Below, in pieces: positions 1 through 64,000 of a stretch of 64,000 nt of DNA (position 1 is its first letter; each line of letters opens with the position of its first letter). The notes under the pieces are model-generated. The model was not told the DNA's origin, did not search any database, and was given only the letters and a program-made list of their open reading frames with translations. Origin of the DNA: Calothrix sp. NIES-4105 (GTDB lineage Bacteria > Cyanobacteriota > Cyanobacteriia > Cyanobacteriales > Nostocaceae); assembly GCF_002368415.1 (NCBI RefSeq), contig NZ_AP018290.1:7555717-7619716 (forward strand), given 5' to 3'. The translations under genes and the position numbers were made by a program.

Positions 1-552
1 GCCGAATATTGCAGTTTGAGTATATTTATTTTGGTCGAATGCTCGTAATGCTGCTGTACTAAGTAGTAAATATAGTGCTTCTGTATATATAACTGCTGTA
101 AACATTGATAGTGGAAACAATGCAGCAAGCGCTACTGCCCAACGCGCGACTTTTTCACCTTGATATTGATATAGCCAAAGATACAATACATATAAAAATA
201 TCAAAAATGCGAGGTTACTGACTAATGTACCTGCCACTTCAAAAGATAAGCCAATACTCCAGAGCGCACGCATTATCAACGGATAAAGAGGAAAAAACAC
301 AACATTGCCTTTACCGTTGACGTATTCGTATCCTAAAGTCGCAATGTGACGATAATGACCGCCATCCCAATGTGCAAATGCTTCTAAGCCAAATGTTGCA
401 GCAGTTCCTTTATGCGGCGCCGGCAACATTGGCGCCACCAACAGCATTGCGATTAAAATCAATGTACGACTAGCAAACCACATCGTAGCGGGAAACATTA
501 ATCCACTCGTGGCTCTAGCAACTTTCGTAGATAAAAATTTAACACTAATCAT
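1..552 (-). CDS. PIG-V-like membrane mannosyltransferase, N-terminal part (runs off the window)
   Basis: This reading frame is open from an ATG at 552 to the left edge, giving 184 residues without a stop. It has a hydrophobic helix at about residues 28-45, then DGGHYRHIA and FFPLYPLIMR, followed by further membrane helices. That layout matches the cyanobacterial PIG-V/GPI-mannosyltransferase-like family, polytopic proteins that use lipid-linked sugars, with the Asp of the DGGHY loop as the likely catalytic residue. The acceptor is unknown. The C-terminal half lies outside the window. Other GT-C families are possible, but the DGGHY and FPLYP spacing favours PIG-V. Confidence 0.72.
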   Translation of the reverse strand, partial: MISVKFLSTKVARATSGLMFPATMWFASRTLILIAMLLVAPMLPAPHKGTAATFGLEAFAHWDGGHYRHIATLGYEYVNGKGNVVFFPLYPLIMRALWSIGLSFEVAGTLVSNLAFLIFLYVLYLWLYQYQGEKVARWAVALAALFPLSMFTAVIYTEALYLLLSTAALRAFDQNKYTQTAIFG

Positions 553-600
553 CACATCAGCTTACAATGATTTGTTGGGTTTTACTCCGTTCCACCCAAC

Positions 601-2529
601 CTACAAATCTAATATCGAAAACTGTCGCTGTTTTTCCAACTCTCGCAGTTTCATTTTCTCCTCATAATACACTTGATAATAATAATCATGACGTTCTGGC
701 TCGACTTGCGGGTCAATTTCTTGCCAAAGTTGTTTGTAATATTGCATACGCTTCTCACACATAGCTATTTCTATGTAGGCAACAGCAGTTTGAATTACTT
801 GTGGTGACCGTAATATATCTGTTTTAGTTATTGGTGTTAGATGAAACATATGTGAAACTGATACCGTTTCTTCTGGATATTCCAGACATGCATCTTGTAG
901 TTTTGATACTACATTATAGTCGTAGTCATCTGATACTTCTTCTAATACTCTTAAGATTTTTTGCCATAGAAACCTATGGTGCGAGTAGCTAAATTGCAAA
1001 TCGTGTTTATCAATAATATCTACTATGTGTTGCCGTTGTCCTGGACAATGTAGAAATATTCGTAGTAGTAATGCTTCTGCTTTCTCTAGTACACTTGTTG
1101 TTGCAGGTTTTGAGGCACCCGAAGTGTCTTTATTTATGCTTGGTGTAGAAATACGATTAATTGGGTTTTTAGTAGGCGCCGTAAAGAGCGAAGCTATTTG
1201 TGTTACTAAGTTTTCTATTCGTAAAGGTACTAACTGCGCGTTTCCCAAACTAAGAATTTCTGCACAGTATGTTATGTAATATGTGCGCGTATCTGGATTG
1301 ACTATATTTTTAAGTAATTTTACGATTTGCTGCGAAGCTTGTTGGTAGTCTGTAGCTTGTTTAAGGTCTTTATCTTTAATGGTTTGCTGAATTTGCCAGT
1401 CTAACCAAAGCGGCGCCTGAGTTAGTAATTGCTTATACTCTTCGCTCGTATGTGTATGCAAATACTCATCTGCATCTTTACCATCAGGAATATTAAGAAT
1501 TTTAAGCTGCACTTCTCCTCTGTAAGCTAAGTCAGCTATTTCCCCTATCGCTCTTTCTGCTGCTGAGGTACCTGCTTTATCTGCATCAAAATTAAGAACT
1601 AGTTGCTTTGACTCGGTGTACCGTAATGCTAATTTAACTTGCTCGATACTCAATGCAGTTCCAAGCGAAGCTACAGCATTATTTATCCCAGCAGCATGAA
1701 GCGCTATTGCGTCAAAATATCCTTCTACTACCACAACAGAGTCAAATTGTGATATACCATTTTTGGCTGCATCTAGTCCAAATAAGTTTTTACCTTTACT
1801 AAATAATTCGGTTTCTGGGGAATTAAGATACTTTGGTTGCTCATCCCCCATTGTTCTACCACCAAACGCAATCACACGCCCCATTATATCGCGAATTGGA
1901 ATCATTATCCTGTCGCGAAACACATCATAGTACCCGCTTCCCTCTTTACGAGGTTTAATTAAACCCGCTTTTTCGACTAACTGTACAGGGTAACGCTTGT
2001 CTTCTACTAAATATCTATATAATGTTTCCCACCCAGCAGGCGCATACCCCAAACCAAACTGCTGAATTATTTCATCACTTAATTTCCGCTTTGAACGTAA
2101 ATATTCTAAGGCGCCACCTGAATTTTTGAGCGCATGTTGGTAGAATTGCGCGCTCAGTGCTAAAACTTGATGTAATTGCTCACGTAGCGAAATTTGACGC
2201 TCTAATTCTTGTCTTTGTTCGGGTGCAAGCGTTTGTATTGAAATTTGGTAGCGACGCGCCAAGTCTAACACCACCTCTGAAAATGAGCGCTTCTGCAAGT
2301 CCATCATGAACTTGATCGAATTTCCTGCTGCCTGACAACCGAAACAATAGTACATTTGCTTGTTTGGGCTGACGGTAAAGCTAGGGCTTTTTTCATCGTG
2401 GAAAGGACATAAACCTACATAATCTTTGCCACGCTTACGTAAAACAACGTATTCTGAGACGACATCATATATATCAGCTCGTTGTCTAACTTCTTCTACA
2501 GTATCAGGGTGTAAACGAGGGATTTGCAT
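601..2529 (-). CDS. dnaG: DNA primase DnaG
   Basis: DnaG synthesises RNA primers for lagging-strand replication. The 642-residue protein starts with a CHC2 zinc-binding domain (C41, H44, C62, C65). The RNA polymerase/TOPRIM core follows, with the acidic VVVEGYFDAI motif near residue 265 and DADKAG near 315. The C-terminal helicase-binding region is weakly conserved and ends in a charged helical stretch. Length is normal for a cyanobacterial primase. The ATG at 2529 directly abuts a purine-rich tandem repeat and has no Shine-Dalgarno sequence, so the promoter must lie within or beyond that repeat. Confidence 0.96.
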   Translation of the reverse strand: MQIPRLHPDTVEEVRQRADIYDVVSEYVVLRKRGKDYVGLCPFHDEKSPSFTVSPNKQMYYCFGCQAAGNSIKFMMDLQKRSFSEVVLDLARRYQISIQTLAPEQRQELERQISLREQLHQVLALSAQFYQHALKNSGGALEYLRSKRKLSDEIIQQFGLGYAPAGWETLYRYLVEDKRYPVQLVEKAGLIKPRKEGSGYYDVFRDRIMIPIRDIMGRVIAFGGRTMGDEQPKYLNSPETELFSKGKNLFGLDAAKNGISQFDSVVVVEGYFDAIALHAAGINNAVASLGTALSIEQVKLALRYTESKQLVLNFDADKAGTSAAERAIGEIADLAYRGEVQLKILNIPDGKDADEYLHTHTSEEYKQLLTQAPLWLDWQIQQTIKDKDLKQATDYQQASQQIVKLLKNIVNPDTRTYYITYCAEILSLGNAQLVPLRIENLVTQIASLFTAPTKNPINRISTPSINKDTSGASKPATTSVLEKAEALLLRIFLHCPGQRQHIVDIIDKHDLQFSYSHHRFLWQKILRVLEEVSDDYDYNVVSKLQDACLEYPEETVSVSHMFHLTPITKTDILRSPQVIQTAVAYIEIAMCEKRMQYYKQLWQEIDPQVEPERHDYYYQVYYEEKMKLRELEKQRQFSILDL

Positions 2530-2530
2530 A

Positions 2531-2661
2531 GGTCAGGAGTCAGGAGGTAGGGGTCAGGAGGTAGGGGTCAGGAGTCAGGAGGTAGGGGTCAGGGGTCAGG
2601 AGGTAGGGGTCAGGAGTCAGGAGGTAGGGGTCAGGAGTCAGGAGGTAGGAGGTAGGAGGGG
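2531..2661. repeat. Tandem repeat of GGTCAGGAGTCAGGAGGTAG type units
   Basis: About 130 bp consists of interspersed copies of the heptamer-like units GTCAGGA and GGTAGGG. The units sit head to tail, immediately upstream of the dnaG start on the opposite strand. They resemble the short tandemly repeated repetitive sequences of filamentous cyanobacteria. A translated frame of this strand gives only a repetitive peptide and is not a gene. Confidence 0.9.
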
Positions 2662-2673
2662 GTTAGGGGTCAA

Positions 2674-2700
2674 CATTCTGAATTCTGAATTCTGAATTCT
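2674..2700. repeat. Short tandem repeat (ATTCTGA units)
   Basis: Four near-perfect copies of the heptamer ATTCTGA lie between the dnaG leader and the next gene. Related GAATTCT units recur near 39130. Confidence 0.85.
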
Positions 2701-2758
2701 GGAATGATATAACTTAGTTCGCCAGCCATAATGATTTTAGCAAAGGAAATACTGAGAA

Positions 2759-4096
2759 ATGGGACGTATATTTATTTCAGCGGCACACGGAGGTAGAGAA
2801 AACGGAAGAGTTGACCCAGGTACTATTGCTGGGGGTACTACAGAAGCGCGCGAGATGATTTTGCTGCGAAATTTAATAGTTAATGAATTACGCGGTCGAA
2901 ATTGGCAGGTTCTATCAGTTCCTGATGCTTTAAGCGCGCAAGGTACTATTAATTGGATTAATGCCCGTGCGGGTGCTAGTGATGTTGCGCTAGAAATTCA
3001 AACTGATGCGGCGCCTAATCCTTCGGTACGTGGTGCTAGTGTGTTTTACGTCGGTAATAATCAGGAACGTAAAAATAATGCTGAATTGTTATTGTTAGGA
3101 TTAATTCAAAGTGTTTCCCAATTACCAAATCGTGGTACTAGACCTGATTCTAGTATTGGCACTAGTGGTTTGGCGTTCTGCCGTCAAGTATCAGTTGCTT
3201 CGCTTGTAATGCCAGTAGGGTTTTTAACTAGTCCTGATGATAGAAGATTGTTACAAACCAGACGCAGTGATTTTGCTTCTGGAATTGCTAGGGGTTTAAT
3301 ATCTTGGAGTCGTGTAATTGACCCAGGTGCGGCGCCTAGCGAGCCAGAGTATCCTTCTATCAATATTAATATTAACGGAAAAAATTATCCTGGCAGAGGA
3401 ATTTTAGTTAGCGGTAGCGCTTATATGCCAACTGATTTGGCTGACGAGTTACAAGTTAATTTATCTTCATCACAACTAGGTCGAATTACTTACAAAGGAA
3501 CTACTTATGTTAAAGCTGTTGACCTAAAATCTTTAGGTGTTTCGGTTGGTTGGGATAGTGCAACTCGCACACTTAACTTAAAGTCGGGGTCTACAAATCA
3601 GGCAATTAATGAAATTATGGGTTCGGGTAGAGCCTCAGAAGTACAGCTACATATCTTTCTACGTAGTAAAAATGAATCTGGTGCAGTCCAGTTTCCTGAT
3701 ATTCCCGCGCTTTATATCGAAGAAGCTCGAATTGAAGGTGTAAATCATGACATTGCTTTCTGTCAAATGTGTCTGGAAACTGATTATTTACGTTTTAGTG
3801 GCGATATAAAACCTCAACAAAATAACTTTGCTGGTCTAGGTACTGTTGAAGGTGGTTCGGAAATTGCCATATTTACAAGCGCACGTATTGGTGTTAGGGC
3901 ACATATTCAACACCTTAAAGCTTATGCTAGTTCTGACCCATTATCACAAGAAGTCGTTGACCCTAGATTCCGATTTGTAACGCGCGGTGTTGCTCCTATT
4001 GTTGAACAATTATCCGGTCGCTGGTCTGCTGATCGAAATTATGGTGCCAAAATTCTTGATATAGTTCGACAATTGTATCAATCCGCAGGATTGTAG
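2759..4096 (+). CDS. Cell-wall hydrolase: amidase_3 + copper-amine-oxidase-N-like + glucosaminidase domains
   Basis: The 445-residue protein appears to combine two peptidoglycan-cutting modules. Residues 1-180 resemble N-acetylmuramoyl-L-alanine amidases (ISAAHGGRENGRVDPG with the zinc-ligand His, EAREM, later a second conserved segment). Residues 200-275 look like the beta-rich stalk domain found in copper amine oxidase N-like modules (NGKNYPGRG, GTTYVKAVDLKSLG). Residues 285-445 match the glucosaminidase fold, with a catalytic-type Glu in CLETDYLRFSG and NNFAGLGTVEGG. No signal peptide is visible, which is odd for an envelope enzyme. The stop codon lies inside a 28-bp palindrome. Confidence 0.82.
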   Translation: MGRIFISAAHGGRENGRVDPGTIAGGTTEAREMILLRNLIVNELRGRNWQVLSVPDALSAQGTINWINARAGASDVALEIQTDAAPNPSVRGASVFYVGNNQERKNNAELLLLGLIQSVSQLPNRGTRPDSSIGTSGLAFCRQVSVASLVMPVGFLTSPDDRRLLQTRRSDFASGIARGLISWSRVIDPGAAPSEPEYPSINININGKNYPGRGILVSGSAYMPTDLADELQVNLSSSQLGRITYKGTTYVKAVDLKSLGVSVGWDSATRTLNLKSGSTNQAINEIMGSGRASEVQLHIFLRSKNESGAVQFPDIPALYIEEARIEGVNHDIAFCQMCLETDYLRFSGDIKPQQNNFAGLGTVEGGSEIAIFTSARIGVRAHIQHLKAYASSDPLSQEVVDPRFRFVTRGVAPIVEQLSGRWSADRNYGAKILDIVRQLYQSAGL

Positions 4097-4120
4097 AGAC
4101 GCGATTAATCGCGTCTCTAC
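4093..4120. repeat. 28-bp perfect palindrome, GTAGAGACG family
   Basis: The sequence GTAGAGACGCGATTAATCGC continues as a perfect palindrome to 4120. It contains the TAG stop of the preceding hydrolase gene and may act as a terminator hairpin. The same outer arms recur at 8714, 26027 and 55945 with different centres. Confidence 0.93.
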
Positions 4121-4344
4121 GTGTGCCTAATTATTTTTATTTTTTCGTAGCAAAATTTTTTGGAGACAAAAGATAGTTGCTTGGTTATTTGTAAACGTTA
4201 AATCTCAAAGTATTGTAAATATTTGTGAAAATGAGGTTTAAAGACTAGAAATATAGATTATTGATAGCTAGACTAACTTCTAGACGTATATTTGTTCTTA
4301 TTAATTAAAATCATCAAAGTAAAGATGCGACGGATTCCTATTCG

Positions 4345-7300
4345 ATGATTCCACTACAACTTACCATCAAAAATTTTCTCTCGTATCGTGATGCAACGTT
4401 GGATTTCCACGGGTTGCACACAGCATGTATTTGCGGCTCAAATGGCGCCGGCAAATCTTCACTTTTAGAAGCAATCACCTGGGCAATTTGGGGTGAAAGT
4501 CGGGCTGCCTCAGAAGATGATGTAATTCATACTGGCAGTAAAGATGTGCGCGTTGATTTTGTGTTTGAGGCAAATCAACAAATTTATCGAGTTATTAGAA
4601 CTCGTAGTCGTGGTGGTACTGGTGGATTAGAGTTTCAAATCGAAACGCCCAGTGGTTTTAAAGCTTTGACTGGTAAGGGTTTAAGGGTAACTCAAGATTT
4701 AATCCAATCGCATATCAAGCTTGATTACGATACTTTTATTAATTCGGCTTATCTCCGCCAAGGACGCGCCGACGAGTTTATGCTCAAGCGTCCGGCTGAA
4801 CGTAAAGAGATTTTAGCAGAATTATTAAAGCTTAACCAGTATGACGAATTAGAGGAGCGAGCAAAAGAGCTATCGAAAACTTTGAAAGCTCGCTCAGACG
4901 AGATAGAACGCTCGCTTGATACAATTAAAGGTCATTTACAAAACCGTGATAGCATCACATTCGAGCGTAAGTCTTTAGAAACTGAACTCAGCAAACTTCA
5001 GCAACAACAACAGTTTGAAACTGTACAATTGCAAAGCTTACAGGTTGTCGAACATCAGCGCAAATCTTGGGAGGAGCAACTTAGCTTCGTCCGCTCCTCG
5101 TTTGCTAATTTGACGCAAGACTGCGAGCGTTTAGAAAAAGACCGTTTTAGTGTTGGCGCCGAATTAGCTAAATTAGACGAGTTATTAAAACGCGAAAACG
5201 ATATCAAAGCAGGGTATCAACATTACCAACATTTACAAGCGCAAGAAGAAGCTTTCTCAGCTAAATTTCAAGAATTTACCCGTACACAACAACAGCGTGG
5301 TATAAAACAGCAGCAGTTGCATAAACAAATTCATGCTCTCGAACGGCAATTGCAGCAAGCGCAAGCACAATTAGAAGCAATACTGCAACAAGAACGTGAA
5401 ATTCAACAAACGCTCAACAAGTCTAAAGAAGTCGAAGTTGGTTTAGAAAAATTACGAGATTCTCGTAATCATTTAGCACATCTTGATGACTTGCAAATGC
5501 GCGTTTCACCGATACTGCGTCAGCGTCAACAGTTACAAAGCCATCTTGATAAAGCTCATGCAAGTTTGATCGCGCGTATCGAGCAACTTGAAACGAATGA
5601 AATTCAATTACAGCGTGCAAGCAAACGTCAACCGCAAATTCAGCAGGCAGTATTAGCAGTCGCAACGCAAATAGAAGAACTCGAAAAAACGCGCGTTTAT
5701 TTACAGCGAGTTCAAGAAAAGGGTCAAGAACGGCGCCACTTTATGGAGCGTTTGCAAGCACAGCAGCGCGAATATGAACGACTTTTGGGGGAACTCGACC
5801 AAAAATTGCAGCTTTTAAAAACACCTAATGCAATTTGTCCTTTATGTGAACGTCCTTTAGATGAACATAACTGGAACCACGTTGTTAGTAAAACTGAAAC
5901 TGAATATAAAGACACCGAAGGACAGTTATGGGTGTTTCGAGAGCAAATGGCTGTTTCTGACCGTGAAATTCAAGTTTTAAGGCAGGAATACCGCGATATT
6001 TCCCAAAAATTATCCCCATATGATAGTTTACGTGAGCAAAGAGGACAATTAGCAGCGCAGTTAGAATCTAGTAGCGATGCTGAAGTGCAACTGCATCAAA
6101 TTGCAGCTGAAAAAGAAAAATTAGAACGCGCGTTACATTTGGGAGATTATGCACCTGAGCAACAAGAGGAATTACAACACCTTGACGAGTACATACAAAG
6201 TCTAAATTACAACGAGCAAGACCATGCTTTAGCGCGTAACGAAGTTGAAAGATGGCGTTGGGCTGAAATTAAACAGGGACAAATCAAAGACGCGGCAAAG
6301 CGACAAGCACAACTGGGTCAACGCAAACCAGAGTTAGAAGCTCTAATTGCCGATTTAGAAAAACGTATCGAGTTAGAAGCAGTAGAATCTGAGTGTGCTT
6401 TGGAAATTGCAGCTTTAGATAAATATATTGTTGAAATTGGTTATGATACTACCGAGCATAACAACATCCGCGCGGCACTTCGCACGGCACAAGCTTGGCA
6501 TATACGCTACCAAGAGTTGCATAATGCAAAACTTATATACCCAACTCGCCAAACACGGTTAAATGATTTAAGTGCTGCACTCGCAGAGCGTGGAGTTGAG
6601 CGTCAGCGTTTAGCATCACAAATTCAGGCAATTACTGAGCAATTAAAACAAAGTGCTAACCCAACAGAGCAAATTCAAGCTTTAGAATCAGAATTAGCAA
6701 TCAGGCGCCGTCAACTCGACGAACAACTTGGACGTTTAGGACGACTCGAACAGCAAGCACAGTACTTAGAAGGTTTACAAACTCAGTACGGTGAGCAACA
6801 ACAGCAACTTCAAGAAACTCGCAATCAACATCGTGTTTATCAGGAATTAGCGCAAGCCTTTGGTAAAAATGGTATCCAAGCATTCATGATTGAAAACGTA
6901 TTACCGCAGCTTGAAGCCGAAACTAATCAACTACTCTCGCGTTTAAGTGCGAATCAGTTACACGTACAATTCGTTACACAAAAGTATGGACGTAATGGTA
7001 AAGCCACAAAGAAAAATGCCAAATTAATAGACACATTAGATATTCTAATTGCCGATGCCAGAGGAACACGCGCGTATGAAACTTACTCAGGTGGTGAAGC
7101 ATTTAGAATTAACTTTGCCATTCGACTTGCTCTAGCTAAATTATTAGCACAGCGTGCAGGCGCCGCACTACAAATGCTAATAATAGATGAAGGTTTTGGA
7201 ACACAAGATGCAGAAGGATGTGACCGTTTAATAGCAGCAATAAATGCCATAGCATCCGACTTTTCTTGTATCCTCACGGTAACACACATGCCACATCTCA

Positions 7301-7371
7301 AAGAAGCGTTTCAAGCACGTATCGAAGTTAACAAAACTCAACAAGGTTCACATCTACGCTTGCTTGTGTAG
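4345..7371 (+). CDS. sbcC: SbcC/Rad50-type exonuclease ATPase subunit
   Basis: SbcC is the ATPase partner of the SbcD nuclease, which processes DNA hairpins and double-strand ends. The 1008-residue protein has an N-terminal Walker A motif (GSNGAGKSS), a Q-loop region and long coiled coils. Its zinc hook is C498-P-L-C501. The C-terminal half carries the signature YSGGEAFRINFA and Walker B LIIDEGFGT. Length is typical. No sbcD gene is adjacent. The last 44 bp overlap the 3' end of the convergent CBS-domain gene. The intergenic DNA before the start shows no clear ribosome binding site. Confidence 0.95.
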   Translation: MIPLQLTIKNFLSYRDATLDFHGLHTACICGSNGAGKSSLLEAITWAIWGESRAASEDDVIHTGSKDVRVDFVFEANQQIYRVIRTRSRGGTGGLEFQIETPSGFKALTGKGLRVTQDLIQSHIKLDYDTFINSAYLRQGRADEFMLKRPAERKEILAELLKLNQYDELEERAKELSKTLKARSDEIERSLDTIKGHLQNRDSITFERKSLETELSKLQQQQQFETVQLQSLQVVEHQRKSWEEQLSFVRSSFANLTQDCERLEKDRFSVGAELAKLDELLKRENDIKAGYQHYQHLQAQEEAFSAKFQEFTRTQQQRGIKQQQLHKQIHALERQLQQAQAQLEAILQQEREIQQTLNKSKEVEVGLEKLRDSRNHLAHLDDLQMRVSPILRQRQQLQSHLDKAHASLIARIEQLETNEIQLQRASKRQPQIQQAVLAVATQIEELEKTRVYLQRVQEKGQERRHFMERLQAQQREYERLLGELDQKLQLLKTPNAICPLCERPLDEHNWNHVVSKTETEYKDTEGQLWVFREQMAVSDREIQVLRQEYRDISQKLSPYDSLREQRGQLAAQLESSSDAEVQLHQIAAEKEKLERALHLGDYAPEQQEELQHLDEYIQSLNYNEQDHALARNEVERWRWAEIKQGQIKDAAKRQAQLGQRKPELEALIADLEKRIELEAVESECALEIAALDKYIVEIGYDTTEHNNIRAALRTAQAWHIRYQELHNAKLIYPTRQTRLNDLSAALAERGVERQRLASQIQAITEQLKQSANPTEQIQALESELAIRRRQLDEQLGRLGRLEQQAQYLEGLQTQYGEQQQQLQETRNQHRVYQELAQAFGKNGIQAFMIENVLPQLEAETNQLLSRLSANQLHVQFVTQKYGRNGKATKKNAKLIDTLDILIADARGTRAYETYSGGEAFRINFAIRLALAKLLAQRAGAALQMLIIDEGFGTQDAEGCDRLIAAINAIASDFSCILTVTHMPHLKEAFQARIEVNKTQQGSHLRLLV

Positions 7372-8581
7372 CTTGTGTAGGGTGGGCAATGCCCACCGTA
7401 CTGTTAAAATTTTCAGGAGACGGCGCCTCCTTTGTGATACGCTGCAAAACATCTTGACTCTGTTGGTTAAAATAACGGAGTAAATTTTGTATTTGCTCAA
7501 TACTAAATAAAGTTGACTTGATTTGAGATTGTAGCGCGTCAGGTGATGTATAATTTTGAGTCACAATACTATACAAATTATTTAGCATTAAAGACAGTAA
7601 ACGCTCTAATTCTTTTTGCTCATCGATTTTTTGCTTTATAACTTGCTGAATTTGTTGTTGCCCGGATTGAACAGTAAGCTCAATAATTTCCTCTATATTA
7701 GTTATGTCACTAAAATCGAGACTACGTAGTAAGTTCGTTTGAGTAACAATTCCAATTCCCTTTCCCCAGTTCCAAGTAACAACCAATCTCCTTACACGGC
7801 GACTTTCCATTTCTTGGTATGCTTTCCACAACGAGTCTTCAGGTTGAAGTAAAAATAAGGGAGTACTCATTGCCTGATGTGCATGTATTTTGGTTAAATT
7901 TAGCTGTAAAGCTAGAAATTGCACAATATCTCGTTCAGTAATAATACCTACTGGCTTAGTTTGAACCTCATCATCTATTTCTGTTTCTTGAGTAATCACT
8001 ATACAGCTAACTTTGTATATTGACATTAGTTTTGCTGCATCTGATACTACACATGTTAAAGGCGCCGTAATTACAGGTGTCGTCATTACTTCCGATACTC
8101 GCTTCAATTTAAGCAAATCTATCGGTCGTAGTAAAGAACGAATACTATCAGCTGAGATAACACCAACTAACCCATTTTCATCAACAACTGGTAAATGTCG
8201 AACACCATGCCTACGAAATAGAAACAGCGGCCCAAACACATCACGAAATGCTATTCTAGGCAAAGTTATCGGATTTGTCGTCATCACTGAGCTAATTCTC
8301 AAATCCTGTGTAACACCATTTTCGGCTACTAACTTTACAATATCGCGTTCAGTAATAATTCCTAGCAAGTTATTTTCTTGCATAACCAGCGCGAAACTAG
8401 AAGACTTTGATGGCGCCTCAACCAAACCTGCACTATCCAATGGTACATCTAATCTGCCTCTTTTTTGACTCATTAAGGCGATGACTTCAGACAATAACGC
8501 ATCAGGTGCTACAATCAGCGGCTGACGGTCAATGGCATCATCGAGACTTTGCTCAGGTATCAGTGGTTGGTTAAATTGCAT
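7328..8581 (-). CDS. Protein with multiple CBS domains
   Basis: The 417-residue protein has about four CBS motifs arranged as two pairs, roughly residues 15-155 and 160-290 (GIITERDIVKLV, GVISADSIRSLL, GIITERDIVQFL, GIVTQTNLLRSL). They are followed by a helical C-terminal region. CBS pairs usually bind adenine nucleotides and regulate linked activities; here no catalytic domain is attached. In cyanobacteria, similar proteins are often the sensory N-terminus of histidine kinases, so this could be a stand-alone sensor or a truncated one. The final ~25 residues are read through an inverted repeat (7381-7397) and into the sbcC 3' end, suggesting that the original stop was lost. Confidence 0.85.
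   Translation of the reverse strand: MQFNQPLIPEQSLDDAIDRQPLIVAPDALLSEVIALMSQKRGRLDVPLDSAGLVEAPSKSSSFALVMQENNLLGIITERDIVKLVAENGVTQDLRISSVMTTNPITLPRIAFRDVFGPLFLFRRHGVRHLPVVDENGLVGVISADSIRSLLRPIDLLKLKRVSEVMTTPVITAPLTCVVSDAAKLMSIYKVSCIVITQETEIDDEVQTKPVGIITERDIVQFLALQLNLTKIHAHQAMSTPLFLLQPEDSLWKAYQEMESRRVRRLVVTWNWGKGIGIVTQTNLLRSLDFSDITNIEEIIELTVQSGQQQIQQVIKQKIDEQKELERLLSLMLNNLYSIVTQNYTSPDALQSQIKSTLFSIEQIQNLLRYFNQQSQDVLQRITKEAPSPENFNSTVGIAHPTQATQASVDVNLVEFC
7381..7397. repeat. Inverted repeat GGTGGGCA/TGCCCACC
   Basis: An 8-bp perfect inverted repeat with a 1-bp centre lies just beyond the sbcC stop and inside the CBS reading frame. A matching copy occurs at 47312-47331. Such hairpins are dispersed in cyanobacterial intergenic DNA and could terminate sbcC. 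Confidence 0.85.
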
Positions 8582-8713
8582 GGACTGTTAGTTCACAAAA
8601 CAGCAAATAAAACATTTATTAGAGATGTTACGCGCAATTTGTGTCAAAAGCAATAATAGAAACTATTTCAAATATATATTGGTTGTGACTCGCACGCTTC
8701 GTGGCGATGAAAA

Positions 8714-8775
8714 TGTAGAGACGTTACATGTAACGTCTCTACAATGTAACGTCTCTACAATATAATTTCTCTACA
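8714..8775. repeat. GTAGAGACG-family palindrome with extra half-copies
   Basis: A 30-bp perfect palindrome (8714-8743, centre TTACATGTAA) is followed by two degenerate repeats of its right arm (about 8744-8775). The extra arms suggest local tandem slippage or replication of the element. It lies between the CBS gene and the recombinase-domain gene. Confidence 0.9.
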
Positions 8776-8798
8776 AATTTACAGCTTCGACACGCGCG

Positions 8799-9173
8799 TC
8801 AGTCTTCTCCTTCAAATTCAGAAGCTTGAGTAATAAGGCAATCAACTCCAGATATTCTCAAGGCTTTTCCGTAAAGTCTATCTAAAACTCGTTTAACAGA
8901 GATTCGTTTCCATAATTGACTGCGTTTAGTTCGATATCCTTGCTCGTTAAGCCAGTTAGCTATCTGTTGTAAAGACTTTCCTGATTTATGATGACGACGA
9001 ATTAGCTCAATTACTGCTTGTTCGTGCGGTTCTTCGACAAGTTCACCGTTAATTGAGGTAAGACCATAAGGTGGTGAACCATAGCCAGCGTAGCCACCGC
9101 GCGCTGCCTTAAGCTTTCGTCCTTGTTCTAGCCTTTCCCAGATACTTCCTTTTTGGGAGTTATCTGTTGTCAT
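8799..9173 (-). CDS. Stand-alone recombinase (large serine recombinase) domain protein
   Basis: The 124-residue protein resembles the DNA-binding 'Recombinase' domain of large serine recombinases. It has GRKLKAARGGYAGYGSPPYG at residues 18-37, then a helix-turn-helix stretch with SLQQIANWLNEQGYRTKRSQ and the VKRVLDRLYGKA helix. The catalytic resolvase domain with its nucleophilic serine is absent, so it cannot recombine DNA alone. It may be a DNA-binding accessory protein or the relic of an element recombinase. It ends just before a palindromic repeat, and no Shine-Dalgarno sequence is evident. Confidence 0.72.
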   Translation of the reverse strand: MTTDNSQKGSIWERLEQGRKLKAARGGYAGYGSPPYGLTSINGELVEEPHEQAVIELIRRHHKSGKSLQQIANWLNEQGYRTKRSQLWKRISVKRVLDRLYGKALRISGVDCLITQASEFEGED

Positions 9174-9636
9174 GATTGTGGGATTATGTGTAAATGACGT
9201 TGTTATTTTAACTCAGATTCATCAGTATGTATACGTGCTTTAACCTGATCATAGATAAAATGCATCTGTCTAATGACTGATAATTATACATTTTTTATTA
9301 TGTATTGAGTATCAATGCTTGATCTTTTTTATGGTATACGTTACATCCGTGATAATCTGTAGGTTAGGTGTCTCAGATGATGATCAATACCTTTTGCGCT
9401 CTCCGCGCTACTACGTACCTACCAAAATTAATTACATTGACCAGCAGTATATCAACTAATAACTATAGTTTTAAGCGTATTTTTAAATGTATATTTTAAT
9501 TCAAAAAGCGGTTTGTATGGATAGAAATAGTTATAACTATATTATATAAGCGCATCGAAATTTGTTAGTAATTGAAGTAGGGTGCTGAACCAATGTCAGT
9601 AGTTATACGAAGCGTTTAATTAAACTTTGTATAATT
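9174..9636. other. Gene-free A+T-rich stretch
   Basis: No open frame with coding character, RNA gene or strong hairpin was recognised here. The stretch probably holds the promoter of the recombinase-domain gene. Confidence 0.6.
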
Positions 9637-9810
9637 TTACGGCATCAATATGGCTGTGTAGAAGTTATAACAGTATCGCGACATAAACCAGAGTGCTAAA
9701 CGCAAATAACCGAGCAAGACATCAATTTTATCGATGTCTAATTTGTCGTCTTTGGCGCTTATTAGTAAAAATCGTTCAAAATAGCCTAAATATCTTTTCA
9801 TCAACTTCAT
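9637..9810 (-). CDS. Small hypothetical protein (57 aa), divergent from the histidine kinase
   Basis: An ATG at 9810 opens a 57-residue frame beginning MKLMKRYLGYFERFLL and ending at a TAA at 9637. It has an amphipathic helical pattern with KIDVLLGYLRLALWFMSRYC. AGG within a palindrome lies about 8 bp before the start and could serve as ribosome binding site. The family was not recognised. Its start is 17 bp from the start of the divergent kinase, so the two may share control. It could be chance, but amino-acid use looks protein-like. Confidence 0.4.
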   Translation of the reverse strand: MKLMKRYLGYFERFLLISAKDDKLDIDKIDVLLGYLRLALWFMSRYCYNFYTAILMP

Positions 9811-9812
9811 TT

Positions 9813-9828
9813 TAATAGGTACCTATTA
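9813..9828. promoter_or_regulatory. 16-bp palindrome between two divergent start codons
   Basis: TAATAGGTACCTATTA is a perfect palindrome lying exactly between the ATG of the small ORF (9810, minus) and the ATG of the histidine kinase (9828, plus). Each strand presents AGG as a weak ribosome binding site. It could be a dimeric regulator site or an RNA hairpin that masks translation starts. Function is inferred only from position and symmetry. Confidence 0.45.
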
Positions 9829-11744
9829 TGTTGATTCGGTTAGTAATTTATACAGAGTCTTTAAGTATACCGAATTTAATTAATGTTATAAGCTATCGAA
9901 GTTGGGCTGTATTTTTATATACAATAGTTATGTTTGTGTGTGGAGTTGTAGCTACTAAGCTGTGGTTACTAAAATCTATAAGTAAAACTTTTTACAACTT
10001 ACTTCCCCATTCGTTAACCGAACAATGGCAAGCATACGATGAATGGGTGATTCAAACGAAAAAAATATTTAACACCATCGAAGCGCTGCGTCAAAGCGAT
10101 GAAAGGTTTCGAGTAATTTTTGAAGAAGCAGGGGTAGGAATTTCTCATACTAATATTGATGGACGTATTCTGCGAGCGAACCCAAAGTTTTGTCAGATAG
10201 TTGGGTATAGTTCTGATGAACTGCTGAATATGCGATTTCAAGATATCACTAATCCAACTGATTTATTGACCGAGCTATCACTACACCAAAAACTTTTAAA
10301 GTTAGAACAAACCAGCTATCATATCGAAAAGCGTTATATTCGTCGCGATGGTACTTTTGTTTGGGTAAAGTTGACTGTTTCGGTTATTTGCAACTCGAAC
10401 CGTGTACCAATTGAATTAATTAAAGTTATCGAAGATATTAGCGATAGAAAGCACACACAAGAAGCATTGAGACGAAGCGAAGAACGCTACCGTTCGCTAG
10501 TTGCTGCAACTTCGCAGATAGTATGTATAAGTGATGCTGATGGTAATTTAACTCAGATGTTGGCAGGCGCCGGCTATCGAGTTAAGGATATTGAAGGATT
10601 ACAGCAAGGTTGGGTAGAAAGAATTCATCCAGAAGACTTTGCGCGCGTCCAGCAAGTTTGGCAAGGAGCGCGCGGTAATAAAAGTTTTTTTGAAGTTGAG
10701 TATCGATTAATGAATACTGAAGGTGAATATCGGTATATGCAAACGCGCGCTGCTCCTGTGTTATCAGAAGATGGTAACGTGCGTGAGTGGGTAGCAGCAA
10801 TTACAGATATTTCCGTGCGTAAACAAGCAGAAGCAGAATTGCTTGCCTCAGAAAAACGTTGTCGTAAGTCAGCGCAAATAGCTCAACAGCAAGCCAAAAG
10901 ACTCAAAATAGCGATGTCCAAACTAGCTGATACGCAAGCACAGTTAATTCAAAACGAAAAAATGTCTTCTTTAGGACAACTTGTTGCAGGTGTTGCCCAT
11001 GAAATTAATAACCCCGTCAACTTTATATATGGTAACATCAACCCGATTCGCGAATATGCTCAAGACTTGCTGAACTTAGTTTCACTATATAAGCAACACT
11101 ATCCTGAACCTGTAAAAGAAGTAGGCGCCGTCGTCAAAGCGATTGACCTTGACTTTATTCTAGAAGACTTTCCCAAAATTTTAGCCTCAATGAAGATAGG
11201 CGCCGACCGTATTTTACAAATAGTTCTATCACTGCGGAACTTCTCGCGACTCGACGAAGCTGAGATCAAGGCAGTTGATATTCACGAAGGAATTAATAGT
11301 ACACTGCTGATTTTGCAAAGTCGTCTTAATAATAATCAATTAAACACCCCGGCAATTGAAGTTGTCAAAGAATATGGCGCCATCGGAAAAATAGAATGCT
11401 ATGCAGGACAACTCAATCAAGTATTTATGAATATTCTTAACAACGCTATCGACGCAATTTACGACTCAGTACACCAAGGCAAAATTATTATAAACACATC
11501 TTTGAATAATCAAAACCAAGTCGTTATTACCATTACAGATAACGGTTGCGGAATGACCGAAGAAACTCAGCGCAAAATTTATGACCCCTTTTTTACCACA
11601 AAACCCGTAGGTTCAGGTACCGGGTTAGGAATGGCTGTCAGTTACAAAATTATACAAAAGCACGGTGGCAAGCTCGAATGTTCTTCTATGCTTGGACAAG
11701 GTACAAAATTTACCATACTGTTGCCAAAACATGGTGTGGGGTGA
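9828..11744 (+). CDS. PAS-domain sensor histidine kinase
   Basis: The 638-residue protein is a membrane-associated sensor. A hydrophobic segment spans residues ~28-48. Two PAS/PAC sensor modules cover ~90-210 and ~215-335 (FEEAGVGISHTN, DISDRKHTQ, EYRYMQTRAAP, DISVRKQAE), and a short coiled coil follows. The HisKA H-box is GVAHEINNPVNF. The ATPase domain has the N-box NILNNAIDAI and the glycine boxes DNGCGM and GTGLGMAVS. All catalytic boxes look intact, so autophosphorylation is expected. No receiver domain or response regulator gene is adjacent, so its partner is unknown. Confidence 0.92.
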   Translation: MLIRLVIYTESLSIPNLINVISYRSWAVFLYTIVMFVCGVVATKLWLLKSISKTFYNLLPHSLTEQWQAYDEWVIQTKKIFNTIEALRQSDERFRVIFEEAGVGISHTNIDGRILRANPKFCQIVGYSSDELLNMRFQDITNPTDLLTELSLHQKLLKLEQTSYHIEKRYIRRDGTFVWVKLTVSVICNSNRVPIELIKVIEDISDRKHTQEALRRSEERYRSLVAATSQIVCISDADGNLTQMLAGAGYRVKDIEGLQQGWVERIHPEDFARVQQVWQGARGNKSFFEVEYRLMNTEGEYRYMQTRAAPVLSEDGNVREWVAAITDISVRKQAEAELLASEKRCRKSAQIAQQQAKRLKIAMSKLADTQAQLIQNEKMSSLGQLVAGVAHEINNPVNFIYGNINPIREYAQDLLNLVSLYKQHYPEPVKEVGAVVKAIDLDFILEDFPKILASMKIGADRILQIVLSLRNFSRLDEAEIKAVDIHEGINSTLLILQSRLNNNQLNTPAIEVVKEYGAIGKIECYAGQLNQVFMNILNNAIDAIYDSVHQGKIIINTSLNNQNQVVITITDNGCGMTEETQRKIYDPFFTTKPVGSGTGLGMAVSYKIIQKHGGKLECSSMLGQGTKFTILLPKHGVG

Positions 11745-11858
11745 GGCACATTACTTGAGTTTTCGACATTTTCCTAATAATTCTTGTCACAAATGAATGC
11801 CATAAACGTACCTAACTAACGTAACTGTTTGAGACACATATTTTGTAGGAGATATTCT

Positions 11859-12056
11859 ATGTTCACAAATATCAACCAAGGATATGCAATTGCAACTCAA
11901 ATCGAGGTTTCACCTACAAACGACCTTCCCTTATTAGATAAACCAGCAACATATTATGACTACTTAGCTTTACTGCCAGCACTTATAACTGCTACAACCC
12001 CTCTTATTTTAGGAGTATTGAGAAAAAATGATAACGATGAAAAGAGCGATAGTTAA
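11859..12056 (+). CDS. Small single-pass membrane protein, hypothetical
   Basis: The 65-residue protein starts at an ATG preceded by GTAGGAG at a good distance; an upstream in-frame start at 11829 lacks this. It has a polar N-terminus, one predicted membrane helix (LLPALITATTPLILGVL, about residues 37-53) and a short charged tail. The family was not recognised. It follows the histidine kinase by 114 bp in the same direction and might be co-transcribed with it. Confidence 0.6.
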   Translation: MFTNINQGYAIATQIEVSPTNDLPLLDKPATYYDYLALLPALITATTPLILGVLRKNDNDEKSDS

Positions 12057-12386
12057 GTCGCTGTTCTAATTTAAAATCTCTAAGTAGGAAACCCAACCAA
12101 ACTTTTAATGGTAGGCGCCCCCTAAAAGGTTACAAAATACTTCTAACAACAGGCCTCAACAGGCTATTACAAGAAGCGCGTTTCTTCCAAACGTAACTAC
12201 AAACCCGCTTTCACAATAATATCCGCAATTTGCACCTCAAATTCTTGAGGCCTTTTCACGTACCACAGACCAGATCATTATCTGACACATAGTCAATACA
12301 ATACCCTCAAGAACAAATTAAAGTAGTTAATATATAGTGTAATTATTTTTTACTTACAATCTACCACTATATAGATATATCTACCT
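12057..12386. other. Intergenic region before the oxidative gene cluster
   Basis: Short inverted motifs such as AGGCCT pairs are visible, but there is no confident gene or terminator. It presumably holds the promoter of the cluster starting at 12387. One short frame on the minus strand looks protein-like for about 20 residues and then stops, so a gene remnant is possible. Confidence 0.4.
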
Positions 12387-13109
12387 ATGAAAAGCCGGGT
12401 ATTAAAAATAGAATATTTATCAAATACTGAACAAGATGCTATGTATTCGTTGCTTGACAACCATTTTGAGGGTGTAAGGCGAGACGTTTTTGAATCAGAT
12501 TTGAGCAATAAGAATTGGGTTATTCTTCTTGAAGACGAGACGCAACAACTCAAAGCTTTTTCAACATTATTAATATACACTACCCAGTTTGAAGGGGAGA
12601 CTATTAATATAGTATATTCAGGAGACACGATTGTAGACCCTAGCGCTTGGTCGAGTTCTACACTCTCTCGCACTTGGATAACTTCAGTTCAGAAAATACG
12701 GCGCCAGTACCCGGAAGGTAAGTTATACTGGCTATTAATTTCTGGTGGTTTCCGTACTTATAGATTTCTGCCAGTATTTTGGCAAGAGTTTTATCCGCGA
12801 TATGATAAAGCAACACCTGCTCATATTTCTGAGTTGATGCACTTTTTAGGATATCAGCGCTTTGGTGAGTGCTATAAACATATAGCAGGAATAGTCCGTT
12901 TCCAACATCCCCACGTACTCCGTGATCGGTTAAAAGAAATTCCATCAGAACGTTTACAAGACCCACATATTGAATTCTTTGCCAAACAAAACCCACGCTA
13001 TATTCAAGGTGATGAGTTAGTTTGTTTAGCTGAAATTAGTGAAGAAAACTTAACAAAAGCAGGTCGAAGAATCTGGTTTTCAGATTTAGTCATTAATGCG
13101 CGCGTTTGA
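12387..13109 (+). CDS. Putative GNAT-like acyltransferase, first gene of oxidative cluster
   Basis: The 240-residue protein has a mixed alpha/beta pattern with AFSTLLIYTTQFEGE and NIVYSGDTIVDP strands. These resemble the central sheet of GNAT-type acyltransferases, but no textbook acetyl-CoA loop is certain. It is cytosolic, with no signal peptide or membrane helix. It opens a series of nine further same-strand genes for oxygenases, a ferredoxin and acyl-processing enzymes, so an acyl-transfer step in the same pathway is plausible. Assignment is weak; it may be an unrelated cyanobacterial family. Confidence 0.5.
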   Translation: MKSRVLKIEYLSNTEQDAMYSLLDNHFEGVRRDVFESDLSNKNWVILLEDETQQLKAFSTLLIYTTQFEGETINIVYSGDTIVDPSAWSSSTLSRTWITSVQKIRRQYPEGKLYWLLISGGFRTYRFLPVFWQEFYPRYDKATPAHISELMHFLGYQRFGECYKHIAGIVRFQHPHVLRDRLKEIPSERLQDPHIEFFAKQNPRYIQGDELVCLAEISEENLTKAGRRIWFSDLVINARV

Positions 13110-13172
13110 GGGGATAAAGCCTATATCATGTAATGAAATATTACTTTTAAAACGTCTTTGTACAAATACTAT

Positions 13173-14180
13173 ATGGCATCCCATATTATATCCAACCAAA
13201 AAACTAAGATATTCAATAACTCAGAATATTTTATTGAAGGATGGTATTGGGCAATACCCTCATATCATCTTAAAATAGGTCAAGTCAAACCTGTAACTCT
13301 CATGGGTCGAGACTTAGCAATATATCGAAGAAAAAATAATCAAGTTACTGCTGTTGATGCATATTGTCCACATATGGGTGCCCATTTAGCAGAGGGTAAA
13401 GTCGAAGGTAACGCACTAAGGTGTTTTTTCCACAACTGGAAATTCGATGCAGACGGGACATGTATAGAGGTACCTTGTATAAACTCAGCATTACCCGTGA
13501 AAATAAATACTTGGCAAACAGCAGAAAAGTATGGAATGATTTGGGTCTGGACAGGTAAGCACCTACCGAGTCCTTTACCTTTCGTTCCTGAGTTAGAAGA
13601 CGAAGAGTGTGATAGTGCTTTAGCAAAAAAATTTATTAAAAACTGTCACCCCAATGTTGTCATGGTTAATGCAATAGATGCTCACCATTTCAACACAGTT
13701 CATAACTTCCCTGTGAAAATAGTCTTTGACAAACAAGAATACCAAAACGCGATTACCTTTGCTAACACCACAAGAGGAGGAGAAAATTCATTATTTCTCA
13801 AATTAATTCGTCCCTTTTATAAAGATGCTGTTACTTATAATATGTGTTACTGGTATGGAAGCACAGGTGTAGTTACAGTTGGCCCCGACTTCTTGCACTT
13901 CCACATCATGTTCACTTTACGACTATTAGAAGGAGGCAAAACCGAAGGACAAACAATATTAATTACTAAAAAACGCGCGGGAATACTTGGTTGGATTTTT
14001 AATAGAATAGTATTAACTTTAACTAATATAGTTGGTAATTACTTTGCCAAAGGTGATACTAAAATTTTCCAAACTATCAAATTTGATTTAAAAACACCAA
14101 CTAAAGCAGACAACTCCATCATCCAATTTATCCACCACGCAGAAAAACAGAAACCTTTAGCGTGGAAAACTTGGGAATAA
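13173..14180 (+). CDS. Rieske 2Fe-2S non-heme iron oxygenase (1 of 3)
   Basis: The 335-residue protein has a Rieske cluster motif C65-x-H67-x16-C84-x2-H87 and a mononuclear iron motif D169-x2-H172-x4-H177. Both active centres of a terminal oxygenase therefore look intact. The catalytic half differs from classical naphthalene-dioxygenase types and is closer in style to KshA/desaturase-like Rieske enzymes. The substrate is unknown. The ATG at 13173 is preferred over a TTG 15 bp upstream. Electrons could come from the ferredoxin at 17699. No reductase gene is in the cluster. Confidence 0.88.
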   Translation: MASHIISNQKTKIFNNSEYFIEGWYWAIPSYHLKIGQVKPVTLMGRDLAIYRRKNNQVTAVDAYCPHMGAHLAEGKVEGNALRCFFHNWKFDADGTCIEVPCINSALPVKINTWQTAEKYGMIWVWTGKHLPSPLPFVPELEDEECDSALAKKFIKNCHPNVVMVNAIDAHHFNTVHNFPVKIVFDKQEYQNAITFANTTRGGENSLFLKLIRPFYKDAVTYNMCYWYGSTGVVTVGPDFLHFHIMFTLRLLEGGKTEGQTILITKKRAGILGWIFNRIVLTLTNIVGNYFAKGDTKIFQTIKFDLKTPTKADNSIIQFIHHAEKQKPLAWKTWE

Positions 14181-14190
14181 CTATATTAAC

Positions 14191-14266
14191 CTCTTTCCTT
14201 CGTGTCCTTTGTGTCTTTGTGGTTTAAATAAAAGAACCACAAAGGCACGAAGGACACAAAGAGAAG
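14191..14266. repeat. Inverted repeat of the GTGTCCTTTGTGTCTTTGTGG family
   Basis: A ~34-bp left arm and an imperfect right arm are separated by an A+T-rich loop and could form a long hairpin between two cluster genes. Related copies are at 16446-16512, 19021-19080 and 30225-30284. Confidence 0.88.
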
Positions 14267-14287
14267 AAAGTATTTGTCACTCTTTTT

Positions 14288-15202
14288 ATGAATTATAAAA
14301 TTACTGGTTTTGATATACCACACACTTCTAAAGAAGACAAACTGCGTCGAATCTTAGACTCAGCACTTGAGAGTAAAATAGGAAAAATAAAACCTTCTAT
14401 CACAGGCAACTTAATTTACTGGAACGCTGAACATTTTGATTTACATAAAGTCGAAATATTCACAGCTAGCACTCCAGAAGAGCAAACTATAATTTTAGAA
14501 CTTTGTAACCAAACACTACTAGAAGAAGCTTACTTCATTGAAAAAGCAGGTATTGGTTACATGGCAAAAATGGTCATGCTCGCAGAAACCACCGAAGAAC
14601 GAATGCTTTACGCATTATTTAGTGCAGATGAAGTAACACACCTCGCACAAATAAGTTCTTTTTTAACAAACCCCGAACTAGTTAGTACAAATAACGCCTT
14701 CTTACACTTACTAGCTGATGTTGCAGAAACATCTGACAAATCTGTACTAATTTTTGTTCTACAAGTAATACTCGAAGGATGGGGTTTAACTCATTACCGT
14801 AACCTAGCGAAAAACTGCCAACACACAGAACTAAAAGCAGTATTACAAAGTTTTCTAGAAGACGAAAGTCGTCATCATGCTACCGGAGTTAGGTTATGCG
14901 AACAAATTTCAATAGAACATCAAACTCAAAAAACCATTATTGAAATACTTGCATCCTTCCTCCAAATGGTACAAGTCGGACCACAAGGAGTTGTGACAGC
15001 AGTCGAGCAAGTCCTTGGTAGTTTATCACGTCAGCAGAAAATAACCGTATTTCAACAACTAGGCGCCGAATCTCATAGTAGCACTCGTTTAAATTTACTA
15101 CGCAACCTAATCACAAACCCCCAGACAACAGCAATAGTTCAAGAACTAGAAGAACGCAACGCTTTCACACCGTTTTCACCACAGCAGTGTACAACATCGT
15201 AA
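14288..15202 (+). CDS. Ferritin-like diiron protein
   Basis: The 304-residue all-helical protein carries a ferritin-like metal-ligand pattern: Glu79/80, E115-x2-H118, E163 and E193-x2-H196 (SADEVTHL and EDESRHH). This is the paired E...ExxH arrangement of four-helix-bundle diiron oxidases and oxygenases. It sits between a Rieske oxygenase and an AurF-like enzyme, so a redox role in the same pathway is likely. It could hydroxylate, desaturate or N-oxygenate a substrate, or be a structural partner. The specific family was not recognised. Confidence 0.72.
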   Translation: MNYKITGFDIPHTSKEDKLRRILDSALESKIGKIKPSITGNLIYWNAEHFDLHKVEIFTASTPEEQTIILELCNQTLLEEAYFIEKAGIGYMAKMVMLAETTEERMLYALFSADEVTHLAQISSFLTNPELVSTNNAFLHLLADVAETSDKSVLIFVLQVILEGWGLTHYRNLAKNCQHTELKAVLQSFLEDESRHHATGVRLCEQISIEHQTQKTIIEILASFLQMVQVGPQGVVTAVEQVLGSLSRQQKITVFQQLGAESHSSTRLNLLRNLITNPQTTAIVQELEERNAFTPFSPQQCTTS

Positions 15203-15229
15203 GTAGGGCTATGCCTCACATACATAACT

Positions 15230-16381
15230 ATGAATACAATTACAGAAAACCAAAAAGTCAACCGTAGACTAGAAATAAACCACAAACGTAACAAACAGCA
15301 AGACCACACAGCATTACTAGATGCTGCATCTGCTGCTTTCCGTTATGAAGACTGTAAAAATGAATACTGGAACCCTGAAGAATACTCGTTAATGTATGGC
15401 ACTCCCCTGTGGGAGCAAGCATCTTCTAGCCAACGCATTATATTAAATCAACTTTACTGGGTAGCATATTACTCACAAATCATCTCGGCAGAAATTGCCA
15501 CTATATATTTTAACCAAACGAGTGCAGCCGGACTTTACGCCCAAGAAGATTTTCGCATAGTTTGTGACACCCTTGATTTAGAATCGAGTCAAGAACGCGC
15601 GCACATCAATGCTTTTAAAACAGTTGCCAACGAAGTAGAAGCAGCACTATTTGGTAAACGTATATTTAGTTATGGGATGCGTGGTCCATTTGCGGAAACA
15701 ATGGTTTTTGCCGACACCAACTACTTCAAGCGCAAATGGAAAGAACTACAATTAAAAGCTTTCGGGTTACTTTCAGCAGATAATACCTTTTTAGCTTGTC
15801 AGTATTTTACAGTGCGCGGAGTTAGAACACTCAACGGCAAACTCGTACAGCACAAGCTAAGTAACTACTACCAAAAACATCCTAACCAAGAAGAGGCGCC
15901 TATTCCAGCCAAAATATCTTACTATCACTTCATGGATGAGAGTTTCCACTTTAACAGTTCGACAATTATCTCTCATGATGTGATTCATTGTCTAAAACCA
16001 CCAACTGAATTTGAAAAACTAGTAGCTAACCTAGGTTTACACGGTTGTCAAAAAGACCATTATCACTTTTCTGTAGCTATCAACGGCATTTTTTGGTATG
16101 ACCCCGCTTTATATAAAGCAGTTTACCTTTTGTTGTGTTCACCTGTCTTTAATATGAGCGGCGCCGAAGCAAAAGAAATGATGCAACGCTGTTTCACTCA
16201 AGAAAGCGAAGGACTACATCGTAGCTACAATACACATACTGAAGCAATGGAATCTTATAAAGTGTATCTAGAAAAACTTGATTATGTATGGAAGAGTAAT
16301 AAAGAAATGTCTTTGATGGGGTCTAATAATATTTCTAAATATTTAGCACATCAAAAACAAAAAATAAAACAGTTTATATAA
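15230..16381 (+). CDS. AurF-like diiron oxygenase
   Basis: The 383-residue protein shows E88, E122-x2-H125 and H233-x3-E237-x2-H240. The spacing matches AurF-type p-aminobenzoate N-oxygenases, which have an E-x(28-37)-ExxH repeat and a diagnostic extra His four residues before the second ExxH Glu. Such enzymes oxidise aryl or alkyl amines, or hydroxylate carrier-bound substrates. It starts 27 bp after the preceding diiron gene and is likely co-transcribed. The overall sequence is divergent, so the reaction and substrate are inferred only from metal ligands and neighbours. Confidence 0.65.
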   Translation: MNTITENQKVNRRLEINHKRNKQQDHTALLDAASAAFRYEDCKNEYWNPEEYSLMYGTPLWEQASSSQRIILNQLYWVAYYSQIISAEIATIYFNQTSAAGLYAQEDFRIVCDTLDLESSQERAHINAFKTVANEVEAALFGKRIFSYGMRGPFAETMVFADTNYFKRKWKELQLKAFGLLSADNTFLACQYFTVRGVRTLNGKLVQHKLSNYYQKHPNQEEAPIPAKISYYHFMDESFHFNSSTIISHDVIHCLKPPTEFEKLVANLGLHGCQKDHYHFSVAINGIFWYDPALYKAVYLLLCSPVFNMSGAEAKEMMQRCFTQESEGLHRSYNTHTEAMESYKVYLEKLDYVWKSNKEMSLMGSNNISKYLAHQKQKIKQFI

Positions 16382-16445
16382 AATCCCCCCTTAATAAGGC
16401 TGGGCGTGTACACACATCTTTAATAATTCCCCCTTACACTCCCCC

Positions 16446-16512
16446 CTTTGTGCCCTTTGTGTCTTTGTGGTTTATCTCTTTAAAGAACCACAAAGACACA
16501 AAGGACACGAAG
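16446..16512. repeat. Inverted repeat of the GTGTCCTTTGTGTCTTTGTGG family
   Basis: Near-perfect arms (CTTTGTGTCTTTGTGGTT and its complement) flank a ~12-bp loop between the AurF-like gene and the second Rieske gene. Confidence 0.88.
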
Positions 16513-16590
16513 AAAGAGAAGAAAAAGAGACTTGTGTGTACACGGTAGCTTCCACGCGGGGGGTTGGGGGGATCAAACCAAGGTTTAACA

Positions 16591-17613
16591 ATGAAAACAA
16601 AAATCTTCAACAATCCAAACATTATCGCCAAAGGATGGTACATAGCTTGCTTAAGTAAAGACATTCTTCCTGGCAAAGCAAAATCATTAACATTATGCGG
16701 ACAAAAAATTGTTATTTTCCGTACAGAAACTGGTCAAGTCCGCGCGCTTAATGCCTACTGTCCCCACTTAGGAACCGACCTAGGAATAGGCAAAGTAGAT
16801 GGTAACTTTATTCGTTGTTTCTTCCATCATTGGGCATTTGACGGAGAAGGAAACTGTCGAGATATTCCTTGCCAAAAAGAAATTCCAGTAAAAGCCAAAT
16901 TACAAGCTTACACAACAGATGAAAAATATGGTTTTATTTGGGTTTACCCAGATAGTCAGGCGCCACAAGGAGTAGTAGAATTTGATGAACTCAAAGGTAA
17001 ATCATTGATGACAATGTATGATAAACCCTTTGAACGCGGTTGTCATCACCATATTTGTATGATGAACGGTATCGATGCTCAACATTTAAAAACGGTGCAT
17101 AAATTAAACATCGATATGAAATTGTCTCTACAAGCAAATGCTGTAGGTGATGTAATAGACTTTACTCTCAGTGGTGAATTTCCCAATACAAATAAGAGAG
17201 AAAAACTCGCGCGGCAAATTTTAGGAAACTACTACGAGTACACAATGAGGTACGCACATGGATGTATTGGACTTTTAACAATAATGAAGAAAGTTAAATT
17301 CGTGGCACCATTACACATGATTTATGCTTACACTCCTATAAATGAAGGTAGGACGCGCGTTCAACCTATATATATAGCAGAAAAAAGAAAAGGCATATTC
17401 GGCGCCTTGAAAACAAAAATATTACTTTTACTAACAAAAGCCGCTTATTACTTTCTTAGACACGAAGACGGCATGATTTACGACAATATTAACTATAACC
17501 CCAACACACTCTTAAACATCGACGAACCCCTTGTCAAATACATGGAGTACGTCAACCAACTCCAACCCTCAATATGGTCTTTAGCAACGGATGAGAGCGG
17601 ATGTAACGGATAG
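16591..17613 (+). CDS. Rieske 2Fe-2S non-heme iron oxygenase (2 of 3)
   Basis: The 340-residue paralogue of the 13173 enzyme starts KTKIFNNPNIIAKGWYIA, much like the first copy's KIFNNSEYFIEGWYWA. It has C57-x-H59, C76-x2-H79 and D162-x2-H165-x4-H170, so both iron sites look intact. The ATG at 16591 follows AAGG; an earlier start inside the upstream repeat is unlikely. The last residues (ATDESGCNG) are encoded by an inverted-repeat element at 17585, so the native C-terminus may have been replaced. Confidence 0.88.
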   Translation: MKTKIFNNPNIIAKGWYIACLSKDILPGKAKSLTLCGQKIVIFRTETGQVRALNAYCPHLGTDLGIGKVDGNFIRCFFHHWAFDGEGNCRDIPCQKEIPVKAKLQAYTTDEKYGFIWVYPDSQAPQGVVEFDELKGKSLMTMYDKPFERGCHHHICMMNGIDAQHLKTVHKLNIDMKLSLQANAVGDVIDFTLSGEFPNTNKREKLARQILGNYYEYTMRYAHGCIGLLTIMKKVKFVAPLHMIYAYTPINEGRTRVQPIYIAEKRKGIFGALKTKILLLLTKAAYYFLRHEDGMIYDNINYNPNTLLNIDEPLVKYMEYVNQLQPSIWSLATDESGCNG

Positions 17614-17692
17614 TTGATTAGTTTCTAACATATCCTGAAGAAGACACTCTTTATAAAAAACAAATCATCCGTTACATCCGTTATATCCGTTG
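17585..17692. repeat. Inverted repeat with GGATGTAACGGAT arms
   Basis: The arms at 17585-17612 and 17667-17692 are imperfect inverted copies built from ATCCGTTA-type units, with a ~54-bp spacer. The left arm contributes the end of the second Rieske gene, and the right arm ends 6 bp before the ferredoxin start. It may form an mRNA hairpin affecting ferredoxin translation. Confidence 0.75.
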
Positions 17693-17698
17693 CCAAAA

Positions 17699-17992
17699 AT
17701 GACTACGAATCCTTGTAAAATCACCTTCAACCCAAAAAAACATCCAGAAATATATCTTAATCAAAACGATAATTTATCAGAACACTTAACAGTCAAAAAT
17801 TCACCAGTGTTATTCGGTTGTCGTACCGGAATATGCGGAACCTGCCTTGTATCTATAAAAGGTGACATCCCCCCTCCAAACGAAGAAGAAAAAGAAATCT
17901 TAGAAATCTTCGCACCAGGAAACCATCAAGCAAGACTAGCTTGTCAAATACAACTTACAAATGATATTGAAATATCTTTAATTGAAACATGA
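17699..17992 (+). CDS. 2Fe-2S plant-type ferredoxin
   Basis: The 97-residue protein has the plant-type cluster motif C41-x4-C46-x2-C49 and a fourth ligand C82 (CRTGICGTC and RLACQI). It is a small soluble electron carrier. Its stop overlaps the start of the third Rieske gene by 4 bp (ATGA), showing translational coupling. It is therefore the probable electron donor for that oxygenase and perhaps for the other cluster oxygenases. The ATG at 17699 is preferred over the TTG at 17690. Confidence 0.9.
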   Translation: MTTNPCKITFNPKKHPEIYLNQNDNLSEHLTVKNSPVLFGCRTGICGTCLVSIKGDIPPPNEEEKEILEIFAPGNHQARLACQIQLTNDIEISLIET

Positions 17993-19011
17993 AATATGAG
18001 GATTTTTGGTACATAGTTTGTGAAAGCAAACAACTCAAGGCAAACACCGTCCTATCTCGGACAGTACTAAACGAGTGGTTAGCAATATTCCGTGACCCAG
18101 ACGGGAAACCTGTAGCATTACGCGATAAATGTATGCACAGAAACAGTCGCTTATCCAAAGGTAAAGTTTGTCAAGGTCAAATACAATGTCCATACCACGG
18201 TTGGGTTTATGACAAAAACGGTAAAGTTGTAGCTATCCCTTCAGAAGGAAAAAACCCGCGCGTTTGTAATGTACGTCAAACTATCACCTACAACACCACA
18301 GAACAAGACGGTTTTGTTTATGTGAGGTTATCACAAAACCCATCCGAAGATTTTAAACCTTTTTCAATGCCGAACTACCAAAAACCAGGATGGGAAACAG
18401 TGCGTGTGATAAACCGTTTTCAAAACACCGTCACTAACTGCGCTGAAAATTTTATAGACATTCCCCATACAGTCAGCGTTCATCCTGGGGTTTTTCGCAA
18501 ACCTCGCTCCTCAAAATTAGAAATGTCAGTCCAAAGACAAAACGGTTCAGTTATAGCAAAATATTACAACGAAACAAATAATCTTGGATGGTTCGCGCGC
18601 TTTCTCAACCGCAAAGCTTCAGAAATTCATCATATAGATACTTTTCACATGCCCAATATAACCAGCGTAGAATACGACATGGGCAAACATCGAAAACTAT
18701 TTATTACCAGTCAATCAATTCCAGAAACAGAAAACTCAACACTAGTATATACCGATGTCACATACAACTACGGCATCTGGAACAAACTCGCGCGTCCATT
18801 TGTTTATTGGACAGCCCAATATATTATCCATCAAGATATCGAAGCATTAAAAATCCAATCAGAAGTAATTCAAAAATACGGCGCCCAATTTGCCAACACA
18901 CCTGCTGATACCATCCATGTATTCGTCGAGTCCATCCGTAACACCATCACCGCAGGAGAAGACCCTCGTAAACTACCAGATAAATCTGTAAACGTCGAAT
19001 TTTGGGTCTAA
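17989..19011 (+). CDS. Rieske 2Fe-2S aromatic-ring-hydroxylating-type oxygenase (3 of 3)
   Basis: The 340-residue protein has the classical Rieske motif C48-M-H50 ... C67-P-Y-H70-GW and the catalytic motif N150-C..D157-x2-H160-x4-H165. This is closer to canonical vanillate-demethylase/phenoxybenzoate-type alpha subunits than the two paralogues upstream. Likely roles are hydroxylation or O/N-demethylation of the pathway intermediate. It is coupled by a 4-bp overlap to the ferredoxin gene. Confidence 0.92.
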   Translation: MKYEDFWYIVCESKQLKANTVLSRTVLNEWLAIFRDPDGKPVALRDKCMHRNSRLSKGKVCQGQIQCPYHGWVYDKNGKVVAIPSEGKNPRVCNVRQTITYNTTEQDGFVYVRLSQNPSEDFKPFSMPNYQKPGWETVRVINRFQNTVTNCAENFIDIPHTVSVHPGVFRKPRSSKLEMSVQRQNGSVIAKYYNETNNLGWFARFLNRKASEIHHIDTFHMPNITSVEYDMGKHRKLFITSQSIPETENSTLVYTDVTYNYGIWNKLARPFVYWTAQYIIHQDIEALKIQSEVIQKYGAQFANTPADTIHVFVESIRNTITAGEDPRKLPDKSVNVEFWV

Positions 19012-19020
19012 CAAATCTTT

Positions 19021-19080
19021 TCTTCTCTTCTTTGTGTCCTACCCTGCGGGAAATCCTCCGGATTATGTGCCTTTGTGGTT
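19021..19080. repeat. Dispersed repeat, CCTACCCTGCGGGAAATCC type
   Basis: A ~55-bp sequence containing TTTGTGTCCTACCCTGCGGG is almost identical, in reverse complement, to the element at 30225-30284 that interrupts a DUF4253 gene. It is a composite of the TTTGTGTCC...CTTTGTGGTT arms and a CCCGCAGGG-rich centre. Confidence 0.88.
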
Positions 19081-19086
19081 ATATAT

Positions 19087-19812
19087 ATGATAATCTTGTT
19101 CACTTTTATAACTTTACTGTCTCTAACCCTAAAAAATCATCATCCCATCACATTTTTTATCACAAAAAATCGTCAAGACTGGCTTTTAGATTTTATTGGC
19201 TTATTCTTCCAAGGAATAATCATCCCTGTTTTGCAAATCACATTAGTCTTTCAACTTTATAACTACCTACTCCCCAACTTAAAATCAACACTCTCATTAC
19301 ATCCATTAATAGCATTTTGCCTCAGCTTTATTCTTGTAGACTACCTGTACTACTGGAATCATCGTTTATTCCACACCCCTTTATTATGGTCAGTGCATAA
19401 AGTTCACCACACAGTAACAGCAATGGATGTAGTAGGAACATCGCGCAATACTTTATGGACAAGCTTGTTAATACTGTATTTGTGGGTTCATCCTTTATTT
19501 ATTTATTTCTTACAAGACCCAACATGGTATATATTCGGCGCCAGTTTAACATCAGCTTTAGACTTATGGCGCCATAGTATATTTACACCACAACCAAAAT
19601 CTATAATTTATCGTTTACTTTCACCCTGGTTAATTTTACCGCAAGACCATGCATGGCATCACGCGCGTAATTATAGTGGCGGTAATTATGGAGCAAACTT
19701 TAAAATATGGGATAAAATACACGGAACATATTGCCATAATGAATTAAAGCCAGAGATTTTAGGCACTATATCAAATCTGAGTTTAACTCAAAAACTATTT
19801 TTACCCTTTTAA
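19087..19812 (+). CDS. Sterol desaturase / fatty-acid hydroxylase superfamily membrane protein
   Basis: The 241-residue protein has about four membrane helices and the His clusters of the membrane diiron hydroxylase superfamily: H92-x3-H96 (HRLFH), HKVHH at 104-108 and a C-terminal HAWHHARN. These enzymes hydroxylate or desaturate lipids or other hydrophobic chains. The position between the third Rieske gene and an acyltransferase suggests action on an acyl chain or terpenoid made by the cluster. An upstream GTG at 19075 is possible, but ATG 19087 is preferred. Confidence 0.88.
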   Translation: MIILFTFITLLSLTLKNHHPITFFITKNRQDWLLDFIGLFFQGIIIPVLQITLVFQLYNYLLPNLKSTLSLHPLIAFCLSFILVDYLYYWNHRLFHTPLLWSVHKVHHTVTAMDVVGTSRNTLWTSLLILYLWVHPLFIYFLQDPTWYIFGASLTSALDLWRHSIFTPQPKSIIYRLLSPWLILPQDHAWHHARNYSGGNYGANFKIWDKIHGTYCHNELKPEILGTISNLSLTQKLFLPF

Positions 19813-19827
19813 TTATCTTTCATAACT

Positions 19828-20466
19828 ATGAATACAGAACCTATAAAATCAGAGATTAATAAAGGCATGACTTTTCTAAGTACAATGCTTGCTTTTTTCC
19901 CAGCCTTAGTGATGCTGATGATATTTGTCTCATTTCTGGGAATTTGCTATAAACCAGGAATTTTCACTATCATAACCCTGCTCTTTTCTATTTATATCTT
20001 TCCTTTACTAGTTTATCAAATACACAATAAATTTTTCCCGATACAAGAAGGCATTAGTTATCTTTGTGGAAGAGAATATTCACCGTGGTGGGGCAGTCAT
20101 CAAATCCAATCTATATATATCACCTTTCCTGTATTTGAAGCAATCTTACGCCTAATACCAGGAGCATTTTCTTCATGGCTAAGATTATGGGGTTCATCAG
20201 TTGGGAAAAATATTTACTGGACACCGAAATTAGAAATAGCCGATAGAGGATTAATAGAAGTAGGTGATAATGTTGTGTTTGGTCATGGAGTTGGAATATA
20301 TGCTCATATTATCAAACCCAAAAAAGAAAATTTACTTTTATATGTCAAAAAAGTAAAAATTGGTAGCAATGTTTTTATCGGCGCCTGCAATAACATCGCA
20401 CCAGGAGTAAATATTAACAATAACACCTACATACCCATATCTGCCACCTTTCCCATAGTAAAATAA
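19828..20466 (+). CDS. Membrane-anchored hexapeptide-repeat acyltransferase
   Basis: The 212-residue protein has two N-terminal membrane helices (about residues 14-40 and 42-65). A C-terminal left-handed beta-helix with hexapeptide-like turns follows (VGKNIYW, LIEVGDNVVFGHGVGIYAH, VKIGSNVFIGACNNIAPGV). Such proteins transfer acyl groups. It starts 15 bp after the hydroxylase gene, so the two are probably one transcript. The C-terminus is short compared with full LbetaH transferases and is followed at once by a hairpin. Confidence 0.75.
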   Translation: MNTEPIKSEINKGMTFLSTMLAFFPALVMLMIFVSFLGICYKPGIFTIITLLFSIYIFPLLVYQIHNKFFPIQEGISYLCGREYSPWWGSHQIQSIYITFPVFEAILRLIPGAFSSWLRLWGSSVGKNIYWTPKLEIADRGLIEVGDNVVFGHGVGIYAHIIKPKKENLLLYVKKVKIGSNVFIGACNNIAPGVNINNNTYIPISATFPIVK

Positions 20467-20469
20467 GTG

Positions 20470-20490
20470 GAACAGGCATCCTGCCTGTTC
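20470..20490. repeat. Hairpin GAACAGGCA/TGCCTGTTC
   Basis: A 9-bp perfect inverted repeat with a 3-bp loop lies between the acyltransferase stop (20466) and the GH3 start (20503). It is related to the other 'GGCAGGATGCC' hairpins in the window and may modulate downstream expression. Confidence 0.85.
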
Positions 20491-20502
20491 AATATTGAAT
20501 TT

Positions 20503-21993
20503 ATGCGTATACTTATACAACTTTTTGCTAAACTCTTTGCTCCTGCTACAAATAGATTTTATCGCGCGCTTCAAAACCCCGAACTCGCACAAAAAAATCT
20601 ACAAAAAGAACTTTTTCAACGTTTTACTAAAAGCGAATATGGAAAATCATTAAATATCACATCTTTAAATAACTGGCGCCAAATACCTATTGTTGAATAC
20701 CAAGATATCCAAACTAAACTCAACCAACTCACTCATGAACCAATTATTTTTTATGAGAAAACATCAGGAAGTCGTAGTGCAGCAAAATTAATTCCTTATA
20801 CTCAATCATTGCGTCGTTCGTTTAATCATATGTTTTGTGTATGGGCACATGATTTAATTGTTAATGGTTCCAAGTTCTCTACTGGAAAAATTTATTTCTG
20901 TATTTCACCACAGCTAACCCAACCGACAGATGTTACAACTCTAGAAGATGACTCCCAATATCTTGACGGTTGGTTACGCCTTGCTCTAAGTCCTTTTTTA
21001 GTATCACCTTCAGGAATACAGCATATACACAATGCTGAAGAATTTAAACACAAGCTTTCCCAGGCGCTATTACTTGCAGAAGACCTAGAAATAATCTCAA
21101 TATGGAGTCCTAGTTTTCTGAAAGTTATGCTTGACTATATACAGTCTCATCATAAACAACTAGCTTCTGAGTTAAAAGCTAAGATATCAGCCGAACGTTA
21201 TAACTTACTACTAGAAACTCCAGAATATAGTAAACTCTGGCGCCAGCTAAAACTTATTTCATGTTGGGACAGCGCTAACGCTGCGGATGGCGCCGAAATG
21301 CTAAGAAAACTTTTCCCAGATGTATTAGTGCAGGGTAAGGGACTTTTAGCAACCGAGGCGCCTATGACTATTCCCCTTATCGCAGCAAACGGATGTGTGC
21401 CAATGCTAGATGAGGTGTTTTTCGAGTTTGAAGACAAAAAAGGTAATATATACCTTCTTCACGAACTTCAAAAAGGAGAAGTATACGAAATTATTATTTC
21501 TCAAAAAGGTGGATTATACCGTTACCGTATTAAAGACCGAGTTCGCGTTACCCATTTCTACCAAGCAACACCCTGTCTTGAGTTTATCGGACGCACAAAA
21601 GAAGTTAGTGATTTAGTTGGGGAAAAACTACACTCTGAGTTCGTCCGTCAAGTACTTAATAATTTACCTCTTACAGAAACCAGCTTTAAAAGTTTCATAC
21701 CTACACACTTCCCAACAGCTAGGTATATCCTTTTACTAGATATGGCAAACACAGATATTAATGAACTTGCCCAAAAATTAGATATATTGCTGCAACAGTC
21801 TCACCAATATCGTCATGCAAGACTTTTAGGACAACTGGCGCCACCCCAAATTATAGTAAACCCGCGCGTCGCAGAAATTCTTAGCTTGCACAAAACGCGC
21901 TCAGGTAAAAAATGGGGTGATTTAAAACACGATATTCTTGGTACGGCGCCTATTAGCAAAGAATTATTAAGCGAATTGAATAATTTTTTTTAA
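20503..21993 (+). CDS. GH3-family acyl-acid amido synthetase-like enzyme
   Basis: The 496-residue protein belongs to the GH3 adenylating family, first known from plant auxin and jasmonate conjugation. It shows a phosphate-binding-type loop TSGSRS at residues 87-92, followed by KLIPYT, and later EVFFEF, YRYRIKDRVRV and CLEFIGRTKEVSDLVGEKL. These enzymes activate a carboxylate with ATP and join it to an amine. It closes the cluster and could form an amide between the oxidised acid and an amino compound. The ATG at 20503 is chosen because the upstream GTG lies within a hairpin. Confidence 0.85.
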   Translation: MRILIQLFAKLFAPATNRFYRALQNPELAQKNLQKELFQRFTKSEYGKSLNITSLNNWRQIPIVEYQDIQTKLNQLTHEPIIFYEKTSGSRSAAKLIPYTQSLRRSFNHMFCVWAHDLIVNGSKFSTGKIYFCISPQLTQPTDVTTLEDDSQYLDGWLRLALSPFLVSPSGIQHIHNAEEFKHKLSQALLLAEDLEIISIWSPSFLKVMLDYIQSHHKQLASELKAKISAERYNLLLETPEYSKLWRQLKLISCWDSANAADGAEMLRKLFPDVLVQGKGLLATEAPMTIPLIAANGCVPMLDEVFFEFEDKKGNIYLLHELQKGEVYEIIISQKGGLYRYRIKDRVRVTHFYQATPCLEFIGRTKEVSDLVGEKLHSEFVRQVLNNLPLTETSFKSFIPTHFPTARYILLLDMANTDINELAQKLDILLQQSHQYRHARLLGQLAPPQIIVNPRVAEILSLHKTRSGKKWGDLKHDILGTAPISKELLSELNNFF

Positions 21994-22020
21994 ACTACTT
22001 GTCGTAACGTGCGGGGCAGG

Positions 22021-22671
22021 TTAACCTGCTCTGACGGCGGTTACAACAGAATCTATCAGTAAATCTCCTGTTTTGACACGTAAATCTTGAATTGCTTGAT
22101 GAAAAACTGTAACAGCATCTTGCGGTTTGGTTTGCCTGCCCATTTTGAATGCGTCGGATACAACCATATCGCAAGAATCTGCTGATAAAACTCGACGACA
22201 TATTAAATCAAAATCTTTTACACTAATAAGATGAGCCATTAGCTGTTCCAAGGTGATGACTCGTTTTTGTAACCTTTGCTTAACGCTATCAAAGTTAGAT
22301 GAAGCTAATGTTTTTAAAAATCGCTTGTCTGATGTAAGTAAATAAAAATCTTGCTCTAATTCAGTAGCTGCAACAAGTAAAGCTTCACCTACATCGATAC
22401 CATCAGTAGACGCGAGCATTTCAAATTCAATAGTATTACTGATAGCAGATTGGTCAATAATATTACAAGCATTTGCTATTTGTTTGGCTCTTTCTATACT
22501 TGTCGCTCTAAAGTTTCGACTAATTTTCTGGGAACCACTAAAAACCTTTGCCGCAGTTGGCAAAATCCTGATATTTTCACTTTTAATATTTAAGCTAGCA
22601 AGCATTTCCCAGAATAATTGGTAAGCCGCTAGCTTCAAAATTATATCATTGTCAGTAAAATATAATAGCAA
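22021..22671 (-). CDS. PIN-like domain protein paired with a metallopeptidase
   Basis: The 216-residue protein begins LLYFTDNDIILKLAAY. An acidic FTDNDI near the N-terminus, GIDVGEALLV in the middle and LLTSDKRFLKTL later resemble the scattered acidic residues of PIN nucleases, with TSDKR the most recognisable. It starts with TTG preceded by AGGAG at about 7 bp, 37 bp behind the metallopeptidase stop, so the two form an operon. A role as the toxin or effector controlled by the peptidase is inferred from this pairing. Confidence 0.6.
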   Translation of the reverse strand: MLLYFTDNDIILKLAAYQLFWEMLASLNIKSENIRILPTAAKVFSGSQKISRNFRATSIERAKQIANACNIIDQSAISNTIEFEMLASTDGIDVGEALLVAATELEQDFYLLTSDKRFLKTLASSNFDSVKQRLQKRVITLEQLMAHLISVKDFDLICRRVLSADSCDMVVSDAFKMGRQTKPQDAVTVFHQAIQDLRVKTGDLLIDSVVTAVRAG

Positions 22672-22708
22672 AGACTTGCTCCTACCTCACTCCTTTACAC
22701 AGGAGAAA

Positions 22709-23692
22709 TTATACTCCTGTAACAAGTCTAAGATATTCTTCGCTGTCTGCATCTAACATTTCCCAATCTAGCTGCTTGTCTAGATAGCTATTAATCTTGA
22801 CCGATGCATTTATAACAGGCTCAAGAATTTTGAGGGCGCCACCTCCAATTTTCCATTCATTCCTCTGCAAAGCATAATTTAATACCAAGGCACTGGCGTC
22901 TACCGCGTCTTTATTAGCTAACTGACGCACCATTCGTGTTAGTTGTATTGAGTCACCCATTTGACCCCATGTATATTTATTTTGTTCACCAAAAAGAATC
23001 GTTTCGGCAAACTCATTTGCTTCTTGCTCTTCAAAGTCTTGTGCTTCTTTCGTTATTTTTTCATCAATCAAAACACCATCTTGAACGTGACCCTTGGCAA
23101 AATGACCTATTTCATGAAGAATTATGAAAAGTAAGTAAGCAGAGTACTTTCGATTAGAGCTAAGTACGATGACTGGACGATTATTAATTATTGCTGCCAT
23201 ACCGTCCATCTTAAGAGTTGTTTTTGGGAACTCAGAGAAATGAACCACTGGTAGACCAATGTCCCAGCAATAATCAAGAACAGCATCAAGGTTTATACAA
23301 GGATTCTTACTTAAAATTGCGTGACTAATTTTGGATGCGTCCTCTGGTATACCTTGAAAAGGTTTTATACAGGCGTGTGCGACCATTTCCGCAACGCGAG
23401 TTGCTAGCCCTTGAGCAACAATCAATCGATTTTCGCTACTTTTCTGCATTTTCTTAAATCTAGGGCTAGTAATTTGTTTAAAAGTAATGGGGGCATCAGG
23501 GTCAAGAACAGATGCCATATTCAGCCCTAAACGTTTCGCAATACGCCCTGCTGCCTCTAAAACCGCTACAGGGTTGTTTTCAAGCGATCCATCCCACCAT
23601 TCTGGTAGTGCTTTTTCTTGAATGAACCTTGGTGGCAATCCTATCGCATACAGCCGCTTGTACAGCGTTGGCATTTCAAGGGTCTTACTCAT
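22709..23692 (-). CDS. ImmA/IrrE-type metallo-endopeptidase
   Basis: The 327-residue protein has an HEIGH zinc site at residues 193-197 followed by a downstream acidic cluster (EEQEANEFAETIL). This matches ImmA/IrrE peptidases, which cleave repressors in mobile-element and stress responses. The first ~90 residues have no clear helix-turn-helix. ATG 23692 is preceded by AAGGAGG, a strong ribosome binding site, so the longer start at 23716 is rejected. It is the first gene of a two-gene unit with a PIN-like protein. Confidence 0.8.
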   Translation of the reverse strand: MSKTLEMPTLYKRLYAIGLPPRFIQEKALPEWWDGSLENNPVAVLEAAGRIAKRLGLNMASVLDPDAPITFKQITSPRFKKMQKSSENRLIVAQGLATRVAEMVAHACIKPFQGIPEDASKISHAILSKNPCINLDAVLDYCWDIGLPVVHFSEFPKTTLKMDGMAAIINNRPVIVLSSNRKYSAYLLFIILHEIGHFAKGHVQDGVLIDEKITKEAQDFEEQEANEFAETILFGEQNKYTWGQMGDSIQLTRMVRQLANKDAVDASALVLNYALQRNEWKIGGGALKILEPVINASVKINSYLDKQLDWEMLDADSEEYLRLVTGV

Positions 23693-23716
23693 ATTTCCCT
23701 CCTTGCCTAAAATCAA

Positions 23717-24071
23717 ATCTTTAACCCTTTACTTATAGTTTCAGAATTATAGTTGATGTCTTTATCTATATATCTTAATGTGTACTAGAAAACAGTTTTA
23801 ATACTTAGCAGAAAATATACTTAAAATTACATTAACTTTAGAATATTAAACTTAAGTCATTCATAGTACATGTATATTTATATGATAATGTAATGGCGCC
23901 TGATAATCAATATGCCATATGTAATTTAAATTATTTTGTGGGATATCTTGTGGGATATCTTGTGGGATGGGCGTCCTCGCCCGTCCCAAAATATATACCC
24001 GCTCCGATTTAAAACGGGGCGGGTTTATGAGATTGTTTGTTGATGTTGGGGTTGGTTGGTTAGGGGCGCCC
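23717..24071. repeat. Intergenic region with tandem and inverted repeats
   Basis: From 23936 there are two copies of TTGTGGGATATC and then the hairpin GGGATGGGCG..CGCCCGTCCC (about 23962-23987). A second hairpin, CCCGCTCCG..CGGGGCGGG, lies at about 23998-24026. The hairpins are typical dispersed cyanobacterial repeats and could terminate the PRC gene. The A+T-rich stretch to the left, 23717-23930, shows no gene. Confidence 0.8.
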
Positions 24072-25034
24072 CTACGGTTCGTCGTATTCGGGTTGTTTTT
24101 GTCTGACTTTTTCGGGGATGTTTAACGGGGTTGGCGCCTCGTCATCCCAAGCGTCGCGGTCTAGGTCTTCGTCTTCGTATTCAATAACTGGTTTTGGTGG
24201 TTCTAGCTTTGCTGTTTTTTCGTATTTGTCTTTACCACTAGCTTCACTCCAGTTATCGTCTTCGTCGTCGTCATCGTAACGGGGTGCTGGTTCATACGAC
24301 GCGCGCGCTTCCATGACCCGGCGTTTTGGCGCTGGTTCGTAGTCGTCTTCATCCCATGCTGGTTCTTCGACTCGTTCGGGGGTGCGAACTTTTGCCATTG
24401 GTGCTTCAAGTGGTATACCGCTAGGAAGTTGTTTACCTGGATCGACTGCACGAGGTTGAGCGTAGTATTCGTCGTCACCACTTCTATCCCAAGGCGCCCG
24501 ACCAATACCCAAACGTTCGAGTAAACCAACTGATAATTGTGTCAATCGTTCTTCGGCGCCTTCAAATACAATCAGACGGTTGGGACCTGTGCTGACAATT
24601 TCGTCGATTGATAATTCGTATGTACTTAAAACTTGTTCAGGTAGTTGAGGTAGTCCAACTGAGGCAATAACTATTGTTAATAGTTTGCCGTTTTTTGTAT
24701 CAAATTTAAAGCCACGTACCCGACCTAAAGCTTCACCTGTTTCGGTGATAACTTCCCAATTTACCAGGTTGCTGAAAGCATCAACATCAATGTCTTCGAT
24801 AGCATCTTCATTGTCTACTAAGATAACGTCAGCCATTTTTCTAACGCTATCTAAGTACATGTAACGAGGCACACCGGAAACGGAAATCAGGCTGTCTCGT
24901 AGGCTAAATGCCACAACCTCACGTTGGTCAACGTCTACCCATACCTGACTAATAATACCTAGTCTCCTGGCATCGCCAGTGACTACCTGTGTGTTTAAAA
25001 TATCCGAGCGTCTAATAGTTTGTTCTGAGGTCAT
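24072..25034 (-). CDS. PRC-barrel domain protein downstream of smc
   Basis: The 320-residue protein has two PRC-barrel-like beta modules (about residues 8-80 and 90-165; GDARRLGIISQVWVD and TGEALGRVRGFKFD). They are followed by a long acidic, proline-rich, probably disordered tail (DDDDEDDNWSE, DEDLDRDAWDDE). PRC barrels often bind proteins or RNA. It follows smc by 60 bp in the same direction, an arrangement common in cyanobacteria, so a link to chromosome organisation or division is plausible but unproven. Confidence 0.85.
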   Translation of the reverse strand: MTSEQTIRRSDILNTQVVTGDARRLGIISQVWVDVDQREVVAFSLRDSLISVSGVPRYMYLDSVRKMADVILVDNEDAIEDIDVDAFSNLVNWEVITETGEALGRVRGFKFDTKNGKLLTIVIASVGLPQLPEQVLSTYELSIDEIVSTGPNRLIVFEGAEERLTQLSVGLLERLGIGRAPWDRSGDDEYYAQPRAVDPGKQLPSGIPLEAPMAKVRTPERVEEPAWDEDDYEPAPKRRVMEARASYEPAPRYDDDDEDDNWSEASGKDKYEKTAKLEPPKPVIEYEDEDLDRDAWDDEAPTPLNIPEKVRQKQPEYDEP

Positions 25035-25094
25035 TCTAATACCGAGTCCCGATTCTCGAATCCGGTTAATCTATACACTATTATTAACAAAAAC

Positions 25095-28000
25095 TCAAGC
25101 CGATGTATGTTCGGATTTGAGCTTGATTCCCAAAACTTGAGTATAAGCTCCTCTCGCTTGAGTAACACCGATTGTGCGTTCGGCTGATTCTATCATTGGG
25201 CGCCGTAAACTAACAACTATGAATTGTGCTAATTGCGCCTGTTGTTTAACCATTTTAGCTAATCGTTCTACATTTGCCCCATCTAAAAACATATCTACTT
25301 CATCAAAAGCGTAAAAAGGTGATGGACGGTACTTTTGCAGGGCGAAAATAAAGCTTAATGCTGTTAGGGATTTTTCTCCCCCTGACATTGAAGCTAGACG
25401 CTGTACAGGTTTGCCTTTCGGATGTGCCACAAGATTCAAGCCGCTATTAAATGGGTCTTCGGGGTTATCTAATTGTAAATAACCATCACCCTCGGAAAGC
25501 GTCGCGAAAATTGATTGAAAGTTTTCATTTACAGCATCGAATGATTCTTTAAACGCGCGTTGACGCAATGTAGTAAAGTTTTCAATTCGTAGTAGTAGCT
25601 CTGTACGTTCACCTTCTAAAGTTTCTAATTTTTGCGTTAATTCCTGCAAGCGATTTTGGGTACGGTCATATTGCTCAAGTGCGAGCATGTTTACTGGTTC
25701 CATCGCTTGCATTCGCTTACTCAGACTTTTAAGCTCTTTTTGTAGTTCCTCTAAATCTACTTTACCGGGTACTTCGGGCAAAGGGTTCGGCAAATCTTGG
25801 GAAATCGTTCGCAACTGCTCTTGTACGTTAGTTAGCTCTTCTCTTGCTTTGAGTTGAGACTCCTGTAATTTTTGAACTTCCCACTCAATTTGCTGTTGAC
25901 GCAATAAATGCGCGCGTAACTCAGCTTCCAATGTATCGCGTTTTTTCTTCTCTTCTCCCAGGTTTGCTTCGAGTTGGGTTAAAGTCGCGCGTGTTTGTTC
26001 TATTTGAGTGCTGAGTGCTGTTAATTCTGTAGAGACGCGAAATTTCGCGTCTCTACAGTTGGTTTGGTCTTGTTGGTATTGAGTTATACGTGCTTCTGAT
26101 TCTTGGATGCGTTCGGTTAGACGGGTAAATTGTGATTCTAGGTTGGTTAAACGCTGTTCAGCTTCCCGTAATGCAGTTTCACGCTGTCTTAATTGTTGCT
26201 CGTTATTTTTAATAAGAGCTTGAACTTGTTGCCATTCGCTTGGTGTTTGTTCTGCTTCTAAAGTTGAAAGCGTTTGCCGTAACTGTGCTAATTGTTCTTC
26301 TTGACTAGGTAATGAGCTATCTAATATTTCTAAACGCGATTGAGCAGTGCTAAATTTATTCTGGTTTTGAGAAAGTTGAGATTTTGCACTCTCTACTTGC
26401 CCTGTGAGGTTTTTAACATCACGTTGTAACTGTTCTAACCGCAGTTGCTGTTCGCGTTTGGCTTGACGGCTTTCTGTTAATTCTTGTGACAATTGCTTGA
26501 CACGCGCGCTCATTAACGTGATTGCTTCACCACATCTTTCTAAAACGCGCTCAATCTCATTCAAACGCTGTTTTAATAATCTTACTTCTTCAGTATCTCC
26601 TGTTTCCGGCGCCCCAAATCGTAATTGTGAGCGTTGTCCAGTGCTACCCCCTGTCATTGCACCACTGGGTTCGAGTAATTCTCCATCAAGGGTGACTATA
26701 CGATATTTACCTAAATGCGCGCGCGCAGTGTTAAGACTTTCAAAAACAACCGTTCCACCAAATACATAACCAAAAACATCACGGTAACGGTTTTCTGTCT
26801 CTATTAAATTAACTGCTAAATCAATAAAACCGTTTGCATATCTTAAATCACTTAGCGAAGGTGTTCTCGGTACTTGAATTTTATTTAATGGTAGAAAAGT
26901 TGCTCTACCCGCGCGACGCTGTTTGAGTAACTCAATAAGAGCTGCACCAACTGAGTCATCTTCGACTACAATATTCGCTAACCTGCCACCAGCAGCTATT
27001 TCTAAAGCAACTTGATATTGCGCTTCGACTCTTCCTAACTCAGCAACCAGTCCGCAAACCCCAGGTATACCTGATTGTAATATCAACTTACTGGCGCCGG
27101 TTCCTTGTACATCTTGTTGCGCTTGTGCTTGTGCTTCTAATTTGTCTAACTGTCTTGTTTTATCACGCTGTTCTGCTAAAAGACGCTTTTGCGTTTCCTG
27201 CTGTAACTGTAATTCCTGTTCGGTAGCGCTGAGGTTTTGTGCTAAATCTTGAATAGGTTGATTAGAATTATTAACTTCTGCTTGAAGTTGGGATAGATGA
27301 GTTTGTTTTTCGGCTAATTCTGGCTCAATACGCTCTAATAATTGAGTCTGCTCTTGAATTTGCGACAATAACTGTGTATTACGTTCTTGCAACTGCGCTT
27401 GTTCAGTCCGCTGTGGTTCAAGAGTTTGCAGTAAAGTTTCAATTTGACGGTTGAGTGCTGTTTGCTGTTGCACCCAAGCTTCCGAAGCTTCCGCAACAGT
27501 AGCAGCAGTTGCGCGCGATTCTTCTAAAGCTGTTTGTGATAACGCGCGTTGCTGCTGACAATATAATATAGATTGCTGCTCTAAAGTTTGGGCTTCGGTG
27601 ATTTGCTGCAAATTTTGTTTATGCTGCTCAATTTCGGACTGAGTACTTTGTAACTTCCTACCTGTTTCTTGCTGCGAGGATTGTAATTCATTTTGCTGAC
27701 GAGTTAGCTGTTTTCGTTCAGCTTCTTGGTTTGCCAACTGTGACTGTGCAGCTAGTAACTGTTCATCACCCAAAGATTTTAGGTGCAGATTAAGTTGTTC
27801 GAGTTCAATATTCTTTGTGGCAATTTGATTATTTAAATTAGTCAACTGCTCACCAAGTTCAACACTTTGCTTATCTCCAGCTTGAATTTGCATCTGTAAG
27901 CGTTCCTGATGATTTTGCAGCGTTCGCCATGATAATACAACTTCCCACTTCTGCTTTTCCAGAAATTCAACGCGAAACTTCTGATATCTTTCCGCTTTAG

Positions 28001-28769
28001 CTTTATCTTGCGCTAACCTTTCGCACTGTGCTACCAACTCCGACTCAATAATTCGACAACTATCTTCTTTCTCTTTAACTTCCTCTAAAGTCTTTTTCGC
28101 TTGGTTAATTTTTCTGTCGAATGCTCCCACACCCGCTAACTCATCAATAATTTCCCGACGCTCACGCGCGTTCATCGAGATAATACTCGTAACGTCCCCT
28201 TGAAGCACGACATTATAACCTTCAGGGTGAACCCGTAACACCTCAAGTTCCTCGTGCAACTCAGTTAAAGTACAAGAAATCCCATTAATGTAATAGTTAG
28301 AAGTATAAGTACCTTGCTGAGTCACACGTAATCTTCGTGTAACACACCAATCTTCACCTGGTTTCGCGTGGATTTTTTCTTTACGATTTTTATCGTCTTC
28401 GCTAATTTCCTCTTCTTTTACTTCCTCTACTTCATCTAATAAATCATCTTCAACAACAGTAACAGTTAAATCTTCATCAAACACAGCATCGGGTTCATGG
28501 TCAGACAGGTCAAAAGTAACGGTAACACTAGCTTCAACCGTCGAACGACCTTTCGATGCTTGGGTCGTATTAACCAAGTCAGGAAGTCGATCCGCGCGCA
28601 TTCCTTTAGAACCTGCCAAACCAAGGCAAAACAGTAGCGCGTCGAGAATGTTCGACTTTCCAGAACCATTAGGTCCAGATATGACGGTAAAACCTGTCAA
28701 TAGAGGGACTGAAGTTGTGCCGCCGAACGATTTAAAATTTGTAAGTTCAACGCGCTTGATGTGAACCAT
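25095..28769 (-). CDS. smc: Chromosome segregation protein SMC
   Basis: SMC is the condensin ATPase that organises the chromosome. The 1224-residue protein has Walker A (residues 32-39, GPNGSGKS), long coiled coils, a hinge near 545-690 (GVCGLVAELG, EPSGAMTGG), the signature MSGGEKSLTALSF and Walker B with FDEVD. It is somewhat long because of an acidic insertion near residues 105-135 and a repeat-derived segment. Residues 905-914 (CRDAKFRVST) are encoded exactly by a 32-bp perfect palindrome at 26027-26058 that keeps the frame in the C-terminal coiled coil. No ScpA/ScpB gene is adjacent. Confidence 0.97.
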   Translation of the reverse strand: MVHIKRVELTNFKSFGGTTSVPLLTGFTVISGPNGSGKSNILDALLFCLGLAGSKGMRADRLPDLVNTTQASKGRSTVEASVTVTFDLSDHEPDAVFDEDLTVTVVEDDLLDEVEEVKEEEISEDDKNRKEKIHAKPGEDWCVTRRLRVTQQGTYTSNYYINGISCTLTELHEELEVLRVHPEGYNVVLQGDVTSIISMNARERREIIDELAGVGAFDRKINQAKKTLEEVKEKEDSCRIIESELVAQCERLAQDKAKAERYQKFRVEFLEKQKWEVVLSWRTLQNHQERLQMQIQAGDKQSVELGEQLTNLNNQIATKNIELEQLNLHLKSLGDEQLLAAQSQLANQEAERKQLTRQQNELQSSQQETGRKLQSTQSEIEQHKQNLQQITEAQTLEQQSILYCQQQRALSQTALEESRATAATVAEASEAWVQQQTALNRQIETLLQTLEPQRTEQAQLQERNTQLLSQIQEQTQLLERIEPELAEKQTHLSQLQAEVNNSNQPIQDLAQNLSATEQELQLQQETQKRLLAEQRDKTRQLDKLEAQAQAQQDVQGTGASKLILQSGIPGVCGLVAELGRVEAQYQVALEIAAGGRLANIVVEDDSVGAALIELLKQRRAGRATFLPLNKIQVPRTPSLSDLRYANGFIDLAVNLIETENRYRDVFGYVFGGTVVFESLNTARAHLGKYRIVTLDGELLEPSGAMTGGSTGQRSQLRFGAPETGDTEEVRLLKQRLNEIERVLERCGEAITLMSARVKQLSQELTESRQAKREQQLRLEQLQRDVKNLTGQVESAKSQLSQNQNKFSTAQSRLEILDSSLPSQEEQLAQLRQTLSTLEAEQTPSEWQQVQALIKNNEQQLRQRETALREAEQRLTNLESQFTRLTERIQESEARITQYQQDQTNCRDAKFRVSTELTALSTQIEQTRATLTQLEANLGEEKKKRDTLEAELRAHLLRQQQIEWEVQKLQESQLKAREELTNVQEQLRTISQDLPNPLPEVPGKVDLEELQKELKSLSKRMQAMEPVNMLALEQYDRTQNRLQELTQKLETLEGERTELLLRIENFTTLRQRAFKESFDAVNENFQSIFATLSEGDGYLQLDNPEDPFNSGLNLVAHPKGKPVQRLASMSGGEKSLTALSFIFALQKYRPSPFYAFDEVDMFLDGANVERLAKMVKQQAQLAQFIVVSLRRPMIESAERTIGVTQARGAYTQVLGIKLKSEHTSA
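26027..26058. repeat. 32-bp perfect palindrome inside smc, GTAGAGACG family
   Basis: Perfect palindrome with arms CTGTAGAGACGCGAAA. It is the same element family as 4093, 8714 and 55945, which lie between genes or at a gene end. Here it is translated in frame as ten residues of SMC, so the insertion was tolerated. Confidence 0.95.
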
Positions 28770-29152
28770 AAGCGGTGCAAGTCTTGTGTAGGTGTGAGGG
28801 AGTAGGGACGTGAGGTAGTTATATCAAAGCATCCCAGTTAAGTGGCGCCTATCTATAAATATGGAAATTTATTTAAGCAAGCCAATAAAGTATAAGTGTA
28901 CCAACTCTAGTGATATTTGCAACAGAGAAATATAATATTAAAAGAAAAATGTTCGTAGTAGCGCAAAGAGCGCGCCTCCCACAAGCCTTAAATTCTAACC
29001 GATAGCAAAAGCCTCGTAAATATTACAACAGTATTTAACTTGTAAAGCAATTGGCGCCGATATTTGTAATTTCTTATCAAGTTGCGTAAAGATTTATGTA
29101 GAAAGTCAGGATAAACAAGGAATTGTTATTGTATGGAGTAAGGAGTAGTATT
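28770..29152. other. Intergenic region between smc and a decayed gene
   Basis: No gene or strong hairpin was recognised. It presumably carries the smc promoter on the minus strand. Confidence 0.5.
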
Positions 29153-29710
29153 ATGTCGTACTTTTTTTCTCTACGCGGTTGGTTAGAAGTCGAACCAGAA
29201 AAGTTTGATAAAGCGACTCAACTAATAGAGTCATTACAGCGTACTTATGAGCAAGATACTAAAATCGGTTTGTATCTACAAGGGTGGTCTTGGAATAGAA
29301 ACCCCTTCAAGGAAGAGACGCGGAGACTGGGGGACGCTCTTACGCGGGGATATCTCAGATGGGGATTGAACCCCAACGCTCGTTAGACAACAAGAGCGAA
29401 ATTGGGGTTGAGCGACATGAAGGGGCTGCCGCCCCGGACGCGGGACGTAGATACTCTCCGCGTAAGAGCGTCTCTACGCCCCGCGTCTCTTCGATAAATT
29501 GGACAGCTTATTTATTTTACGGCGCCGATGTAACTGAATCCGGTTTAGAGTTTTTTGAGGATACACGCTTGTAAATTAATTGATACACAACTAAACTTAT
29601 CAGGTTATTTTCATGCCCAAGGAGAAGATGGAGAGATAAATTTAGTATACTGTATTACTGATGACGAATTAAGTACAAAAGTCAGTGACGTAGGGTGTGT
29701 GACGCTATGA
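29153..29710 (+). pseudogene. Decayed small gene split by an inserted palindromic element
   Basis: The N-terminal part (MSYFFSLRGWLEVEPEKF ... GWSWNRNPFK) runs to 29311. The matching continuation (INWTAYLFYGADVTESGLEF) resumes at 29494, after a 182-bp palindromic insert. Removing 29312-29493 restores the frame exactly. A further +1 shift near 29570 then leads into LIDTQLNLSGYFHAQGEDG and EINLVYCITDDELST. The end is overwritten by another repeat (29690-29753). The intact protein would have been roughly 120 residues, of unknown family, resembling small cytosolic immunity-like or accessory proteins. Confidence 0.75.
29312..29493. mobile_element. 182-bp nested palindromic insert (MITE/REP-like)
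   Basis: The ends carry a 12-bp inverted repeat (GAAGAGACGCGG / CCGCGTCTCTTC). Just inside is a 15-bp inverted repeat (GACGCTCTTACGCGG / CCGCGTAAGAGCGTC), and the centre holds a GGGGCTGCCGCCCC hairpin. It contains no transposase gene. The arms share the GAGACGC core with the GTAGAGACG palindromes, so it may be a compound relative moved in trans or by replication errors. Confidence 0.8.
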
Positions 29711-29753
29711 AAAAACTTCACTGGAAACGATAAGACTTGTAGCGTCACGCACC
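29690..29753. repeat. Inverted repeat GTGTGTGACGCTA/AGCGTCACGCACC
   Basis: A stem of GTGTGACGCT-type arms encloses a ~35-bp loop. A second copy is at 53229-53292. This copy supplies the last codons and stop of the decayed gene at 29153. Confidence 0.88.
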
Positions 29754-29776
29754 GACTATAAATAATCTTTATTTTT

Positions 29777-29806
29777 ACCACAGAGACACAGAGTACACAG
29801 AGTAAG
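29777..29806. repeat. Dispersed repeat ACCACAGAGACACAGAGTAC
   Basis: A ~26-bp sequence that recurs nearly identically at 53737-53762. Confidence 0.8.
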
Positions 29807-29842
29807 AGAAAAAATGGGCGCCATTTCAACTGAGAAAAATCT

Positions 29843-30820
29843 CTAATCCCACCAAAAATACCAAATTTTAGATTCAAGTAAAGCCGTAGCAAGATTTTTT
29901 AATGTTTGTACACCTTGATTGACAATATCGTAACAATAAATATATTGCTCTAGAGCCAAATGTAAAGATTCTGCCATATCTTTGGGAGGGTTCTTAACTT
30001 GCATTTCCACAACATCATTACTGATACCTACCACTTCCGCACCGTACAGTTCATACCAGTGTTTCATTAGAGCAACATGTACTTCGCTTTGTGGGCAGTC
30101 GTTCCAGTTACCAAACTTGAGAAAAGCAGGAACTTGCCAACTAGCTGTTGTTGGAACTAAAGCAATAACAACCTCTTGATATAGCATTCCGCGCATCATT
30201 TATAAAAACTAGGCTTATGTAACGAACCACAAAGGACACATAATCCGGAGGATTTCCCGCAGGGTAGGACACAAAGAAAGATAAGAGTGATTCTTACAAT
30301 TCCTCAACGAATCGCTATATGGCTGTTTCGTAGAAAAATCTCTAATAATTGTATAATCAGTGATAGGGGAAATACACTCATCAAAATCAACCATTTCTTC
30401 CACAGCAACAGGGTCAATTTTGTTGATATACGAAATTATCTCATCTTCTTCAAGAAGAAATTCTCCCCATTCTTCACGTCTTTGAGCTTCAACTTCTGTA
30501 AACCACTGTTCCACGTTTAATGAATTACCAATATTAATAATTTCATTTAAAGTTAAAGCTTCATTATCTTGTACAGCAAAGTTTGTAAAATTATTTTCAA
30601 TGTAACAATTTGTTTCTTCTTGACTGCCTAACAAGACAGGATAATGTTGAGTTACAGAAATGATTTCATAAAGCTGGCGCCAAGTTTCAATAGCATTGAT
30701 ACCATCAACTATAATGCCATAAACTTTATTATTATCTACTTCCCAAAGTAATCTCTTGGAATTTACCTGTATATTATATTGAACTAGTAAAGCATCTATC
30801 TCACTTTTATGAAGATTCAT
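29843..30820 (-). pseudogene. DUF4253 gene interrupted by a repeat
   Basis: The N-terminal part (201 residues from 30820; IDALLVQYNIQV, YPVLLGSQEE) and the C-terminal DUF4253 domain lie in the same reading frame. The C-terminal part is 118 residues from 30199 (LVPTTASWQVPAFLKFGNWN, EQYIYCYDIVNQG, WYFWWD). Together they resemble one DUF4253 protein, a family of unknown function. They are separated by three in-frame stops at 30202-30217, at the edge of a dispersed repeat (30225-30284) that replaces the end of the first part. The second part has its own ATG and could still be made, so this may be a split gene rather than a dead one. Confidence 0.75.
30225..30284. repeat. Dispersed repeat inserted in the DUF4253 gene
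   Basis: This is an almost identical reverse-complement copy of the element at 19021-19080, with GATTTCCCGCAGGGTAGGAC in its core. In the DUF4253 frame it encodes the aberrant tail SLCPTLREILRIMCPLWFVT before the stop. Confidence 0.9.
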
Positions 30821-30889
30821 TGTTGTAGCTAGAAAAAGATTTTTCCTTTGGTACTATTATACCATACAGGCAAGGAAAGGTTTTAGACA

Positions 30890-31543
30890 ATGACTACAAC
30901 CTCTGGTGCAAGCTACCTCTCGTTAAATAAAGTCAAAGCACAGTTAAATTATCAACAACAGCCTAACGACTCGTTTGCATCTTTGTTAACTTTAGAAACT
31001 TTAACTCAATTTGAACAGCAAGAATTAGAGGAAATTAGAACTTACGCACACAGTTATTATGCAGCAATAAAAACCAGTGAAGGACTTTCTAAGTTATTGA
31101 TATTGGCACCTCTACTTAGACTAGCAGGATTTTACACCTCTAGCATCACAATACATTTAGAAGAAAAAATCGCCGATATCTTGGAAGAAGATAAAGGTAC
31201 GCCGATTAAAGGGCGTATGGATATATTAACTTTAAATAAGGAGACTGAAGAGGAGGTAACACTATTTTGTGTTTTGGTTATAGAAACAAATAATCGCATA
31301 CTTGACCCAATGGAGGGATTGCCGCAATTATTAACTTATGCATATAAAATATTGGAAAATCAACCATTTGTTTGGGGTTTAACTACAAATGGGTTGGGTT
31401 ATCAGTTTGTATATATTGAGCGGGGAAATCCTCTCGTTTACCAATTGTTGCCTGATTTAAGCTTGTTTCGTCCTGATTCTTCTATTCAAGTCTTACAAGT
31501 TCTCAAAGCTATTTGTAAGCAGTATCTTAACACATCAGTGTAA
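30890..31543 (+). CDS. HsdR-N-like nuclease-fold protein, tandem copy 1 (catalytic Lys replaced)
   Basis: The 217-residue protein belongs to a family often labelled type I restriction subunit R-like. It has a PD-(D/E)xK-type layout: GRM-D111 and the strand VI-E132-T-N134, followed by GLPQLLTYAY. The active-site Lys found in copies 2 and 3 (ETK) is Asn here (ETN), so this copy is probably catalytically dead. It is the first of three tandem genes with 28-bp spacers. There are no methylase or specificity genes nearby. A regulatory or decoy role is only a guess. Confidence 0.7.
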   Translation: MTTTSGASYLSLNKVKAQLNYQQQPNDSFASLLTLETLTQFEQQELEEIRTYAHSYYAAIKTSEGLSKLLILAPLLRLAGFYTSSITIHLEEKIADILEEDKGTPIKGRMDILTLNKETEEEVTLFCVLVIETNNRILDPMEGLPQLLTYAYKILENQPFVWGLTTNGLGYQFVYIERGNPLVYQLLPDLSLFRPDSSIQVLQVLKAICKQYLNTSV

Positions 31544-31571
31544 CCAACAATATTTTTAAACAGGTGAAAAA

Positions 31572-32231
31572 ATGGCTACTACCCTTGATGCAAGTAATCT
31601 TACATTAAATAAAGTTAAAGCACTGTTGAAATTTCAAGAACAGGTTAACAACTCGTTTAGGTCTTTGTTGACTTTGGAACCTTTGACTGAATCTGAGCAG
31701 GAGGAATTAGAAGAAATTAGGGAGTTGTTTAACTCCTACTATGGAGATGGAAAAATTAGTGAAGGGCAAATTAGATTTTTATTTTTGGCGCCTCTACTGA
31801 AGCTAGCAGGATTTTACACTCCTCGCATCAAAATACTTTTAGAAGAAAAAATAGCCGATATCTTAATAGAAGACAAAGATAGGCTGATTAAAGGACGTAT
31901 GGATATATTAGCTTTAAATAGGCAGATTGAAGAAGAAATTGAAATAACACCATTCTGGATTTTGGTTCTCGAAACAAAGAATAGTAGTACAAACGCTTTA
32001 GAAGGATTACCTCAATTACTTACCTACGCATATGACGCTATTAAAGAGCAATCATCAGTTTGGGGGTTGTGTACCAATGGGATGGATTATCAATTTGTTT
32101 ATATTCAGCAAGCAAATCTACCTGTTTACCAGTTATTGCCTAAGTTAGACATAACTCGTGCTAATTCATCAGTTCAATTGCTACAAGTCCTCAAAGCTAT
32201 TTGCAAACAGTATTTTAACACAACAGTATAA
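31572..32231 (+). CDS. HsdR-N-like nuclease-fold protein, tandem copy 2
   Basis: The 219-residue paralogue has D111 in GRMDIL and E134-T-K136 in LVLETKNSS, so the PD-(D/E)xK residues are present. The family is typified by the N-terminal nuclease domain of type I restriction R subunits, but the motor helicase is absent. Its start is preceded by AGGTGAAAAA, which recurs before copy 3. It is about as similar to copy 3 as to copy 1 in the first 60 residues and closer to copy 3 overall. Confidence 0.75.
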   Translation: MATTLDASNLTLNKVKALLKFQEQVNNSFRSLLTLEPLTESEQEELEEIRELFNSYYGDGKISEGQIRFLFLAPLLKLAGFYTPRIKILLEEKIADILIEDKDRLIKGRMDILALNRQIEEEIEITPFWILVLETKNSSTNALEGLPQLLTYAYDAIKEQSSVWGLCTNGMDYQFVYIQQANLPVYQLLPKLDITRANSSVQLLQVLKAICKQYFNTTV

Positions 32232-32259
32232 CCAATAATATCTTTAAATAGGTGAAAAA

Positions 32260-32913
32260 ATGACTACCACCATTGATGCAAGTAATCTCACATTAGAAAA
32301 AGTCCAAGCACTATTAAATTATGAAGAGCAATATAATAGCTCATTTACGTCTCTATTAACTTTAGAGTCTCTAACTGAATTTGAACAACAGGAATTAGAG
32401 GAGATTAGAAATTTATTTCGCAGTTACTATGCAGCAGGAAAAATTAGTGAAGGGCAAATTAGGTTTTTATTTTTGGCGCCTCTTCTTAGACTAGCAGGTT
32501 TTTACACTCCTCGCATCAAAATACTTTTAGAGGAAAAAATCGCTGATGTCTTGGTAGAAGATGAAAATACGCTGATTAAAGGGCGGATGGATATACTAGC
32601 ATTTAATAAGCAGATAAAAAAAAAGGAAGTGGCACCATTTTGGATTTTAGTTATCGAAACAAAAAATAGTAGTATTAATGCATCGGAAGGATTACCTCAA
32701 TTACTTACCTACGCATATGACGCTATCAAAGAGCAATCATCGATTTGGGGGTTGAGTACAAATGGTATGGATTATCAATTTGTTTATATTCAGCAAGCAA
32801 ATCCACCCGTTTATCAATTATTGCCCAAGTTAGATATAACTCGTCCCGATTCTTCTATTGAGTTACTACAAGTTCTCAAAGCTATTCGCAAACAGTATTT
32901 TGGCATGAATTAA
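32260..32913 (+). CDS. HsdR-N-like nuclease-fold protein, tandem copy 3
   Basis: The 217-residue paralogue has D111 and E133-T-K135 (VIETKNSS) intact. The spacer to copy 2 is 28 bp and nearly identical to the one between copies 1 and 2, showing that whole gene units were duplicated. The stop is followed directly by a hairpin repeat array. The substrate and biological role are unknown; all three are probably one transcript. Confidence 0.75.
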   Translation: MTTTIDASNLTLEKVQALLNYEEQYNSSFTSLLTLESLTEFEQQELEEIRNLFRSYYAAGKISEGQIRFLFLAPLLRLAGFYTPRIKILLEEKIADVLVEDENTLIKGRMDILAFNKQIKKKEVAPFWILVIETKNSSINASEGLPQLLTYAYDAIKEQSSIWGLSTNGMDYQFVYIQQANPPVYQLLPKLDITRPDSSIELLQVLKAIRKQYFGMN

Positions 32914-32915
32914 CC

Positions 32916-33044
32916 TGCAATTGTGGAATGGGCAATTGTGGAATAGGCAATTGTGGAATGGACAATTGTGGAATGGGGCAATTGTGGAATGGGCATCCTT
33001 GCCCGTTGAAGCATCTAAGGCGGGCAGGATGCCCGCTCCACAAG
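32916..33044. repeat. Tandem CAATTGTGGAATGGG units plus hairpin
   Basis: Five copies of the ~15-bp unit CAATTGTGGAATGGG (32922-32990) lead into GGGCATCCTTGCCCG and CGGGCAGGATGCCCG hairpins. The element follows the third nuclease-like gene and could terminate the operon. Confidence 0.88.
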
Positions 33045-33229
33045 AAAGAAAATTTTGGATGTCTGTAAAAACTATGTCTTTATGAAGATTGACAGAAATC
33101 AATTAGAGTATAAACACTTATGTTTATGAAGTTAAGTAAAGGTTATTTAAGAATTAAGTCTTTTTAATATGTAAGAATACGTAGCTTGGTAAGGTAAATA
33201 CATCGTCAAAAAATTCAGGTACAAGTAAT

Positions 33230-33331
33230 ATGAACTCATCAAATCCAGGTCAATTCGGCGTTTCAATCGCTATGGGTGTTGCAGTAATGTTGACCAGCGT
33301 CAGCGTTATTACGATTATGAGCATGTTCTAA
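33230..33331 (+). CDS. 33-residue hydrophobic peptide with its own terminator
   Basis: An ATG at 33230, preceded by AGGT, opens a 33-residue frame: MNSSNPGQFGVSIAMG followed by a membrane helix (VAVMLTSVSVITIMSMF). A strong rho-independent terminator lies 39 bp after its stop, and A+T-rich leader DNA precedes it, which supports a real short transcript. It resembles single-helix subunits of photosynthetic or respiratory complexes in size, but no match to a known subunit was recognised. It could also be a small toxin-like peptide. Confidence 0.6.
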   Translation: MNSSNPGQFGVSIAMGVAVMLTSVSVITIMSMF

Positions 33332-33370
33332 ATAGCTGTACCAGCAATCATTGTGGTAATAAAACTTAAT

Positions 33371-33402
33371 AAAGCCTCTCTCTTTACTGAGAGAGGCTTT
33401 TA
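33371..33402 (+). terminator. Rho-independent terminator
   Basis: Stem GCCTCTCTC / GAGAGAGGC (9 bp, perfect) with a 6-bp loop, followed by TTTT. It ends the transcript of the small peptide gene at 33230. Confidence 0.93.
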
Positions 33403-33421
33403 CATTTATATTGCATTGTTT

Positions 33422-34297
33422 ATGACTGATAGAACTCAATACTTGTTGGAACTAGTAAAACGCAATGCAAGCGCGTATATCGCCAACCCGAAAACGAAAG
33501 CTGTTATGGTAACAGGTTCTGTGGCAGAAGGGCTGTGCGATGAATACTCAGATTGCGATGTGATGCTTTATTACGACGAATTACCTTCCTTTGAAGAGTT
33601 GCACCTCGCGCGTCAGAAAAATCAGGCAGAGTTGATCGGCATTTTGGGTGATCGACAAGAAGGCGCCTTTGGTGAGAGTTTCCTAATAAACGGGGTTGAA
33701 TGTCAGTTTGCTCATGCGACTATCGCACAATGGGAGAAGGAAATTTTCAGCATCTTGGAGGAGTTTGATATTCAATCTCCAATTATGAAAGCGATGTCAG
33801 GAACACTCGTTGGAATTCCGTTGTACGGCGAAACATTGATTCAGCAGTGGAAAGCCAAGGTTGCGAATTATCCGGATGGACTCGCGCAAACAATGGTTGA
33901 GCATTATCTTAAGTTTGTGCCTATTTGGGGAATGCACTCAAAGCTTGCCAAAAGAGATACAACGCTTTGGTACTACCAAATAATGGTTGAATCGTCCCAA
34001 AATCTTCTTGGTGTGTTATCTGGATTAAATCGCTTGTATTACTCAACATTTCAATTCAAGCGCATGAACAGATTTATTGAACAAATGGAGATTGCTCCTA
34101 TTAATTTTGCTTCTCGTTTGGAACGCTTGTTTAGTCATGAAGTCCCTGCTGCCGTCAATGAACTTAAAGCATTGGTTCAAGAAACCGTAGAACTTGTAGA
34201 GATTCATATGCCCCCAGTTAATACTACCGAAGCAAGACGAAAATTAGGGTGGAGACAGCAACCTTGGAAACAGGCGCCTTCCTCAACCTCCCTCTAA
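33422..34297 (+). CDS. Nucleotidyltransferase-fold protein (aminoglycoside-adenylyltransferase-like)
   Basis: The 291-residue protein has the N-terminal Pol-beta-type motif GSVAEGLCDEYSDCDVMLYY, with the GS and the D-x-D that bind metal and nucleotide. A helical C-terminal domain follows, as in small-molecule nucleotidyltransferases. The reaction is transfer of an NMP to an unknown substrate. The start at 33422 (MTDRTQYLLELV) is preferred, because the upstream extension passes through the terminator of the preceding small gene. Confidence 0.8.
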   Translation: MTDRTQYLLELVKRNASAYIANPKTKAVMVTGSVAEGLCDEYSDCDVMLYYDELPSFEELHLARQKNQAELIGILGDRQEGAFGESFLINGVECQFAHATIAQWEKEIFSILEEFDIQSPIMKAMSGTLVGIPLYGETLIQQWKAKVANYPDGLAQTMVEHYLKFVPIWGMHSKLAKRDTTLWYYQIMVESSQNLLGVLSGLNRLYYSTFQFKRMNRFIEQMEIAPINFASRLERLFSHEVPAAVNELKALVQETVELVEIHMPPVNTTEARRKLGWRQQPWKQAPSSTSL

Positions 34298-34379
34298 CTT
34301 TTTCCTCCGTGCCCTCTGCGACGGGCGTGGTAAAAATATTTACTCTTTTAACCAGATTTATAGCTTTGCCGACTAACAC

Positions 34380-34745
34380 CTAAAGACTTTGTGAGGGTAT
34401 ATGTAAAACGTCTAATTCACTTTCATGTGTTACAATTTTCCCCAATATATCGCTAAAATAAACGACTTCATAATTAGGCGCCAATTCTACTTGCAGTTGC
34501 TTCCAAAGTTTAATTGCCTCTTTATCAAAATCTGCTTCTACTTCTGGGCTAAAAAAGCCGGGTGAGTTTGTGGGGTCATCCCAGTTTAATGTTGTGTTGT
34601 AAACTGCGGCCCATTTATACAATCTGTTTATAGTTTCTTGACTTAAAGGCAGTTTTGCAGGGTCTATATTACCAACTTTGTCTCCTGATGCCCACCATAA
34701 AGGGTAACATCCGTAATCTGCCATTAGTTTAATTTTGTTTGCCAT
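34380..34745 (-). CDS. Putative immunity protein of a toxin pair
   Basis: The 121-residue acidic protein begins IKLMADYGCYPLWW and includes TLNWDDPTNSPGF. It resembles a widespread conserved hypothetical family with a YGCYPLWW start. It follows the toxin-like gene by 17 bp on the same strand, the usual toxin-then-immunity order. The immunity role is inferred from acidity and position and has not been shown. Confidence 0.5.
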   Translation of the reverse strand: MANKIKLMADYGCYPLWWASGDKVGNIDPAKLPLSQETINRLYKWAAVYNTTLNWDDPTNSPGFFSPEVEADFDKEAIKLWKQLQVELAPNYEVVYFSDILGKIVTHESELDVLHIPSQSL

Positions 34746-34762
34746 AGATTTTTTAATTAATT

Positions 34763-35164
34763 TTATATTAGAGAAGCAGGGTTCGCTCCAACTATATAAC
34801 CATTATCACTAACACTAACTGCAATGTACTGCCTTTCCCCATTAAATATAACTTCATATACATGGCGGGGTTGAACTGTTCCTTGATACATCAAAAAAGT
34901 TCCTGTTGTAACAGCAGCCATTACGGCTAATGGTATTTCGTCTTCATAAATTCCTCGTCGAGCGAAATCTTCTTTATGTTGTTCTAATATATGTGCTAGT
35001 CCACTACCCCTTCTACCTGGTTTACCCTCTTCTAAAAATACAATTTTTCCGTTTGCAAGTCTTGCAATACAAATAATCTTTTCGGGTGTATGTTTAATAC
35101 CAAGTTCAACAAGTTCAGCAATTAAGGCTTGTTTATTTACTTGATCATCTGGTTGTTGGGTCAC
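34763..35164 (-). CDS. Putative nuclease toxin of BECR-type fold
   Basis: The 133-residue protein has GSGLAHILEQHKEDF (H58 and H63), then IYEDEIPLAVMAAVTTG, VYEVIFNGERQYIAVSVSD and NGYIVGANP. This His-helix plus beta-sheet pattern is common to toxins of the barnase/EndoU/colicin/RelE class found at the C-termini of polymorphic toxins. No secretion or trafficking domain is attached, so it may be an orphan toxin module. A small partner gene follows directly downstream. Family level is confident only to 'toxin-like'. Confidence 0.6.
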   Translation of the reverse strand: MTQQPDDQVNKQALIAELVELGIKHTPEKIICIARLANGKIVFLEEGKPGRRGSGLAHILEQHKEDFARRGIYEDEIPLAVMAAVTTGTFLMYQGTVQPRHVYEVIFNGERQYIAVSVSDNGYIVGANPASLI

Positions 35165-35504
35165 AACTTAGTTTTCCTTAAAAACTACCCAATATTTTAG
35201 AATAGACCTAAAGTGATGTCGTGTCCCTACTTCTACCAACGAGTTTGAATATCATATATGTAACCAGGGTCTACAGTGCCGACGTAACTGCTAATTGCTT
35301 GTTTTAGCCGAGATTAATGGTCATAAGCTAGAACGTCTTGGCGCCTTCTAAAACTTCCCTCTCTGTGTCAAGAGCGCCTCTGTGGTAATAATATTTACTA
35401 ATTTAAATAATGACTATACCTCTTGTGGGATGGGCATCCTTGCCCGTCCTGCTGAATGTTGGGTTCCGCAAAGCCTCTACCCAACCTACGGGGTTATCAG
35501 CAGG
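35165..35504. repeat. Intergenic region with dispersed repeats
   Basis: It contains a GTGTCAAGAGCGCCTCTGTGGTAATAATATTT-related element, similar to 34300-34343. It also has a TTGTGGGATGGGCATCCTTG...CCCGTCC hairpin at about 35421-35451, like the ones at 23960 and 32990. No gene is visible. Confidence 0.75.
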
Positions 35505-35717
35505 TTAGCCTCCTCCGACAATTGTGACTATTTCCAATTTGTCGTTGGCTTTGACTTGTGTGCTTTCCCAGTATTGTCTGTGTAAGATTTCGCCGTTATA
35601 TTCGACGGCAACGAGACGCGCGTTATAACCTAGTTGTTGAAGTAAATCAGGTAAAGCAGTTTGCTCCGCACAAGTACGGGGTTCGCCGTTTACCTGAAGT
35701 GTAATTTGGTCAGCCAT
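35505..35717 (-). CDS. thiS: Thiamine sulfur-carrier protein ThiS
   Basis: The 70-residue ubiquitin-like protein begins ADQITLQVNGEPRTC and ends IVTIVGGG. The C-terminal diglycine is adenylated and receives sulfur for thiazole synthesis. Its start overlaps the end of thiE by 8 bp, so the two are translationally coupled in one thiamine operon. Length is normal. No other thiazole genes are adjacent. Confidence 0.95.
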   Translation of the reverse strand: MADQITLQVNGEPRTCAEQTALPDLLQQLGYNARLVAVEYNGEILHRQYWESTQVKANDKLEIVTIVGGG

Positions 35718-36825
35718 ATGACTTTCTTTCCGGTTGAATGCGGTTCAACTGTGAGAGTAAATATTGTGTTACTAAGGTTGGTTGTTCTGCTTGCATTAGA
35801 CTTCGCACTACTGCAACTCGACTGGCGCCTGCGTCGATAACATCATTAATGTTACTGGTATCGATACCACCAATTGCGAACCAAGGTATTGTGCTATGCT
35901 TGGCAGCATATTGTACATACTCTAAACCTGTAGCAGCTTTTCCTTCTTTGGTCGGAGTTTCGTATACTGGTCCTACACCAATATAATCAGCACCATCTGC
36001 AATGGCCTGTTGCATTTCGTGCGGATTTGTGGTAGAACGACCTATCAAGCGCTGTGATCCGAGTAGCTGACGCGCGACTGCAATGGGCATATCTTGTTGC
36101 CCTAAATGCACTCCATCTGCATCTACCGCTAACGCTAAATCAACACGGTCATTGACAATAAACAGGGCGCCGTAACTGCGACACAAATCTCGTAGTGATA
36201 CAGCTAAATCAAAACGAATCGTATCATCAGCATTTTTGTCACGGTACTGAATCAAAGTCAATCCACCTTTCAGCGCAGCTTCAACGGTTCCAATTAAATT
36301 TTCAAGAGGGGAGGTGACAAGGTAAAGGCGTGCGCGCAAAAGCATTTGATGCCGCTCGTAACCCATTAAATTAGTTTCTAGGGTGTAAACTCGATAACGC
36401 ATCTGCTTAAACGTAACTCCCATATTGGAATCTTTAAGCTTGCCATACTCTTCCAAAACTCGCAGAGCTTCTTGAACCCGACAAAAGTTAGCTTGCAGTA
36501 GTCCCTTAATACCAGAACGTGTTTCCTCTTGTGGGTGACTTAGTTCTGTTCCAGTATCACTTTCTGTGTCGCGCGCAGCACGTAATTCGGCGGTGTGCCA
36601 TGAGGCGACTTCTTGCCGTAGTTGCTTGCACTCAGAAGTTAGTTGGACGTTGTTTAACCCAAAACGACACCATTCCTCTATGACTCGCAAGCCTTCGCGC
36701 GCTCGGTCTAAATTAGCATCTAAAATGCGGTAAACAACTTGCTGTATCTGCTGTTTTTGGCTGTATGGCTCGACCATTACAACAACCCCATTAATGCTTT
36801 CATCGTAATAGCCAGCCTGTTTCAT
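35710..36825 (-). CDS. thiE: Thiamine-phosphate synthase ThiE, long cyanobacterial form
   Basis: ThiE joins the pyrimidine and thiazole parts of thiamine phosphate. The C-terminal ~210 residues carry the TIM-barrel motifs (LIQYRDKNADD, FIVNDRVDLALAVDADGVHLGQQDMP, GRSTTNPHEM, YIGVGPVYETPTKEG, FAIGGID). The first ~150 residues are the helical extension typical of cyanobacteria (ILDANLDRAREGLRVIEEW). The start may instead be the internal ATG at 36777 (MVEPYSQ), which gives 355 residues. No TPP riboswitch was recognised upstream. Confidence 0.95.
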   Translation of the reverse strand: MKQAGYYDESINGVVVMVEPYSQKQQIQQVVYRILDANLDRAREGLRVIEEWCRFGLNNVQLTSECKQLRQEVASWHTAELRAARDTESDTGTELSHPQEETRSGIKGLLQANFCRVQEALRVLEEYGKLKDSNMGVTFKQMRYRVYTLETNLMGYERHQMLLRARLYLVTSPLENLIGTVEAALKGGLTLIQYRDKNADDTIRFDLAVSLRDLCRSYGALFIVNDRVDLALAVDADGVHLGQQDMPIAVARQLLGSQRLIGRSTTNPHEMQQAIADGADYIGVGPVYETPTKEGKAATGLEYVQYAAKHSTIPWFAIGGIDTSNINDVIDAGASRVAVVRSLMQAEQPTLVTQYLLSQLNRIQPERKSYG

Positions 36826-37094
36826 ATTGGCAACGTGTTTCTACTCTTTGTTTAATTTGTTTGTGCTACCGTCTTTAAGTTAATAATCGCAGGTTGGCAT
36901 CCAAAGATGTAAGCTTTGTATTTACCTTCCTACTTTGTATCAAAAATAGCCAATAGGTCAATATGCCATTTGGCTTGACTCCGTAGCTATACGTAGTCAG
37001 AAAAAATGAATCTTAAAAATTATGTAAAAATCAGCATCGACATATTGGCAATAAAAGTATAAAAAAGTCTTGTTGGTTAAAGGAGTGCAAAAAA
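36826..37094. other. Intergenic divergent promoter region
   Basis: It separates thiE (minus) from the beta-helix gene (plus). No hairpin or conserved leader was recognised apart from the AAGGAG ribosome binding site just before 37095. Confidence 0.5.
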
Positions 37095-39038
37095 TTGATT
37101 AACCCCTACTCTTTCCCTAAATCGTCTCGGTCAGCCACAGAGCCAACCAGTACATCGGCTATATTTAGTCATAAATCATATTGGCTCCTCAAAATAAACG
37201 AGATTAGTTTCATTTTTCGTTCGTCAGTGCTATTACTCGGCTTAAGCATCACTGTCGCATCGACTGTTCTCTATAGCGCTTTTTTCAGCACTGCCGTTGC
37301 TCAAACTCAATCAGAGCGGCAACGAACAGTTACGGGTGAACAAACAATCTCTCAGGTAAATGTCCTCTTTGTCAACCCAAGTGTCGGAGATGACAAAGCC
37401 GGAAATGGTTCACAAGCTACCCCATTTAAGACGATTCACCAAGCTTTACAAAATGCGGCACCTAATAGCACGATTATGCTTGCTAGTGGTACATATAGCT
37501 CCCAAAGCGGTGAAGTCTTCCCACTAATACTTAAGCAAGGAGTTTCTATTCAAGGTGATGCCAGCACTAAAGGACGCGGTATTGTTATTCAAGGTGGAGA
37601 TGATTATCTTAGCCGCACCTTCGGTAAACAAAACGTCGCAATTATCGGTGCCAACCAAGCATCTGTTGTTGGTGTAACGGTCATGAATCCTAATCCGCGC
37701 GGATACGGAATCTTGATTGAATCAACCAACCCGACTATAAGTGAAAATACCTTTGCTGGCAGCACTCAAGACGGAATCTCAATCACAGGTAATGCCACAC
37801 CAGTTATTAGCAAAAATTATTTTTATCAAAATAAAGCAAACGGACTGACAGTTTCTGGAAATGCTCGTCCTGAAATAAAAGAAAATATTTTTCAGCAAAC
37901 AGGATTTGGTATTAATATTGCCCAAAACGCCGAACCAGTAATTATTGGTAATCAAATACAGTACAATCGGGCAGGAATTATAGTACAAGCTTCCTCTCGT
38001 CCGAAATTACGTAATAATGCAATTCAAAATAATCGCGAAGATGGCCTAGTCGTAATTGCTCAAGCTGTACCTGACTTGGGTAGTGCTACCGAACCAGGTG
38101 GAAACGAATTTCGTAACAACGCGCGTTATGACATCAATGCGAGTGCATCGAAGCAGTTATTTTCTGCAGTTGGTAATACCATTGCTAGTAACCGGATTGC
38201 GGGTAAGGTTGATATGCTTGGCAACACAACTCCGATAGCTACTGCTCAATCTGTTTCTACCCCAACACCAACTAACGAGATTACTTTTACCGCACCTAAT
38301 GTTCCTCAAACTGTAGAACAGTTAGGCAACCAATTAAAGGTGCCATCACCTACCACCAGCCTTGCTCGCAATACTCGTCTTAACAATACACCTGTTCAGA
38401 ATCGTCTTTCTTCTAGACAAACTCAAAGGGTGCCTCAAGCAAATCTATTAACACCATTACAAAAAACTGGTTTTCCGATTCCAAATAGCTTAACAGCAAC
38501 TCCAGGAAATGTACCATCTTCAACCGTTGATAATACACCTCAAATTAACTACATCCGGATTAATCCTCAAACAGTTGAATTTGCGGCGCCTTCGACATCG
38601 ACTCAGCTAGCAGCAACACCGCAACAAATGCCATTGCAACCAATTCAAACAGTTCCCCCTGATGCTGCTCTTAACAATAATAGTCTCAATAATATTCCCA
38701 ATAATATTCCCAATAATATTCCCAATAATATTGTTCAAATGCCAACTAACATCATGGCGCCGAATTCTTATCAATCTCCGCTAATCGCATCTACAAATAA
38801 CCTTAGAACACAAATTGCTGCTGCATCTACAAATATTCGATACCGAGTAATAGTAGCAACATCAAACGAGCGAGACGAAGATATTATCCGCTTCCTTGCT
38901 CCAGGTGCTTTCCGCACTACTGTACGCGGACAAGGAGTTATGCAAGTCGGAGTATTCAGCAATACTTTCAACGCCGAACAAATGTTAAGAGTTCTTAACA
39001 ACAATGGATTGAAAGGAATGATTGAACCTCTCAATTAA
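37095..39038 (+). CDS. Exported DUF1565 beta-helix protein with SPOR-like tail
   Basis: The 647-residue protein has an N-terminal export segment (about residues 30-65, ending TAVAQTQ). A DUF1565/right-handed parallel beta-helix follows (residues ~75-340; VNPSVGDDKAGNGSQATPF, many N-x-I repeats). A long Asn/Pro/Thr-rich linker with NNIPNNIPNNI comes next. A final ~65-residue SPOR-like domain (YRVIVATSNERDED, MQVGVFSNTFNAEQML) suggests peptidoglycan binding. TTG at 37095 is preceded by AAGGAG, supporting a non-ATG start. The beta-helix is paralogous to that in the gene at 39991. Confidence 0.82.
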   Translation: MINPYSFPKSSRSATEPTSTSAIFSHKSYWLLKINEISFIFRSSVLLLGLSITVASTVLYSAFFSTAVAQTQSERQRTVTGEQTISQVNVLFVNPSVGDDKAGNGSQATPFKTIHQALQNAAPNSTIMLASGTYSSQSGEVFPLILKQGVSIQGDASTKGRGIVIQGGDDYLSRTFGKQNVAIIGANQASVVGVTVMNPNPRGYGILIESTNPTISENTFAGSTQDGISITGNATPVISKNYFYQNKANGLTVSGNARPEIKENIFQQTGFGINIAQNAEPVIIGNQIQYNRAGIIVQASSRPKLRNNAIQNNREDGLVVIAQAVPDLGSATEPGGNEFRNNARYDINASASKQLFSAVGNTIASNRIAGKVDMLGNTTPIATAQSVSTPTPTNEITFTAPNVPQTVEQLGNQLKVPSPTTSLARNTRLNNTPVQNRLSSRQTQRVPQANLLTPLQKTGFPIPNSLTATPGNVPSSTVDNTPQINYIRINPQTVEFAAPSTSTQLAATPQQMPLQPIQTVPPDAALNNNSLNNIPNNIPNNIPNNIVQMPTNIMAPNSYQSPLIASTNNLRTQIAAASTNIRYRVIVATSNERDEDIIRFLAPGAFRTTVRGQGVMQVGVFSNTFNAEQMLRVLNNNGLKGMIEPLN

Positions 39039-39040
39039 TA

Positions 39041-39180
39041 GTGCTGAGTAGAAAGTACTGAGTGAGTCGTGCTGAGTGCTGAGTAAGGTTATAAATTAGG
39101 AGTTAGGAGTTAAGAATAAAAACTTAGAATTCTAAATTCTGAATTCTCAATTCTAAACTCAGCACGACTCACTCAGCACT
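39041..39180. repeat. Inverted repeat AGTGCTGAG.../CTCAGCACGACTCA
   Basis: Long arms built from GTGCTGAGT units and GAATTCT units form a near-palindrome between two converging genes. The right arm supplies the final codons and stop of the gene at 39169. Related units recur at 48140-48210. Confidence 0.85.
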
Positions 39181-39900
39181 TTTCACTTCTATGATTGATT
39201 TCAATTTCGATGCAAAGGATTCAGACACATCAGTTGTTTTTGGTGTGAATTGCTCGATGGCAGGGTGGTAAGTTGTTACTAAAGGCGCCATTTTTACTAA
39301 TTGACTTGCTGCGTGCGATTCTCTTTTATGCTCAACAACTTCAATATTTGGTATTGGTGGTTGGCATCCCCAATCTTGCGCTGAATTATTTTGTTGATTT
39401 TTATACTCTGTTTCATTATTAATACTATCCTGATCCCATTGATTACTGGTATCGTTTTTATCTAATGTCCGTGAATAGGTTTGTTGTGTTTGGGGAACAG
39501 GTGGTAGTGCAGGTAATGTAGGTGTGCTTGTGGTCAAACTTTGGGGAAATTTACTGCAAATTAAACGCTCAAATTCCATGTTGAAATGGAATGATGGTTG
39601 CCCACGTCGCAGCCAAATAGTAAGTATTTGCTCGACTGAAACCGCTTTGTATCGACCTTGATATAAAGCTTCTACTGCTGCTAAATGCAGCCAATGCAAA
39701 GGAAATTGTATTTGCCAGCGTGCGATTAACTCGTTAGCTTTGTAACCACCTAGGTCAAAACTATAGTGAGTTAGTAAGCCAATCGCTAGGTTTGTGTATC
39801 CATAATAGTTATCGTAGTAGCTATCATGGCTGTCCACAGTGGTTGCGGAAATCTGACTTTCAGCCTTTGGGATCAGGCAGATGTTTGTCTCCCGTCGCAT
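39169..39900 (-). CDS. Conserved hypothetical protein
   Basis: The 243-residue protein has a structured first ~125 residues (NLAIGLLTHYSFDL, ELIARWQIQFPLHWLHLAAV, YKAVSVEQILTIWLRRGQP) and a polar low-complexity second half. No catalytic motif, membrane helix or signal peptide is visible. The structured half looks like a cyanobacterial conserved domain of unknown function. Its C-terminus (VKSAE) is encoded by a dispersed repeat. It sits between two beta-helix protein genes. Confidence 0.65.
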   Translation of the reverse strand: MRRETNICLIPKAESQISATTVDSHDSYYDNYYGYTNLAIGLLTHYSFDLGGYKANELIARWQIQFPLHWLHLAAVEALYQGRYKAVSVEQILTIWLRRGQPSFHFNMEFERLICSKFPQSLTTSTPTLPALPPVPQTQQTYSRTLDKNDTSNQWDQDSINNETEYKNQQNNSAQDWGCQPPIPNIEVVEHKRESHAASQLVKMAPLVTTYHPAIEQFTPKTTDVSESFASKLKSIIEVKSAE

Positions 39901-39990
39901 AAGTGTAATGTGCTTTTAGCTACACTAAAGTTTTTATAAGTATTCTTTTATATAAAAGAAGTGTTCTTAATTCTACCGATAAGATTGAAA

Positions 39991-42060
39991 TTAGGAAACG
40001 ATATACGGTGAATTTATTTTTGGTACTCGATTTAAGGCTACTAGAGCCTGATATACCATCGCCGCAACTTCGCCTCGTGTAGCCTCTCGGTTTGGTTGAA
40101 TTTGTTTGATACTTGGATAATTGACAACTATATTATTCGCTGTAGCCGTTGCAACTGCAGCGCGCGCAGAAGCCGGGACAGCATTAATATCGCTGTATAA
40201 CCCTAAATTATCACGAGTTGCACTTGTTAGAACAATTCCGCTTACTAATGAAACAATTACTTGTAGCCTAAGAACATTTTGGTTCGGACGAAAACTTCCA
40301 TCGCTAAAACCACTCACAAATCCCCCACTCGCAGCTATTTTAATCGCACTATAGCCCCAAAACTCTTTTGTTACATCCGTAAATTCTTTAGTCTCGCGTT
40401 TAGCGACTGGGTTGAACGCAGCAGCTATAAGTGCAGCATATTGCCCCCGCGTCATTGGCTTGTCTGGTTGAAATGTACCATCGGCAAATCCACTTGTTAA
40501 GTTCATACTTACCAATGGACGTATAAAGTCTTCTGCCCAATGTCCTGTTAAATCACTAAATGAAGCTACATCTGTAACTGGAGTCACAATGTAAGGTGAA
40601 GTTATAGGTTTTAAATTTCCCTGTGTTACCAAACCTTGACAAATTAATGCAGCAACTTCTGCGCGCGAGATATCACGCATTGGTTGAAGTTCATCAATTT
40701 CAGGATAATTTACAACGAGTAGATTTTGAGTCGCTATTGCCACAGAAGAAGTCGCATAACTGGGAATTTGGGCACGGTCATTGTATGCCGTTAGTAGATT
40801 AGTATTGCCGCCGCTTAACTTTAGCCCACTCACCATTGATACAAGTGCTTGAACTTTAGTAATATTTTGTTCTGGTCGAAATGTTCCATCGGGGAAACCG
40901 CTAATAAACCCCATATTAGAAGCGGCAGCAATTGCTGGAGCAGCCCAAAAATCTCGTTTAATATCTGTAAAATTGGGATTTTGATTCTTAGCGTGAATAT
41001 TAAAAGCTTTTGCCACTAATGCTGCATATTGCGCGCGGTTAATTGCTGCATCGGGGGCAAAATTACCCGAAGGCAAACCAGTTATCAAACCTTTTGTAAC
41101 TAATACCTCTATAAACGGTGCTGCCCAATGTCCGGCAATATCGGGGAAACTACTGTCCCCGCTATCAACGACGTCGTTAACTGCTGCGACAAACTCGACT
41201 AGTCCCTTTACCTGAACAGCGTTAACTTGGTTGCCAACGCTAATGATTGTATTAGAAGTAGAATTTTGAATATCAAATTGCCCATTAAGGCGAAAAATAT
41301 TTCCTGCTTGGTCTTGCGAACTACCTAAATCTGGGATAGCGTTACCATTAACCAATAATCCACCCTGCGAGTTGTTTTCTACCAAATTATTTCGCAGTAC
41401 TGGACGCGCTTCGCGAGACAATGCAATACCCGTTTGATTATCGATAAATTTATTACTTGCTATTATTGGCGCCGAAAAATCGCTAATTGCCAAACCCAGA
41501 CCATTTTTTTGAAAGGTGTTCCGCAGTATTTCACCTTTGCTATTACGTGCTATTACTAGTCCACCAGCACTATTCTGAACAATTTTATTATCTGTAATTG
41601 CAGGCTTGGCCGTACCGCTAACAAATATCCCTTCTCTACCACAGTTAGTAATTGTACAATTTGTTAGATTTGGCGCGCTCGACTCAATCCAAATCCCAGT
41701 TCCTTTATTTATATCATTCGTTACTGTGACACCTGATAGAGTCGCATTATCAAGCAGTAGTAAAGTAATGTTCTGGGCGCCAAAAGTAGGACTATTGTAT
41801 TCACCGCTTCCAGTTATAACAGTACCTTGACCAAAAGTAGCTTCATTACCTATGACTATTACTCCTTGTGGTATAACAAGCGGGAACTTTTCACCGACTT
41901 TATCGCTGTAGGTACCTGGTGCAAGTCGTATTAAGGAAGCAGAAGCAACCCGTAAAGCACGAGTAATACTTTTAAAAGGAGATAGCCGTGACCCAGCATT
42001 GGCATCATTTCCAGTCACGGGATTGACGTAGAGTGTGGCAACGAGGGTAGAGTTTACCAT
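39991..42060 (-). CDS. DUF1565 beta-helix protein with six SLH modules
   Basis: The 689-residue protein begins with TLYVNPVTGNDANAGSRLSP, a DUF1565 beta-helix (residues ~5-290). Six SLH-type repeats in two sets of three follow (FPDIAGHWAAPFIEVLV, FTDIKRDFWAAPAI, FSDLTGHWAEDFIRPLV, FTDVTKEFWGYSAI and two degenerate third copies). SLH triplets anchor proteins to cell-wall polysaccharide. ATG at 42060 is preferred. A TTG at 42129 would add a hydrophobic leader that could act as signal peptide, so the start is uncertain. Confidence 0.88.
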   Translation of the reverse strand: MVNSTLVATLYVNPVTGNDANAGSRLSPFKSITRALRVASASLIRLAPGTYSDKVGEKFPLVIPQGVIVIGNEATFGQGTVITGSGEYNSPTFGAQNITLLLLDNATLSGVTVTNDINKGTGIWIESSAPNLTNCTITNCGREGIFVSGTAKPAITDNKIVQNSAGGLVIARNSKGEILRNTFQKNGLGLAISDFSAPIIASNKFIDNQTGIALSREARPVLRNNLVENNSQGGLLVNGNAIPDLGSSQDQAGNIFRLNGQFDIQNSTSNTIISVGNQVNAVQVKGLVEFVAAVNDVVDSGDSSFPDIAGHWAAPFIEVLVTKGLITGLPSGNFAPDAAINRAQYAALVAKAFNIHAKNQNPNFTDIKRDFWAAPAIAAASNMGFISGFPDGTFRPEQNITKVQALVSMVSGLKLSGGNTNLLTAYNDRAQIPSYATSSVAIATQNLLVVNYPEIDELQPMRDISRAEVAALICQGLVTQGNLKPITSPYIVTPVTDVASFSDLTGHWAEDFIRPLVSMNLTSGFADGTFQPDKPMTRGQYAALIAAAFNPVAKRETKEFTDVTKEFWGYSAIKIAASGGFVSGFSDGSFRPNQNVLRLQVIVSLVSGIVLTSATRDNLGLYSDINAVPASARAAVATATANNIVVNYPSIKQIQPNREATRGEVAAMVYQALVALNRVPKINSPYIVS

Positions 42061-42220
42061 AACGAGAAGGGGGTAAAGGGGAACAGGTAAATAAAGGATA
42101 CAGACTAAAGAATAAATTATAAATAGCAAAACGATTCACTTTATACTTAAACCGCCTTCCTTTACCTTCCCCCTTTTCTAATTAGTGCTTTAATATTTCT
42201 GGTGATTCATTTTTGGAAAA

Positions 42221-43213
42221 ATGATCGAAGTTGAACATCTGAGTAAGGTATACGGCTCTACAAGAGCTATTTCTGATGTGACGTTTAGCGTCGAGAAGGG
42301 TGAGATACTGGGATTCCTTGGTCCCAACGGCGCCGGAAAAACTACTACAATGCGAATTTTAGCTGGGTATTTGCCGGCTACTAAGGGTACAGCTAGAATA
42401 GCAGGACTTGATGTACACGAAAATTCTCTTTCAGTCAGGCGCCAAATTGGCTATTTACCAGAGAATCCTCCTTTATACCCTGAAATGACCGTAGAAGGGT
42501 TTTTATATTTCGTGGCACGAATCAAAGGAGTCAGTGCTGGGTTACGTAAGCAAAAAGTAGAAGCGGCACTGGCAAAGTGTAACCTTATAGACAAACGCCA
42601 GACAATTATTCGTAAACTTTCTAAAGGGTATAAACAACGTGTTGGCATCGCACAAGCAATAGTTCACGACCCACCAGCCATAATTCTTGATGAACCAACA
42701 GTTGGTTTAGACCCTCGGCAAATTATCGATGTGCGAAACTTAATCAAAAGTTTAGCAGGAGAACATACAATTATTCTTTCAACACATATTTTGCCAGAAG
42801 TAAGTATGACCTGTAGCCGCGTCGCGATTATCAACCAAGGTAAAATCGTGGCGACAAACACACCAGAAAACCTGATGACACAGTTAACAGGTGGTTCGGG
42901 TTATGAGTTGGAAATTGGAGGTGAAGCTAGTTTAGCTAAACAGGTATTGCAAAACGTTATACCTGTGATTTTGGTAGAATCGATTCCTGCTCCTGGAACA
43001 CATGGGGTCATCTTACCAGAACGAGCTTACTTGCGAGTTGTTACGCAACCAGGAACCGAGCCTGGAAGCGAAATTGCACAGACTTTACTACGCGCGGGAT
43101 TTGAGTTGTACGAAATGCGTCGCGTCAGCGCTACCCTCGAAGATGTGTTCTTAAAATTGACTACTGAAGAAAAGATACAGCCTGAGCCGTCAGCTGATGA
43201 AGGAGCCAGCTAA
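42221..43213 (+). CDS. ABC transporter ATP-binding protein, Gld/Nat-type
   Basis: The 330-residue protein has Walker A (GPNGAGKTT), the signature LSKGYKQRVGIAQA, Walker B IILDEPTVGLD and the switch His in STHILPEVS. It has a ~100-residue C-terminal extension. It forms an operon with a permease (3-bp gap), a Gld-type subunit and a DUF4340 gene. The set resembles GldA/GldF/GldG gliding-type ABC systems. The transported substrate is unknown. Confidence 0.93.
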   Translation: MIEVEHLSKVYGSTRAISDVTFSVEKGEILGFLGPNGAGKTTTMRILAGYLPATKGTARIAGLDVHENSLSVRRQIGYLPENPPLYPEMTVEGFLYFVARIKGVSAGLRKQKVEAALAKCNLIDKRQTIIRKLSKGYKQRVGIAQAIVHDPPAIILDEPTVGLDPRQIIDVRNLIKSLAGEHTIILSTHILPEVSMTCSRVAIINQGKIVATNTPENLMTQLTGGSGYELEIGGEASLAKQVLQNVIPVILVESIPAPGTHGVILPERAYLRVVTQPGTEPGSEIAQTLLRAGFELYEMRRVSATLEDVFLKLTTEEKIQPEPSADEGAS

Positions 43214-43216
43214 ATA

Positions 43217-44020
43217 ATGGGTATTATATTAAGTAACATTATTGCTATTTATCGCCGCGAACTACAAAGCTATTTTGTCTCGCCCTTAGCTTATGCGATA
43301 GCGGGTATTTTTTGGTTTTTATCTGGGCTATTTTTTATACTGATTTTGCAAGATATTCTTCAGTATGTAGCAGGCTTAGATATTCAGGGGCAACAATTTC
43401 AAGTTCCTGTGCCGCCTTTTGATGTACCTTATCAGTTTATTAGCGCGTTCCTTGACCGTATGGGATGGATGTTATTATTCATACTTCCGATTTTATCGAT
43501 GGGGCTATATGCAGAAGAGCGGAAGCGCGGTACTTTGGAGCTACTTGCTACATCTCCTGTAACAAATTGGGCAGTTGCTGTTGGTAAATTACTAGGAGTA
43601 CTAACGTTCTTTGCCACAATGGTTATACCTTTGCTTATATTTGAAGCCATTGTGATCGGTGCAGCGACTCCAGCAATGCCACCTTTGATTTTACTTTCTG
43701 GTCATTTAGCCTTGATTTTACTCGCAGGGTCTATTTTATCTGTGGGGATGTTTATTTCTTCCTTGACTGATAGCACAATCTTATCTGCCGTTTTGACGTT
43801 CGCTGTAATTTTACTGCTACTATTCGTTGATTTAATTGCCAAAAACATCGGTGGAACTTTTGGTGAAGCGCTTGGTCATTTATCGCTACTCAAGCATTAC
43901 AGTAATTTAATTCAAGGTGTTTTTGACACTAGTGCAATTATATTATTTATTAGTTATATGGTTTTAGGAGTTTTTCTAACTGCCCAGTCAATTGACGCAC
44001 TTCGCTTTCAAAGACAGTAA
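43217..44020 (+). CDS. ABC-2 type permease, GldF-like
   Basis: The 267-residue integral membrane protein has about six helices. It contains a conserved MGLYAEERKRGTLELLATSP segment, typical of ABC-2 permeases in front of the coupling helix. It lies 3 bp after the ATPase gene and 11 bp before the GldG-like gene, so the three proteins should form one membrane complex. Confidence 0.92.
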   Translation: MGIILSNIIAIYRRELQSYFVSPLAYAIAGIFWFLSGLFFILILQDILQYVAGLDIQGQQFQVPVPPFDVPYQFISAFLDRMGWMLLFILPILSMGLYAEERKRGTLELLATSPVTNWAVAVGKLLGVLTFFATMVIPLLIFEAIVIGAATPAMPPLILLSGHLALILLAGSILSVGMFISSLTDSTILSAVLTFAVILLLLFVDLIAKNIGGTFGEALGHLSLLKHYSNLIQGVFDTSAIILFISYMVLGVFLTAQSIDALRFQRQ

Positions 44021-44031
44021 ATACGGACATT

Positions 44032-45762
44032 ATGAAAACTATTGCTACTAGAAAGCTCTGGAAATTTTTATTTTGGCTGGGTCCGTTCCTTGTCACTGCT
44101 GGTTTAACTGTTGGGTTCCTAACTGCGAGATGGGGAGTTGTGCCATTGGCATTGCTTATACCTGGAGTTGTGCTGGTGGCAGCTTGGGTAATAATCGAGA
44201 GCAGAAATAATAATTGGTTAGGACAACGTTCTACCCAAGCAGGAACTAATGCTTTATTTGCAACACTGGCAGTTTTAGCTTTACTAGGCTTAATTAACTT
44301 TCTCGGCGCCCGCTACCATCTGCGGACAGATTTAACAGAAACACAGTTATTTAGTCTTGCACCTCAAACGCGCGAACTAGTACGCACCTTAAAACAACCT
44401 GTAAAGGTATGGATATTTGATGTCAACCAAAACCCTATTGACCGTGACCTTCTCGAAAACTATCGGCGCCAAAGTAGTAAATTTGAGTTTGAGTATGTAG
44501 ACCCGCAAGCAAAACCAGGGTTAGCAAAACAATTTGGTGTTAAAGAAGCAGGTGAAGTTTATTTAGAAACGAATCAACAACGTAAATTAGTACAAGTGGT
44601 TAACGTTCAGGAACGTCTTAGTGAAATTCGTTTAACCAACCGTTTACAGCAAATTACTTCTGGGTCTTCAGTTAAAGCATATTTTCTACAAGGACACGGT
44701 GAGTCTCAACTTGCAGCAGGTGAAAATTCAATATCGCAAGCTGTTAAAGCTTTAAATGATAAAAGTTTTACTACAGAAGCTTTGAACCTCGTCCAAACTC
44801 AACTTCCAACAGACGCAAACGTTATTATCGTCGCAGGCCCAAAACGCGCGCTATTTGACACTGAAGTCAAAGCACTGCAAGACTACCTGAACCGTGGTGG
44901 TAATGCTTTATTAATGATAGACCCAGACACCGACCCCAAACTTGAACGCTTACTCAACGAATGGGGAGTCAAACTAGACAATCGTTTAGCAGTTGATGTA
45001 GCTGGTAGCGAAGCACTTGGACCAGCAGTCCCAATTGTTACTGAATACGGAAAACATCCTATTACAAAAGACTTTGGCAACGGTATCTCGTTTTATAGAC
45101 TTGCCCGTCCTCTAGAAACAACACCCGTCAATAATGTTCAAGCAACACCATTATTGCTAACTAAACCTTACCCAAGTACCTGGGCAGAAAGCGACCAAAA
45201 AAGCGAAAAATTGGAATTCAATGAAGGTAAAGACCGTAAAGGTCCTCTCACTTTAGGTGTCGCTTTAACCAAGAAACTCTCTGCTACACCTACTCCTATA
45301 TCAACACCTACTCCAACTCCAACTACTCCAACATCTCCAACCCCAACCCCAACAGCAACATCTCCAACCCCAACCCCAACAGCAACATCTCCAACTCCAA
45401 CAGCAACAGCAACATCTCCAACCCAAACAGCAACATCTCCGACACCAACACCAACTTCAACAGTTACAACATCTCCTACTGCTCCCATTTCAGGAGAATC
45501 ACGTTTAGTTGTGATTGGAAACTCTGATTTTACTACCGATGGCTTATTTGAGCAGCAACTTAACGGAGATGTTTTCCTGAACTCTGTTAGTTGGTTAAGT
45601 CAGCAAGACCAGCAACCTCTTTCAATACGACCAAAAGAACAAAGAAATCGCCGAATTAACCTAACAGTCGCTCAAACATTGCTTCTACGTTGGTCAGCGT
45701 TGTTTATACTTCCTTTGGTTGGCTTTATAGGAGCGGGTTTACTTTGGTGGCAACGAAGGTAA
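44032..45762 (+). CDS. GldG-like ABC-transport auxiliary subunit
   Basis: The 576-residue protein has two N-terminal membrane helices, a periplasmic GldG-type domain (LTETQLFSLAPQTRELVRTL, DPQAKPGLAKQFGV, VVNVQERLSEIRLTNR) and a C-terminal helix (LFILPLVGFIGAGLLWW). A ~65-residue linker rich in Pro-Thr and Thr-Ser repeats (about residues 418-485) interrupts the domain. It appears to be a repeat expansion of (CCAACA)n type DNA. Its stop overlaps the next start (TAATG). Confidence 0.9.
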   Translation: MKTIATRKLWKFLFWLGPFLVTAGLTVGFLTARWGVVPLALLIPGVVLVAAWVIIESRNNNWLGQRSTQAGTNALFATLAVLALLGLINFLGARYHLRTDLTETQLFSLAPQTRELVRTLKQPVKVWIFDVNQNPIDRDLLENYRRQSSKFEFEYVDPQAKPGLAKQFGVKEAGEVYLETNQQRKLVQVVNVQERLSEIRLTNRLQQITSGSSVKAYFLQGHGESQLAAGENSISQAVKALNDKSFTTEALNLVQTQLPTDANVIIVAGPKRALFDTEVKALQDYLNRGGNALLMIDPDTDPKLERLLNEWGVKLDNRLAVDVAGSEALGPAVPIVTEYGKHPITKDFGNGISFYRLARPLETTPVNNVQATPLLLTKPYPSTWAESDQKSEKLEFNEGKDRKGPLTLGVALTKKLSATPTPISTPTPTPTTPTSPTPTPTATSPTPTPTATSPTPTATATSPTQTATSPTPTPTSTVTTSPTAPISGESRLVVIGNSDFTTDGLFEQQLNGDVFLNSVSWLSQQDQQPLSIRPKEQRNRRINLTVAQTLLLRWSALFILPLVGFIGAGLLWWQRR

Positions 45763-46400
45763 TGGTTATGAAATTACAACGAACGACTTTAGTTTTGATG
45801 CTGCTTGCTTTGGGGTTAGGTGGTTTTGTCTACTTCTACGAAATTAGAGGCGCCACGCAGCGTGAGTCTATAAGCGATAAGAAGCAAATATTTAATTTTG
45901 CTGCTGATGATATACAGTCGCTAACAATTAAAAGAGGTAGCGATAATATTGTTTTAGAACGTAGCAGCAGTCCTGACCCCCCAAAATGGTTACTTAAGGC
46001 GCCAGTTGAAGCACCAGCATCTGATGCATCAGTGTCGTATCTGACTGATTTACTTGTAAAAGGAGAAATAAATCGAGCTATCTCAAGTCAACCTAACCAA
46101 TTAAATCAATTTGGTTTAGACCAACCACAAGCAACTATAGACATTAAACTCAAAAATCAGAAAACCCACAGGTTAATTTTGGGTAAACCTGATTTTAATA
46201 ATAGTTTTTTATATGCTCGAACTGACCTTAACACTAATTCTAATAGCATACAAGTACTATTAGTCTCGAAAGATTTCCAAAATGCAGTTAATCGTGATAT
46301 TTCCGAATGGCAACAAGCGCAAGATAATCCGCAAAAATCATCTCCGCTACCATTACCAACTTTTGAGACACCATCTCAGCCCAAGAAACCCGGTTTCTAA
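45762..46400 (+). CDS. DUF4340 domain protein
   Basis: The 212-residue protein has an N-terminal membrane helix (TLVLMLLALGLGGFVYFYE) and a periplasmic DUF4340 domain of repeated beta motifs (ADDIQSLTIKRGSDNIVLER, PQATIDIKLKNQKTHRLILG). These proteins travel with Gld-type ABC systems. Translation is coupled to the upstream gene by the TAATG overlap; an ATG 6 bp further in is an alternative start. Confidence 0.9.
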   Translation: MVMKLQRTTLVLMLLALGLGGFVYFYEIRGATQRESISDKKQIFNFAADDIQSLTIKRGSDNIVLERSSSPDPPKWLLKAPVEAPASDASVSYLTDLLVKGEINRAISSQPNQLNQFGLDQPQATIDIKLKNQKTHRLILGKPDFNNSFLYARTDLNTNSNSIQVLLVSKDFQNAVNRDISEWQQAQDNPQKSSPLPLPTFETPSQPKKPGF

Positions 46401-46416
46401 AATTTTAGTGTAATAC

Positions 46417-46752
46417 TTACCGATTATCCTCGTTTGGTAAGCTAGTATTATTAGATAATGAAAACAAAGTATCTGCGAATTTATTCTTTAAATAGCCATC
46501 ATCAAGGACTTTTGTGTTTGATAAGTTCATCAACAAAGTTATGATTTGCTTATTTTTCTTATGAAAATTTAATAATTCCAAATAAGCGAACGGTACTGTA
46601 ATCGGCCAGAAAATCGTGGCTATTAACAAAATGAAGCTAGATAACCACCGCATTCGCGGACTCATCTCCTGATCATCTAAAAAGAAATCGAGCCAGCGGG
46701 TGAAAAATAAACCCGCTAGCAATATATAAAATAACAATATCAAATAAAGCAT
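46417..46752 (-). CDS. Small membrane protein, hypothetical
   Basis: The 111-residue protein has two hydrophobic helices (about residues 1-20 and 35-60, ATIFWPITVPFAYLELL) and a polar C-terminal half. No family was recognised. It converges on the DUF4340 gene with 16 bp between stops. Confidence 0.55.
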   Translation of the reverse strand: MLYLILLFYILLAGLFFTRWLDFFLDDQEMSPRMRWLSSFILLIATIFWPITVPFAYLELLNFHKKNKQIITLLMNLSNTKVLDDGYLKNKFADTLFSLSNNTSLPNEDNR

Positions 46753-47472
46753 GATTAGAAAAATAACAATTGTAACTTGGCTGCGGTAGATACAGCACTA
46801 GTTTTTATTTTGACCTTGACGTGTATAAATTTGACAAGCTAACCAATTTAAGTTATACAGAAATTTTACTTATACTGCTGTCAGTCTTTGATTATACTAC
46901 CATTCAAATGCTTCTATTTCCGGATGGCAAGATACATGTTCAATTATAGACTTCTTTTTCGGATAAAGCTACGGCGCCTGTATAACCTAAAACCATCTAA
47001 TTCAAGACCAAGTTGATAATAATTTACTAAAAATCAGTAACATTAATTACTTTTTGAAAAAGAAAAACAAGTATTTAATTTATTTATAAGTAAAAATTTT
47101 TTTTAAAACGAAGTATGTATCTAGTCATTATTACTGAATCTCAGAAATTTTTACTTTGATTATCAAGCATATATTCGTGAAATAAGCTTATATACCCGTT
47201 TTGAATATTTGCCCTCTTTAAAATAACTCAGTATAATTACGCGAATTTAAATTAATTTTTTCCAAACCTGCTCTACAGTGTTCTTATAGTATTTATGTAT
47301 TAAAAATAGTAAGGTGGGCAATGCCCACCCTACAAATACGTGCATAAACCGGAGGTTTTCCTGGAGGGATTTTTAAGTGCAAACGCGGGTCGTTAATAAA
47401 AATCAAATCGAATTTGTATATTAAAATAAAATTAAGAAATGTAACTTTTACAGAAATAACTTAAATATCAAA
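46753..47472. other. Long A+T-rich intergenic region with one hairpin
   Basis: No gene is visible over 720 bp. A hairpin AGGTGGGCAATGCCCACCCT lies at 47312-47331, the same element as at 7381. The rest is A+T-rich with poly-T/A runs. Confidence 0.6.
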
Positions 47473-48150
47473 ATGAGCCAAACAGGTTTAAATTTGGTCG
47501 CCATATCGATTTTTATAATGACGGTATCCACTTTGTTGGGACCACTGGTACATTTGTCGCCAGTATTTCCGGCAGTTGCAACGTTTACCATATTAGGTGT
47601 AGCTACACTTGACAGCTTTGCATTGCAAGGCAAAGGTGGAAACGTTTTTTTAGATTGGATTGCCAGTTTTTCTCCACTACATCGAGAGCGTATCGCGCAT
47701 CATGAAGCTGGACATTTCTTAGTAGCTCATAAGTTAGGTATTCCGGTTGTTGGTTATACTCTTAGCGCTTGGGAAGCATTGAAGCAGGGACAAGCAGGAC
47801 TTGGGGGTGTAAGTTTTGATGATGCGTTACTTGCATCTCAATTAGAGCAAGGTCAGATTCCTGCGGTTTTGCTAGACCGTTACTGTACAGTATGGATGGC
47901 GGGTATTGCAGCAGAAACGTTAGTTTATAAAAATGCTGAAGGTGGCGCCGACGATAAGACAAAGTTAGTAGCAGTATTAAAAAGCTTAGGTTTTTCAGAA
48001 TCAACATTTAAAACCAAGCAAAATTTCTGCACACTGCAAGCAAAAACTCTGCTCCAAGAAAACTGGTCAGCGTATGAAGCATTAGTAAACGCAATGAAAC
48101 AGCGCGCGTCAGTAGACGAATGTACAAAACTGATATCGAGTGATGAGTGA
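47473..48150 (+). CDS. M41 (FtsH-type) peptidase-like membrane protein without AAA domain
   Basis: The 225-residue protein has one or two N-terminal membrane helices and an HEAGH zinc site at residues 77-81 (AHHEAGHFLVAHKLGIPVVGYT). Later it has VWMAGIAAETLVYKNAEGGADD, matching the M41 active-site helices. The AAA ATPase domain of FtsH is absent. Such truncated M41 proteins are common in cyanobacteria and may act as ATP-independent peptidases or partners of FtsH complexes in thylakoid membranes. Confidence 0.85.
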   Translation: MSQTGLNLVAISIFIMTVSTLLGPLVHLSPVFPAVATFTILGVATLDSFALQGKGGNVFLDWIASFSPLHRERIAHHEAGHFLVAHKLGIPVVGYTLSAWEALKQGQAGLGGVSFDDALLASQLEQGQIPAVLLDRYCTVWMAGIAAETLVYKNAEGGADDKTKLVAVLKSLGFSESTFKTKQNFCTLQAKTLLQENWSAYEALVNAMKQRASVDECTKLISSDE

Positions 48151-48210
48151 TGAGTGCTGAGTGCGCTCGTGCTGAGTGTAACTCTTAACTCAGAACTCAG
48201 AACTCAGAAC
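48140..48210. repeat. Imperfect inverted repeat, GTGCTGAGT units
   Basis: TGATGAGTG and GTGCTGAGTG units, then ACTCAGAACTCAGAACT, overlap the end of the M41-like gene and form a hairpin between converging genes. It is the same unit family as 39041-39180. Confidence 0.8.
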
Positions 48211-48218
48211 TTCTAACT

Positions 48219-49250
48219 TTAAGAAGCGGTCGCATGTTGTAAACAAGCGGTTTTCAACATATGACCGTCACAACCAATAACCCTGTTACGTCCAGATGTT
48301 TTAGCTTCTAAAAGAAATTGATCCGCGCGATGTAGTAAGCTGGTTCCCTTTGTATCGTCTTCTGCACGCAAGCAAGCGGTTCCAAGGCTAATAGTAACGT
48401 TGATAGATAAAGTATTATTAATCGCAAATGGCTGTTCGCTAACAATACGGTTTAAGCGTCTTGCCACTACGATTGCTTCCTCACAAGTCGTATTGCCTAA
48501 TATAATTACAAATTCCTCACCACCATATCGAAAAGCCGTGTCTTGAAACCGCAAGTTATGTTTTATCCGTGTGCATAATAACTGCAATAATCGGTCACCA
48601 ACTAAATGTCCATGCGTGTCATTAACCTTCTTGAAGTAGTCTACATCGAGAATAATCAGGCTTAGGGGTAAAGAAAGCGAACGCGCTTTGTGAATTTGTT
48701 TTGGCAAATCCCATTCTAACGCACGGCGGTTGTTTAACTCAGTTAGCGCATCAGAAAGTGCTATAGCGCTGAGTAAATCATTCGTGCGAATCAGATCACG
48801 GTACTTTTGAGCTTTTCGCAAACCTACCATTAACTGAGCGATTAGTAAGCGTTCTTTGGCTTTTGATTTTACTAAGTTATCTTTAAAACTGTTTTCTGGA
48901 AGCCACCACACATAAGAGTCGGCGCCTTGTCGCAAAGCTGCTGAGGTAATCTCCGACTCCCACAATTCATCATATTTAGCTTTATCTGAAAGAATATGTG
49001 AACGGTCTTCCAATAAAATACAGTAGATCCACGATAACTTCGTCTGCTCCTTTAGCCAACAGCACAATTCCATACTGCCATCTGAACTAGCCTGTACCAG
49101 AATGACATCAGGAGGCGCAATTTGAATTCTAGAAACCGCCTGATTTAAATTGGCGATAAGTTCGATGCTAAAAGCGGCTGTATCACGGATCTGATCCGGA
49201 AGCGTTTCGAGAAATATTTCACTTCCAAAGACCAGAATGGATATATTCAT
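48219..49250 (-). CDS. Diguanylate cyclase with an N-terminal receiver-like domain
   Basis: The 343-residue protein has an N-terminal ~130-residue alpha/beta domain resembling a response-regulator receiver (FGSEIFLETLPDQI, PPDVILVQASSDGS), but a phosphorylatable Asp is not clear. The GGDEF domain has the active site RYGGEEFVIIL and an inhibitory RxxD site (RFQD) five residues before it. Cyclic-di-GMP synthesis with product feedback is expected. No EAL domain or partner gene is adjacent. Confidence 0.92.
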   Translation of the reverse strand: MNISILVFGSEIFLETLPDQIRDTAAFSIELIANLNQAVSRIQIAPPDVILVQASSDGSMELCCWLKEQTKLSWIYCILLEDRSHILSDKAKYDELWESEITSAALRQGADSYVWWLPENSFKDNLVKSKAKERLLIAQLMVGLRKAQKYRDLIRTNDLLSAIALSDALTELNNRRALEWDLPKQIHKARSLSLPLSLIILDVDYFKKVNDTHGHLVGDRLLQLLCTRIKHNLRFQDTAFRYGGEEFVIILGNTTCEEAIVVARRLNRIVSEQPFAINNTLSINVTISLGTACLRAEDDTKGTSLLHRADQFLLEAKTSGRNRVIGCDGHMLKTACLQHATAS

Positions 49251-49972
49251 GCTTTGCTTTCTGCCCTTTTTAAATTATTACCGTGTATACTCCGTAACTA
49301 CTTAAGTTCCTTAATAACACTGAACAAGCGAGTACTCTTAACGCCAAGCTAATAAGCGTTTTTGACTCGCTTTTAGTGTGTATAAACTGTTTCCAACTTA
49401 ATCACCTCTGACTAAATAGATCTAACTAAAATTATTGAGTTGAATATTATGCTACCTACTGTCGGCTTTTACTTATTTTTTTTAAACAGTAAAAATACTG
49501 AATAATCTTTATTAGTATTCATTTACTACTGTAATTTCCAGAATAATACGGAAGTAAGATTAGTTTTTAAAAGACTGTCTAACGTTTTAGCCTTTATTCT
49601 TAACTCAATTTTTGTTTGTATGCTTACAATACACAAATTTATAAAAAATTTTACATTCACCCGATATGAACTGAAATGTTCTTAACGCTCTTCGATTTAA
49701 ACGTTTTCTAGATAAGCGCGTTATGAGACTATACTTTCTGTTGTAACATCCAGATGAATATATTTATTCATCAGTTCATAGCAGTTGCATATGAAACCAG
49801 TATTTCAACATTTCAATTGGCTAGAATAAAGGCGTGGTATGAATTGTGCTGTTGTTTCAATCTTTATTAGATTGTGCATAAAATGCTTATGAAGTTAGAT
49901 TTGTATAAGCATAACTACATAAGCAAATATAATTAATGCATTGTCAGTTATTTAAGCAAGTACAGTATCATG
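49251..49972. other. Long gene-free intergenic region
   Basis: The 722 bp are A+T-rich. A pair AAGCGAGT / ACTCGCTT at about 49327-49375 could form a weak long-loop hairpin. No gene or known RNA was recognised. It may hold the cyclase promoter and regulatory sites. Confidence 0.5.
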
Positions 49973-50176
49973 CTATTGATAACCTTCAATATGGTATCCA
50001 GCAGCAACTATTGCTTGCTTGATTGATTCTTCCGATGCTTCAGCTTCTACGGTTACAGTTTTTGCATCGACATTTACGTCAACTTTCGCACCGGAGTCCA
50101 CAACATGAATCGAATCAGAAATTTTTGTGCCACAATCTTCGCAAGAAATATTTGGAACGTTTAATTTGAGTGCCAT
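49973..50176 (-). CDS. Heavy-metal-associated (HMA) domain protein, Atx1/CopZ-like
   Basis: The 67-residue protein has the ferredoxin-like HMA fold with the metal motif SCEDC (C13-x2-C16 type; typical is CxxC). Its VTVEAEASEESIKQAIVAAGY fits the family. It probably carries copper to P-type ATPases. No ATPase gene is adjacent. Confidence 0.88.
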   Translation of the reverse strand: MALKLNVPNISCEDCGTKISDSIHVVDSGAKVDVNVDAKTVTVEAEASEESIKQAIVAAGYHIEGYQ

Positions 50177-50532
50177 TTATTTTCCTCTTTGCTGGTGCTT
50201 ACTTTTTGTTAGATATTCCAAGGTTTGTTATGGTTGGCGCCCTACGACACAACCGAATGTATTCATTGTTATTTAGTTGCATAGCTAGCAATATACAGTA
50301 GAGATGTATTATTAACTAACTAAATAACTATTGACAATAACTGACTTGACTCACACCATCTTATTAACTCCAGGTTAACTCAGTCATCTTACTAAAGTCA
50401 TGTTCTTGTGACACTTAAGATAAGCTGCACAGTAGTTGCGGCGCCTGCATTAAACAAGAAATAGTTACAAGCCATAACAAAATGTCAAAATATAAGCAGT
50501 TCATTCCCCTGTCAAAACGAAGCCAGTAAACC
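50177..50532. other. Divergent intergenic region before alaS
   Basis: The 356 bp lie between the HMA gene (minus) and alaS (plus). No hairpin, T-box or RNA gene was recognised. They presumably hold both promoters. Confidence 0.5.
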
Positions 50533-53178
50533 ATGTCTTTTAATCCTCAGTACCTTAGCGGTAGCGATATTCGCACCAAATTTCTAGACTTCTATGCTCA
50601 AAGAGGACATTCCATTCTTCCAAGTGCCTCTCTCGTGCCAGAAGACCCCACGGTACTGCTGACTATCGCGGGGATGCTACCATTTAAACCGATATTTTTA
50701 GGACAGCGCACGCCAGAATTTAAGCGCGCGACGACTTCGCAAAAGTGTATTCGCACTAACGATATAGAGAACGTAGGTGTCACCAAGCGCCACCATACGT
50801 TCTTTGAAATGTTGGGTAATTTTAGCTTCGGTGATTATTTTAAAGAACAGGCAATAGCATGGGGTTGGGAAATCTCTACAAAAGTATTTGGCTTACCTCC
50901 CGAACGTTTGGTTGTCAGTGTATTTGAAGAAGATGATGAAGCTTTCGCAATTTGGCGTGACCAAATAGGTGTTAACCCTAAACGAATTATACGGATGGGC
51001 GCCGACGATAACTTTTGGAATTCAGGCCCGACAGGCCCATGTGGTCCTTGTTCGGAAATTTACTATGACTTCCATCCCGAACGTGGTGACGACAATATAA
51101 ATTTAGAAGATGACACCCGGTTTATCGAGTTTTATAACTTGGTGTTCATGCAATATAACCGCGATGCCGAAGATAATTTAACACCGCTAGCGAATAAGAA
51201 TATAGATACAGGGATGGGTTTAGAGCGGATGGCGCAAATCCTCCAGCAAGTACCCAACAACTACGAAACCGATTTAATCGAACCTATTATAAAAACTGCG
51301 GCAGACATAGCAGGAATTGATTATAGTGAGAGTGACGAAAAAACCAAAATCTCATTAAAAGTCATCGGCGACCATGTGCGCGCGGTAGTGCATATGATAG
51401 CCGACGAAATCCGCGCCTCCAACACTGGACGTGGGTATATATTGCGGCGCCTGATCCGTCGTGTAGTGCGTCACGGTAGATTAATAGGTATATCTGGAGA
51501 ATTTACTACTCAAGTAGCAGAAACAGCAATAGCGCTCTCAGAGTCAGCTTACCCAGGTGTACGTAAGCGCGAAGATGCTATAAAAGCAGAGTTACAGCGC
51601 GAAGAATCACAATTCCTCAAAACGCTTGGCAACGGCGAAAAACTTCTAGATAAAATAATCACCGACCTCAAGCAACTTGAGGGAACTGTAATTAGCGGTA
51701 AAAATGCCTTCGACCTTTACGACACCCACGGATTTCCATTTGAACTGACCCAAGAAATAGCTGCGGAAAACAACCTTACAGTTGACGAGGAAGGTTTTCT
51801 TTCTGAGATGGAGGAACAGAAAAAACGCGGACGTGAAGCACACGAAACCATCGACTTAACAGTACAAGGTACTATCGACAAGTTAGCAGAAAGTATTAAC
51901 GTCACTGACTTTGTAGGTTATACCGAACCATCTTCAACTGCAAAAATCGAAGCAATATTAATAGACGGTGTTGCCGAAGAAGAAGCAGAAGCAGGCGCCG
52001 AGTTACAAATCCTCCTCAACAAAACACCATTCTACGCAGAATCAGGAGGGCAAATTGGCGACCGAGGTTATATTACAGGCGATGGAATCGTTGTACGCAT
52101 CGAAGACGTAAAAAAAGAATCTGACTTTTTCGTTCACTTTGGACGTGTCGAACGCGGTACAATCCGAGTCGGAGATACAGTAACCGCTCAAATCGACCGT
52201 GCATGTCGGCGCCGTGCCCAAGCAAACCATACTGCAACACACCTACTCCAAGCAGCACTGAAAAAAATAGTCGATGACAGCATATCACAAGCAGGTTCGC
52301 TAGTATCATTCGATAGATTACGCTTCGACTTCAACTGTCCACGCGCGTTAACACCCGAAGAAGTGCAGCAAGTCGAAGAACAAGTAAACACCTGGATATC
52401 AGAAGCACACCCAGCTAACATTGAAACATTGCCCTTAGCAGAAGCAAAAGCAAAAGGCGCTACAGCAATGTTTGGGGAAAAGTATGGTGAAGAAGTACGA
52501 GTCATCGACTTCACAGGTGTTTCAATGGAATTATGCGGAGGAACGCACGTAAGTAATACTGCGGAGATAGGAGTATTTAAAATCATTTCAGAAGCAGGCA
52601 TCTCTTCCGGCGTGCGTCGTATCGAAGCAGTTTCTGGTTCTGCTATATTAGATTACTTAAACGTGCGCGATAAAGTAGTTAAAGACCTAAGCGACCGATT
52701 TAAAGTAAAACCCGAAGAAGTACCCGACCGTATTACAGCATTGCAAAACGAAATCAAAGCAGCACAAAAAGAACTTGGAACTTTAAAAGGACAACTAGCA
52801 ATAGCAAAATCTGATAGTTTGCTAGCAGGAGTCGAAACCATAGGAGACTTCAAATTACTAGTCGCGCGCATTGATGATGTAGACGCAGCTTCCCTACAAA
52901 CCGCAGGTGAAAGACTACAGCAAAAACTCGGCGCCAACGCTGCTGTAATATTAGGCTCAGTACCCGAAGAAGGTAAAGTTAGTTTGGTTGCTGCATTTGG
53001 TAGTGATGTAAATAAGAAAGGCGCCCAAGCTGGTAAATTTATCGGCAACATCGCAAAAATATGCGGTGGAGGAGGAGGTGGAAGACCTAACCTCGCTCAA
53101 GCAGGTGGACGCGATGCTAGTAAATTGCCCGAAGCTTTGGAAAAAGCTAAGAGTGAATTAAAAGCTAGTTTAAGTTAA
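50533..53178 (+). CDS. alaS: Alanyl-tRNA synthetase
   Basis: AlaS charges tRNA-Ala. The 881-residue protein has the class II catalytic domain (RTNDIENVG, FFEMLGNFSFGDYFK, GPTGPCGPCSEIYYD, GMGLERMAQ). The editing domain carries the zinc ligands HTATHLL and CGGTHV. The C-terminal oligomerisation/C-Ala region includes GGGGGGRPNLAQAGG. Length is normal. Confidence 0.98.
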   Translation: MSFNPQYLSGSDIRTKFLDFYAQRGHSILPSASLVPEDPTVLLTIAGMLPFKPIFLGQRTPEFKRATTSQKCIRTNDIENVGVTKRHHTFFEMLGNFSFGDYFKEQAIAWGWEISTKVFGLPPERLVVSVFEEDDEAFAIWRDQIGVNPKRIIRMGADDNFWNSGPTGPCGPCSEIYYDFHPERGDDNINLEDDTRFIEFYNLVFMQYNRDAEDNLTPLANKNIDTGMGLERMAQILQQVPNNYETDLIEPIIKTAADIAGIDYSESDEKTKISLKVIGDHVRAVVHMIADEIRASNTGRGYILRRLIRRVVRHGRLIGISGEFTTQVAETAIALSESAYPGVRKREDAIKAELQREESQFLKTLGNGEKLLDKIITDLKQLEGTVISGKNAFDLYDTHGFPFELTQEIAAENNLTVDEEGFLSEMEEQKKRGREAHETIDLTVQGTIDKLAESINVTDFVGYTEPSSTAKIEAILIDGVAEEEAEAGAELQILLNKTPFYAESGGQIGDRGYITGDGIVVRIEDVKKESDFFVHFGRVERGTIRVGDTVTAQIDRACRRRAQANHTATHLLQAALKKIVDDSISQAGSLVSFDRLRFDFNCPRALTPEEVQQVEEQVNTWISEAHPANIETLPLAEAKAKGATAMFGEKYGEEVRVIDFTGVSMELCGGTHVSNTAEIGVFKIISEAGISSGVRRIEAVSGSAILDYLNVRDKVVKDLSDRFKVKPEEVPDRITALQNEIKAAQKELGTLKGQLAIAKSDSLLAGVETIGDFKLLVARIDDVDAASLQTAGERLQQKLGANAAVILGSVPEEGKVSLVAAFGSDVNKKGAQAGKFIGNIAKICGGGGGGRPNLAQAGGRDASKLPEALEKAKSELKASLS

Positions 53179-53183
53179 TCTCT

Positions 53184-53218
53184 TGTGGAGCAGGCATCCC
53201 TGCCTGCCCATCCCACAA
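53184..53218. repeat. Hairpin repeat TGTGGAGCAGGCA/TGCCTGC
   Basis: It lies 6 bp after the alaS stop and could terminate alaS. It belongs to the 'GCAGGCATCCCTGCC' hairpins dispersed in the window. Confidence 0.82.
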
Positions 53219-53228
53219 AAATATTAAT

Positions 53229-53292
53229 GTAGGGTGTGTGACGCTACCAAAAATCATCAAGCTTTACCAAAAATTATGTAGCGTCACGCACC
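53229..53292. repeat. Inverted repeat GTGTGTGACGCTA/AGCGTCACGCACC (second copy)
   Basis: Matches 29690-29753 in both arms, with a different loop. Confidence 0.88.
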
Positions 53293-53332
53293 AACAATAT
53301 GAATAAGCAAATCTAAGGTTACGACGGCAAAC

Positions 53333-53437
53333 ATGACAAATTCAAATTTTAATAGATTTACTTATGTAGTTGGCGCCGATAGAGAAATAGTAAATGAGAT
53401 AATTGGATGGGGTTCATTGAGTAATGACACAGACTAA
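53333..53437 (+). CDS. Possible leader peptide or small ORF (34 aa)
   Basis: An ATG at 53333 opens a 34-residue frame beginning MTNSNFNRFTYVVGAD. Its stop overlaps the next start by 14 bp, which allows translational coupling. No ribosome binding site is clear and no family was recognised. Confidence 0.25.
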   Translation: MTNSNFNRFTYVVGADREIVNEIIGWGSLSNDTD

Positions 53438-53693
53438 CAACAAATACCAACCAACGTCAGAAGATTTAAAAAGATGGGCAAAGCTAGATGAACTTGATAG
53501 CAATGCAATGTCCGGCCCACCTTTAACAGAAGAAGAGTACGATCAGAAACTTCGATCAGTTGCTGATGGCAGTTGTCTGCAGAAATACTTAGATAGATTA
53601 TTACACCAAAAGCAAGAAACTCTCAAAAAATTGATAGCAATAGAAGAAACAGAAAAAATTCTCAGAGCAAGAATTGCAGAATTAGGTATTTAA
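53424..53693 (+). CDS. Small hypothetical protein (89 aa)
   Basis: The 89-residue protein is polar and helical, with PPLTEEEYDQKLR in the middle and a coiled-coil-like C-terminus (KLIAIEETEKILRARIAEL). No family was recognised. It follows alaS at ~245 bp and is flanked by repeats on both sides. Confidence 0.55.
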   Translation: MTQTNNKYQPTSEDLKRWAKLDELDSNAMSGPPLTEEEYDQKLRSVADGSCLQKYLDRLLHQKQETLKKLIAIEETEKILRARIAELGI

Positions 53694-53736
53694 TCAGCAA
53701 TTATTACAATGTTTTAGAGTCTTAAAGGCTAGTTTT

Positions 53737-53886
53737 ACCACAGAGACACAGAGTACACAGAGAAGTAATTATTTAATAAATAATTATTGGGGGATGGGCG
53801 CCCTTGAGTGCCCCGTCCTATTATATTAAAGCACAGGTGGCCAGTTGTTCTATTATATTGGCGGGCAGGGATGCCCGCTCCACAAG
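53737..53886. repeat. Dispersed repeats between converging genes
   Basis: It contains a second copy of ACCACAGAGACACAGAGTAC (53737-53762). It also has GGGATGGGCGCCC... and the hairpin GCGGGCAGGGATGCCCGCTC (about 53861-53880), just before the kinase 3' end. Confidence 0.8.
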
Positions 53887-53895
53887 AGGATAATT

Positions 53896-55266
53896 TTATT
53901 TAATGAGTGTTAGTAGTTGATAAATTAATTGAGATAAACCAGTTAAAACAACACCAAATACACCTAATAATAAAGCAAAGAATGTTACTAATAAATGATT
54001 ATTTGCTAAGTTAAAACCGAAAATAGGCGCCGATGGCAAGATAGGTAGTAACAATAGCACAAGTGCGAATGTTATCCCAACTATTATAAATAATTTGTTT
54101 TCAAAAAGAATTTGATTATACTGAGCGTAAACCAAACAGCCTGAAATCAATAATACTAATCCAACACCAACTTTCCCTAATAGATTATTAAAAAATACTG
54201 CTAATAATCCAATTTCAAAACCTGTTACAAATGGTGCAACGAGCCAGTCTAAGTTGGAAAAATCTTGTTGACTAACTGGCGCCTTCAGCTTTAAGGCATC
54301 AAGAACATCTTTTGCTGACTGAAATCGCTCGATTGGTTTTTCCTTAAGCATCCGCTCTAAAATTCTGGCGTTTCTTTCACTAATGTTAACTGAAGGGCGC
54401 CAGTTCCAAGTGTTAGTATAAGCATCGATAAAGCTTGTTGGCGGTTTCCCAGTCAGCAACAATAAACAAGTTGCTGCCAGAGCATACAAATCAGAAGAGG
54501 GAAAAATCGCGCGTCCATCAAGTTGCTCTGGTGGTGCAAAACCCGGTGTGTAAACATTGGTTATAGATACTGAAGGGACATCAAGCGTTGGGTTAGTATC
54601 TGGTTGCTTGTTAAGCGTTGTAACTATTTGTTTAACGGCACCAAAATCTACAAGATATAACCGACCATCGCTAGCACGCATAATATTAGACGGTTTGATA
54701 TCACGATGAATAGAGTTATTATTATGGGAAAAATCTAATATATGTAGAATAGCTTCCAGGACAACAAGAACTTCTGCTTCAGTAAATTTAGCTTTACGCG
54801 ACAATTCTTGCTCTAGGTTTTCACCATCAATATATTGCTGTACCAAGTAAAATAACTCACTCGGTTCTTCCACTTGCAATTTAAAACGCCCAGGATGTAT
54901 TGCAAAAAATGCAAACAAATCTGGAATCTGTGGATGGGTGCCTAATTTTTCCAGAACTTCAGCTTCACGATGAAATAGCTGCGTAACTTTCTTGATCTGT
55001 TCAGGCTTCAAATTAGGAGATGGCTGCAACTGCTTAACAACACACTCGCGCATACCCGGAGTTCGACGGTCGCAACCCAAAAAAGCGGCGCCGAACCCAC
55101 CTTGTCTTAACTTCTTTATTGGTATGTAGCGACCATCCAGAATTAGAGGCATCCCACAAGTAATGCAGTACTGTTGCGAAATAGTTTTTAGAACAGAAGC
55201 ATTATCTAATTCAGGAAAAGAGTTTATCGGTTTTGGGCAGCTAGGACGAGTGCAACAAATATCCAA
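53896..55266 (-). CDS. Zinc-ribbon Ser/Thr protein kinase with membrane tail (copy A)
   Basis: The 456-residue protein starts with a Cys-rich N-terminus (ICCTRPSCPKPIN and CITCGMPL), typical of cyanobacterial '4-Cys' kinases. Kinase motifs are complete: GGFGAAFLG, VVKQL, HRDIKPSNIM, LVDFGAVKQ, GFAPPEQ. About four C-terminal membrane helices follow. TTG at 55266 is preferred over ATG 55314, because a GGAGG ribosome binding site and the same TTG occur in the paralogue at 58889. Confidence 0.92.
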   Translation of the reverse strand: MDICCTRPSCPKPINSFPELDNASVLKTISQQYCITCGMPLILDGRYIPIKKLRQGGFGAAFLGCDRRTPGMRECVVKQLQPSPNLKPEQIKKVTQLFHREAEVLEKLGTHPQIPDLFAFFAIHPGRFKLQVEEPSELFYLVQQYIDGENLEQELSRKAKFTEAEVLVVLEAILHILDFSHNNNSIHRDIKPSNIMRASDGRLYLVDFGAVKQIVTTLNKQPDTNPTLDVPSVSITNVYTPGFAPPEQLDGRAIFPSSDLYALAATCLLLLTGKPPTSFIDAYTNTWNWRPSVNISERNARILERMLKEKPIERFQSAKDVLDALKLKAPVSQQDFSNLDWLVAPFVTGFEIGLLAVFFNNLLGKVGVGLVLLISGCLVYAQYNQILFENKLFIIVGITFALVLLLLPILPSAPIFGFNLANNHLLVTFFALLLGVFGVVLTGLSQLIYQLLTLIK

Positions 55267-55314
55267 ACCATCCTCCAGAAGCTTTAATGGTGTGTAACTG
55301 TATACTGCTTCCAC

Positions 55315-55658
55315 TGAATATCTATTTGTAAAGATAATTCAAAACAATATTTAAGACGTTCGGAACTCACCATAAATACTCCTAATCTTACATTTATTTA
55401 TATATATCTACAATTCTTAACTTTTCAGTAGAAAAATTCATCATGTATAACAAGGTTCAGATGTGCAGTTAATAGCATACAGCACACTCACAAGGCGCCG
55501 ACACCGTAGTACACAAAAATATCTACCATTAGAGTGATGTCACGAAGCAGTATTTAAGTAAAGTAAAGCTGTATACAACAAAAAGATTTGAGATTCTCGC
55601 TTATTAACTGACCTTTGAATTTCTTCGATAGTACAAATCGCACCTAATGGAGAGAGTT
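55315..55658. other. Intergenic region between a kinase and a DUF2795 gene
   Basis: A+T-rich, with no recognised gene or hairpin. It presumably contains divergent promoters for the kinase and the DUF2795 gene. Confidence 0.5.
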
Positions 55659-55856
55659 ATGATTAAAGTCAACGTGGTGCAAATACAAAAGAACTTGAAC
55701 GAAGTTAATTACCCAATTAACAAAAAAGATTTGATTAAACACGCTGAAGAAAAAGGTGTTGATGAGAAAATTCTTAGGATTTTCAAGCAGCTACCTTTGA
55801 GAGATTATGAAACACTAAGTGATGTAAGCAAAGCTCTCGACAATCTTGAATACTAG
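55659..55856 (+). CDS. DUF2795 domain protein
   Basis: The 65-residue protein matches DUF2795 (NYPINKKDLIKHAEEKGVD and LPLRDYETLSDVSKAL), a small domain of unknown function. The ATG at 55659 is preferred because GGAG lies 6 bp upstream and overlaps the alternative ATG at 55647. Confidence 0.85.
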   Translation: MIKVNVVQIQKNLNEVNYPINKKDLIKHAEEKGVDEKILRIFKQLPLRDYETLSDVSKALDNLEY

Positions 55857-55944
55857 ACAAGTATACTAACTAGTATTTAAGTCTAGTTTGTTGATTTTTG
55901 GTTACTAACAAAGCGTGTAGGAATTGTGAAATAATTGTACCCAC

Positions 55945-55972
55945 GTAGAGACGCGATATATCGCGTCTCTAC
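55945..55972. repeat. 28-bp perfect palindrome, GTAGAGACG family
   Basis: A perfect palindrome with centre CGCGATATATCGCG, between the DUF2795 gene and the end of the substrate-binding gene. It may terminate either. Confidence 0.93.
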
Positions 55973-55992
55973 AACATACTGTTAATGCTGCA

Positions 55993-57528
55993 TTACTCGC
56001 GCGCTAATTTAAAGTGATATTCATTCTTGTTAGAAGGGTCTTTTGCCGTAACTTGGACTAATTTAACCCTGTCTTTAGGTGTACTGCTGATGTCACAATC
56101 AAATTGCAAGGGTTCACCGGATGCAGCAGTAGCTTTAAAATCTTTCCTACAAATTTGTTCTTGGATAGCTTCACGGTCAACGTTACGGTTTTGTGCTTGT
56201 ATACCTCTGAGTGCTTCAATAAATATTTGCGCTGCGTCATAAGAAGTAGCTGTTTGCCAAGCTAAGTCTATCTTTCCACCCCACAGTGATAAGGCATCTT
56301 GATAAAACTTGTCTTGTTCGGTAAGCTGCGTAGCTACTGCCAAAACCATTCCTTCGGCTTTCTCTCCTTGAGCTAAGGTGCTACTTCTATACAGATTACT
56401 AACATCACCTATGAGCTGTACAGGTTTTGCTGGTTTCGGAGGCATTGCGGATATTATATTTAAGGCAACTTCTCTGGAATTAAAGTTGGGTAGTATTAAT
56501 ATCGCTTCGGCGCCTTTGTTAATGACTTTATCTACTTGTTGTTTATCAAAGAATTTTTCATCAAATGCCGATATATCGATGCTGTCAATAACTTCTCTGC
56601 CTTGAGATTTATTTTCAAAGAACTTCATAAAATCTCTTCTTAAATCTTGGCTGTAGGTGATTTCTTTTGAAGAGTCATAAAAGATTGCCACCTTTTTAAT
56701 ATTTCGACGTTCTAGATAATCAGCTAATTTCTTTTCGGCAATTTCTGAATCTGTGTCAGTACGGAATACATAACGTTTACGATTATCAGGATTCAATGCA
56801 TAGTCGCTTCTATTTAGGTCAGAAGAAATGCCAGTTGTGGCAATAAATACAAGCTTCTCTTTGGCATATAGCGGCGCCGCAATTTTGCTAACGGGAGTTA
56901 AACGATGACCCATTACACCAATAATATTTTTATCGCTGATTAACTGTCTTGCAACGGTTGCAGCATTATCTCTATTATCATTATCATCAACAATTAATAA
57001 CTTAATGCGCTTCCCATTGATTCTTTTGTCAGGTAGATTAATTTCTTCTTGTGCTTGTGCAAACCCGCGTAACATTTCTAACGCATTCGCCGGGTGTCTA
57101 TTGGCGCCACCTCTGCTAAAATTATTCTGGGGGATAGCTGGAACAGCAACAGCAATTGTATATGCCTCCTCGGCACCAATTTTAGCATTATTTAAATAAA
57201 TCCGTGTTTCTGGGGCATTTCGCTGTATCTTCAAAGCTTCTTCAAAATATTTCACAGCTTCGCTATATTTTTTATCCGCCATTGCTTTGACACCCTTTTC
57301 TTTCGCACTTTGGAAAGAAGGATTATCATATGGAAATTCCCGTTTTAATAAAATTTTATCACCAATACTAATCCGCACATCAGAATTAGCAGTTTCTGAC
57401 GCACTACCCCCATTAGATGTGTTTGTAGGAGATGTGAGATTTTTCAAACTCCAAAATCCAATACCTAAAATTAAAGATGCAATTGCAATAGCTAAATTCA
57501 GCTTGATAAAATCTTTATTATGTTGCAT
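55993..57528 (-). CDS. Membrane-anchored ABC-type substrate-binding protein with TPR-like segment
   Basis: The 511-residue protein has an N-terminal membrane anchor (LNLAIAIASLILGIGFWSL). A ~40-residue helical TPR-like pair follows (AMADKKYSEAVKYFEEALKI). The rest resembles branched-chain amino-acid binding receptors (IKLLIVDDNDNRDNAATVARQL, IGVMGHRLTPVSKIAAPLYA, FVFRTDTDSE-like segment). It starts 8 bp after the kinase gene, with AGGAG inside the kinase stop, so the two are coupled. It may act as a ligand sensor for the kinases rather than a transporter subunit, since no permease is near. Confidence 0.82.
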   Translation of the reverse strand: MQHNKDFIKLNLAIAIASLILGIGFWSLKNLTSPTNTSNGGSASETANSDVRISIGDKILLKREFPYDNPSFQSAKEKGVKAMADKKYSEAVKYFEEALKIQRNAPETRIYLNNAKIGAEEAYTIAVAVPAIPQNNFSRGGANRHPANALEMLRGFAQAQEEINLPDKRINGKRIKLLIVDDNDNRDNAATVARQLISDKNIIGVMGHRLTPVSKIAAPLYAKEKLVFIATTGISSDLNRSDYALNPDNRKRYVFRTDTDSEIAEKKLADYLERRNIKKVAIFYDSSKEITYSQDLRRDFMKFFENKSQGREVIDSIDISAFDEKFFDKQQVDKVINKGAEAILILPNFNSREVALNIISAMPPKPAKPVQLIGDVSNLYRSSTLAQGEKAEGMVLAVATQLTEQDKFYQDALSLWGGKIDLAWQTATSYDAAQIFIEALRGIQAQNRNVDREAIQEQICRKDFKATAASGEPLQFDCDISSTPKDRVKLVQVTAKDPSNKNEYHFKLARE

Positions 57529-57536
57529 ATAAACTC

Positions 57537-58889
57537 CTAATGAACAAATGTAAGTAATTGATAAATAAGTTGATATAATCCGATTAAAACAATACTCGAA
57601 ACACCTAGTAAAAAAGCAAAGAAAGCTACTAAAAAATGATTATTAGCTAAATCAAACCCTAAAATTGGAACAGCATTTAATGTAGACAGCGACAGCAACA
57701 CAACTGCAAAAGTGGCGCCAACAATAATCAACAAATGTTTTTTATTTATCATTCGACGATACTGAGCATAAACCAAACCACCTAAAATAATTGCCACTAG
57801 CCCAAGCCCTACACCTGGAATCAAATTATTGAAAAAAACTGCTAATAGCCCAATCTCAAAACCTGTTAAAAAAGGCGCCATTAACCACTCAAAACTCGAA
57901 AAATCAGAGGAGTGTGTTTTCTGTCTTAAAGCAGTAAGTACTTCTTTAGCAGACTGAAACCTTTCAATTGGCTTTTCCTTAAGCATCCGCTCTAGAATCT
58001 TGGCACTTCTTTCACTAATATTAACTGAAGAGCGCCAATTCCAGCTATTTGTATAAGCATCAATAAAATATGTTGGTTGTTTAGCAGTCAACAAAAACAA
58101 GCAACTAGCAGCAAGAGCGTATAAATCAGATGATGGAAAAATCGCACGTCCATCCGTTTGTTCAGGTGGAGCGAAACCAGGTGTATAGACATTGGTAATA
58201 GCTTCAGAACGAATATTAGTTGTAGAGTTTTCAATAGGGTTTTTTGTTCCAACTGCAACTACTTGCTTAACGGCGCCAAAATCAACAAGATATAACTTAC
58301 CGTCTAAAGAGCGCATTATATTAGATGGCTTAATATCGCGATGAATAGAATGATTATTATGTACAAAATCTAATATTTCTAAAACTCCTTGGAGCACCTC
58401 AAGAACTTCAGCCTCTGAGAACTTGCCCTTGCGATGGAGTTCTTGTTCTAAATTTTCACCATCAATATATTGCTGCGCCAAATAAAACAATTCAGTAGGT
58501 AGTTCAGTACTAGGAGGTTCCACGGCAAAAAACGCAAACAACTCTGGAATTTGCGGATGGGCGCCAAGCTTTTCTAAAACTTCAGCTTCACGATGAAATA
58601 ACTGTGTAACCTTCTTAATTTGTTCAGGCTTAAAATTTACAGAAGGCTGCAACTGCTTAACAACACACTCACGCATACCCGGAGTTCGACGGTCACAGCT
58701 CAAAAAAGCGGCGCCAAACCCACCTTGCCCCAACTTTCTCAAGGGTACATAGCGACCATCTAAAATTAACGGCATCCCGCAACTTACACAAAACTTTTGG
58801 GGAACATTTTTAAGGGCAACAACGTTACCTAAATCAGCGAAATAGTTAATCGGTTTTGGGCAGCCAGGACGAGTGCAACAAATATCCAA
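57537..58889 (-). CDS. Zinc-ribbon Ser/Thr protein kinase with membrane tail (copy B)
   Basis: The 450-residue paralogue of the 53896 kinase has Cys motifs ICCTRPGCPKPIN and CVSCGMPL, and the kinase motifs HRDIKPSNIM, LVDFGAVKQ and GFAPPEQ. Four C-terminal membrane helices follow. It starts with TTG after GGAGG. It is the first gene of a two-gene operon with the substrate-binding protein and was probably duplicated together with its upstream region (AGAAGCTTCTGGAGGAT is shared). Confidence 0.93.
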   Translation of the reverse strand: MDICCTRPGCPKPINYFADLGNVVALKNVPQKFCVSCGMPLILDGRYVPLRKLGQGGFGAAFLSCDRRTPGMRECVVKQLQPSVNFKPEQIKKVTQLFHREAEVLEKLGAHPQIPELFAFFAVEPPSTELPTELFYLAQQYIDGENLEQELHRKGKFSEAEVLEVLQGVLEILDFVHNNHSIHRDIKPSNIMRSLDGKLYLVDFGAVKQVVAVGTKNPIENSTTNIRSEAITNVYTPGFAPPEQTDGRAIFPSSDLYALAASCLFLLTAKQPTYFIDAYTNSWNWRSSVNISERSAKILERMLKEKPIERFQSAKEVLTALRQKTHSSDFSSFEWLMAPFLTGFEIGLLAVFFNNLIPGVGLGLVAIILGGLVYAQYRRMINKKHLLIIVGATFAVVLLSLSTLNAVPILGFDLANNHFLVAFFAFLLGVSSIVLIGLYQLIYQLLTFVH

Positions 58890-59164
58890 ACTATCCTCCA
58901 GAAGCTTCTATGGTGTGTAACTATATACTGCTCCTACTTATGCATCTACTCATCAACATACTTCAGAACAATATTAACTACGCTAAAACTCACCATAACT
59001 ATTCATAAATTTACTTATCTTAATATATATTCACACCTCTTAACATTAAAACACAACACGTAGTACTCAAGCAATATATAATTACCATAATAAAGTATAG
59101 GGAAATACAAAGTTTTGAAATTCTTGTTTATTAACTGAATTTAGTAAATATTTAGTAAATAAGT

Positions 59165-60022
59165 ATGAAATTCGCACACGCAACAACCGTTGATTTTCCA
59201 AGCTTTGAGAACAAACCTTTAAACCCTGGTTTATGCGAACCAAGAAAAGTTAACTTCCAGTTTAATAACATCCCAAAGCTTTGGTTAAATAATAGTTCTG
59301 TCCTAACTCATTTTTTTAATGCGATGAATTTATTTCTACCTGCATTTGAATCATTTATGGTGCGGGTAATGAAAAATCAACTACCTTGTATTAAAAATAC
59401 AGAACTAGAGCTACCAATTCGCGGTTTTATTAAACAGGAAGCAACTCACGGGCAAACGCATCAAAAGTATAACAAAACACTTCAAGCTCAAGGTTACAAA
59501 TTTAGAACAGCATTAAAAATAACAGATTTTTTCTTTACCGAAGTATTAGAAAAATATTTAAGTACTACAATGTGTCTAGCTTTAATTGCAGGTTTTGAGA
59601 ACATAGCATCAATAATTTCTTATGTTGGTCTGAAATCTAATATGCTTGCAACTGCTGACCCTACTATGCGTTCATTGTGGGAATGGCACTTTGCCGAAGA
59701 AATTGAACATAGCGGATTAGCGTTAAAATTTTTAAATCATCTAGATAATCGCTACTGGATGCGTGCATTAGGAGGTTTATTAGGGGCTGCAATCGTTGTT
59801 GTACTTCTTGTATTTGGGATGATATTGTTAATATTACAAGACACAAATTTTGCTAATAAGAAAACATTTGATGATTTGAGGAAATTCTTATTTACAGAAT
59901 ACAAGTTTATTCCATTAATGTTTAAAGGAGTAATTCCATATTTTAAATTTAAATTCTATCCAGAATTAGAAGATTTATATCAGTATGCAGAAAAAGTTTT
60001 TCCGTATTCTCAAACTAATTGA
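59165..60022 (+). CDS. Metal-dependent hydrolase / diiron-type membrane-associated protein
   Basis: The 285-residue protein resembles the metal-dependent hydrolase family PF10118. It has FIKQEATHGQTHQKY (E-x2-H) and WHFAEEIEHSGLALKF (E-x2-H) as paired metal-ligand motifs. A hydrophobic helix (LLGAAIVVVLLVFGMILLI) follows. The ligand pattern also fits a ferritin-like oxidase, so hydrolase versus oxygenase is unsettled. It is outside, but reminiscent of, the diiron genes at 14-16 kb. Confidence 0.7.
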   Translation: MKFAHATTVDFPSFENKPLNPGLCEPRKVNFQFNNIPKLWLNNSSVLTHFFNAMNLFLPAFESFMVRVMKNQLPCIKNTELELPIRGFIKQEATHGQTHQKYNKTLQAQGYKFRTALKITDFFFTEVLEKYLSTTMCLALIAGFENIASIISYVGLKSNMLATADPTMRSLWEWHFAEEIEHSGLALKFLNHLDNRYWMRALGGLLGAAIVVVLLVFGMILLILQDTNFANKKTFDDLRKFLFTEYKFIPLMFKGVIPYFKFKFYPELEDLYQYAEKVFPYSQTN

Positions 60023-60124
60023 GCGCTCTGGAAGGCGCCTATTTTTACATGAAGAAAGTCTCTGAGCAAAAAGCTTAGAGACAATGCGGCATGAATATTA
60101 GAGGTAATTCAAAACTTTAAACAA

Positions 60125-60464
60125 CTAGGTATTGGAATTAAAAAGCTGTTGTTTCTGAGTTTTAGAAGCCTGCATAATTTGTTGTACTTGGCTTTGTTGT
60201 TCAGACGAAAGATTTAAGTTACTGAGAGCCGCGCGCATTCTTTGACCAGAAGCCATCGCAGTTTGTAACTGCTGTTGCTGTTCAGGTGTCAAAACTGCTG
60301 AAACTTCTTGTAAAGTATTGCGTTGAATCTGTTGTAATTGAGATTGTTGCTGTGGTGGAGCGCTGTTGGTTTGTTTTTTGACCACCAGGACAAGCAAACG
60401 CCGCAACAGGAAGACCCACAGCAAACATGGCGCCAGCTAACACAGGTAAAAATTTCCTCTTCAT
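60125..60464 (-). pseudogene. Spy/CpxP-like periplasmic protein gene with a frameshift
   Basis: The gene starts at ATG 60464 after GGAG. It encodes a signal peptide (FLPVLAGAMFAVGLPVAAFA) and CPGGQK. The remainder (VLTPEQQQQLQTAMASGQR, LSSEQQSQVQQIMQ) lies in another frame. Deleting one base from the run of six T (60374-60379; A on the coding strand) gives a 112-residue protein, CPGGQKQTNSAPPQQQ and onward. It may be a recent mutation, a sequencing error or a slippery-site gene. The restored protein resembles small periplasmic chaperones of the Spy/CpxP type. Confidence 0.75.
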
Positions 60465-60538
60465 CGATGACTCCTGAAAAACTAGAACAGGTTGATGATT
60501 ATTACTGTGCAAAAGAATAATGACAATAAAATGTCAAA

Positions 60539-60567
60539 CTAACTAAATTTACAAATAATTCCGGCGC
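60539..60567. repeat. 29-bp direct repeat (copy 1)
   Basis: Begins CTAACTAAATTTACAAATAA and is identical to 62997-63025. The copies flank the Mrr/antitoxin/XRE/XisI block, 2.4 kb apart. Confidence 0.92.
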
Positions 60568-60668
60568 CAATCCTTAAAACATTTGTATTAATCTCATTCA
60601 AGAAAAATTGTTAAATTTATCCGCTATATTGTTTATTTTTATACTATATAAGCGTTTACAAGTCAAAA

Positions 60669-61547
60669 ATGAATAAACAAAAATTTGTCAGATATTTCTC
60701 TCCAGTGATAGAAGCACTACATGAATTAGGAGGTTCTGGGCGCCCATCAGAAGTAAGAGAATATATAGCAAAAAAACTAAATATATCCGACCAAGAAAGA
60801 ACAGAACTACTAAAAGGCGGCGCCTCACGTTTTGATAATCAAGTATCGTGGGCAAGATTTTATTTAGTCAAAGCAGGTTTAATGGACTCGTCGAAACGTG
60901 GAGTATGGAGTTTAAGCGATAAAGGAAGAGCCATTAGAACTTTAACATTCGACGAAGCATTAACTATATGTAAACAAGTTCAAGCAGAAGCGCAAAGCGA
61001 GAAGGGAACTACAACCGAGCTTCTACCAGCAGACGAAACAGCAGAAGAAACCATCGCTCCCGACGATAAAGGAGTCAGCGATAGTTCCTCACACCGTAAA
61101 AAGCTGCTTGAAATAATGTTATCCTTACCACCAGCAGGTTTTGAGCGCTTATGTCAAAGACTTTTAAGAGAATCCGGTTTTGAGCAAGTAGAGGTAACAG
61201 GACGTTCAGGAGATGGGGGAATAGATGGACATGGAATATTACAAGTAAACCCATTTGTAAGTTTCAAAGTACTGTTTCAGTGTAAAAGGTATTCTGGATC
61301 AGTATCATCATCTCAAGTTCGAGATTTTCGTGGTGCGATGATGGGCAGAGCAGATAAAGGCATTATCATTACTACAGGAACCTTTACACCAGACGCAAAA
61401 AAAGAAGCAGTACGAGACGGTGTACCACCTATCGAACTAGTTCATGGAGAAAAGTTACTCGATATGTTCGAGAACCTAGAACTAGGATTATTACCCAGAA
61501 AAACATTTGATGTAGATACTCATTTTTTCAGAGAGTTCCAAGTTTAA
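60669..61547 (+). CDS. mrr: Mrr-type restriction endonuclease
   Basis: The 292-residue protein has an N-terminal winged-helix Mrr_N domain (residues ~5-90, GGSGRPSEVREYIAKKL, WARFYLVKAGLM) and an acidic linker. The Mrr catalytic domain carries VTGRSGDGGIDG and FQCKRY as the D...QxK nuclease site, plus KGIIITTGTFT. Mrr cuts modified DNA. Length and motifs are intact. It begins a defence-type neighbourhood. Confidence 0.92.
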   Translation: MNKQKFVRYFSPVIEALHELGGSGRPSEVREYIAKKLNISDQERTELLKGGASRFDNQVSWARFYLVKAGLMDSSKRGVWSLSDKGRAIRTLTFDEALTICKQVQAEAQSEKGTTTELLPADETAEETIAPDDKGVSDSSSHRKKLLEIMLSLPPAGFERLCQRLLRESGFEQVEVTGRSGDGGIDGHGILQVNPFVSFKVLFQCKRYSGSVSSSQVRDFRGAMMGRADKGIIITTGTFTPDAKKEAVRDGVPPIELVHGEKLLDMFENLELGLLPRKTFDVDTHFFREFQV

Positions 61548-61589
61548 CCTTCTTCTTTAAACAGCAGTATTGATACAGAAGCGCGCGTT

Positions 61590-61877
61590 TCAGTCGAGTT
61601 CGTCTAAAATATCCAAAACTTCCTGCTCTACAGCACGACTTCGCAAAATATCTAACACAGCAAAATCATTAAATCCCAACCTTCTCGCAACTTCCGAAGC
61701 TGAAATTCCCCGTTCTCCTGCTTGAGTACGCTTAAGAGAATCAACTAATTGTTGCTTTACTTCAGGTTTAACTTGCTTACCTTCGTCAGAGTCAGTTAAC
61801 AAAGATTGAATTGTCTTTATTACAGTTTCTTGGATAATCAGCTTCAGTTCTTCAACAGTCAGGTCTTTTACTTGCAT
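61590..61877 (-). CDS. Antitoxin-like small protein
   Basis: The 95-residue protein begins MQVKDLTVEELKLIIQETV and continues with LLTDSDEGKQVKP and ERGISASEVARRLGF. This matches a family of cyanobacterial antitoxin-like proteins, with a helix-rich N-terminus and a short helix-turn-helix-like end. No toxin gene is adjacent. A fragment of a second copy lies at 62936-62995. Confidence 0.6.
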   Translation of the reverse strand: MQVKDLTVEELKLIIQETVIKTIQSLLTDSDEGKQVKPEVKQQLVDSLKRTQAGERGISASEVARRLGFNDFAVLDILRSRAVEQEVLDILDELD

Positions 61878-61953
61878 AAATCAACTACGTAGGTAGGGCT
61901 ATGCCTCACATACCAAAGTCCTAATAAGCAACCAAGGTCTTGACGAGCAATAC

Positions 61954-62481
61954 TTAAATAGTACTACTTACTTCCTCACTTTTATTCTTAACAGCAGAAA
62001 ATAACTCTTCTTTAGTCACAGGTGTTCTTCTCAAAGTATCCAAAGGTAATAAAAACTCACCCGTTTGAATTTGAATATCTAACGCATCAATTACATATCT
62101 CACATCGAGAAAACTGGCTGATGCATAATCATCATCTTCATATTGCTTAATTTTTTCTACTGGCAAACCAGTCAAATCAGCCAGTTCTTTTTGACTAAGT
62201 TTAGCCGCCATACGCGCTTTAATAAGGATTTGCGCTAAATAATCAATATCATCCAACCTCAACACAATTGGTGTCTGACCATCGTGAGATGTTAGTAATT
62301 CATATTCAGCAATTTCAGCTTGCAAAGCCATTAAATGAGATTTTTTTACATCGATATCAAGCTGCCAACCTTCAGGGTCTTTTTGCTTAAAAGCTTCATC
62401 CTTCTCTATTACAGCTATAGAATATTTAAACCTCCTTGCACAATCTTTACTATACTCATACTGCTTTTCATTTTTAATCAT
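61954..62481 (-). CDS. XRE-family regulator / HigA-like antitoxin
   Basis: The 175-residue protein has an N-terminal helical half and a helix-turn-helix (LSQKELADLTGLPVEKIKQYE) near residues 100-125. It ends in LDVRYVIDALDIQI, typical of XRE/HigA-type antitoxins. The N-terminal half is long for HigA. No toxin is directly adjacent; the nearest neighbours are the antitoxin-like gene and XisI. Confidence 0.72.
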   Translation of the reverse strand: MIKNEKQYEYSKDCARRFKYSIAVIEKDEAFKQKDPEGWQLDIDVKKSHLMALQAEIAEYELLTSHDGQTPIVLRLDDIDYLAQILIKARMAAKLSQKELADLTGLPVEKIKQYEDDDYASASFLDVRYVIDALDIQIQTGEFLLPLDTLRRTPVTKEELFSAVKNKSEEVSSTI

Positions 62482-62506
62482 GGCGCCACCTCAAATTCAT
62501 CCAACA

Positions 62507-62842
62507 TCAACCCACCGCAAACCCCGTATATTGTCTAACAAATGGTTCATGAAAAGTCAAAACAATATCTTCTTTTGGAACTCCCAACCTAACTAACTCC
62601 GACGCCATCCCAACCTCAGTTCCATCATGTTGAATCCAAATTTTTCCATCAATTATATCTAAATGTAAAACACACCCGTACATCCGGCGCCTCGAAACCC
62701 ACCCAGCATAAACCACTTGATAATGGTCACGTACAGTATCAAAAACTAATTCTGATCTAACCTCACTATCAGAAGAACATTCATTAACGTAATCGGTTAA
62801 CACTTGTTGAATATATGCTCGGTATAACTCTATCTTTTCCAT
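62507..62842 (-). CDS. xisI: XisI-family protein (fdxN-element excision controlling factor type)
   Basis: The 111-residue protein starts at ATG 62842 after AGGAG. It has MEKIELYRAYIQQVLTDYV, YQVVYAGWVSRRRMYGCVLH and the ending FHEPFVRQYTGFAVG. XisI homologues are abundant in heterocystous cyanobacteria, usually paired with XisH. Here no xisH gene is found upstream; only a repeat-scrambled fragment precedes it, so it is an orphan. Confidence 0.88.
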   Translation of the reverse strand: MEKIELYRAYIQQVLTDYVNECSSDSEVRSELVFDTVRDHYQVVYAGWVSRRRMYGCVLHLDIIDGKIWIQHDGTEVGMASELVRLGVPKEDIVLTFHEPFVRQYTGFAVG

Positions 62843-62935
62843 TCTAAAATCTCCTAAACCCGTAATTACTTCGGGTGTAAATCCAACCTGATAACCCATT
62901 ACCAATCTAACCCTAGTCTTAGAGCAACTTCCTCC

Positions 62936-62995
62936 CGCTGAAATTCCCCGTTCTCCTGCTTGAGCGCGCTTAAGAGAATCAACTAGTTGTTTCAC
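62936..62995 (-). pseudogene. Fragment of an antitoxin-like gene
   Basis: VKQLVDSLKRAQAGERGISA nearly matches residues 40-61 of the antitoxin-like protein at 61590. The DNA is almost identical over ~58 bp (62941-62998 versus 61699-61756). It is truncated on both sides and adjoins the 29-bp repeat at 62997. Confidence 0.8.
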
Positions 62996-62996
62996 T

Positions 62997-63025
62997 CTAA
63001 CTAAATTTACAAATAATTCCGGCGC
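62997..63025. repeat. 29-bp direct repeat (copy 2)
   Basis: Identical to 60539-60567. It joins the antitoxin fragment to the end of the Excalibur gene. Confidence 0.92.
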
Positions 63026-63054
63026 GAATATATATATAGCATATAGGAATATCA

Positions 63055-63834
63055 TTAATTTGCCTCGCAAGCAATTCCATCTTTATCCCGGTCTAATCTA
63101 CTAGCCCAAGGGTTCATTAATACGTCGATATTTTTAATACCCTGCGCTTTTAAGTCTTTACAATTGCCCGACTGCACCGAAACAACGCTATTTTTAACTG
63201 ATGCGCTTCGAGTAGGCGCCAACTTGGTTTGAGTTTTAGATTGTTGCTTAAATGCAATACTACAATTCGCCTCTCGGTATTGAGCAACTAAATCATTAGC
63301 TTGTGCTTGGTTTTCGGCAATCGTTTGTCTTACTGCTTGATAAAATTGTCTTAAGGTAAGTTTTTTTACAGCTTTTGGACTATCGGAAGCTATCACCATT
63401 GCCATTACTTGAGCTTTATACTCCTTATCTACGGTGCCACAGCCAATGTTTTTACGAATATTAGCAACAAGTTTGGTGGGAGAAACAAAGGTATTCTGAG
63501 GTTGATAGACTACAACGCGCTTCAGAGCGTCTGAGCTTCTCTCTATTATAGTTTCTCGACGTTTAATAGCAGTCGGCGCCACAGATAATGATTTAGAAGT
63601 AGTCGTTTTAATTGGTTTTACTGGTTCTGGTTCTGCTTGAATTGTTTCGTGGGATGAATTTTCAGATATATCTATATTAGAAACAGTAGTTTCAATAGGC
63701 GCCGACTCTGTTGTTGTTTCCTTCACTGCAACCGCTACAGGTTTTTGTACTGATGTTTGACTTATTTCTCTGTCTGGCGCCGAGCATCCAACTGTAACAA
63801 CTGCGAGTAATGATAAAAGTACTATTCTGTTCAT
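63055..63834 (-). CDS. Lipoprotein with Excalibur calcium-binding-like domain
   Basis: The 259-residue protein starts at ATG 63834 with a lipoprotein signal (IVLLSLLAVVTVGC, lipobox Cys18). A Ser/Thr/Glu-rich linker follows, then a helical domain (KAVKKLTLRQFYQAVRQTIAENQ). A final Excalibur motif with D-x-D-x-DG-x2-CE (DRDKDGIACE) completes it. It is probably an envelope-bound protein of unknown role. The upstream TTG at 63876 is an unlikely start. Confidence 0.85.
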   Translation of the reverse strand: MNRIVLLSLLAVVTVGCSAPDREISQTSVQKPVAVAVKETTTESAPIETTVSNIDISENSSHETIQAEPEPVKPIKTTTSKSLSVAPTAIKRRETIIERSSDALKRVVVYQPQNTFVSPTKLVANIRKNIGCGTVDKEYKAQVMAMVIASDSPKAVKKLTLRQFYQAVRQTIAENQAQANDLVAQYREANCSIAFKQQSKTQTKLAPTRSASVKNSVVSVQSGNCKDLKAQGIKNIDVLMNPWASRLDRDKDGIACEAN

Positions 63835-63964
63835 CGTGCAAGTCTCTGATTCAATAACTGAAAGTACTTTACGCAATTCAGTATATCTACTCAGGACAAT
63901 TTACTGGAAATAATTTATAGAATTTATATGTACGTTTATGGTGCCTAGGAACCTTTAGTAGATG

Positions 63965-64000
63965 GTGCCGATGAATTACATATTTCTCGGTTTCGGCACC
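63965..64000. repeat. Inverted repeat GGTGCCGA/TCGGCACC at the right edge
   Basis: 8-bp perfect arms with a ~20-bp loop, cut by the window end. It could be a terminator or dispersed hairpin. Confidence 0.6.

Follow-up and report, generated by a model that had tools for sequence, protein, structure and literature searches.

Within the window, a 64,000-nucleotide stretch of the Calothrix sp. NIES-4105 genome, ten open frames of the ORF list, g1 to g10, occupy positions 12387-21993 of the + strand (Table 1). Counted from the longest-ORF starts, the successive gaps between g1 and g10 measure 48, 107, 27, 182, 76, -4, 63, 15, and 0 bases, which agrees with the ten same-direction, closely spaced genes described in the first-pass annotation; the negative value reflects a 4-base overlap of g6 and g7. 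Three terminator-like matches were detected on the + strand, at 12045 (upstream of g1) and at 12769 and 15487 (within coding sequence), and none in the gaps between the cluster genes. Promoter-like matches were no more frequent than in shuffled sequence (29 versus a shuffle mean of 34.1).

Table 1. Genes of the cluster and the residue 207 codon of g4
Feature	Position	Strand	Assignment
g1	12387..13109	+	240 amino acids; possible GNAT-fold acyltransferase (weak assignment)
g2	13158..14180	+	Rieske oxygenase; PF00355, 79.4 bits
g3	14288..15202	+	Ferritin-like; Ferritin_2 PF13668, 26.2 bits (cut-off 24.7)
g4	15230..16381	+	CylC-type dimetal-carboxylate halogenase homologue; QExxH 121-125, HxxDExxH 233-240, E88
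g4 residue 207 codon (CAG)	15848..15850	+	Gln; position of NocO E252 and AurF E196
g5	16564..17613	+	Rieske oxygenase; PF00355, 81.8 bits; likely start ATG near 16591
g6	17690..17992	+	[2Fe-2S] ferredoxin; Fer2 PF00111, 33.3 bits (above cut-off)
g7	17989..19011	+	Rieske oxygenase with VanA-type C-terminal domain; PF00355, 87.2 bits; PF19112, 32.8 bits
g8	19075..19812	+	Membrane fatty-acid hydroxylase/sterol desaturase family; PF04116, 87 bits (above cut-off)
g9	19828..20466	+	Hexapeptide-repeat protein, perhaps a membrane-anchored acyltransferase; PF00132, 23.8 bits (cut-off 27)
g10	20467..21993	+	Predicted GH3 acyl-adenylating amide (or ester) synthetase; likely start ATG near 20503

Encoded proteins

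The Rieske domains of g2, g5, and g7 all score above the Pfam cut-off, as do the ferredoxin domain of g6, the hydroxylase domain of g8, and the N, M, and C domains of the GH3 protein g10 (88.0, 64.8, and 29.1 bits versus a cut-off of 23.6), with the Ferritin_2 match of g3 just above its threshold. Most of the enzyme set initially proposed is thereby borne out; the labels hexapeptide acyltransferase (g9), GNAT (g1), and AurF-like oxygenase (g4) are weak, all three lying below cut-off. Pfam revealed no carrier (PP-binding), polyketide synthase, or nonribosomal peptide synthetase domain among the ten proteins, in keeping with the earlier view that no such synthase is present. A ferredoxin reductase gene was not found in the cluster.

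The motifs had been described as intact, and this held for the Rieske, ferredoxin, and GH3 proteins, counted among distinct homologues more than 40% identical to the window protein. The Rieske pattern CxH..CxxH occurred in 94 of 95 homologues of g2, 75/75 of g5, and 78/78 of g7, and the pattern D-x2-H-x3/4-H in 95, 75, and 78, respectively; all 88 homologues of g6 retained the ferredoxin cysteine pattern. GH3 motif I was present in 57/59 and GLYRYRxxD in 51/59 homologues of g10, which itself carries TSGSRSAAK, LLATE, and GLYRYRIKD. With its domains above the cut-offs and these nucleotide motifs, g10 is predicted to be a GH3 acyl-acid amide synthetase, and it matches solved structures of plant GH3 enzymes for indole-acetic, benzoic, and jasmonic acid.

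Several more specific identities were rejected. g10 scored 23.6 versus a cut-off of 620 bits as the lyso-ornithine lipid synthetase OlsH, and none of the ten proteins was an OlsI-like alpha/beta-hydrolase by Pfam; g8 reached 52.6 of the 475 bits demanded by the OlsE equivalog. SdmA (4beta-methylsterol monooxygenase) was the best NCBIfam match for all three Rieske proteins, at scores (71-80) far under the cut-off of 600.

The remaining proteins are less readily classified. g1 scored 14.8 versus a cut-off of 25 for GNAT, 3 of 19 of its homologues matched PF13527 at E<=1, and a profile search of PDB sequences returned two weak matches (E 0.22 and 1.8). In g3, the residues E80, E85, E115xxH118, E163, and E193xxH196 were conserved in the alignment, and the single PDB match (E=0.04) was implausible. 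Two further models for g9 stayed below cut-off (PRK10092, 32.1 versus 314; the hexapeptide-containing NRPS_term_dom, 24.3 versus 423 bits). The g2 start is TTG in the ORF list, and an ATG a few codons further downstream is likelier.

The CylC-type protein g4

The first-pass annotation had taken g4 for an AurF-like diiron oxygenase, a label that we correct: its motifs are those of a dimetal halogenase as defined in PMC12101540. It carries Gln121 in place of AurF Asp135 and Gln207 in place of Glu196, and scored 18.7 versus a cut-off of 29.6 bits against the AurF family PF11583. We therefore rejected g4 as an AurF-type N-oxygenase, and N-oxygenation is unlikely without these AurF residues. With the CylC/NocO halogenases described in PMC12101540, g4 shares QExxH, HxxDExxH, and the six proposed iron-ligand residues, all of which were retained in 105/105 cluster-type g4 sequences; it differs in Gln at the E252 position and in the absence of a nearby acyl carrier protein. 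Residue 207 is Gln in 105/105 cluster-type enzymes and Glu in 37/37 other CylC-type sequences.

The NocO variant E252A is inactive (PMC12101540), so that Gln at this position may mean that g4 does not halogenate. Without the Glu carboxylate, the putative chloride site would be open, and the same paper counts 'a small subset' of CylC homologues with Gln as family members (PMC12101540); thus, Gln alone does not exclude g4 from the family. As the ninth residue of the motif definition is Glu and g4 has Gln, we call it a homologue and not a halogenase. Its identity to CylC-type sequences of relatives was 29-42% over the matched parts, and a profile search of PDB sequences found no relatives. In our tree, the 105 cluster-type sequences formed one complete group on a long stem (2.08) with low support (0.64); this group might fall into the Rieske/PriA clade to which Eusebio et al. 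(PMC8406957) assign the CylC homologues of such clusters.

Co-inheritance and variable neighbours

Among 198 related genomes, 50 contained g1, g4, g7, and g10 together, 139 none of them, and 9 some of them; since the genomes are related, co-occurrence p-values overstate independence. Singly, g4 was present in 52, g7 in 52, g10 in 51, and g1 in 58 genomes, and g1 accompanied g7 in 52/52 and g10 in 51/51 cases. In six genomes (G009, G064, G092, G111, G015, and G152), the cluster genes were dispersed and yet retained together in the genome, and distances of megabases between them occurred in a few genomes. The first-pass annotation had proposed one pathway and had named single scattering of the genes in relatives as evidence against it; their co-occurrence even when dispersed supports the proposal.

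Of the 80 named loci, many of them truncated by contig ends, 23 showed all ten genes at >40% identity, and gene order was largely kept in Calothrix, Nostoc, Planktothrix, Oscillatoria, Laspinema, Okeania, Leptolyngbya, and others. This recurrence of gene set and order in many genomes is more than chance. In another cyanobacterial class, one locus (L250) holds all ten genes, on both strands, and three genomes tested of this class gave no PsaA/PsaB matches. Distance correlations among cluster genes amounted to 0.92-0.98 over 28 loci, calculated without a housekeeping control. The ten genes form one inherited unit, of which the GH3 gene g10 and g1 are new members.

An amidohydrolase gene (E<=1e-120) was present in 27/52 g4-positive and 0/146 g4-negative genomes. 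In Calothrix sp. NIES-4105, it lies 3.3 Mb from the cluster and adjoins an Mpo1-like gene; the two occupy G000:C1:10899522-10901643. The position of g5 is mobile, and elsewhere this gene is found upstream of g1, adjoining an Mpo1-like gene. Of the 80 named loci, 61 contain g5, and in 24 the Mpo1-like gene lies immediately upstream of it; the amidohydrolase is likewise encoded in 18 of the 24. In a single genome, at a locus numbered both L184 and L256, amidohydrolase and Mpo1-like protein constitute a single 731-amino-acid frame adjoining g5. The association of this pair with the cluster is new. The pair is not obligatory, as the amidohydrolase was absent at this threshold from 25/52 g4-positive genomes; the copy in G064 is partial and contains a stop, and PF06127 had no match in G018 and G128.

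DevB and two DevC-like genes adjoin g1 in 3 of 161 loci scanned (L104, L105, and L194), two of which (L104 and L105) lack g4. Some Nostoc loci encode a 568-amino-acid protein between g1 and g2, which we rejected as a pathway component; from its sequence, inspected by eye, we take it to resemble a SulP-type permease, and it is unrelated to the amidohydrolase. Calothrix sp. NIES-4105 possesses a separate Rieske cluster (L094) with frames that by eye resemble squalene/phytoene synthase and hopene cyclase.

Discussion

The cluster was initially considered undescribed, with no known system of this composition. This is not borne out, since the set matches the 'Rieske-containing' clusters of Eusebio et al. 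2021 (PMC8406957) and cluster f of PMC4284462. The former are orphan clusters (n=36) and the largest class of CylC-encoding clusters, 36/95 (PMC8406957). As described there, they contain two to four Rieske proteins (three above cut-off in the ten-gene unit) and a single CylC homologue (here g4 only), have no neighbouring carrier protein, mostly hold a sterol-desaturase-family protein (here g8), include acyltransferases, and occur chiefly in Nostocales and Oscillatoriales. GH3 is mentioned 0 times in the main text of that paper, to which our analysis adds GH3 and g1, the extension by the amidohydrolase/Mpo1-like pair, the co-inheritance of dispersed genes, and Gln207 as a signature. Cluster f is given in the order hypothetical, Rieske, hypothetical, hypothetical, fed6, pobA, sterol desaturase, hypothetical, corresponding by annotation to g1-g2-g3-g4-g6-g7-g8-g9, whereas g5 and g10 are extra in the window; the text available of PMC4284462 draws no connection to CylC, GH3, or natural products. 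The texts available of PMC10401708, PMC12871659, and PMC7024214 do not describe the ten-gene cluster. Searches for papers on cyanobacterial clusters combining Rieske proteins with GH3, fatty acid hydroxylase, or diiron proteins, on GH3 domains in cyanobacterial biosynthetic clusters in general, and on Mpo1 in cyanobacteria, found none, a weak absence because they covered openly licensed PMC papers.

We give a probability of roughly one half to a single co-inherited pathway that acts on a carrier-free carboxylic acid, most likely a fatty acid or derivative, by oxidation and possibly chlorination, followed by GH3 conjugation; oxidation preceding conjugation is plausible. The first-pass annotation had assumed a small precursor. 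The CylC relatives of g4, the fatty acid hydroxylase, the Mpo1-like partner, and the DevBCA-type genes in three loci favour an acyl chain instead, and, judged from these relatives and neighbours, a fatty-acyl substrate is the most likely assignment. That aromatic acids can likewise be substrates of GH3 enzymes counts against it. The absence of a carrier domain from the ten proteins agrees with the remark on this class in PMC8406957.

In such a pathway, g6 would be the electron donor of the three Rieske oxygenases and perhaps of the diiron proteins as well; with no reductase gene in the cluster, its own reduction must fall to a housekeeping enzyme. g8, the Rieske enzymes, and g3 might oxygenate unactivated C-H positions of the chain, and g4 might chlorinate or otherwise functionalize such a position. 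g10 would then adenylate the carboxylate and couple it to an amine or, less likely, an alcohol. Its model is OlsH, a GH3-type N-acyl-ornithine synthetase that shares the bacterial GH3 fold and nucleotide motifs with g10 and couples fatty acid and amine with ATP (PMC12493201). g1 and g9 may acylate amine or hydroxyl groups, and the amidohydrolase/Mpo1-like pair could have an accessory role, perhaps cleaving off an N-acyl group and shortening a 2-hydroxy acid by one carbon. The product may be destined for the envelope or for passage across it, with a DevBCA-type exporter involved in a few lineages.

A rather doubtful alternative is a near-housekeeping compound, such as an envelope lipid, with g4 hydroxylating or desaturating C-H positions and not halogenating. 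The DevBCA-type genes next to g1 are compatible with this view, as is Gln207, standing for the Glu that NocO needs to chlorinate (PMC12101540), and Eusebio et al. allow other oxidations by some CylC homologues (PMC8406957). Moreover, photoautotrophic growth of Synechocystis reportedly requires fed6 (ssl2559), the ferredoxin gene of cluster f, as concluded from incomplete segregation (PMC4284462). However, g6 is likened to ssl2559 by position and annotation, and some strains, Nostoc PCC 7120 among them, are marked as having fed6 but no cluster f (PMC4284462), so that the ferredoxin may have another role. Gln variants do count as CylC homologues, with a chloride site that would stay open, and 146/198 relatives lack a cluster-type g4, which implies no general need for the product.

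The first-pass version, read here as a small precursor of aromatic or amino-acid type that is oxidized, possibly at the nitrogen, and joined in an amide, appears improbable. VanA_C-type Rieske oxygenases often act on aromatic acids, and the plant GH3 structures matched by g10 point in the same direction, but g4 lacks the AurF residues and falls below the PF11583 cut-off, and the hydroxylase, the CylC kinship, and the Mpo1-like partner indicate acyl chains. A third alternative, in which the Rieske enzymes and the sterol-desaturase-family protein tailor an isoprenoid (hopanoid, sterol-like, or carotenoid), is very unlikely: SdmA as best model and the gene combination at L094 would fit, but the SdmA scores are far too low and no isoprenoid gene was recognized in the ten-gene unit, neighbours at other loci being partly annotated.

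Returning to the fatty-acyl pathway, a far-reaching version, to which we attach little probability, would unite Fed6, the orphan Rieske/CylC clusters, and GH3 in one ancient, phylum-wide pathway untied to photosynthesis. It would make a carrier-free, oxidized and chlorinated acyl-amide envelope lipid, employ a distinct halogenase lineage whose hallmark is a fixed Glu-to-Gln exchange next to the iron site, and include the unlinked amidohydrolase/Mpo1-like step.

The gene set was already in print as an orphan cluster, to which we add the unlinked extension and the fixed active-site change. Our analysis links three threads, fed6 essentiality, CylC-type enzymes, and bacterial GH3 amide synthetases, to a testable lipid pathway, and names unlinked genes, those of the amidohydrolase and the Mpo1-like protein, for inclusion in work on the cluster. 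Gln versus Glu at residue 207 offers a natural active-site comparison for what makes a diiron enzyme halogenate.

Gene content and relation to described clusters

Ten consecutive open reading frames, g1 to g10, were found in the open reading frame listing of the window, which belongs to contig 1 of a 12.0-Mb genome and has Calothrix and Dulcicalothrix as its closest named relatives. Their Pfam and NCBIfam labels bear out the ten-gene set of the first-pass annotation. Its claim that the cluster was undescribed is wrong, as the set matches the Rieske-containing clusters (PMC8406957) and the order of cluster f (PMC4284462), as described in the accessible parts of both papers.

Features of the cluster, its surroundings and other loci (labels of g1 to g10 from Pfam and NCBIfam scores)
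Feature	Coordinates	Strand	Label
Upstream frame	9828-11744		presumed PAS/histidine-kinase-like (sequence inspection)
g1-g10	12387-21993	+	oxidative cluster
g1		+	GNAT candidate, weak
g2, g5, g7		+	Rieske oxygenases
g3		+	ferritin-like
g4		+	AurF/CylC fold
g6		+	[2Fe-2S] ferredoxin
g8		+	FA hydroxylase/sterol desaturase family
g9		+	hexapeptide
g10		+	GH3
Repeat, g2-g3 gap	14186-14262		short interspersed repeat, copies 83-91% identical
Repeat, g4-g5 gap	16434-16513		second copy
Downstream pair	22021-23716	convergent	presumably ImmA/IrrE-PIN-like module (sequence inspection)
L083 (relative locus), one side of cluster	4559-5785		transposase type; IS605 OrfB/TnpB by Pfam (only copy scanned)
L083, other side	14696-15916		related transposase type
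L098	G000:C1:772567-773967		CylC-type g4 paralogue
L097	G000:C1:2003000-2018999		Rieske/Mpo1-like group
L094, L095	G000:C1:4045000-4074999		three Rieske oxygenases

Eusebio et al. 2021 assigned 36 of 95 clusters to the Rieske-containing type, chiefly from Nostocales and Oscillatoriales, with two to four Rieske proteins, one CylC homologue and mostly a sterol desaturase family protein; the product is not known (PMC8406957). In the PriA-containing Synechocystis type of the same paper, a diguanylate cyclase/phosphodiesterase, a ring-hydroxylating dioxygenase and a ferritin-like protein lie together and the rest is dispersed; L084 and L085 fit this type by a GGDEF/EAL protein beside g1-g4. L086-L090, L092 and L093 fit the nitronate-monooxygenase type of that paper (one NMO protein scanned). 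Cluster f, around fed6, has by annotation the order g1-g2-g3-g4-g6-g7-g8-g9; fed6 (ssl2559) was reported essential for photoautotrophic growth and occurs without cluster f in some strains (Table 1 of PMC4284462). The accessible parts of PMC8406957 and PMC4284462 contain neither a link between the two cluster descriptions nor the GH3 gene, and GH3 has 0 occurrences in the main text of the former.

Co-inheritance and gene order

The unity of the cluster is well supported, as its genes are kept in the same genomes even when far apart. Among 198 related genomes, the window's own counted, g4 (E<=1e-150) and g7 (E<=1e-80) each matched in 52, g10 in 51 at E<=1e-99 (57 at 1e-20) and g1 in 58 at E<=1e-40 (59 at 1e-10). 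All four genes were present in 50 genomes, none in 139 and some in 9 (G025, G031, G045, G056, G099, G131, G146, G153 and G175); a gene is possibly missing in G025 and G056 because these assemblies are fragmented. Pairwise Fisher p values (2e-38 to 7e-47) are inflated by genome relatedness. The genes are dispersed yet all retained in G009, G092, G064, G111, G015 and G152, most widely in G064 and G111, over 2 Mb.

From 148 relatives, 80 named loci were retained; with genes recognised at >40% identity, all ten were present in 23 of these loci, and many of the remaining ones are truncated at contig edges. The commonest orders were g5-g1-g2-g3-g4-g6-g7-g8-g9-g10 (12 loci) and g1-g2-g3-g4-g5-g6-g7-g8-g9-g10 (11 loci). 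An even sample of the phylum had cluster-type g4 in 21/386 genomes (E<=1e-100).

Cluster-type g4 also occurs in another class of the phylum (3/18 genomes), and its three sequences are sister to all others in the g4 tree. In one of these genomes, G200, counterparts of all ten genes can be recognised at the single locus L250 (31-56% identity), where g1, g2 and g3 share a strand and the remaining seven run against them. PsaA/PsaB searches gave matches in G000, the window's own genome, and G217, and none in the three g4-positive other-class genomes, of which G227 is only 73% complete. Locus L196, on a contig labelled Planctomycetota by record title only, has g2, g3, g4 and g7; its genome gave no PsaA/PsaB match.

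An unlinked extension

In 24 of the 80 named loci, 61 of which have g5, the gene immediately preceding g5 in the same orientation is Mpo1-like (PF06127, a family named after a 2-hydroxy-palmitic acid dioxygenase); it overlaps g5 in 16 of the 24, judged by longest-ORF starts; 18 of the 24 also carry an amidohydrolase (PF07969). Both are fused into a single 731-aa frame in one genome (L184; L256 is the same locus). At E<=1e-120 the amidohydrolase was found in 27/198 genomes, all 27 g4-positive, and in 0/146 g4-negative ones; the G064 copy is partial and contains a stop. In G000 it overlaps an Mpo1-like gene 3.33 Mb away from the cluster (L257). The extension is not obligatory, because 25 of 52 g4-positive genomes lack the amidohydrolase at this threshold and G018 and G128, among 13 genomes tested, gave no PF06127 match. 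G000, G200 and G211 encode further PF06127 proteins elsewhere.

L097 and L262 share a group made up of a Rieske oxygenase, an Mpo1-like protein, a small FA-hydroxylase-like protein and a 467-468-aa protein that we take to be an amidohydrolase-fold enzyme, to which L262 adds a distant GH3 protein. The separate L094/L095 stretch of the window's genome possibly encodes a triterpenoid pathway; the frames near its three Rieske oxygenases are presumably, by sequence inspection, squalene/phytoene synthase, hopene-cyclase-like, FAD oxidase, methyltransferase and SDR proteins.

The g4 active site

Dimetal halogenases have nine active-site residues, seven of them within QExxH and HxxDExxH, and AurF Asp135 is replaced by Gln (PMC12101540, accessible part). 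The g4 counterparts are Q121, E122, H125, H233, D236, E237 and H240, plus E88; the ninth position (NocO E252, AurF E196) aligns with Gln207. Gln occupied this position in 105/105 sequences of the cluster type (127 frames >50% identical to g4, which reduce to 102 distinct ones, and 3 from the other class), and Glu in all 37 aligned CylC-type homologues (36 distinct), of which the 30 best loci of the search contributed 31 frames and earlier loci the other six. L098, a second homologue in the window's genome, adjoining a gene of ACP-like group c17, has this Glu 30 residues ahead of the HxxDExxH Asp, a spacing equal to that of NocO E252-D282; the Gln of g4 is 29 residues ahead, one less. Gln was reported here in a small subset of homologues (PMC12101540), and the present alignments tie this variant to the gene cluster. 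The E252A mutant of NocO still binds iron yet is inactive in chlorination (PMC12101540), so the Glu-to-Gln switch may leave halogenation in place, modulate it or abolish it.

Possible pathway and possible older core

We consider it about an even chance (roughly 0.5) that the cluster encodes one pathway of carrier-free oxidation, possibly chlorination, of a fatty-acyl precursor, followed by GH3 conjugation, with the product and each individual reaction predicted. Carrier-free substrates from fatty-acid metabolism were suggested for Rieske-containing clusters (PMC8406957, accessible part), and the bacterial GH3 enzyme OlsH joins fatty acids to an amino acid (PMC12493201, likewise). As for OlsH itself, this identity was rejected for g10, whose NCBIfam score is short of the OlsH cut-off. 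An envelope-lipid/hydroxylase variant is a tentative alternative. Oxidation and amide conjugation of a small precursor, as first proposed, seems unlikely, and an isoprenoid substrate very improbable.

DevB and two DevC-like exporter genes adjoin g1 in L104, L105 and L194 (3/161 loci scanned; L148, with a lone DevB-like match of ~30%, was left out of this count). L105 DevB exceeds its NCBIfam cut-off (296 vs 129), and of two DevC-like genes (cut-off 290) one is over at 319 and one just under at 287; L104 DevA is also over (338.6 vs 295.8), and the L194 assignments come from BLAST matches alone. L105 (G099) has g1, g3, g7, g9 and g10 and lacks g4; L104 (G146) has g1, g3 and g9.

Mini-clusters L099-L103 combine g1 with a distant GH3. 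L099-L101 add a desaturase-like gene; L102 and L103 add a Rieske oxygenase together with a protein of 368 aa, whose L103 copy had no Pfam or NCBIfam match. In G031, G045, G131, G153 and G175, g1 lies close to a more distant GH3 (30-34%). G031, G045 and G131 have a desaturase-like gene there as well, of which the G045 copy alone was scanned (Pfam FA_desaturase), and G153 and G175 a Rieske oxygenase. This proximity suggests, as a lead, that g1 and GH3 form an older core.
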